Shown: piece by piece, positions 1-28,551 of the stretch
Position numbering within the stretch: position 1 is the stretch's first letter
Layout of the letters: each line of letters opens with the position of its first letter
From: a virus
Strand: one strand, 5' to 3'
Length of the DNA: 28,551 nt
Virus record (IMG/VR): IMGVR_UViG_3300027805_001414
Coordinates: 1 to 28,551 of that record
The notes under the pieces: generated by a model
The model's input: the letters and a program-made list of their open reading frames with translations, nothing else
Database searches by the model: none
What the model was told of the DNA's origin: nothing
Translations under genes and position numbers: made by a program

Positions 1-690
1 ACAGTAGACTACACAAACACACTTGTTACTACACTTCAAAACAATGGTATAGTTGCAAATACTGTAGCAAATAACTCTGTTTTGGTTACCCTTCTAAGAG
101 ACTCTGCTAACGTATCTGCCAACAGTGGTGCATACAACCTAGTTGCAACTAGTGCTTATAGCAATACTTTAGTAAATACAATTCAAAATAATGGTATTGT
201 GGCCAATACAGTGGCTAATAACTCTGTTTTGATTACACTACTAAGAGATTCGGCTAACGTATCAGCTAACAGCGGAGCGTACAATCTTATCAGTTCTGTT
301 GGATACACTAACACTGTAGCCAACGTGATTGTCAATGGCGGAACAGTTCCAAATGTTATTGCTAATAATGCAACTGTTCTGAACCAGCTTTATACCAATG
401 CCAACACAAAAACCAATGAGATAATTTATAGCGTAGGCTTTACAAACAACGTTACAAACTCATTCATTGCTACACAGTCTAGTAACATTTCCAATGCTGT
501 TCTAGCTAATACCGTAGTTCTAAACACAATCTACGATAACGCAAACTTAATTGCTAATTCTACAGCTTCAAATGTGGTATTCAGTAATGCGTTCATTGAT
601 TCAGCAGTCACTCTTTTGATTGCACAAGGTCAGCTCGCTAATGCTGTTCTTCAAGATCCAAATGTTACCACAACGATCTATAACACAGCC
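1..690 (+). repeat. Degenerate 49-residue (147-bp) tandem repeats in fibre gene
   Basis: Repeat units begin at about 76, 223, 370, 514 and 661, with a partial copy before base 76. The first two are close copies (SVLxTLLRDSANVSANSGAYNL followed by YxNT...NGxVxNxxANN). Later units keep only the VLNxxYxNAN core. Spacings are 147, 147, 144 and 147 bases. All lie inside the fibre reading frame. Confidence 0.8.
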
Positions 691-2160
691 AACCTTCAAG
701 TAAGCAACTATCTTGCTAACACAAATATCAATGCTGCTTGGTCACAGGCTAACACAGCATATGTTAGAGCAAATGTATCTTATGATGTTGCACAATCAGC
801 ATTTACCAAAGCTAATACTTCTGGTACAGATGCAGACAACGCATTTACCAAAGCTAACACTGCTGCTACAGATTCAGTTAGTGCTTTCGCTAAGGCTAAT
901 TCAGCAGGTACAGATGCAGTTAGTGCTTTCGCTAAGGCTAATTCAGCAGGTACAGATGCCGTCAATGCCTTCAGTAAAGCTAACACTGCTGCTACAGATT
1001 CAGTTAATGCTTTTGCTAAGGCTAACACTGCTGCTACAAATGCTGTTAATGCGTTTGGTAAAGCTAATACAGCAGGCACAGATGCAACTACTGCATTAAC
1101 AAACGCAACTAATGCTTTTGCTAAGGCTAACACTTCTGGTACAGATGCAACAAATGCTTTTGCTAAAGCCAATACAGCAGGTACAGATGCAGTTAGTGCT
1201 TTTGCTAAAGCCAATACAGCAGGTACAGATGCAACTACCGCATTAACAAACGTAACTAATGCCTTCGGTAAAGCCAATACAGCAGGCACAGACGCAACTA
1301 ATGCCTTTGCTAAAGCTAACACTGCTGGCACAGATGCAGTTAGTGCTTTTGCTAAAGCTAACACTGCTGGTACAGATGCAACTACTGCATTAACAAACGC
1401 AACTAATGCCTTTGCTAAAGCTAACACTGCTGGCACAGATGCAGTCAATGCCTTCGGTAAAGCTAACACTGCTGCTACAAATGCTGTTAGTGCTTTTGCT
1501 AAGGCTAATTCAGCAGGTACAGATGCGACTCTAGCATTAACGAATGTGACAAATGCGTTTGGTAAAGCTAATACAGCAGGCACAGATGCAACTAATGCTT
1601 TTGTAAACGCTAACGCGGCATACAGTCAGGCCAATGCAGCATTTGTCGCTGCCAATACTGGATTAGTTGGACAAGTTGCATACGGGCAAGCTAATCTAGC
1701 ATATTCACAGGCTAATGCTGCATTTACCAAAGCTAACACTGCCGGTGCAGCAATCAATCTTTACGATGATGCTATTGATGCGACTCGTTATGTTGTGTTT
1801 GTAAATTCAACAACAGGTAATGTTTCTGCGATGAACGTTTCTTCTAGCGGATTAACATTCAATCCAAGTACAGGAACGCTTAATGCTACTATATTCAATT
1901 CTCTATCTGATTTAAATAAAAAGACAGATGTTGTCGTTATTGAACATGCTGTAGACAAGACTTCTCAGTTGCAGGGTGTTCAATTTATTTGGAAACAAAA
2001 CGGACTTCCTTCAGCTGGTATCATAGCTCAAGACCTACAAAAGGTTATGCCAGAACTGGTAAGTGAAGATATGTCTGTTAACTACTCAGGTATAATTGGT
2101 CTTCTTGTTGAAGCTATAAAAGAACTTAACGAACGTATTACAAAACTGGAAAACAAATAA
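1..2160 (+). CDS. Repeat-rich tail fibre protein with C-terminal S74 autochaperone (5' partial)
   Basis: The frame is open from base 1, so the gene starts upstream of the window; the TTG at 82 is internal. 719 residues are visible. The N-terminal 230 residues are degenerate 49-residue repeats. The middle (bases 799-1596) is a coiled-coil-like array of 14-residue AFAKANTAGTDAxN units with 7-residue inserts. The C-terminal ~125 residues match the endosialidase-type intramolecular chaperone (peptidase S74): an FNPSTGTL lead-in, a SDLNKK motif (serine codon at 1906) with lysine five residues after the serine, then the GIIAQDLQKVMPELV and NYSGIIGLLVEAIKEL segments and a terminal helix. In this family the chaperone drives fibre trimerisation and cuts itself off before that serine. 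The stop abuts the next ATG. The role as a long fibre or receptor-binding protein is inferred from family and context. Confidence 0.85.
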   Translation, partial: TVDYTNTLVTTLQNNGIVANTVANNSVLVTLLRDSANVSANSGAYNLVATSAYSNTLVNTIQNNGIVANTVANNSVLITLLRDSANVSANSGAYNLISSVGYTNTVANVIVNGGTVPNVIANNATVLNQLYTNANTKTNEIIYSVGFTNNVTNSFIATQSSNISNAVLANTVVLNTIYDNANLIANSTASNVVFSNAFIDSAVTLLIAQGQLANAVLQDPNVTTTIYNTANLQVSNYLANTNINAAWSQANTAYVRANVSYDVAQSAFTKANTSGTDADNAFTKANTAATDSVSAFAKANSAGTDAVSAFAKANSAGTDAVNAFSKANTAATDSVNAFAKANTAATNAVNAFGKANTAGTDATTALTNATNAFAKANTSGTDATNAFAKANTAGTDAVSAFAKANTAGTDATTALTNVTNAFGKANTAGTDATNAFAKANTAGTDAVSAFAKANTAGTDATTALTNATNAFAKANTAGTDAVNAFGKANTAATNAVSAFAKANSAGTDATLALTNVTNAFGKANTAGTDATNAFVNANAAYSQANAAFVAANTGLVGQVAYGQANLAYSQANAAFTKANTAGAAINLYDDAIDATRYVVFVNSTTGNVSAMNVSSSGLTFNPSTGTLNATIFNSLSDLNKKTDVVVIEHAVDKTSQLQGVQFIWKQNGLPSAGIIAQDLQKVMPELVSEDMSVNYSGIIGLLVEAIKELNERITKLENK
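799..1596 (+). repeat. 14-residue coiled-coil repeat array, 17 units
   Basis: There are seventeen consecutive units of the type AFAKANTAGTDAVN. Thirteen are 42 bp and four are 63 bp, the longer ones carrying a 7-residue TTALTNA-type insert. The total of 266 codons fits this count exactly. Units are multiples of seven residues with alanine and aliphatic or aromatic positions recurring, consistent with a heptad coiled coil in a trimeric fibre shaft. From about 1080 the order long-short-short repeats, giving a 147-bp superperiod. Synonymous variation between units is modest, suggesting recent expansion or gene conversion. Confidence 0.85.
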
Positions 2161-2499
2161 ATGGCAGCATATGTAGAACTCTTCATGGATCAGGGTGCAA
2201 CATTCAACAATGTGATAAATCTCTCTGATGATTTGACGAACGCAAACATTAACATTTCTGGTTACATCGTTCGCAGTCAGATGCGAAGATCATACTATTC
2301 AACTAATGCTTCAGCCAATATCACTTGCACTATAACAGATGCGATCAATGGTGAAATTACCATGAACTTACCTGCAAATACGACAGCAAACATAAAGGCT
2401 GGTCGTTATTTGTTTGATTTAGAAACAGTAGACACTGCTGGTATAACTTCTAGGGTTCTAGAGGGAATCATAACAGTAACCCCAGAAATCACAAGGTAA
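2161..2499 (+). CDS. Small virion-associated protein, Ig-like beta fold suspected
   Basis: 112 residues, with ATG directly after the upstream stop. The protein is beta-rich with no transmembrane segment. The pattern DQGATFNNVINLSDD, then SGYIVRSQMRRSYYS, then AGRYLFDLETVD and VLEGIITVTPEITR, resembles a small protein family I recall from T4-like cyanophages and related marine phages, found beside tail-fibre genes. Its function is not established. Position inside the fibre operon suggests a fibre-attachment, capping or decoration role, which is inference. No catalytic motif is visible. Confidence 0.7.
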   Translation: MAAYVELFMDQGATFNNVINLSDDLTNANINISGYIVRSQMRRSYYSTNASANITCTITDAINGEITMNLPANTTANIKAGRYLFDLETVDTAGITSRVLEGIITVTPEITR

Positions 2500-2504
2500 A
2501 ACAA

Positions 2505-2744
2505 ATGGCAGTAAAAGTAACTCTTGTATCAGATGCAAAAAATAGAATATCAATAAATAGTCAACAGCGAAAAACTGTTAGAACCGTTTCTGTTACTCCA
2601 GACTTAAGTTCTATCTCTACACTTGGTTCTTTGTCGGATGTTAACGCAACAGATCCAAATGAAAATGAAACACTCGTTTATGATGAAGCAAGCGGAAAGT
2701 ACATAGTAAAGACGTTGCCAAATATAAGCGGAGGAACTTTCTGA
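2505..2744 (+). CDS. Small structural-type protein with C-terminal GGTF
   Basis: 79 residues. The start ATG at 2505 follows an AAGG Shine-Dalgarno at the end of the previous gene. The protein is hydrophilic and contains SISTLGSLSDVNATDPNENETLVYD, a motif reminiscent of connector segments in marine phage fibre proteins, where a similar phrase precedes the repetitive shaft. It ends in GGTF, as does the protein encoded at 2746-4305. The bases encoding that tail (2730-2736) also provide the Shine-Dalgarno of the next gene. Function is unknown; it is probably a virion or fibre-connecting protein. Confidence 0.65.
   Translation: MAVKVTLVSDAKNRISINSQQRKTVRTVSVTPDLSSISTLGSLSDVNATDPNENETLVYDEASGKYIVKTLPNISGGTF
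2730..2736 (+). promoter_or_regulatory. Strong Shine-Dalgarno embedded in C-terminal codons of preceding gene
   Basis: GGAGGAA lies 9 bases before the ATG at 2746. It also encodes the GG of the terminal GGTF of the upstream protein, so this coding end doubles as the ribosome-binding site. Confidence 0.7.
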
Positions 2745-2745
2745 T

Positions 2746-4305
2746 ATGGCAAATACAGTAATTCAAATTAAAAGATCAACTTCTACTGCTACGCCAACGA
2801 ACGGTTCCTTATCTACTGCTGAACCAGCATACTCATTTAATTCTGATAAGCTTTTCTTAGGTAATACAAGTGGCACAGGCGTTATTGAGATTGGTGGTAA
2901 GTATTGGGTAGATACAACAAAAGCTGCATTTGATCAGGCTAACGCAGCTTACAGTACAGCAAATACTGGTTTAACCGTCAGTGCTGCTTTCACTCAAGCC
3001 AATACATCTAGAGATCATGCTAACGCTGCTCATTTAACAGCTAATGCTGGATTTGATCAAGCCAATACTTCATACACACACGCGAATGCAGCCCATCTCA
3101 CTGCTAACGCAGGATTTGTTCAAGCAAATACTGCTAGAACTCACGCGAACGCAGCACATCTAACTGCTAACGCTGCATTTGATCAAGCCAATACAGCTAG
3201 AACTGGTGCTAATACTGTTGGTGATTATGCTAATTCTGCATTCTCAACTGCTAACATTGCATACAATACAGCAAATATTGCTTGGGCTGTTGCTAACAGC
3301 AAGTTCTCATCCAACGGTGGTTCAATCACTGGTGATGTTTCAATTACTGGTAATCTTAGTCTTTCTGGTAATACTCAGTTCATCAACGTTTCAACATATG
3401 CAGTATCAGATCCTTTAATCTATCTTGCTTCAAATAACTATACTTCAGATATTGTTGATATTGGTTTCATTGCTAACTATAATAATGGTTCAGCAAATCT
3501 TCATACAGGTTTATTCCGTGAACATGTCAACAAAGAATACTATCTGTTCCAAGGTTATACAGAAGAACCTTCAAATAATCATATTGATCCTAATGCTAAC
3601 GGATTTACCATTGCTGTTCTTAATGCTGATCTGAGAACCAGTAATCTGGTTCTAGGTGGTGTCAATGCTATCACTTGGATTACATCGGCATATGATCAGG
3701 CTAACACAGCTAGACTACATGCCAACGGTGCATTCTTAAACTCAAATGCTGCATATGATCAGGCTAACACTGCAAGAGTACATGCTAATGCAGCACACCT
3801 AACTGCTAATGCAGGATTTGACCAAGCTAATACCGCTTATACTCACGCAAATGCTTCTTTCTTAAATGCAAATGCAGCTTATGTTCAAGCTAACACAGCA
3901 AGAGATCATGCTAACACTGTATATACTCAAGCAAATACCGCTAGAGATTTAGCTAATACCGCTGATACAAACGCAGTCAATGCTTTCGGTAAAGCTAATA
4001 CAGCAGGTACAGATGCTGTCAATGCATACTCTCTAGCCAACAATGGTTTTGCACAGGCTAATACCGCAAGAGATCAAGCTAATACTGCACTCACAGCAGC
4101 AGCTAACGGATCATATATCAGCACAGGTATTGTTAAAGTGCCTTATGGTGGCACTGGAATGGTAACGTTCACAACAAACGGCATTCTATATGGAAACTCA
4201 TCTGGTGATCTAAAAGTAACCTCAGCAGGTACAGAAGGGCAAGTCCTTCAAGCATCCTCTTCTGGAATTCCAAACTTTGGTATGCTAGATGGAGGAACAT
4301 TCTAA
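2746..4305 (+). CDS. Tail fibre protein with AxxANTA repeats
   Basis: 519 residues. The N-terminus (MANTVIQIKRSTSTATPTNG...) is a fibre-attachment type shared with the gene at 4776 and seen in many marine phage fibres. It is followed by short AFDQANTARTHANAAHLTANA coiled-coil-like repeats (about residues 60-185). A compact beta-rich domain (about 195-305) contains DPLIYLASNNYTSDIVDIGF and LFREHxNKxYYLFQGY. A second repeat block follows, then a glycine/threonine-rich C-terminal segment (VKVPYGGTGM) ending in DGGTF. There is no S74 domain. The central beta domain is duplicated in the 985-residue fibre at 4776-7733. GGAGG at 2730-2734 is the ribosome-binding site. Confidence 0.8.
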   Translation: MANTVIQIKRSTSTATPTNGSLSTAEPAYSFNSDKLFLGNTSGTGVIEIGGKYWVDTTKAAFDQANAAYSTANTGLTVSAAFTQANTSRDHANAAHLTANAGFDQANTSYTHANAAHLTANAGFVQANTARTHANAAHLTANAAFDQANTARTGANTVGDYANSAFSTANIAYNTANIAWAVANSKFSSNGGSITGDVSITGNLSLSGNTQFINVSTYAVSDPLIYLASNNYTSDIVDIGFIANYNNGSANLHTGLFREHVNKEYYLFQGYTEEPSNNHIDPNANGFTIAVLNADLRTSNLVLGGVNAITWITSAYDQANTARLHANGAFLNSNAAYDQANTARVHANAAHLTANAGFDQANTAYTHANASFLNANAAYVQANTARDHANTVYTQANTARDLANTADTNAVNAFGKANTAGTDAVNAYSLANNGFAQANTARDQANTALTAAANGSYISTGIVKVPYGGTGMVTFTTNGILYGNSSGDLKVTSAGTEGQVLQASSSGIPNFGMLDGGTF

Positions 4306-4323
4306 CATTGAAAGGTATTCGTT

Positions 4324-4776
4324 ATGATTGATCAGGGCAAGTTTATAAACACATATATTGATATCATTATCAATCAACTTCTAGAAGGTGTCAAAACAAA
4401 TCTGCAACTACAAACCCAAGTAAAAGTTGGCGAATTTGTAGTTGCAGATAAAGATCAGTTGATCGCTGCACTAACTCAGCAATTGAATGAAAACAAAGTT
4501 GCTGAAGATTGGAAAGTAAAATATGAAAGTGCGGAAAGCAATTACAATTCCATACTAGGTAAACTTAAGCATATGGACACTTTACTTGCACAGATTAGTG
4601 ATATGAAGAAAATGATCTTTGAAAAAGATGCTGTGATTGGTAGTCTCAAACAAGAGATTGATGAGCTGAAAAACCCCAAAAAAGTCATAAATACAAAGAT
4701 AGCGAAAAAAAAGGAAGAACCTTTGATGATAATCTCAGAGGATAAAAAACAAGACAAATCGTTAGATGACTTTTAA
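4324..4776 (+). CDS. Small coiled-coil protein of unknown function
   Basis: 150 residues, preceded by GAAAGG about 7 bases before the ATG. The N-terminal half (IDIIINQLLEGVKTNLQLQTQVKV) and the long charged stretch to about residue 115 are predicted by eye to be helical, with heptad-like leucine and isoleucine spacing. The C-terminal tail is lysine-rich (KKKEEP), then acidic (SLDDF). Similar coiled-coil proteins sit among fibre genes in T4-like marine phages. A chaperone or fibre-assembly role is possible, but nothing in the sequence proves it. Its stop overlaps the next start by one base (TAATG), suggesting translational coupling with the 985-residue fibre. Confidence 0.7.
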   Translation: MIDQGKFINTYIDIIINQLLEGVKTNLQLQTQVKVGEFVVADKDQLIAALTQQLNENKVAEDWKVKYESAESNYNSILGKLKHMDTLLAQISDMKKMIFEKDAVIGSLKQEIDELKNPKKVINTKIAKKKEEPLMIISEDKKQDKSLDDF

Positions 4777-7733
4777 TGGCCAACACAGTAATTGCACTTA
4801 AGAAATCAGCTACACCTTCAGCAGCACCAGCAGCACTAGCCAATGGTGAGTTGGCCCTTAACTATGCTGATGGTAAACTATACTATAAACATGCTAATGG
4901 TACGATTGCGTCTATCAGTGGAAATGAACCAAATTATTTTGGCACAGTAAACGCAAACAGTGTACTGATCGTCTCTGATACTCCCGGTGATATTTTAAGC
5001 ATTACACCAGGTAACAATATCAGCATTGTTGGTGATGCTGTCAATGATAGTGTTACAATTGGTTTAAAAGATGATGTAACAGTTCCTGGGCTTCTTTCAA
5101 TAACCGCAGCTAGTGGTGATGAAGGTGGTGAAATAAGACTTGCAAATGCAATCACAAACTCTCTTCTCGCTGGTCCTGTAAACATTGATATCTTTAGAAA
5201 TCAACTAAGATTTTTTGTGTCTGGTGGAGATGCAAGAGGCGCATTTATTAATCTAGCATCTACAAGTGCTGGTGTTGGTACCGATCTTTTAGCTTCATCT
5301 ACAGATGCTGTTGCCAGAACAACAGCCAATGCTGCGTTTGACAAAGCCAATGCTGCTTTACCAAATGTTTCGGGTACATGGTTTAATGGCACTCTAACAG
5401 CAAGTGTAAGTTTTGCAGCAGATAAAATAGTATCATCTAACAATGGTAACAGTGAAAATTTCAAAGTTGGTGATGATGCTTGGATTGGTGATTATAATAC
5501 AGCCAATTCATTAAAAGTTAAAGGGCAACAAAATTCTTCAATTGGTTATATTAGTTTCGGCATTGACGATGCAAAAGCACTAGGGCGTGCAGGTACAGGT
5601 CCACTCACATATGATGGAAGCACTGTTTGGCACGCTGGTAATGATGGTACAGGATCTACTTTAGATGCTGATCTTCTTGATGGGCAGCATGGTTCTTACT
5701 ATGGTACTGCCACTGATGTAACAGCGGCGTTTGCAAAAGCTAATGCAGCAAATCTATTAGCATTCAATACTGGCGCTGGTGCCAATGCTTATGCTCAAGC
5801 AGTAGGAACAGCTGGTAACAGCTATACGGTCACAGTAGGCGCGGCAGCTAACGGTTGGGCTAATACCATTTCAGATACAAGAGCGATTGCGTCTAATGCT
5901 TATGCTGAAGCAGTAGGCACTGCTGGTAATGTTTATGCTGAAGCAGTAGGCACTGCTGGTAATGTTTATGCTAGGGAAGTTGGTACTGCTGGTAACAGCT
6001 ATACTGTTACTGTTGGTGCAGCATCTAATGGTTGGGCTAATACCATATCTGCAACTCGTTCTACAGCTTCTAATGCTTATGCTGAAACAGTAGGCACTGC
6101 TGGTAATGCTTATACACAAACTGTTGGTACAGCAGGTAACTCTTATACTCAGACTGTAGGCACTGCTGGTAACAGCTACACAATTATTGTTGGTGCAGCA
6201 GCCAATGGATGGGCAAACTCAGTTAGTGTAGATGCTAAAGGATATGCAAACTCTACATTTGTAAAGTTGACAGCATCAAGTCAAACTATAACTGGCGATG
6301 TTAACATTGTTGGTACGTTAACGCTATCTGGAAATACAGTAATTATTGATGCGACAAGATTAGAAATTGATGATCCACTTATCTACTTAGCTGGCAACAA
6401 TTATACTTCTGACATTGTAGACATTGGTTTTATTGCTAACTATGTCAACGCAACTGGTTCTAATGTTCACACAGGTTTATATCGTGAACATGATGACAAG
6501 ATGTACTATCTGTTCCAAGGTTATGACAAAGAACCAGCAAACAATCACATAGGCGCATTGTCAAACAATATGACACTTGCTGTTCTCAATGCTGATCTGA
6601 GAACAAGCAATTTAACTCTAGCTGGAACAAATACAGTTGTTTGGATTAGATCATCATATGATCAAGCTAACACTGCTAGAACTCATGCAAATACTGCTTT
6701 TGCTAAAGCCAACTCCGCTCTCGCTAACACATCTGATGTTTCTTTTAACGGCAATCTAAATTTTCCAACAGGTAATGTAGGCATTGGTACAACTTCTCCT
6801 GTTGTGAAACTTGTAGTTTCCAACGCTGGAGCACAAGGCTTTGAGTTTAATCCTAATTCTTCTGGATTGGCACAGATTGAGACGTATAACCGATCAACTG
6901 CTGCATACTATGGATTCCGAATAAACGCAGACGACATTCGCTTACACACTGGAGCATCTGCCACCGAACGTATGCGCCTTACCGCAGCGGGTGATTTGCT
7001 GGTGGGGCGGACCAGTAGCTCTGGTCTTGGGCAAATTCAAAGTACAATTGGGGCTGACCTCGCTACTGACAGCGGCAACGTCTATCTGGTTCGTGGTGGC
7101 GGTAACGTAGGTATTGGTACTTCATCACCAACTGAAACATTACATATCAATGGCACAACTAGAATAGATGGCGCTGGCGGTTTAAGAATATTCAAAAATG
7201 GATCCGATTCCATATCAAGTCAACTATATGTTGCAGATCAAAATAATTCCAAAGCATTCAATTGGCAGTTAAACGCTGACAATAGTGCTTTAGATTTTTA
7301 CACTTATAATGGTTCTTGGATAAGAAGAATAACATATAGTGTTGATGGTAACGTAGGTATTGGCACTGCTTCTCCATCATATACTTTACAGGTCAATGGT
7401 TCTTTTGCCGCTACAACCAAATCGTTCGTTATTGATCACCCAACAAAACCTGGAATGAAACTCAGATATGGTTCTCTTGAAGGTCCTGAAAATGGTGTGT
7501 ACGTGCGCGGGCGTGTGCATGGCCCACACATCTATCTTCCTGATTATTGGAAAGGTTTGGTTGATGAAAACTCTATCACAGTATCACTTACACCAATTGC
7601 CAAGACAGAAATGCCTTCGGTATTGAGTTATAACAACGAAAAGATTGTTCTACATTCTGATAGTCCTATTGATTGCTTCTATCATGTGTTTGGTGAACGT
7701 AAAGATGTAGACAAACTCATCGTGGAGTACTGA
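4776..7733 (+). CDS. Large tail fibre protein (985 aa)
   Basis: The MANTVIALKKSATPSAAPAA start is the same attachment type as the 2746 fibre. The segments in order are: N-terminal beta region; an E-G-G-E-I-R-L-A motif region (~110-170); a WHAGNDG-LDADLLDGQHGSYYG fibre motif (~285-310); 11-residue YAEAVGTAGNV repeats (bases ~5790-6240); a beta domain with DPLIYLAGNNYTSDIVDIGF shared with the 2746 gene; three NVGIGT motifs that typically end shaft segments; and a C-terminal ~110-residue domain (FVIDHPTKPGMKLRYGSLEG ... FYHVFGERKDVDKLIVEY) that I recall as a conserved fibre tip in cyanophage-type fibres. No S74 motif is present. A GC-rich island lies at about 6950-7110. Role: long fibre or adhesin (inferred from family). 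Confidence 0.85.
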   Translation: MANTVIALKKSATPSAAPAALANGELALNYADGKLYYKHANGTIASISGNEPNYFGTVNANSVLIVSDTPGDILSITPGNNISIVGDAVNDSVTIGLKDDVTVPGLLSITAASGDEGGEIRLANAITNSLLAGPVNIDIFRNQLRFFVSGGDARGAFINLASTSAGVGTDLLASSTDAVARTTANAAFDKANAALPNVSGTWFNGTLTASVSFAADKIVSSNNGNSENFKVGDDAWIGDYNTANSLKVKGQQNSSIGYISFGIDDAKALGRAGTGPLTYDGSTVWHAGNDGTGSTLDADLLDGQHGSYYGTATDVTAAFAKANAANLLAFNTGAGANAYAQAVGTAGNSYTVTVGAAANGWANTISDTRAIASNAYAEAVGTAGNVYAEAVGTAGNVYAREVGTAGNSYTVTVGAASNGWANTISATRSTASNAYAETVGTAGNAYTQTVGTAGNSYTQTVGTAGNSYTIIVGAAANGWANSVSVDAKGYANSTFVKLTASSQTITGDVNIVGTLTLSGNTVIIDATRLEIDDPLIYLAGNNYTSDIVDIGFIANYVNATGSNVHTGLYREHDDKMYYLFQGYDKEPANNHIGALSNNMTLAVLNADLRTSNLTLAGTNTVVWIRSSYDQANTARTHANTAFAKANSALANTSDVSFNGNLNFPTGNVGIGTTSPVVKLVVSNAGAQGFEFNPNSSGLAQIETYNRSTAAYYGFRINADDIRLHTGASATERMRLTAAGDLLVGRTSSSGLGQIQSTIGADLATDSGNVYLVRGGGNVGIGTSSPTETLHINGTTRIDGAGGLRIFKNGSDSISSQLYVADQNNSKAFNWQLNADNSALDFYTYNGSWIRRITYSVDGNVGIGTASPSYTLQVNGSFAATTKSFVIDHPTKPGMKLRYGSLEGPENGVYVRGRVHGPHIYLPDYWKGLVDENSITVSLTPIAKTEMPSVLSYNNEKIVLHSDSPIDCFYHVFGERKDVDKLIVEY
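5790..6240 (+). repeat. 11-residue (33-bp) repeats in large fibre gene
   Basis: The unit is Y-A-E-A-V-G-T-A-G-N-x. Copies at 5901-5933 and 5934-5966 are identical at the base level. Further diverged copies run to about 6180, interrupted by three longer SYTVTVGAAANGWANT blocks. An eleven-residue period can indicate a right-handed coiled coil or a regular fibre shaft; the structural reading is inference. Confidence 0.8.
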
Positions 7734-7736
7734 CGA

Positions 7737-8435
7737 ATGGGTGTCGGTTATAATCCAAAAATTGTTACTAGTGGATTAGTTTTATGTTTGGATGCAAGCA
7801 ATACTAAGTCATATCCCGGTTCTAGTACAACATGGTTTGATTTGAGTCCATCAAAGTTGAATTTTACAGTAAATGCTTCATTTATAAACAATCAAGGATT
7901 GTCCACAGGGGCTTCTGCTTCTTCAGCAACAACATCTTTATTAGACACAGATTTTCATACAATTTTGTTTATGTTTAAAATTAATTCAAATGTTACTTAT
8001 CCTAATGGTTATAGTGGTAGTTGGGACAAAATATTTTCTTTTAATGCAGGCGGCAGCGATAGAACACCTGGAGTTTGGAGATATCCGGGTGAAAGAAGAA
8101 TTCACTGGAGATATGATCCTTCTAATTCAGGTGTAGATTTTGATTCAACAGCCTCAGCAGGTTATCCTGCACCTGGTATTGAATTTACGATAGACAAGTG
8201 GTATTACATGGGTGTTACTAAATCGGGAGCAACTGCAACGCCTCATGTAAATGGCGTTAATTTTACAAGTCAAACAGTATCAAATCCTAAAACTGCTGGA
8301 AATACTGCAATAACTTTATTTGAATACTATTCTTCCAGTGCTATTATGAATTGTATTCATGTTTACAATCGTGCATTAACAACAGCAGAAGTCCAACAAA
8401 ACTTCAATGCTCTTCGTGGGAGATTTGGTATCTAA
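7737..8435 (+). CDS. LamG/concanavalin A-like domain protein 1
   Basis: 232 residues. A GGAG inside the last codons of the upstream gene lies 9 bases before this ATG. The N-terminus KIVTSGLVLCLDASNTKSYPG and the C-terminus YNRALTTAEVQQNFNALRG plus RFGI frame a single LamG/laminin-G-like jelly-roll, recognisable by the FTIDKWYYMGVTKSGATATPHVNG strand pattern. Such domains in phages usually act in fibre or baseplate-associated carbohydrate binding. It is the shortest of three adjacent paralogues. No hydrolase catalytic residues are evident, so binding rather than cleavage is the likelier role (inference). Confidence 0.75.
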   Translation: MGVGYNPKIVTSGLVLCLDASNTKSYPGSSTTWFDLSPSKLNFTVNASFINNQGLSTGASASSATTSLLDTDFHTILFMFKINSNVTYPNGYSGSWDKIFSFNAGGSDRTPGVWRYPGERRIHWRYDPSNSGVDFDSTASAGYPAPGIEFTIDKWYYMGVTKSGATATPHVNGVNFTSQTVSNPKTAGNTAITLFEYYSSSAIMNCIHVYNRALTTAEVQQNFNALRGRFGI

Positions 8436-9562
8436 TGGGTCTCGCTCATTCTCCTCGCATAATCACTGATGGTTTAACCTTATGTTTGGATGCTGATAAT
8501 CAAAAATCTTGGAAAGGTAAACCGACCACTAACATTGTTACGGATGCTTCTGCGTTTTTTGGATGGTCAAACTACTATCGTACACTAGAAAGAACATCTT
8601 TCACAACGGAGTTTGGCACTACTGGTTGGAGATTTATCAGTCAACCTTCTTGGAGTGGTCTAGCTAAAAGCTATATAGTTCCTTCTACAGGAACATATAC
8701 ATTCTCTGCTTACTACAAATATATAGGTGGAACCGCAAGTAACAATGGCGGCACAGTATATATTTCTGGATGGGGTGGCGGTGACACTGCCGTTGCCGTA
8801 AACAAAAACTTAGTTGGTGTTTGGCAAAGAATTCAAGTAACTGTAAATGTAACTAATCTAAGTGGCGTATTTTATTTAATCTCTTATGGTGGGACTGATA
8901 GCGGGACTACTAGTCCAGATAACACATCGTTTGAAGTAACGATGCCGCAAATTGATGCTGGATCATTTGCAACTCCATTTGTAGATGGTACAAGAAGTAG
9001 TACTCAATCAATCTTAGATTTAACAAATAGAAATATAATTACAGCAAATAGTCTTACATATAGTAGTAACGGTTCATACACTTTTAATGGCTCTTCAGAC
9101 GTTATTAGAGTGTATGAAAATATTCTTTCAGGCACATCCGATTTTACTATTACCGCAATTGTTAGAACAACAAATATAAGTTCTACTGATTATATTTGCG
9201 GTAATTATGGTTTAGGTAATAATGGAATAGAACTTTTTTTTGGAAGTTCAAAAGTTATTTTATATGCAGTGGGCACCTACTTGACTGGAATTAAAACTCT
9301 TTCATCAAATACGTGGTATCATATAACGGCAGTACGTTCGGCAGGTGTTGCGACATTGTATGTTAATGGCATATTTGAAGTTTCTGGTGCAATGACAGGA
9401 AATATACCAACTACAAATCCCTTTACTATTGGAAATGGGCACGATTATACAAGTGAAGCTTTTTTTGGTAATATACCTTATGTAAAAGTATACAACAAAG
9501 CTTTATCAGCAGCAGAAGTTCAACAGAACTTTAATGCTCTACGAGGAAGGTTTGGAATATGA
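8435..9562 (+). CDS. LamG domain protein 2 with N-terminal carbohydrate-binding-like region
   Basis: The start is the ATG at 8435, overlapping the previous stop by one base (TAATG), giving 375 residues. The frame is open further upstream to 8351, but that part is out-of-frame with the LamG 1 gene and lacks the family N-terminus. MGLAHSPRIITDGLTLCLDADN matches the paralogue starts. Residues ~40-185 form a beta-sandwich-like region (TGTYTFSAYYKYIGG, RIQVTVNV, DNTSFEVTMPQIDAG) resembling CBM-like domains. Residues ~200-375 are the LamG jelly-roll (DFTITAIVRT, TWYHITAVRSAGVATLYVNG) and end in YNKALSAAEVQQNFNALRG then RFGI. It is a probable virion adhesin, inferred from family and context. Confidence 0.75.
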   Translation: MGLAHSPRIITDGLTLCLDADNQKSWKGKPTTNIVTDASAFFGWSNYYRTLERTSFTTEFGTTGWRFISQPSWSGLAKSYIVPSTGTYTFSAYYKYIGGTASNNGGTVYISGWGGGDTAVAVNKNLVGVWQRIQVTVNVTNLSGVFYLISYGGTDSGTTSPDNTSFEVTMPQIDAGSFATPFVDGTRSSTQSILDLTNRNIITANSLTYSSNGSYTFNGSSDVIRVYENILSGTSDFTITAIVRTTNISSTDYICGNYGLGNNGIELFFGSSKVILYAVGTYLTGIKTLSSNTWYHITAVRSAGVATLYVNGIFEVSGAMTGNIPTTNPFTIGNGHDYTSEAFFGNIPYVKVYNKALSAAEVQQNFNALRGRFGI

Positions 9563-9771
9563 TACACATTGTTACCACTAACCAATTACCTATAGCAATA
9601 CAAAATGGATGTAACATCATATTGATTTCTGCTGATTCTACTAGTGCTATGATTAGAGGTACAAATATAGATAATTTGGAAATAATTGAATCATATCAAG
9701 ATAGTGAATTGAACAGTCTTTATTCTGATCCTTTTTGGAAACAACCTTGCACAAATTGTGAGAATGTTTAA
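9559..9771 (+). CDS. Small unknown protein between two LamG genes
   Basis: 70 residues. The ATG overlaps the upstream stop (ATGA) with AAGG 8 bases ahead, and its own stop overlaps the next ATG by one base, so it sits tightly inside the operon and is very likely translated. The sequence starts MIHIVTTNQLPIAIQNGCNI, shows an alternating hydrophobic stretch (ILISAD) and ends in PCTNCENV with a CxxC pair. There is no signal peptide or membrane helix. I do not recognise a family. A fibre-accessory or assembly role is only suggested by position. Confidence 0.65.
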   Translation: MIHIVTTNQLPIAIQNGCNIILISADSTSAMIRGTNIDNLEIIESYQDSELNSLYSDPFWKQPCTNCENV

Positions 9772-11060
9772 TGTCAGCACATAGCGGTCCAAATCTAGTC
9801 AAGTCCGGTCTAATTTTAGATTTAGATGTTAGCAACCGAAAGTCATACATTGACGCTCTTAACACTTCTTTGACAAGCACATCGTCTTGGGCAGATGGCC
9901 AAACTAGCACTGTTACAGGTTATAATGCAAATGAAACAAACAATACAGAAAATGCAAGAGTATTGGCTACAGATCCATGGGGCAATCAAAATGTCGTATG
10001 GGAAACAAGAGCATCTGGAGATGGAAATGGTGACGGAGGTTGGAACACAGACTGGTTTGACCCTATAGACAGAACTAAACTTTATAGATTTTCTGTTTGG
10101 ATGAGAAGAACTTCTTCTACTACTGGCGGAACTTTTTATTTTGGTCTATATGGTACTGGCGGTAGTTGGGGTGTGGTAAGACTGGACAATGGTACCGTAG
10201 AAGGTAATCCTTATTGGGAATGTGCTAGCGTTGGCGCATATACACAAAATCAATGGTATCTATTTGTTGGACATTGTTATCCTGCAGGAACAACTTATAC
10301 TGGAAGACACCCTGACTCAGGATATTATGATACTTCTGGCACCAAATATAATTGGAATGGTTGTAATATAGGTAATGATGTAAAAATGCAGGCAGACGCT
10401 ACTGGTCTTATGCATAGAACTTATCATTATTACTGTGGTGACAATACGACACGTTTGCAGTTTGCTTATCCTAGAATTGATCTGTGTGATGGTAGAGAAC
10501 CATCATTGGATGAACTGATATTCAAGAGTCCTACCATTCTAAAAGACAATAGTGGTTATGGTAATGATCATATGTTAACGGGATACTATATTCCAAATTC
10601 AAGTAACCCAAGAAGATTTACATTGAATGGAAGTTCTCATGGGTTTACTAGAGCAGCAGCATTAAATGGTGTTACATCAACGTGTACTGTTGTTATGTAT
10701 TATAAAACAACAGATACGCAAGAACTTTGGGTAAGAGGGAATCAAAGCGGCGGTGTTTACTTAAGTGCGAGTTACGGAAATCCTTATTATCATTCTAACG
10801 TAGGAACACCCACAAATTATATTGATCTACAAACTGTTACAAATCCGGCAACTCCTATAAATTATAGAGACGGAAAATATAGAATGTGGGAAGCAAAAAA
10901 TGTTGATTTCACCACATGGACGTATTTTGAGTGGTTCTTATATGGTAGCGGTTGGCAACTAAGTGGAGATGTATCTAAGATTATGGTCTATAATCGCGCT
11001 TTAACCGCAGCAGAATCTCAACAAAACTTCAATGCACTTAGAGGAAGATTTGGTATCTAA
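9771..11060 (+). CDS. LamG domain protein 3 with N-terminal beta-sandwich region
   Basis: 429 residues. The N-terminus GPNLVKSGLILDLDVSNRKS matches LamG proteins 1 and 2. Residues ~60-245 form an aromatic-rich region (KLYRFSVWMRRTSS, GGTFYFGLYGTGGSWG, NQWYLFVGHCYPAGT) resembling a second carbohydrate-binding-type fold. The last ~180 residues are the LamG-like domain (RRFTLNGSSHGFT, TCTVVMYYKT, TYFEWFLYG), ending in YNRALTAAESQQNFNALRG then RFGI. It follows the small gene at 9559 with a one-base overlap. The shared ends with different bodies suggest paralogues diversified for different glycans (inference). Confidence 0.75.
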   Translation: MSAHSGPNLVKSGLILDLDVSNRKSYIDALNTSLTSTSSWADGQTSTVTGYNANETNNTENARVLATDPWGNQNVVWETRASGDGNGDGGWNTDWFDPIDRTKLYRFSVWMRRTSSTTGGTFYFGLYGTGGSWGVVRLDNGTVEGNPYWECASVGAYTQNQWYLFVGHCYPAGTTYTGRHPDSGYYDTSGTKYNWNGCNIGNDVKMQADATGLMHRTYHYYCGDNTTRLQFAYPRIDLCDGREPSLDELIFKSPTILKDNSGYGNDHMLTGYYIPNSSNPRRFTLNGSSHGFTRAAALNGVTSTCTVVMYYKTTDTQELWVRGNQSGGVYLSASYGNPYYHSNVGTPTNYIDLQTVTNPATPINYRDGKYRMWEAKNVDFTTWTYFEWFLYGSGWQLSGDVSKIMVYNRALTAAESQQNFNALRGRFGI

Positions 11061-11068
11061 ATAGTAAT

Positions 11069-12991
11069 ATGGCAAACACTTATAAAAACATAGTCATTAC
11101 ACCAAACAGAGATACCGATGCGGCCAATGTGCCTGTTATTAGGTTCTCTGGTGGTGACGCAACAACAAACACTGATATCAACGTAAGAGTTTACACAACT
11201 CAAAACGGAACACTTTCGTTTGAAGGTTCCGCTGGCCAGCTGTTTTCTATTACAAATGATCTGACTGGTTCAATCTTTTCCGTTAATGACGTTTCTGGTA
11301 TACCATCTATTGATGTAGATGCCGCAGGTATAATTGAACTAGCTCCTTTTGGTGGAAATGTAGGAATAGGTACAACAAACGTTCAACATAAACTTGATGT
11401 TGCGGGTACAGCAAACATCAATGGCACTCTTTTTGTTTATGGTACAAATGTCGGTTCAACTCTTACATCTTCTTTCTCTCAAGCTAACACTGCTAGAACT
11501 CATGCTAATGCTTCTTTCTTGAATGCTAACGCAGCTTATGTTCAAGCTAACACAGCAAGAGATCACGCTAACGCAGCTTTTACATCATCTAACACTAAAG
11601 TTTCTTCCGTTTCTGGAACTTCAGGTAGAATTTCTAGTTCAGGAGGAACAACGCCAGCGATAGATTTGTCAACTGCCGGTGCCGGTGCAGCAACATACTC
11701 TTCTGGTATTTCTTCATTGACTGTAGATGCATACGGTAGAGTAACATCTGTTACAGGTTCTGCTGGTTATGTAACTTCATCTGGTGTTACTTCAGTTTCT
11801 GGTACAGGTACAGTATCAGGGTTAACACTTACAGGAACAGTGACCACTTCAGGAAGTTTAACTTTAGGTGGTGTTATTAATCCTCAATTCTCTGGCGATT
11901 CAGTAACTAAAGATGATATCACAACTAGAACAGATTCAGGAATTTATGAATCTGCTAGTGGAACAACTGCTGAAGGTTGGCCAGTTAATAGTGCAAGCTG
12001 GCATCATCTTATAGCGGCAACTCATAGTAATGATGCAAATTATTATTCTATGCAGATTGCTGCAACTTTTTATGATCAAGATTGGTATTTTAGAAATACA
12101 AATGGTAGCGGCACTACTGGTTGGAGCAAAGTTTGGCATAACAACAATGATGGCGCTTCTTCAGGACTAGATGCTGATTTGTTAGACGGGCTACAAGCAT
12201 CTCAATTTATGAGAACAGATGCGGTTTCAACGCACACAACTGGAAAATTTACAGTATATACTCCTTCTGGTGTGGTAGGAACTGTGAGTAGCACAGACAA
12301 TCTTGAAATATTTCAACCTAATGCAGGATCAGATGCATTTCTCACTTTTCATATAAGTGGTGACTATGCTGCGAATTTTGGTATTGATGGAACAACAAAC
12401 GATCTATTCTATGGTGGATGGTCTGCTGGTGCAAACAAATATAGAGTTTGGCACGCCGGTAATGATGGCGCATCTTCAGGACTAGATGCAGACTTACTAG
12501 ATGGTCAACACGGTTCTTATTATGGTACTGCCGCTGATGTTGCGGCAGCATTTGCTAAAGCCAATACTGGCGGTTCAGTTACTATAAGCACCGATGCAAG
12601 AAATATCACTACTTATATTATGTTTGAAGATTCAACAAGTGGTGCTTTAGCGAATGCTAATGTTTCTACATCTCTTACATTTAATCCAAGTACAGGAACT
12701 TTAAGTTCCACAATATTTAATTCCACATCAGACAAAACTCTAAAGTATGATATTGAACCTATCAAAAACGCTCTTGTAGACATTGATACTATCAGTGGTG
12801 TCAAATTCAAATGGGTCAACAATGATCATCCATCTATGGGTGTTATTGCTCAAGAAGTGGAAAAAGTGTTTCCGGAGTTAATAAATAATGATAACGAAAT
12901 TAAAACAGTCAACTACAATGGTATCATTGCAGTGCTGATCCAAGCAGTAAAAGAACTCAAAGCAGAAGTTGAAGAGTTAAAGAGAAGATAA
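11069..12991 (+). CDS. Tail fibre protein with pyocin-knob-like segment and S74 autochaperone
   Basis: 640 residues. The N-terminus (MANTYKNIVITPNRDTDAAN) and a VGIGTTN motif begin a fibre shaft, followed by short AxxQANTARTHANASF repeats (~135-175). Residues ~285-350 (GWPVNSASWHHLIAATHSN, AATFYDQDWYFRNTNG, GWSKVWH) resemble the pyocin-knob domain of phage fibres. Two GASSGLDADLLDG motifs flank the following region. The C-terminus has FNPSTGTL, then TSDKTLKYDIEPI (serine codon 12728-12730, lysine five residues on), GVIAQEVEKVFPELI and NYNGIIAVLIQAVKEL, the S74 chaperone pattern. By family knowledge it cuts itself before that serine after trimerisation. It is the second S74 fibre in the window. 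Confidence 0.85.
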   Translation: MANTYKNIVITPNRDTDAANVPVIRFSGGDATTNTDINVRVYTTQNGTLSFEGSAGQLFSITNDLTGSIFSVNDVSGIPSIDVDAAGIIELAPFGGNVGIGTTNVQHKLDVAGTANINGTLFVYGTNVGSTLTSSFSQANTARTHANASFLNANAAYVQANTARDHANAAFTSSNTKVSSVSGTSGRISSSGGTTPAIDLSTAGAGAATYSSGISSLTVDAYGRVTSVTGSAGYVTSSGVTSVSGTGTVSGLTLTGTVTTSGSLTLGGVINPQFSGDSVTKDDITTRTDSGIYESASGTTAEGWPVNSASWHHLIAATHSNDANYYSMQIAATFYDQDWYFRNTNGSGTTGWSKVWHNNNDGASSGLDADLLDGLQASQFMRTDAVSTHTTGKFTVYTPSGVVGTVSSTDNLEIFQPNAGSDAFLTFHISGDYAANFGIDGTTNDLFYGGWSAGANKYRVWHAGNDGASSGLDADLLDGQHGSYYGTAADVAAAFAKANTGGSVTISTDARNITTYIMFEDSTSGALANANVSTSLTFNPSTGTLSSTIFNSTSDKTLKYDIEPIKNALVDIDTISGVKFKWVNNDHPSMGVIAQEVEKVFPELINNDNEIKTVNYNGIIAVLIQAVKELKAEVEELKRR

Positions 12992-12992
12992 T

Positions 12993-14195
12993 ATGCCATT
13001 TACAAGTTGCGGCGGTTGCCTCAAAAACATATTCATTACCGAAGCTGAGATTATTGACAGATATGTTGGTAATCAGTTGTGGTTATGGGGTTGCTCTGCT
13101 GCATATCAGTTAGGTAACAATAGCTCAACAAGCAGATCATCACCGGTGCAGACTGTTTCTACAGCTACAAACTGGAAACAAGTGTCTTTAGGTTTTTTAC
13201 ATTCAGCAGCAATCAAGACGGATGGTACCCTATGGCTTTGGGGAACACAAGGCAGTTCAGGTGCAATTGGTCGTGATCCTTCTATCGCCCAAGAGTATCG
13301 TTCACCGGTACAAACCATTTCTGCCGGCAATAACTGGAAACAAGTATCTTTGGGTGTATATCACTCAACAGCCGTCAAGACTGATGGTACCCTATGGACA
13401 TGGGGATGTGGTTCACTCTTACAATTAGGTCTCGGTCAAGCAGAAGCCGGCAACTTTTTTTCACCGGTACAAACCATTTCTGCCGGCAATAACTGGAAAC
13501 AGGTAGATGCAGGTTATTATCACACAGCTGGTGTAAAGACTGATGGTACCCTATGGCTTTGGGGAGATAACAGTTCTAGACAGCTAGGTTCAGCTTCTTC
13601 CTGTGCATCAATTGGTTCTCCTGTACAAACTGTTGCTGGAGGTACTAACTGGAAACAAGTAAGTCTTGGAGGATGTTTCTCGGCCGCAATCAAGACTGAT
13701 GGTACCCTATGGCTTTGGGGTTCAGGCGCATGCGGTCAATTGGGTGAAAATGTCACTACAACGTCTCGTTCATCACCCGTGCAGACCATTTCTGCAGGCA
13801 CAAACTGGAAGCAAGTTAGCCTTGGAGCTTGTCATGTAGGCGCTATCAAGACTGATGGTACCCTATGGACATGGGGTACGGTAGAATGCGCCGGAATAGG
13901 TGATAATACTAATATTCGTAGATCATCACCAGTTCAAACTGTGTCTGGTGGTACCAATTGGAAACAAGTGAGTGCGGGTCACAACGGTACTGCCGCCGTC
14001 AAGACTGATGGTTCTCTTTGGATTTGGGGCTCACCTAATGCAGGCAGAAATGGTGACAATGCTGTTATTGGTAGATCATCACCTGTTCAGACTGTATCTG
14101 GTGGCACTAACTGGAAACAGGCTGCAGTAAGTAAAACAGATACATCAACATCTATATGTCCATTTTCAGCAGCAATCACTTACACAGAATCATAA
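12993..14195 (+). CDS. RCC1-type seven-bladed propeller protein A
   Basis: 400 residues. A short N-terminal segment with a CGGC motif is followed by seven RCC1-like units of ~53 residues, each with the pattern SSPVQTxSxGxNWKQVSLGxxHxAAxKTDGTLWLWGxxxxGxLG. Counting LWxWG gives seven, the usual number for a closed RCC1 beta-propeller. Scaffold positions are invariant, and variation concentrates in loops after LWLWG and after SLG. RCC1 propellers generally bind partners on one face; in a phage fibre array a receptor-binding role is a reasonable inference. The synonymous signature acc-cta in DGTL occurs in all five DGTL units, unlike the two paralogues, pointing to intragenic homogenisation. Confidence 0.85.
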   Translation: MPFTSCGGCLKNIFITEAEIIDRYVGNQLWLWGCSAAYQLGNNSSTSRSSPVQTVSTATNWKQVSLGFLHSAAIKTDGTLWLWGTQGSSGAIGRDPSIAQEYRSPVQTISAGNNWKQVSLGVYHSTAVKTDGTLWTWGCGSLLQLGLGQAEAGNFFSPVQTISAGNNWKQVDAGYYHTAGVKTDGTLWLWGDNSSRQLGSASSCASIGSPVQTVAGGTNWKQVSLGGCFSAAIKTDGTLWLWGSGACGQLGENVTTTSRSSPVQTISAGTNWKQVSLGACHVGAIKTDGTLWTWGTVECAGIGDNTNIRRSSPVQTVSGGTNWKQVSAGHNGTAAVKTDGSLWIWGSPNAGRNGDNAVIGRSSPVQTVSGGTNWKQAAVSKTDTSTSICPFSAAITYTES

Positions 14196-14207
14196 TTGGA
14201 GAAAAAA

Positions 14208-14846
14208 ATGTACGTTATTACACATCATCACGACTATGACGAAGTTCTACTAGGACCAATTAATTGGAATCCAAGATTTATCTCATCAGTCCTTCAAAGT
14301 GATCTTGATCTTGATGAAGCACCAACTGTTCTTGCTTCAGATGAGCAGAGAGTGCCTTATGATATCTTACCAAACGTGCGTGTTCGTAAAGCTGTAACTT
14401 CTTACGCTGAACTAAACGCAAAGATACAGAGACACGAAGGTCCTTTCTGGACTTATGATAATGATGAAGCAACTGCAACATTTACAGCAGTAGATAAACC
14501 ACTTGATCTTGTCAAAGGTGAACTGAAGTCACTTGTTGCAGCCGAGCGTTATAAAAAAGAAAATGCTGGTATCAAAATAACAATACAGGGCACTGAGGTA
14601 ACATGTGATACATCAAGAGAGAACCGTGATATCTTCTTGCAAAGATTATTAACAATGGCACCTACAGACACGGTAAACTGGAAATTTCCAGAAGCATTCA
14701 TAACTATCACATACAGTGAACTTGAAAGTATCATCAATGCTGGTGTTGTTCACATTCAAAGTTGTTTTGATTGGGAACTTGCTAAGGATGTTGAAATTGA
14801 TGCTTGTACAACGTTATCACAACTAGACGCAATAGTAATAGAGTAA
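14208..14846 (+). CDS. DUF4376-like protein, possible fibre accessory
   Basis: The start chosen is ATG 14208 with GGAG at 14198-14201 (spacing 6). An in-frame TTG at 14196 is less likely. 212 residues. The C-terminal ~110 residues (KGELKSLVAAERYKKENAG, VTCDTSRENRDIFLQRLL, NWKFPEAFITITYSELESII, HIQSCFDWE) match the DUF4376 pattern I recall from phage tail-fibre regions. The N-terminal ~80 residues (MYVITHHHDYDEVLLGPINW...) are a separate domain like those seen next to fibre genes. Function is not established; a tail-fibre assembly or attachment role is suggested by context. It lies between RCC1 proteins A and B. Confidence 0.7.
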   Translation: MYVITHHHDYDEVLLGPINWNPRFISSVLQSDLDLDEAPTVLASDEQRVPYDILPNVRVRKAVTSYAELNAKIQRHEGPFWTYDNDEATATFTAVDKPLDLVKGELKSLVAAERYKKENAGIKITIQGTEVTCDTSRENRDIFLQRLLTMAPTDTVNWKFPEAFITITYSELESIINAGVVHIQSCFDWELAKDVEIDACTTLSQLDAIVIE

Positions 14847-14847
14847 A

Positions 14848-16071
14848 ATGTCAACTAATTTCAATACTTGTTTTATAGACTCAAATGGTGCAGATGTAAG
14901 TCAAGAATTCGTTGAGAAATCTTATCTTCTTGATGTGTATCCTAATCTAATTAATCCTGCAAAAGCGCCGTCATTGTGGTTATGGGCATGTAATATTGAT
15001 GGTAACCTTGGTACGAACTCTACTGTAGATCAATCATCTCCAGTTCAAACTGTATCTGGTGGTACTAATTGGAAAGAAGTTCATGCGGGTTGTCTATTAA
15101 CAGCAGCTATCAAGACAGATGGTACTTTATGGCTATGGGGTAATAATCTTACTGGTCAATTGGGCAATAACTCTGTATTAAATCAATCATCTCCAGTTCA
15201 AACAATATCTGGTGGAACTAATTGGAAGCAAGTAAGTTCAGGATGCGGTCACTCAGCAGCAATCAAAACTGATGGTACACTTTGGCTTTGGGGCGAGGCA
15301 CTCAATGGTAGATTAGGCAATAATCTTTCTTCTTTAACAAAGCAATCATCTCCTGTTCAAACTGTGTCAGCAGGTACTAATTGGAAACAAGTTAGTTTAG
15401 GTACTAATCATTCAGCAGCAATCAAAACAGATGGTAGCCTTTGGTTGTGGGGTTGCGGTACTAGCGGTGCATTAGGTCAAGCAACGACAACTGCTAATCA
15501 ATCATCTCCAGTACAAACTGCATCTGTTGGTACAAACTGGAAGCAGGTAAGTTTAGGTGGTACGAGTACGACCTCAACATCAGCAGCAATCAAAACTGAT
15601 GGTACACTTTGGCTTTGGGGCGATGGTACAAATGGCATTTTAGGTAACAATGCAACAACTGCACGTTCATCTCCAGTTCAAACTGTATCTGGTGGTACTA
15701 ACTGGAAACAAGTTTCATTAGGTTCTTGTCACTCAGCGGCTATCAAAACTGATGGTAGCCTTTGGTTGTGGGGTCTTGCTGCTTCTGGTAGACTTGGTAA
15801 TAACTCTACTGTGGATCAATCAACTCCAGTTCAAACTGTATCAGGTGGAACTAATTGGAAACAGGTCAGTGCAGGTACTGCACATACAGCAGCGATTAAG
15901 ACCGATGGTACTTTATGGCTATGGGGTTTTGGTACGGCAGGCAGACTAGGTGACAATTCTACAGTAACTAGATCCTCTCCTGTTCAAACTATATTAGCTG
16001 GAAATAACTGGAAACAAGTTAGTGCTGGCGGCTGTCAAACAGCAGCAATCAAAGAAGAAGGAGACTGGTAA
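14848..16071 (+). CDS. RCC1-type seven-bladed propeller protein B
   Basis: 407 residues. An N-terminal ~45-residue segment (FNTCFIDSNGADVSQEFVEK...) is followed by seven LWLWG units of the RCC1 type with SSPVQT, GTNWKQVSLG and AAIKTDG signatures. A two-blade module appears duplicated: the DGT aca-ctt codon form at 15271 is followed by DGS agc-ctt at 15430, and the same pair recurs at 15598 and 15751. The terminal codons (EEGDW) contain AAGGAG at 16058-16063, the ribosome-binding site of protein C, whose ATG overlaps this stop by one base. The role is inferred as a virion adhesin. Confidence 0.85.
   Translation: MSTNFNTCFIDSNGADVSQEFVEKSYLLDVYPNLINPAKAPSLWLWACNIDGNLGTNSTVDQSSPVQTVSGGTNWKEVHAGCLLTAAIKTDGTLWLWGNNLTGQLGNNSVLNQSSPVQTISGGTNWKQVSSGCGHSAAIKTDGTLWLWGEALNGRLGNNLSSLTKQSSPVQTVSAGTNWKQVSLGTNHSAAIKTDGSLWLWGCGTSGALGQATTTANQSSPVQTASVGTNWKQVSLGGTSTTSTSAAIKTDGTLWLWGDGTNGILGNNATTARSSPVQTVSGGTNWKQVSLGSCHSAAIKTDGSLWLWGLAASGRLGNNSTVDQSTPVQTVSGGTNWKQVSAGTAHTAAIKTDGTLWLWGFGTAGRLGDNSTVTRSSPVQTILAGNNWKQVSAGGCQTAAIKEEGDW
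16058..16063 (+). promoter_or_regulatory. Shine-Dalgarno for RCC1 protein C inside RCC1 protein B codons
   Basis: AAGGAG lies 7 bases before the ATG at 16071 and is part of the codons for the final residues of the upstream propeller. It supports translational coupling of the two paralogues. Confidence 0.7.
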
Positions 16072-17240
16072 TGGGTTGTCAATCAGGTTACAGATTTCCT
16101 TATGATAGTAGAACAGCAGACTTTGATGATGTGTTCGTTCGCAAAGAATACTTCTCTGAGGGTGGATTGTGGGTATGGGGAAGAGGTGATGCCGGCATTT
16201 TAGGTAATAACACTAGAGGTGTTGGTCAGTCATCACCAGTGCAGACTATATCAGGTGGAACTAATTGGAAACAAGTTAGTACAGACGGTACTGGCTCAGT
16301 GCCAATTGCCGCTGGTATAAAATCTGATGGTACTCTGTGGATGTGGGGTTGTGGTACGGCAGGAAGACTTGGCATAAACATAGCATCAGCCTCTAGATCA
16401 TCACCAGTTCAAACTGTGTCTGGTGGTACTAACTGGAAAGTAGTAACTGTAAGTCAATTTAATACAGCAGCAATCAAAACTGATGGCACTCTCTGGCTAT
16501 GGGGTTGCGGTACTGCCGGTGCATTAGGCACTAACAGTATAGTTAATCAATCGTCTCCTGTTCAAACTATCTCTGCTGGAACCAACTGGAAACAAGTTAG
16601 TTTAGGCAGTCACATCGCAGCTATCAAAACAGATGGTACTCTTTGGCTTTGGGGTTGTAACAATTGTGGTCAATTAGGTAACAATGCAATAACTGACCGT
16701 TCATCACCTATCCAAACTGTATCTGGTGGTACTAACTGGAAAGAAATATCGGCGTCAGGTCAGGCAACAGCATCTATTAAAACTGATGGTTCTTTGTGGG
16801 TTTGGGGTTGGGAAAATGGTGGAAATTTAGGAACAAATACTCCAGCAAGGGCGATATCATCACCCGTCCAAACAGCAGCTGGCGGCAATAATTGGAAACA
16901 AGTTAGTATTACTACAAACGCTGGAGGCGCAATTAAGACAGATGGTACGCTTTGGTTGTGGGGACAATCACAATTTGATGGAAATACTGTTCTGGGCGTA
17001 TCATCTCCAATTCAACAATGGTCTGGCGGCACTAATTGGAAACAAGTTTCACTTCAAGGCGCCGACCTGATCGCCATAAAAACAGATGGCACACTTTGGA
17101 CAGTCAAAGGTGATTTAGCAGGTGATAATACTATAACTAGCAGATCATCTCCTGTTCAGACTGTTTCTGGTGGTACTAATTGGAAAGATGTATGTAGGGG
17201 CAGCAATCATGTAATTGCAATCAGAGAAGACTGCTGGTAA
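16071..17240 (+). CDS. RCC1-type propeller protein C, last blades degenerate
   Basis: 389 residues. The N-terminal segment (FPYDSRTADFDDVFVRKEYF) differs from A and B but is similarly placed before the first LWVWG. Seven RCC1 units can be counted. The sixth (LWLWGQSQFDGN) is shortened and the seventh has LWTVKGDLAGD in place of LWLWGxxxxGxLG, so the closing blades have drifted. The remaining units keep SSPVQT, NWKQVS and IKTDGTLW. It is the last gene of the adhesin array; only 18 bases separate it from the next, functionally different gene. Confidence 0.85.
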   Translation: MGCQSGYRFPYDSRTADFDDVFVRKEYFSEGGLWVWGRGDAGILGNNTRGVGQSSPVQTISGGTNWKQVSTDGTGSVPIAAGIKSDGTLWMWGCGTAGRLGINIASASRSSPVQTVSGGTNWKVVTVSQFNTAAIKTDGTLWLWGCGTAGALGTNSIVNQSSPVQTISAGTNWKQVSLGSHIAAIKTDGTLWLWGCNNCGQLGNNAITDRSSPIQTVSGGTNWKEISASGQATASIKTDGSLWVWGWENGGNLGTNTPARAISSPVQTAAGGNNWKQVSITTNAGGAIKTDGTLWLWGQSQFDGNTVLGVSSPIQQWSGGTNWKQVSLQGADLIAIKTDGTLWTVKGDLAGDNTITSRSSPVQTVSGGTNWKDVCRGSNHVIAIREDCW

Positions 17241-17258
17241 TCTCTACTATATAAGTTC

Positions 17259-17636
17259 ATGAGTGAATTTAGACCTTGTGATGAATGTACAGCATGTTGC
17301 GATGGGTGGCTTATTGGCGAAGTCAATGGTCATCCATTCGGTCATGGTAAACCCTGCCAATTTCTCATCAATAAAATCTGCACTATATACAAAGACAGAC
17401 CAAGCATGTGTCGCAACTATCAATGTGCTTGGACACAGCATCTTTTTCCTGAGTGGATGAAACCTAACAAGTGTGGTGTTCTCATCTCTGTAGAAACAAA
17501 AGAAGACCATCAGTTTCTCAGAGTGATTGAAATGAAACCTGTGATAGACTATGCTGTGTATGCTGAGATTGAAAAGTTCTGTTCTGAAAACAATACTTAC
17601 TATGTGAAGGTGCCATATGAAGATAGACACGCTTGA
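17259..17636 (+). CDS. YkgJ-family cysteine cluster protein
   Basis: 125 residues, with cysteines at 7, 10, 13 and 14 (CDECTACC) and further cysteines at 33, 41, 51 and 56, the spacing typical of the YkgJ/PF03692 putative zinc- or iron-chelating family. The biochemical role of that family is not settled. No strong Shine-Dalgarno is visible before ATG 17259, but the N-terminal cysteine motif begins at residue 7 and the next gene overlaps the 3' end by 20 bases, so the start is probable. It opens the rightward glycan-gene run. A 127-codon antisense frame covers the same bases and is judged a shadow. Confidence 0.75.
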   Translation: MSEFRPCDECTACCDGWLIGEVNGHPFGHGKPCQFLINKICTIYKDRPSMCRNYQCAWTQHLFPEWMKPNKCGVLISVETKEDHQFLRVIEMKPVIDYAVYAEIEKFCSENNTYYVKVPYEDRHA

Positions 17637-18315
17637 TTATAAAATGCATTTTGATGATGTAGAAGCATACATCATTACTCTCAAAGGGCATTCCAAGTCA
17701 GAAGAACTTTCACTTCGCTGCCAAGATTCCTGCATCAAAGCTGAACAACCATTCCGTGTTTGGGATGCATTTGATGGTACTTCAGGTGAGATACACTATC
17801 CCGATCATGCGAAAGATCAAGATCATTATCGTTTCCTCAAGCAGATGAATGATCGTCTTACCATCACAGAAGTCGCAACAATTCTCTCTCACTATTCTCT
17901 TTGGGCACATTGCGTCAAGATCGATATACCTATTGTCATACTTGAGCATGATGCTATAATGGTCAATAAGTATATTTGGCATGACGGATGGAATCAGATC
18001 AACTATCTAGGCAACTATAGTCAATTACAGACTGGCTGGCCTAGTTTTCCACCACATTCAGCAGCAACGAAGAACTATAAGTTTATCTGTCGCGCACATG
18101 CGTATGCTGTTGATCCTGCCGTAGCAAGACAGTTAGTCTCACATGTTATCAAGTTTGGTCTTGCTGCACCTGCTGATATGCTCATTCGTGCTGATCTATT
18201 TCCATTAGTACAGACTGGATTCTATGCGTTTGATGCACCAGATGAGACTACGATTACAGGCCGTAAAGATGATTGGCACGAATACGCTAGAGAAATATTT
18301 TCAACATTCGCTTAA
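17617..18315 (+). CDS. Glycosyltransferase family 25-like protein
   Basis: 232 residues. The start at 17617 has AAGG 7 bases upstream, inside the previous gene; an internal ATG at 17644 lacks one. The N-terminal EAYIITLKGHSKSEELSLRC and QPFRVWDAFDGTSG, then EVATILSHYSLWAHCVKIDIPIVILEHDA, follow the GT25 (LPS biosynthesis) layout, where a short loss of the usual ExD-D is seen as E110-H111-D112. A later AYAVDPAVARQLV segment also fits. Family members transfer sugars to lipopolysaccharide or glycoprotein acceptors. Donor and acceptor here are unknown. The histidine inside the metal-binding acidic motif is unusual. Confidence 0.75.
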   Translation: MKIDTLDYKMHFDDVEAYIITLKGHSKSEELSLRCQDSCIKAEQPFRVWDAFDGTSGEIHYPDHAKDQDHYRFLKQMNDRLTITEVATILSHYSLWAHCVKIDIPIVILEHDAIMVNKYIWHDGWNQINYLGNYSQLQTGWPSFPPHSAATKNYKFICRAHAYAVDPAVARQLVSHVIKFGLAAPADMLIRADLFPLVQTGFYAFDAPDETTITGRKDDWHEYAREIFSTFA

Positions 18316-18324
18316 GGATACATT

Positions 18325-18912
18325 ATGTATAAATTTGATCACGACTGGTTCAGTTCAAACATTCCTAATCTGACAAGGCTCTTTGCTGGGTTCAAGGGTG
18401 ATAGTCCTGCAAATATTCTAGAGATAGGTGCATTTGAAGGTAGGTCTACTGTATGGTTTCTAGACAATGTGCCTGACTGCACTATCACGACTATTGATAC
18501 TTGGATAGGCGGCAAAGATCATGATCCTAACAATCCAGAAATCAACTGGAATACCGTGTTTGAAAACTTCACACACAATACCAAAGGCCGAAATGTACAT
18601 GCCTTTGAAGCAACATCATTCAATGCGCTTTCTCTTATGATCAAAGAAGGTAAAGACAAGTTTGATTTTGTATATGTTGATGGATCTCATACAGCACTAG
18701 ATGTCAATCTTGATCTAATTCTATCATTCAAGCTTCTTAAAACTGGCGGTCTAATTTACTGTGATGATTATCTTTGGGGCTTTAATGAGTTTCCTATCTA
18801 TGATTGCCCGAAACTCGGTATAGATAGCTTTGTGAATGTCTATGCAGATAAGTTAACTCCACTTCAAGGTTTTACAAACAATGCTGCAATCTACATGAAG
18901 GTGAAAGAATGA
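18325..18912 (+). CDS. Class I SAM-dependent methyltransferase (Methyltransf_24-like)
   Basis: 195 residues, with AAGGA just upstream of the ATG. Motif I is ILEIGAFEGRST (residues 31-42). The acidic residue ending the second strand is D58 in TTIDTW. Later come FVYVDGSHT and LKTGGLIYCDDY, the typical order of this Rossmann-fold family, often found in surface-polysaccharide clusters. The substrate is likely a sugar or glycan hydroxyl, inferred from the flanking glycosyltransferases. The stop overlaps the next ATG (ATGA). Confidence 0.8.
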   Translation: MYKFDHDWFSSNIPNLTRLFAGFKGDSPANILEIGAFEGRSTVWFLDNVPDCTITTIDTWIGGKDHDPNNPEINWNTVFENFTHNTKGRNVHAFEATSFNALSLMIKEGKDKFDFVYVDGSHTALDVNLDLILSFKLLKTGGLIYCDDYLWGFNEFPIYDCPKLGIDSFVNVYADKLTPLQGFTNNAAIYMKVKE

Positions 18913-19460
18913 AAGTTAATCTAGGTAGTGGTATCAAGAGATTTCCTGGTTTCGTAAATCTTGATAGTGATCCTTTGTGTAAACCAGATTACATCTGTGA
19001 TATGAATAAAGAATCTTTGCCGTTTGAAGATAACTCAGTTGAGTATATGCTTGCACATCATGTCTTTGAACATATTGGTGATGGGTTCTTCAATCTGCTT
19101 AAAGAAATCTACCGTGTCTGTCAGCACGAAGCAATCATTGATGTACATGTTCCACATCCAAGACACGATTACTTTTTAGGTGATCTGTCACATGTAAGAA
19201 TGATCACACTAGAAAACATGCGTCCGCTCTCTAAGAAGTTCTGTGATACTCAGAGTTATATAAATTCATCATGGAGCGGTTTTGCAAATGTTCTTGATGT
19301 TGATTTTGAAATCTTTGAACATGAGTATTTGCTAGATGAAACATTCAAACAAGTTATTGCAGGCATTGAAGATGAAAATCAAATGAACTGGATGGCAAGA
19401 GCGATGAATAATGCAATCACAGAAATTCACTTTAAGATGATGGTGATCAAGAATGCTTGA
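18909..19460 (+). CDS. SAM-dependent methyltransferase (type 11-like)
   Basis: 183 residues. The glycine-rich motif I is at the extreme N-terminus (VNLGSG, 3-8). FVNLDSD supplies the acidic ribose-binding residue, and SVEYMLAHHVFEHI with FNLLKEIYRVC is the usual motif IV region of Methyltransf_11 enzymes found in polysaccharide loci. The C-terminal part carries HPRHDYFLGDLSHVRMIT. It overlaps the previous gene by four bases and the next by eight, so it is co-translated. The acceptor is unknown; a glycan intermediate is the inference. Confidence 0.75.
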   Translation: MKVNLGSGIKRFPGFVNLDSDPLCKPDYICDMNKESLPFEDNSVEYMLAHHVFEHIGDGFFNLLKEIYRVCQHEAIIDVHVPHPRHDYFLGDLSHVRMITLENMRPLSKKFCDTQSYINSSWSGFANVLDVDFEIFEHEYLLDETFKQVIAGIEDENQMNWMARAMNNAITEIHFKMMVIKNA

Positions 19461-20787
19461 ACAATTAGTTTTATCTCTTGATCAGATGGGTGAGAAACCG
19501 GCGGCCGTAACAGTGCTTGACGCGCTGGCTAGAAATTCAAGCATGTTTCAGCAGTATGATGATGTAGCTAAATGCTACTTCAAGATCAAAGAGTATGAAA
19601 AGGCATTAAAGTATGCTGAGTTAGCCCTTTCATCTGCACCAACGCAAGGACTATATGCAGCAAAGTACAATGTGATCAACGTAGCCAATCATGCAAACTA
19701 TCCTGAACGAGCCATGACATTGATCAAGCAGCTCGAGATAATCAATCCAAATGATCTTGATGTAAAGCTTGAGAAAGCTTTCTCATTCTTCTTGTTGAAC
19801 CAGAAAGATAAGGCTGAAGCGATACTTAGAGCAGAATTAGATAATCCAAAACATGACGAGAAGACTAAGACTAAGATACGCTTCAATCTTGGTACATATG
19901 AATTATTAAGAGATGAATTTCAGACTGGTCTACGCAAGTTCCTCTTTGAAGGCCGTAAGCTAGAATATTGGAAAAAACCTTCTTTACCTTTCAAGTTCTG
20001 GGAAGGCGAAAACATTGAAGGCAAGACGCTGGTAATCCGCGCTGAAGCTGGTATCGGTGATGAGTTCATCAACGTTCGCTTCATGAAGCATCTGAGAGAG
20101 CGTAACATAAGCCCGATCTGGTTCTCTGAACGTAAAGATATTGCCGAAGTCTTCAACAGAAACGGTTTCAAAACCGTCACTAATGTTCGTGATATCAAAG
20201 ACAAAAATGTATACTGGACTCATTCAATGGACTTACCAGTCTATCTGAACCTTGAGTATAAAGACCTTTGGAACGAACCGTATATCAAGAGTAACGAACA
20301 ACATATATCACAATTCAATCTAAATGGTGATATGCCAAAAGTTGGTCTTCGATGGCAGGGTAATCCAGGTTACGATCAAGACCTACACCGTTCAATACCT
20401 TTGAAAGAGATGTATGACACTCTAAGTCATTTGAATATTCGTATGTGCAGTGTGCAACGAGATGATGGTGTTGAAGAATTAGGCAATCTACCTATCATCG
20501 ATATGTCATCATACATGAAGACATGGGAAGACACTCTCAACATCATCGACCAACTTGATGTTCTTATCACTAGCTGCACTTCAGTAGCACATGCCGCGGC
20601 AGCAATGGGTAAGAGAACAATTGTGATCACTCCTATTTCAGCTTACTATACGTGGTGTCATAGCATGAAGCAATCACCGTGGTATGGTGATCATGTAACA
20701 ATATTGAGACAACAGAAACCCAGAGTATGGGATGAGCCTTTAGCAGAACTCAAGGAGATAATGAATGCAGAGTTTGGTAATCGATAA
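19453..20787 (+). CDS. TPR-repeat protein with C-terminal GT9-like glycosyltransferase domain
   Basis: 444 residues. Residues ~1-165 are helical repeats of TPR type (YDDVAKCYFKIKEYEKALKYAELAL is the clearest). From ~185 (WEGENIEGKTLVIRAEAGIGDE) to the end the pattern matches the heptosyltransferase-like (GT-B, family 9-related) domain found with TPRs in bacterial glycosyltransferases: KVGLRWQGNPG with HRSIPL at ~296-317, then LDVLITSCTSVAHAAAAMGKR and SPWYGDHVTILRQ. In such proteins the TPR part commonly engages a protein acceptor, making protein glycosylation possible here (inference). It overlaps both neighbours. Confidence 0.75.
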   Translation: MLEQLVLSLDQMGEKPAAVTVLDALARNSSMFQQYDDVAKCYFKIKEYEKALKYAELALSSAPTQGLYAAKYNVINVANHANYPERAMTLIKQLEIINPNDLDVKLEKAFSFFLLNQKDKAEAILRAELDNPKHDEKTKTKIRFNLGTYELLRDEFQTGLRKFLFEGRKLEYWKKPSLPFKFWEGENIEGKTLVIRAEAGIGDEFINVRFMKHLRERNISPIWFSERKDIAEVFNRNGFKTVTNVRDIKDKNVYWTHSMDLPVYLNLEYKDLWNEPYIKSNEQHISQFNLNGDMPKVGLRWQGNPGYDQDLHRSIPLKEMYDTLSHLNIRMCSVQRDDGVEELGNLPIIDMSSYMKTWEDTLNIIDQLDVLITSCTSVAHAAAAMGKRTIVITPISAYYTWCHSMKQSPWYGDHVTILRQQKPRVWDEPLAELKEIMNAEFGNR

Positions 20788-21370
20788 CTTCTTACCTTAT
20801 CCAAATGTTGTAAGAGAGTGGGCGTTGACAAAAACGTTTTATAACAGTACACAGTTCTCTCAGAGAATAGGTTCTAGCACAACATGGCCTGGCAAAAGAA
20901 CAGATCATGTTGTAGACCTTGATGCTTCATATGCAGATGATATTTTAACCAAAGTCAGTAATATAGCACGAAAGACTTTCTTTGATGCACCTTTATCAGT
21001 CAGAAGTTACTTTCAACTATGTTCTCAATCAGACGGTGACTCTTGGATCCATCAAGATAATGATGTAGATATTGCAGCACTACTCTATCTTAGCCCTGAT
21101 GCGCCGATCAATTCTGGTACAACACTATATAAATGTCTAGATCAGGCTGCATGGCAAAATCTAGCCATTGGTGAGATGATGAAGATCAATCGTCAAGAAC
21201 GTGAAGACTTATATGAAAAGCTATTCGTGCCAGTTGATGTAATAGGCAATCTATATAACAGAATGGTCATGTATCGCGGTGATATCTTTCACAAGTCAAA
21301 CGACTACTTTGGTAGCTCAAAGTTTGACAGCAGACTGACACAGGTATTCTTTTTGAAATTTGAGAGATAA
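20765..21370 (+). CDS. 2-oxoglutarate/Fe(II) oxygenase-like protein (DUF6445-like)
   Basis: 201 residues. AAGGAG at 20752-20757 gives spacing 7 to the ATG, which lies inside the end of the previous gene. The opening LVIDNFLPYPNVVREWAL resembles DUF6445-type proteins. An iron-binding set is visible: H96-x-D98 (WIHQDND), distal H176 (GDIFHKSND) and R190 (DSRLTQ) in the place expected for the 2-oxoglutarate carboxylate. Strand LLYLSP follows the HxD motif as in double-stranded beta-helix oxygenases. It would hydroxylate a sugar, amino acid or peptide; the substrate is unknown. Its place in the cluster suggests tailoring of the glycan or its acceptor. Confidence 0.7.
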   Translation: MQSLVIDNFLPYPNVVREWALTKTFYNSTQFSQRIGSSTTWPGKRTDHVVDLDASYADDILTKVSNIARKTFFDAPLSVRSYFQLCSQSDGDSWIHQDNDVDIAALLYLSPDAPINSGTTLYKCLDQAAWQNLAIGEMMKINRQEREDLYEKLFVPVDVIGNLYNRMVMYRGDIFHKSNDYFGSSKFDSRLTQVFFLKFER

Positions 21371-21374
21371 TATT

Positions 21375-22307
21375 ATGCACACAACATTTATGATTGACGG
21401 CGGAGCTGGGCGCCTCGTTACTGCCATTCCTGCACTTGAGAAGTTTGCTATCAATAATCCTAATGATGACTTTCGTGTGTTGACGGCAGCATGGGAAGAA
21501 ATCTATTGGAATCATCCTCTGTTACAGAATAGGACTTTTAACGTCAATCAAAAAGGTATCTTTGATCTACATATCAAAGATCGTCGTATGGTTGTACCAG
21601 AACCATATCATATGCACGGATACTATAATCAAAAGCTGCATTTAATTGAAGCGTTTGATGAAGCTATCAACCATACAACAGATCATTCTGATCTAGACAA
21701 AGCTAACCTCTATGTGTCAAAGAAAGAAACGACACAAGCACAATTCATTCTTAATGAGATCAAGAAGCAAAAGAAGAAGAATAGAGTAATCATCTTTCAA
21801 CCTTATGGTTCTGGCATGAAGATTGAGAACAATGTGCCGATTGACACAACCAATCGTAGTCTTGATGTGGATTTTGCTCTCAAGATGATCCATGAAATGT
21901 CTAAAGACAACTTGGTAATATTTTTTGGATCTAAAGAGCTTTATCATCCAGGTGATAACTACTCAGTCAACTTCTTTAATAACAATGCTGATATCCGTCT
22001 TTACATGACAATGATCAGTCTATGTGATTATTTTGTTGGAGTAGATTCTCTTGGGCAGCATATTGCTAGAGCTATGAATAAACCAGGTATGGTAATTATG
22101 GGTTCTACGTTTGAAGAGAACGTGTCATACAAAGATTACTTCACTATCTACAGAAACAGATTTGCACCGGTCTATGTGCCTATCCGAATTGCAAATCAAG
22201 ATATTACGTTTGCAGAAAACCTAAATGATGGTACAATGCAGTTTAACGACGAAGACCTGAAGAACATATTGGAAAAGATCAATGAAAAGAAACTTCAAAG
22301 TAAATAA
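21375..22307 (+). CDS. GT9-like (heptosyltransferase-like) glycosyltransferase
   Basis: The start taken is ATG 21375 (310 residues); an in-frame TTG at 21360 lies inside the previous gene. The N-terminus IDGGAGRLVTAIPALEKF fits the G-x-G-x(6)-P-x-L loop of GT-B heptosyltransferases. The C-terminal half has VIFQPYGSG, RSLD and CDYFVGVDSLGQHIARAMNKPGMVIMG, matching the VGxDSxxxHIAxAxxxP donor-site signature. Because the same phage region encodes HldE- and HldD-like proteins, an ADP-heptose donor is plausible but unproven. The 3' end overlaps the next gene by 26 bases. Confidence 0.7.
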   Translation: MHTTFMIDGGAGRLVTAIPALEKFAINNPNDDFRVLTAAWEEIYWNHPLLQNRTFNVNQKGIFDLHIKDRRMVVPEPYHMHGYYNQKLHLIEAFDEAINHTTDHSDLDKANLYVSKKETTQAQFILNEIKKQKKKNRVIIFQPYGSGMKIENNVPIDTTNRSLDVDFALKMIHEMSKDNLVIFFGSKELYHPGDNYSVNFFNNNADIRLYMTMISLCDYFVGVDSLGQHIARAMNKPGMVIMGSTFEENVSYKDYFTIYRNRFAPVYVPIRIANQDITFAENLNDGTMQFNDEDLKNILEKINEKKLQSK

Positions 22308-22821
22308 GAGCGTCCTCAATTTTATTCACGCGCGAGACTATTTCCCACCGCAAGATGCTGAGAACTATCGTTATGCAGTGAAAAATCTAAAGTTTGAACC
22401 GATGCAGTATGGTAAAGAGATTAAGCAGTTCAATCTTATTTTACCTGAGACAGACATGCTTCTTGGCGCTATGCTTGGTGAAAACTTTGCGAAGGTTGAC
22501 GAAGATAGGTCAGGCACGTTCAGATATCCTTTCGATAATGTTATTCATTTTGAAGAGTTTGATACTATTCACGAATGGAGACTTGCTGTTGCACTTGAAG
22601 ACACTATCTTCAGAACATACACACACACGACAGGTATCAAGTCAGCACTTGACTGTAAGAACGAAGAATGGAAGACGTTTGATTATCTGAATCCAGAACA
22701 GTGGAATATAGAGACACAAATCAATCTCAGAGAGAACGATGCTGTATTCTATAGACCATGGGTATTTCATTCATTTGAAGAAAAGCTTATTCATTGCTAT
22801 ACTATTATGGTTGAAGAATGA
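22282..22821 (+). CDS. Unknown protein, possible beta-helix (cupin/oxygenase-like) fold
   Basis: 179 residues, start ATG 22282 within the previous gene and a 4-base ATGA overlap with the next, so translation within the operon is well supported. I cannot assign a family. The C-terminal LRENDAVFYRPWVFHSFEEKLIHCYTI resembles the distal strands of double-stranded beta-helix proteins, with histidines in WVFHSF and LIHCY, and NVIHFEEFD might supply an upstream metal ligand. If so, it would be a second oxygenase or isomerase in the cluster. This is a weak structural guess. No membrane segments or signal peptide are seen. Confidence 0.6.
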   Translation: MKRNFKVNKSVLNFIHARDYFPPQDAENYRYAVKNLKFEPMQYGKEIKQFNLILPETDMLLGAMLGENFAKVDEDRSGTFRYPFDNVIHFEEFDTIHEWRLAVALEDTIFRTYTHTTGIKSALDCKNEEWKTFDYLNPEQWNIETQINLRENDAVFYRPWVFHSFEEKLIHCYTIMVEE

Positions 22822-23531
22822 TACCTAAAATTATTCATGTTTCATGGAAGTCAAAAGACATACTCAATGATAACACAGAGCTTATCAATAGAGGTCTAAA
22901 GTCTCTTGTTGAGTTGAATCCTGATTGGGAATTACAGTTATCAGACAATGATGATGTTGAACGATATCTATCTAAAAATTTAGATGTTTTTGATTTTGCT
23001 TTGCTGAAGCCAAGACATATTGTTGAGAAGCTGGATGTGTGGAGACTGATCAAACTATACAACGAAGGTGGACTGTATACTGATATCGACAGGTTTTATA
23101 ATCTACCTCTATCTGACATTTTGGCACCTGGTATCAAGCTTGTATTACCTACATGTCTTGATCATGATTTCACTCACGATTTCATGTTGAGTGAACCAAA
23201 CAATCCAATTTATGCAACAGCACTTAAACTGAACTTAGAACGCCGTAAAGAAGGTCATGATAATATCTACTACCTCGGCGCACAAACATATATGCATGCC
23301 GTTACAAAATGTTTGGTCAATGAAATGATTAATACTAATCCAGGTGAGAAGATCATGAATGCGTTACGAGAAGTAATGGTTCAGAGTAAGTTCATTGTGA
23401 CACGCAAAGAAGAACCACCGATTCGTAATATATTATTCATTTGCGATAAAACACCACTAGAAGAACATGAAAGAATGAAAAGAGAATTTTATTTAAAGTA
23501 TAAGATGAATCACTGGTCTGGACAATGGTAA
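22818..23531 (+). CDS. GT32-like glycosyltransferase with DxD motif
   Basis: 237 residues. The family opening IPKIIHVSW, then ELNPDWELQLSDNDD, VEKLDVWRLIKLYNEGGLYTDID (DxD at D89-I90-D91) and FMLSEPNNPIYATALKL follow the Gly_transf_sug/OCH1-like (PF04488) pattern of metal-dependent GT-A enzymes that add hexoses using nucleotide sugars. Length is normal for bacterial and phage versions. It overlaps both neighbours (4 and 7 bases), placing it firmly in the same translation unit. Sugar and acceptor are unknown. Confidence 0.8.
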   Translation: MIPKIIHVSWKSKDILNDNTELINRGLKSLVELNPDWELQLSDNDDVERYLSKNLDVFDFALLKPRHIVEKLDVWRLIKLYNEGGLYTDIDRFYNLPLSDILAPGIKLVLPTCLDHDFTHDFMLSEPNNPIYATALKLNLERRKEGHDNIYYLGAQTYMHAVTKCLVNEMINTNPGEKIMNALREVMVQSKFIVTRKEEPPIRNILFICDKTPLEEHERMKREFYLKYKMNHWSGQW

Positions 23532-24205
23532 ATATAAAACTGCCAAGAATACTGCAACCGTTCTACTGTCACGACCTAGTGAGACTAGGCAAAGACAATG
23601 ACGGCGGATATTTGGTCAATTTAGAAGATGTGAAGAAGTCAAATGCTCTTGTCAGCTTTGGTATTGGTACTGACATATCATTTGAGAAAGACTTTCAGAC
23701 GCATAACAAATGTGACGTTAGAGCTTTTGATGGCACCATTGATCAATTTGATACCACATTCTTCAAAGGTAACAAAGTCTTTATGAAGAAGAACATATCA
23801 CTAGAAGATAGTGAAGAGACTGCATCTTTACCAACTATACTGAACACCATTGTAGGCAAAGCATTTCTCAAGTGTGATATCGATGGTTTTGAGTATCAAA
23901 TATTTGATCAACTCATAAACAATAGTCATCGTTTTTCAGGCATTGTAATAGAAATTCATGATATAGCTGTGTTAGCAAACTTTGACTTGCTAGCCGATTT
24001 CATTGCAAAGTTGGACTTACAGCTAATACATTTGCATATGAACAACTATTCTTACTATGATCATAACGGTATGATAACTCCAAACGTGATAGAGTTGACA
24101 TTTACTTCATCGTTTAATACAGTATTGAAAAGAGATTTGTCTTTACCACACCGTTTAGATATGCCTTGTAATCCAGATGGCAAAGATTTCTTAGTGAGTT
24201 TTTAA
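23525..24205 (+). CDS. FkbM-type methyltransferase
   Basis: 226 residues. The core LVSFGIGTDISFEKDF (motif I region), FDGTIDQFD and especially FLKCDIDGFEYQIF (~114-127), followed by FSGIVIEIHD, match FkbM/Methyltransf_21 family O-methyltransferases, which in polysaccharide loci methylate sugar hydroxyls. It is the last gene of the rightward run. Its final 15 bases overlap, tail to tail, the 3' end of the leftward hldD-like gene, so no intergenic terminator is present. Confidence 0.75.
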   Translation: MVNIKLPRILQPFYCHDLVRLGKDNDGGYLVNLEDVKKSNALVSFGIGTDISFEKDFQTHNKCDVRAFDGTIDQFDTTFFKGNKVFMKKNISLEDSEETASLPTILNTIVGKAFLKCDIDGFEYQIFDQLINNSHRFSGIVIEIHDIAVLANFDLLADFIAKLDLQLIHLHMNNYSYYDHNGMITPNVIELTFTSSFNTVLKRDLSLPHRLDMPCNPDGKDFLVSF

Positions 24206-25003
24206 CCAATCTTCAACAGTCATCATCTTCTCTGAGAACGGTCTGGCTGCTTCAGTATAATATTGATAGCTTGCCTTCATGTGTTCTGGCATATCAATAA
24301 ACTTAATAGGCACATCGTACTTGTCAGCCACCAATTGAGCTACTTTTAGAAAGCTAATTGGCTTTGCTGTACCTACTTCATTTAAGTTCCAAGAATAGTC
24401 TTCACCTGCCCATAGCAAAGCCTTCAATACATCACGAATAGACACAAAGTCTCGGATCATATTTTCTGAACCTTTGAAAACAGTAATCACACCTTCATTC
24501 TTGGCCTGTTGCTGAAACTTCCATACAGGGCTGGTTGTCATATTAGTCTTCTTCTCGTTATTACCATAGACATTGAACAGTCTCAGTATACAGAAATGTT
24601 CAAAATCTTTTCTGTTATTTTGCATCCACATTTCAGTCATCAGCTTCGTAGTCGCATAGTAGTTTAGCGGATTTATCTTGCGCTCACTATCTTTCATCGT
24701 GTTTCCATAGATAGAAGCTGATGATGTAAAGACTACAGGCACTTTGTATCTGATAGCCTGTTCAAATAGTCTTATGCTGAAGGTAACATTATGATCTAAC
24801 AATGCTTGCAAGTTCTTCTCTAGAGTATTAGAGATTGCGCCAAGATGATAGATCAGTTTTAGCTTTGAGAAGTCAACTGTTTCAAATACATCATTCAGCT
24901 TGTGATTTTCCGTATCAAACTCAAGCACTTCTTTATTTTGACTGAGCAAGTTGCCGACAAGATTGCGCCCAATAAAACCTTCTGATCCCGTCACTAAAAT
25001 CAT
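24191..25003 (-). CDS. hldD: ADP-glyceromanno-heptose 6-epimerase-like (HldD family)
   Basis: 270 residues (E. coli HldD is about 310). The NAD(P)-binding TGSEGFIG (5-12), YHLGAISNTLEK, FTSSASIYG and the catalytic Y116-x3-K120 (YYATTK) place it in the extended SDR epimerases. PEHMKASYQYYTEA near the C-terminus and the AISxTxEK segment are close to HldD signatures rather than to GalE or RmlB types. HldD converts ADP-D-glycero-D-manno-heptose to the L-glycero form. The ATG overlaps the cupin stop by four bases. The gene is shorter than the cellular enzyme, and another nucleotide-sugar substrate remains possible. Confidence 0.75.
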   Translation of the reverse strand: MILVTGSEGFIGRNLVGNLLSQNKEVLEFDTENHKLNDVFETVDFSKLKLIYHLGAISNTLEKNLQALLDHNVTFSIRLFEQAIRYKVPVVFTSSASIYGNTMKDSERKINPLNYYATTKLMTEMWMQNNRKDFEHFCILRLFNVYGNNEKKTNMTTSPVWKFQQQAKNEGVITVFKGSENMIRDFVSIRDVLKALLWAGEDYSWNLNEVGTAKPISFLKVAQLVADKYDVPIKFIDMPEHMKASYQYYTEAARPFSEKMMTVEDWLKTH

Positions 25004-25371
25004 CTGTATAGCCTATAGTTGTCTTCAACCGAGTCTGCGGTTGAAATTTCAAGAATGATTGAGTTATCTTCTAATGCTTCAAGTTGATGAGGCATCAATG
25101 GATCAATAGGAAATATTCTGTGAAGAGGTCTATCGTTCACAGTACCTGGTGTCAGTATGCGCTCTTTTGCTTCAGCAACGTCGGTATGAATGTATCTCAC
25201 AAGAAAACTACCTTGTATGACAGTCCATGTTTCATGCTTGTCTTTGTGAAAGTGCATGGATGTCTTATTGCCTGCCTTATCAAAGACAAGATACTTCGCA
25301 CAATACTTATCATTACTAACGAAGATATCTTCGTAACCCCACGACTTATCAACTCTTCCGTACAATCTCAT
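25000..25371 (-). CDS. Single-domain cupin, sugar isomerase/epimerase-like
   Basis: 123 residues. The opening GRVDKSWGYEDIF and GNKTSMHFHKDKHETW follow the type II mannose-6-phosphate isomerase/cupin pattern. Putative metal ligands are H40, H42, E47 and H95 (PHQLEAL). It is only the cupin domain, without a nucleotidyltransferase. It overlaps the hldE 3' end by 23 bases and the hldD start by four bases, so the three are co-translated. Context suggests action on a heptose or a heptose precursor, for example isomerisation or epimerisation. The exact reaction is unknown. Confidence 0.75.
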   Translation of the reverse strand: MRLYGRVDKSWGYEDIFVSNDKYCAKYLVFDKAGNKTSMHFHKDKHETWTVIQGSFLVRYIHTDVAEAKERILTPGTVNDRPLHRIFPIDPLMPHQLEALEDNSIILEISTADSVEDNYRLYR

Positions 25372-26548
25372 TTATCACTCCCGTGGTTGAATAGTTCTCT
25401 ACAGTAGATATAATTATCACTTTAGCAAGGTCATTACCTACAACATTTTCTATTTTGTAATCACCACCCTTGGTAATGATATCAGGTCTGATCTTCTTGA
25501 TCAGGTCGTAAGGCGTCTCTTCATCAAAGATGATTACTTCATCTGCAATACCTAGAGTTTCAAGCATAGTCTTGCGTTGATGCTGCTTTAGAATTGGTCG
25601 GTCAAAACCTTTGATCTTCTGCACTGATGCATCCGAATTGATACCAACGATTAGTCTGCGACCAAGCTTCTTTGACTCTTTGAGTAGATGAATGTGACCA
25701 GGATGTAGTATATCAAAGCAACCATTAGTAAACACAGTATTTGGCTTCATTGATACAGTTTCAATATCTTTTTCTGTCAGAGTGTATGTACCTATGTGCC
25801 CAACTGAAATGCCAGCAAGAATGTTTGCTCTGCTTGCTGCCCTCTCTACAGGCATACTCTGAACAAAGTGTGCAAGTGCTGCCATGAATACATCACCAGC
25901 ACCAGTTACATCAAGAACTGTACGCTCGTCGCCCTTTTCATATCGGCAAAAACTTCTTTCATGATCATATAGTGCATAGCCGTTAGCGCCAAGTGTAACA
26001 ATCAGATATTTGAAATCATACTCAACACACAGCATTTCAGCACAGTTTTTGAACTCGTTCAATGAGTATTTTCTACCGATAGCAGCCTCATACTCAGACT
26101 TGTTTGCTTTGATCAACCAAGAATGTCTATAGTGAGTAAAGTCTTTTTTTGGATCTATTAGTGTTTTGATGCCTGCAAGATTGAGTTTCCATATGACAGC
26201 TTGAGCATCATGCAGAACACCCTTGTTATAATCTGAAAGCACAGCGTACTTGTAATGAGAAAGATCAAAATCCAAATCAACTTCAAATGGAACATACTCT
26301 TCATCGTCTATGCGACAGATTATATGTCCATTGGCAATGACGCGGGTTTTAATCGTTCCCTGATCTTGATTGTGTATGAACAGAGGATTTTCACCAAAAG
26401 CTTGCAGATTTTTTACCACATTGAAAGCACCGCCTAGACGGACTTCTTCATGGGTAGGTATTATCACAGGAACAGGTGCTTCTGGTGAAAGCCTTGTGCT
26501 TGTTCCAAAGATGTACTTGTCTTTTATGTAATCACCGATAACTATCAT
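25349..26548 (-). CDS. hldE: Bifunctional heptose-7-phosphate kinase / heptose-1-phosphate adenylyltransferase (HldE-like)
   Basis: 399 residues from ATG 26548, which has GGA about 7 bases ahead; an in-frame GTG at 26560 would add four residues. The N-terminal PfkB-type kinase domain has MIVIGDY, TSTRLSPEAPVPV, GGAFNV and the phosphate-binding DVTGAGDVF (~213). From ~270 the cytidylyltransferase-like domain has FTNGCFDILHPGHIHLL with the HxGH signature, VGINSD and ITKGGDY. Both E. coli HldE domains are thus present in the same order, in a protein shorter than the ~477-residue cellular enzyme. It makes ADP-D-glycero-beta-D-manno-heptose, with a phosphatase step between its two reactions. It is first gene of the leftward cassette. 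Confidence 0.85.
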   Translation of the reverse strand: MIVIGDYIKDKYIFGTSTRLSPEAPVPVIIPTHEEVRLGGAFNVVKNLQAFGENPLFIHNQDQGTIKTRVIANGHIICRIDDEEYVPFEVDLDFDLSHYKYAVLSDYNKGVLHDAQAVIWKLNLAGIKTLIDPKKDFTHYRHSWLIKANKSEYEAAIGRKYSLNEFKNCAEMLCVEYDFKYLIVTLGANGYALYDHERSFCRYEKGDERTVLDVTGAGDVFMAALAHFVQSMPVERAASRANILAGISVGHIGTYTLTEKDIETVSMKPNTVFTNGCFDILHPGHIHLLKESKKLGRRLIVGINSDASVQKIKGFDRPILKQHQRKTMLETLGIADEVIIFDEETPYDLIKKIRPDIITKGGDYKIENVVGNDLAKVIIISTVENYSTTGVINEIVRKS

Positions 26549-26566
26549 TTCGCGTTCCACATTTCT

Positions 26567-26574
26567 TATAAATA
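26567..26574 (+). promoter_or_regulatory. T4-type late promoter upstream of gene 13
   Basis: TATAAATA is the exact T4 late-promoter -10 word. It is the only exact copy I found on either strand of the window. It stands 36 bases before the gene 13 ATG, at the strand switch, where a rightward late transcript of the neck genes would have to begin. In T4 such sites are read with the gp55/gp33/gp45 system. Confidence 0.75.
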
Positions 26575-26577
26575 TGT

Positions 26578-26606
26578 ATGATACATTAAATACTGGAGAA
26601 AGTCAA
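26578..26606 (-). promoter_or_regulatory. Sigma-70-like promoter for the leftward heptose cassette
   Basis: On the minus strand, TTGACT (bases 26606-26601) and TATCAT (26583-26578) are separated by exactly 17 bases. Each box has five of six consensus bases. The expected start of transcription is near 26571, about 23 bases before the hldE ATG. This predicts reading by unmodified host RNA polymerase, i.e. early expression. The promoter assignment is inferred from sequence only. Confidence 0.65.
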
Positions 26607-26610
26607 CAAA

Positions 26611-27351
26611 ATGTCAGTTCCATCTACAAGAGAACAGCTAAAAGATTGGTGCTTACGTCAACTTGGTCATCCTGTCATTGAAATCAATGTGGACGATGAT
26701 CAGGTAGATGATCGTATTGACGAAGCATTTCAGTATTTTCGTGACTTCCATTTTGATGGTGTAGAACGCTGGTATCTCAAGCATCAAATCACAGATGAGA
26801 ACAAAGCAAATGGATGGATTCCTATAAACGATAACATCATAGGTGTTAATCGTATTTTTCCAATTACATCTTCAAACGCCACAGTCAATATGTTTGATTT
26901 GAGATATCAGCTAAGACTTCATGATCTTTATGACTTTACCAGCACATCATATGTCAACTATGTTTTGACAATGCAGCATATTCGTACACTTGATATGCTA
27001 TTTTCAGGTGAACAACCAGTTCGTTTCAACAGACACACAAGCAAACTATACATTGATATGAACTGGGGTCTGGCAAATGTTGGAGAATGGATTGTCATTG
27101 AATCGTTTATCATCATTGATCCAGATACTTATCCAAAAGTTTATAACGACCGTATGTTAAAGAGATATGCCACAGCACTGATCAAGCGTCAGTGGGGCAA
27201 CAACATGAAGAAGTTTGCAGGTATGCAGTTACCTGGTGGTATTCAGTTGAATGGGCAGCAGATTTACGAGGAAGCTGTTACTGAAATAAAAGAGGTTGAA
27301 GACCTGATTCGTAACACATACGAAGAACCACCACAGTTCTTGATGGGATAA
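26611..27351 (+). CDS. 13: Neck protein gp13 (T4-like)
   Basis: 246 residues. VPSTREQLKDWCLRQLGHPV, EINVDDDQVDDRIDEAFQYF, FDLRYQLRLHDLYDFT, FNRHTSKLYIDMNW and the C-terminal LIKRQWGNNMKKFAGMQLPG are characteristic of gp13 of T4-like marine phages. In T4, gp13 joins gp14 to complete the head-tail neck so that tails can attach. GGAG lies upstream at 26595-26598. Its place directly before gp14 and gp15 matches T4 order. Shorter than T4 gp13 (about 309 residues), as is usual in distant relatives. Confidence 0.9.
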   Translation: MSVPSTREQLKDWCLRQLGHPVIEINVDDDQVDDRIDEAFQYFRDFHFDGVERWYLKHQITDENKANGWIPINDNIIGVNRIFPITSSNATVNMFDLRYQLRLHDLYDFTSTSYVNYVLTMQHIRTLDMLFSGEQPVRFNRHTSKLYIDMNWGLANVGEWIVIESFIIIDPDTYPKVYNDRMLKRYATALIKRQWGNNMKKFAGMQLPGGIQLNGQQIYEEAVTEIKEVEDLIRNTYEEPPQFLMG

Positions 27352-27354
27352 AAC

Positions 27355-28227
27355 ATGGCAACTTCGGTCTACTTCAATAATTTTTCACCTGCTGTTCTCA
27401 ATGAACAAAGAATGTTTGAAGACGTTCTTGTGGAATCCATCAAGATTATGGGGCATGATATTAAGTATATGCCAAGAGATGCGTATGATAGCACAGATGA
27501 AATCATTGGTGAAAGCCCAGAAGCAAAATTTAATAGAGCATATACAATTGAAGCATATCTTGCTAACGTTGAAGGTTACGAAGGTGATGGTGACTTCTTC
27601 TCTAAGTTTGGTCTTGAAATTCGTGATACCTCAAACTTTGTTATTTCTAGAAGAGCGTTTGACAAATATATACCAGGAAACATTGCATCTAGACCACGTG
27701 AAGGTGATTTGATATTTGTTCCTCTTTTAGGTAAAATATTTGAAATCAAGTTCGTTGAAGAAGAAATTCTATTCTTCTCTCTAGGGCGTAGAAAACCATA
27801 CCTGTATGAGTTGCGTTGTGAAGTATTCCGCTTCTCACAAGAAGATATCAATACTGGTGATGAAGAGATTGATAGCTTGACTGACTTGATATCATACTCA
27901 ATCCACTTGAATATGAGTGTCGGTGCAAACAACTATCAAAATGGTGAGACTGTATATCAAGGTGCTAACGTGAGCGTTGCGACTGCTGTAGCGAAAGTTG
28001 CTAATTGGGAACCAATGACTAGAATCTTAGAGGTGATTAATATCAAAGGCAAGTTTACTAACAATGTCAACGTTATAGGTACAGATTCAAACACATCCAA
28101 GAGATTGCTAAACTATGATGAACTGAAAGATCACGTTCAGTTTGACGAATTTGATAACAGAAAAATACAAGATGAAGCAGAAGAGTTTGTTGATCTATCT
28201 GAAACAAATCCATTTGGGATGCCGTAA
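27355..28227 (+). CDS. 14: Neck protein gp14 (T4-like)
   Basis: 290 residues. The family opening SVYFNNFSPAVLNEQRMFED, then SYTIEAYL-like AYTIEAYLANVEGYEGDGDFFSKFG, then GLEIRDTSNFVISRRAF, REGDLIFVPLLGKIFEIKFVEEE and RKPYLYELRCEVFRFS, match T4-like gp14. It forms the neck with gp13 and seals the filled head. It follows gp13 after a 3-base gap. The stop overlaps the gp15 ATG by one base (TAATG). Confidence 0.9.
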   Translation: MATSVYFNNFSPAVLNEQRMFEDVLVESIKIMGHDIKYMPRDAYDSTDEIIGESPEAKFNRAYTIEAYLANVEGYEGDGDFFSKFGLEIRDTSNFVISRRAFDKYIPGNIASRPREGDLIFVPLLGKIFEIKFVEEEILFFSLGRRKPYLYELRCEVFRFSQEDINTGDEEIDSLTDLISYSIHLNMSVGANNYQNGETVYQGANVSVATAVAKVANWEPMTRILEVINIKGKFTNNVNVIGTDSNTSKRLLNYDELKDHVQFDEFDNRKIQDEAEEFVDLSETNPFGMP

Positions 28228-28551
28228 TGTTAAGCGATACACATTTTTACTACAAACTAACACGTAAGTATGTCATTCTTTTTGGTAACATGTTTAACAA
28301 CATTACCATTAAGAGAATTAACCGTGATACCAATGTTGAAATAGAACGTTTCAAGGTGCCTTTGGTTTATGCACCAAAAGAAAAGTACTTCTCTCGTCTC
28401 AGATCAGATCCTGATTTGGAAAGACCAGTCCAGGTCATTCTACCGCGTATGTCATTTGAAATGACAGGCTTCTCATATGATGCAGCGCGTAAGCAGAACT
28501 CACTTTTAAGACAAGCAAAAGCTAACACAGATACAAGAGTTGCATCAAACT
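28227..28551 (+). CDS. 15: Tail sheath stabiliser/completion protein gp15 (T4-like, 3' partial)
   Basis: ATG 28227 opens a frame that runs off the window end (108 codons seen). The translation begins MLSDTHFYYKLTRKYVILFG and continues NMFNNITIKR, FKVPLVYAPKEKYFSRL, VQVILPRMSFEMTGFSYDA and RKQNS. This matches the T4 gp15 layout (small FG-leading strand, QIKR-type segment, ITYASKEH-like and ILPRI motifs). gp15 caps the contracted tail tube and sheath and connects to the neck. The order 13-14-15 supports the call. Confidence 0.85.
   Translation, partial: MLSDTHFYYKLTRKYVILFGNMFNNITIKRINRDTNVEIERFKVPLVYAPKEKYFSRLRSDPDLERPVQVILPRMSFEMTGFSYDAARKQNSLLRQAKANTDTRVASN

Follow-up and report, generated by a model that had tools for sequence, protein, structure and literature searches.

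Why does a T4-like aquatic phage carry a set of ADP-heptose, sugar transferase and modification genes between its adhesin genes and its neck genes, and what would the sugars be attached to? The locus lies in a window of 28,551 nucleotides, the whole stretch of DNA that was analyzed (IMG/VR record IMGVR_UViG_3300027805_001414, positions 1 to 28,551). A first-pass annotation had proposed a heptose-containing glycan placed either on virion fibers or on the host envelope. Our preferred reading, which we consider probable (roughly 0.6), is O-glycosylation by the phage of its own RCC1 adhesins, probably with heptose first, followed by elaboration of the sugar.

Gene content of the island

Thirteen open genes, ten on the plus strand and three on the minus strand, fill the interval from 17259 to 26560 between RCC1-repeat adhesin genes and gp13, with 11 of the 12 gene junctions overlapping and the remaining one being a 9-bp gap. 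The packed arrangement between adhesin array and neck described earlier was therefore confirmed; its right end at 26548 is the ATG of HldE, but the open reading frame itself starts further out, at a GTG at 26560. Upstream, on the plus strand, lie genes for RCC1-repeat (beta-propeller) adhesins a (12993 to 14195; linked to TPR-GT in relatives), b (14848 to 16071), and c (16071 to 17240), identified by Pfam WD40_RLD/RCC1 matches, and, between the first two, a DUF4376 tail-fiber-type protein that is a usual neighbor (14196 to 14846; PF14301, 3e-10; phrog_10508, tail fiber). Downstream lie the neck genes gp13 and gp14 (26611 to 28227, plus strand; phrog_211 and phrog_460).

Family assignment by Pfam, NCBIfam, and PHROG agreed with the earlier calls, with the transferase part of TPR-GT being assigned by fold. 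The plus-strand genes begin with a CxxCxxCC cysteine-cluster protein (17259 to 17636; PF03692, at cut-off) with 8 invariant Cys in the alignment; it is a recurrent TPR-GT partner, has only weak YcgN-family database matches, and is fused to an oxygenase in locus L113. It is followed by a GT25 glycosyltransferase with an intact and conserved EHD motif (17617 to 18315; PF01755, 2e-13), by methyltransferases of the Methyltransf_24 (18325 to 18912; Pfam, 7e-16) and Methyltransf_11 (18909 to 19460; Pfam, 5e-6) types, the latter a frequent TPR-GT partner, and by TPR-GT itself (19453 to 20787). Next come a DUF6445 protein (20765 to 21370; PF20043, 6e-7), in which the HxD...H...R signature of Fe(II)/2OG oxygenases is invariant in 25 of 25 homologues, and a GT9-like transferase of T4-GC 302 type (21360 to 22307; phrog_8954, 1e-81; GT9 Pfam score below threshold, 17.5 of 22 bits), which keeps DSxGQH and has Arg where the usual catalytic Asp stands. 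A 179-amino-acid protein (22282 to 22821), previously listed as an unknown, has a predicted Fe(II)/2OG double-stranded beta-helix fold with HxE...H invariant in its alignment; a single-sequence PDB search returned nothing and no phage record matched. Weak profile matches of this protein to GmhB (E values of 0.07 to 0.09) were discarded, the fold being that of a 2OG oxygenase. A GT32-like DXD glycosyltransferase with DID intact (22818 to 23531; PF04488, 5e-9) and an FkbM-type methyltransferase (23525 to 24205; PF05050, 3e-5) complete the plus-strand set. Megablast of the cluster matched none of the phage records, and PADLOC gave a single marginal match only, so a defense reading was not adopted.

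The ADP-heptose cassette

The three minus-strand genes encode HldE, with heptose-7-P kinase and heptose-1-P adenylyltransferase parts (25349 to 26560; NF008454, 2e-89, below cut-off; PDB 4e84), a cupin of T4-GC 307 type (25000 to 25371; phrog_7851, 8e-30) that is absent at this position from L111, and an HldD-like ADP-heptose 6-epimerase of T4-GC 308 type (24191 to 25003; TIGR02197, 1e-51; PDB 1eq2, 5.6e-56). HldE and HldD both score under the NCBIfam equivalog cut-offs; the PDB relatives of HldD at E values of 1e-20 or less are ADP-heptose 6-epimerases only. Thus, both of these ADP-heptose pathway genes are present in the island, while the GmhA isomerase and the GmhB phosphatase are absent among the window genes. 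HldE domain II was detected in 7 of 13 long TPR-GT records, and ADP-heptose therefore cannot be a universal phage-made donor.

The cassette has precedents. Homologues roughly 30 to 46% identical to the island HldE, cupin, and HldD occur at the same site in marine cyanophages; those of P-SSM2, S-SSM7, and S-CAM1 adjoin fiber genes, with that of S-SSM7 one gene from gp13, and T4-GC 304/305/307/308 were already discussed in 2010 (PMC3037559). The Nol-like carbamoyltransferase of the cyanophage set is, like GmhA, missing from the 13 window genes, and a GT9-carbamoyltransferase pairing occurs in 20 of 21 other HldD loci of at least 12 kb. The idea of an undescribed system is thus not supported for the heptose cassette beside gp13; the tight link between TPR-GT and adhesins is what appears to be undescribed. 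The cyanobacterial-host marker psbA is present in 4 of 12 TPR-GT records and absent in the other 8, and it is absent from the long gp13 relatives searched.

Linkage of TPR-GT to RCC1 adhesins

The linkage between TPR-GT and RCC1 adhesins is close to obligate. RCC1 genes were found in 40 of the 42 distinct loci of the TPR-GT scan, both exceptions being truncated upstream, and in all 53 of 53 loci they lie on the same strand as TPR-GT with a median gap of 40 bp; these loci share ancestry, and p-values for the linkage are therefore inflated, nor does linkage alone prove what the substrate is. After RCC1-fetched loci were left out, RCC1 was present in 18 of 19 TPR-GT clusters at 70% identity (the exception is truncated) and in 11 of 11 at 50% identity. 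Among HldD loci of at least 12 kb, RCC1 occurs in 14 of 14 with TPR-GT versus 1 of 37 without it. In the reverse direction, 47 of 58 RCC1 loci contain TPR-GT. Across 50,697 phage records, close RCC1 relatives occur in three phages (S-SRM01, AG-345-E08, and BUCT-ZZ01), and these make up three of the four TPR-GT phages. The pair is kept in the S-SRM01 type though gp13 is not a neighbor, and it is also found, often with MT11, in Bdellovibrionaceae MAGs. A role in DNA organization has been suggested for phage RCC1 proteins (PMC7247149); judged from gene position, they are presumably receptor-binding fibers.

Fold of TPR-GT and its likely acceptor

Sequence searches gave no glycosyltransferase match to TPR-GT in Pfam, and among the best PDB matches listed for its profile only TPR was seen; its GT9-like identity is therefore assigned from the predicted fold, an N-terminal TPR region and a GT-B domain like that of ADP-heptose transferases. 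The top Foldseek matches of the AF2 model (pLDDT, 92.5) were OGT/SPINDLY proteins (TPR plus GT-B), and the best VIA-align scores of the GT domain were to GT9 heptosyltransferases (Z of 15 to 17 for WaaF/WaaC/TibC; 16 for TibC), with OGT chains (GT41) listed too. D203, R313, and H380 are invariant in the alignment, only one Cys is conserved (23 sequences), and a sulfotransferase-TPR-GT fusion occurs in L071.

The OGT-like fold suggests protein acceptors. The sugars might instead go to another virion protein, a small molecule, or a nucleic acid, with the RCC1 adhesins merely linked, as the 179-amino-acid oxygenase-fold protein has structural neighbors (AviO1, SnoN, and HygX) that act on small glycosides. 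We regard this as very improbable, because the TPR-GT architecture matches protein glycosyltransferases and the linkage is to RCC1 and not to capsid genes.

Recurrence, selection, and exchange of the island

The same gene set recurs in the same order in L111 (83 to 99% amino acid identity) and, reduced to fewer genes, in L251 (47 to 89%), a recurrence that is more than chance. For the CxxC-to-HldD genes, dN/dS between the window and L111 is 0.02 to 0.17, and motifs are intact; the island genes are under purifying selection and are not the inactive relics that had been allowed for. A 7.7-kb block, one edge of which is the adhesin/glycan junction, has been swapped between phage backbones without the adhesins, so that the specificity between TPR and adhesin must be loose.

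Could the interval before gp13 simply gather useful or neutral genes, with the glycan set functionally untied to the adhesins? Very different cargo occupies this slot in gp13 relatives, including radical-SAM/DegT/GNAT (L024), TPR-FkbM-DUF6445 (L014 and L020), and periplasmic-binding-like proteins (L015, L020, and L025) or adhesins alone, and "stuffer DNA" was raised by Sullivan et al. (PMC3037559). The strong purifying selection, however, argues against this, as does the retention of the TPR-GT/RCC1 pair away from gp13 and in MAGs, and we consider it quite unlikely.

Virion adhesins or host envelope

The main rival to adhesin glycosylation is remodeling of the host envelope, with heptose-containing sugars added to host LPS or surface glycan to block superinfection or grazing, as proposed by the cyanophage authors for P-SSM2. 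HldE and HldD are LPS inner-core precursor enzymes, GT25, GT9, GT32, and FkbM families are frequent in LPS loci, and host lipid A-core could be extended by cytosolic transferases without phage flippases. No transmembrane segments were predicted in the cluster proteins, all of which look cytosolic. Genes for lipid-linked polysaccharides (initiating phosphoglycosyltransferase, Wzx flippase, and Wzy polymerase/ligase; PF02397, PF01943, and PF04932) were found in 0 of 13 long TPR-GT phage records, while control searches gave matches. Exclusion would also need early expression, but the genes come after those of the adhesins and share their strand.

TATAAATA, a T4-type late promoter motif, precedes gp13 at the end of the island (26567 to 26574, plus strand), is the sole exact copy in the window, and also precedes gp13 in L002, L003, L111, L161, L015, L020, and L027. 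Late motifs of the form NATAAATA elsewhere were at chance level, and the gp13 site alone was retained. A sigma-70-like promoter candidate upstream of HldE on the minus strand (26606 to 26578, 10/12) was rejected; the number of such sites equals that in shuffles and the site is not conserved in L002, L003, L111, and L161, and we therefore claim no "early" heptose cassette.

Given the TPR-GT/RCC1 linkage, which extends to MAGs outside phages, the OGT/TibC-like architecture, and the lack of membrane proteins and of lipid-linked export genes in the 13 long relatives, the evidence favors virion adhesins as the target; envelope remodeling seems unlikely.

A proposed model of adhesin glycosylation

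For adhesin glycosylation, we infer the acceptor, the donor, the order of the enzymes, the late timing, and the benefit. During infection, HldE and HldD, presumably with host GmhA/GmhB, would supply ADP-heptose inside the cell. The TPR domain of TPR-GT would recognize freshly made RCC1-propeller adhesins, and the enzyme would move the first sugar, probably heptose, onto Ser/Thr side chains. The GT25, GT9-like, and GT32 enzymes may then lengthen the glycan, which the methyltransferases and the two Fe(II)/2OG oxygenases (in relatives, sulfotransferases) may cap or tailor. The glycan-coated adhesins would then be built into the tail, with a coat outside host control that may improve fiber solubility or protease resistance or change receptor and decoy binding.

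More tentatively, and with the odds in our view against it, there may be a dedicated O-heptosylation of RCC1 beta-propeller adhesins common to T4-like phages of several hosts and Bdellovibrio-like predators, in which a TPR-guided heptosyltransferase is combined with a swappable 7.7-kb tailoring block that changes the sugar coat independently of the protein, like serotype switching.

The LPS-like clusters of T4-like cyanophages have had no assigned target for two decades ("functional or stuffer DNA"; PMC3037559), and the TPR-GT/RCC1 linkage singles out one acceptor and one enzyme, testable with two genes. If true, adhesin glycosylation would account for many phage RCC1 proteins of unexplained role, and sugar coats would join the exchangeable traits of the phage receptor-binding apparatus.

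Comparison with known systems

Phage-encoded glycosylation of structural proteins has been reported or suspected for mycobacteriophage virions (Freeman 2023, cited in PMC10955285) and jumbo phage XacN1 (PMC5852040); neither an RCC1 adhesin nor a TPR-GT nor an ADP-heptose cassette is mentioned in the parts of these accounts that we consulted. OGT/SPINDLY proteins share the TPR plus GT-B architecture, but by VIA-align the GT domain of TPR-GT appears nearer to GT9 than to GT41. FlmG, the Caulobacter flagellin O-glycosyltransferase, is likewise cytosolic with an N-terminal TPR and a C-terminal GT-B domain, modifies a surface-appendage protein, as proposed here, and is an experimental precedent for TPR-directed O-glycosylation (PMC7591256); its donor is pseudaminic acid and its acceptors are flagellins, and the likeness considered here is one of domain layout. 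TibC, which has a four-cysteine iron finger, is the experimental precedent for adhesin-directed O-glycosylation (PMC4358343). Like TPR-GT, its BAHT family (TibC/AAH) combines a GT9-like ADP-heptose transferase fold with a gene adjoining an adhesin, whereas TPR-GT lacks the iron-finger cysteines and the N-terminal beta-barrel and has a TPR domain. The cyanophage heptose/"LPS" cluster T4-GC 302-308 (P-SSM2, S-SSM7, and S-CAM1) shares homologues of the HldE halves, cupin, HldD, and GT9-like protein and lies beside tail-fiber genes, near or adjoining gp13. It differs in having GmhA and a carbamoyltransferase, both missing from the island, and no RCC1/TPR-GT; in the island, HldE is fused, and TPR-GT, the CxxC protein, GT25, and the oxygenases are added.

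Gene content of the island

The window, a complete 28.5-kb IMG/VR contig from a T4-like myovirus, encodes tail-fibre and S74 proteins, followed by three RCC1-repeat genes (12993-17240), thirteen island genes (17259-26560), gp13, and gp14. The glycan cluster described in the first-pass annotation is genuine, with every gene open and overlaps at 11 of 12 junctions, and its family names hold, subject to refinements for four proteins.

The first, a TPR protein (TPR-GT; 19453..20787, plus strand), has no Pfam glycosyltransferase (GT) match in any of 23 homologues. Its predicted model (pLDDT 92.5) joins a TPR domain to a GT-B domain; SPINDLY and OGT rank top in Foldseek, and WaaF, a GT9 protein, TibC, and WaaC are best in VIA-align (Z 15-17). 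Residues D203 (in GIGDE) and H380 are invariant (23/23 homologues), and the motif suggests that D203 is the counterpart of the WaaC base. The 179-amino-acid unknown (22282..22821, plus strand) has a predicted Fe(II)/2OG-oxygenase fold (AviO1, EvdMO1, SnoN, and HygX at Z 10-12) with an invariant HxE...H, and HxD...H...R is present in 25 of 25 DUF6445 proteins. The GT9-like enzyme (21360..22307, plus strand; phrog_8954) retains DSxGQH but has Arg at the position of the heptosyltransferase Asp, and its chemistry may therefore differ from that of heptosyltransferases. Natural fusions occur in three relative loci (2OG oxygenase-CxxC, L113:8570-9433; sulfotransferase-TPR-GT, L071:1576-3327; TPR-FkbM-DUF6445, L014:4522-6369), which suggests that the fused enzymes share one substrate.

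Linkage of TPR-GT and RCC1 genes

Genomic association is our main evidence, and it was viewed independently through separate scans seeded with TPR-GT, HldD, gp13, and RCC1. RCC1 genes accompany TPR-GT at 40 of its 42 distinct loci, on the same strand and at a median gap of 40 bp; related loci are not independent of each other, and both exceptions are truncated upstream. When TPR-GT sequences were clustered, leaving out loci found through RCC1, 18/19 clusters at 70% identity and 11/11 at 50% had RCC1. HldD loci fall into two kinds, with either TPR-GT and RCC1 or GT9 and carbamoyltransferase: among those of at least 12 kb, RCC1 occurred in 14/14 with TPR-GT versus 1/37 without it, and carbamoyltransferase accompanied GT9 in 20/21 of the other kind. 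TPR-GT was present in 47 of 58 RCC1 loci, the rest being mostly truncated. For comparison, RCC1 was found in 3 of 65 gp13 loci, two of the three being TPR-GT carriers.

Both genes occur in three annotated phages, S-SRM01, BUCT-ZZ01, and AG-345-E08. MW202512 is the only annotated phage with TPR-GT (21% identical) but without a close RCC1 match, and two Clostridioides phages have a distant RCC1 and no TPR-GT. In bacterial genome assemblies, RCC1 adjoins TPR-GT at four of six loci, three in Bdellovibrionaceae MAGs (two with an MT11 methyltransferase homologue next) and one on a phage-like contig binned as Bacteroidetes. In one Bdellovibrionaceae MAG (L333:7839-11277), TPR-GT is flanked on one side by long fibre-like genes and on the other by the gene for an RCC1 protein whose N-terminus is Tat-like, possibly reflecting surface-adhesin glycosylation in a predator.

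Proposed mechanism

Hydropathy indicated no membrane segments in the thirteen island proteins, and no initiating phosphoglycosyltransferase, Wzx, or Wzy/ligase was found in thirteen long TPR-GT phage records, whereas control genomes have them. These absences argue that glycosylation takes place in the cytosol, on an acceptor that is soluble. Two precedents are known from experiment: FlmG carries out TPR-directed O-glycosylation with an appendage protein as acceptor (PMC7591256), and TibC, a GT9-type enzyme, heptosylates an adhesin (PMC4358343). Given its linkage to TPR-GT, the RCC1 adhesin would be the likeliest acceptor. The RCC1 proteins are presumed to be virion adhesins; a DNA role has been considered for RCC1 proteins (PMC7247149).

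The likeliest donor in the window phage would be ADP-heptose, since HldE and HldD lie within the island (24191-26560, minus strand, with a cupin gene) and the fold of the GT domain is consistent with it. Only 7 of the 13 long TPR-GT records gave a match to HldE domain II, so the donor may vary among phages or be host supplied. The other GTs, methyltransferases, and oxygenases of the island would extend and cap the first sugar. The sole exact copy in the window of the T4-type late promoter motif TATAAATA (26567..26574, plus strand) precedes gp13 and is retained in relatives. Because the transferases come after the adhesins and no conserved promoter was found for them there, late co-expression with the adhesins is likely.

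Selection and block exchange

Between the window and its relative L111, dN/dS was 0.02 to 0.17 for genes from CxxC (17259..17636, plus strand) to HldD. Identity was 0.60 to 0.75 over the greater part of the adhesin and neck genes but mostly 0.90 to 0.98 from 17251 to ~24950. One edge falls in the 18 bp that separate the CxxC gene from the last adhesin gene and the other at HldD/cupin, where L111 has a different HldE and no cupin. The transferase block thus behaves as an exchangeable unit, given these edges and the different transferase set, including a sulfotransferase, in two relatives (L002 and L161) that keep the adhesins and HldD-cupin-HldE. High-divergence patches inside the block lie in the methyltransferase MT24 (18325..18912), the end of MT11 (18909..19460), and the TPR-GT GT domain (20251-20550; 51 to 68% nucleotide identity versus ~95% around it); in L111, with its other HldE allele and no cupin, the last may reflect a change of donor specificity. 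HldE (25349-26560) is 90% identical to L002:9986-11200, versus 55% for HldD, 62% for cupin, 63% for gp14, and 77% for gp13, and seems to have been recently exchanged by itself.

Directly before gp13, three near relatives (L015:8409-9326, L020:9000-9974, and L025:3998-4927) carry genes resembling secreted periplasmic substrate-binding proteins, judged by eye to be TctC/NMT1-like, with signal-like N-termini, an unusual cargo for a phage. In a relative of 163 kb, this slot (L024:2554-9976) is occupied by genes judged by eye to be radical-SAM-like, DegT aminotransferase-like, ATP-grasp-like, and GNAT-like, possibly another modification island.

Comparison with known cyanophage clusters

Marine cyanophages share 35 to 38% identity with the window gp14, and metagenomic contigs are much closer relatives (gp13 73 to 81% identical). 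A cyanobacterial host is not indicated for the window phage, because psbA was absent from the long gp13 relatives searched, including a near relative on a 163,885-b contig.

The TPR-GT/RCC1 pairing appears to be the new part of the island and the heptose cassette the known part; none of the openly accessible journal papers found describes the pairing. A second island type in other phages (HldD loci such as L171, L200, and L212) combines a heptose cassette with GT9-like and carbamoyltransferase genes, without RCC1. In S-SSM7, S-CAM1, and P-SSM2, genes for HldE halves, a GmhA, a cupin of the same type, and HldD on the reverse strand adjoin those for tail fibres; the heptose set of S-SSM7 and S-CAM1 lies upstream of gp13. 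Co-occurrence of T4-GC 304, 305, 307, and 308 was reported by Sullivan et al. in 2010 (PMC3037559), whether they were functional being then unknown, and superinfection exclusion had been put forward as a role (PMC2984593). Since these three phages carry similar genes, already discussed in PMC3037559, the window cassette is a new member of an already known set.
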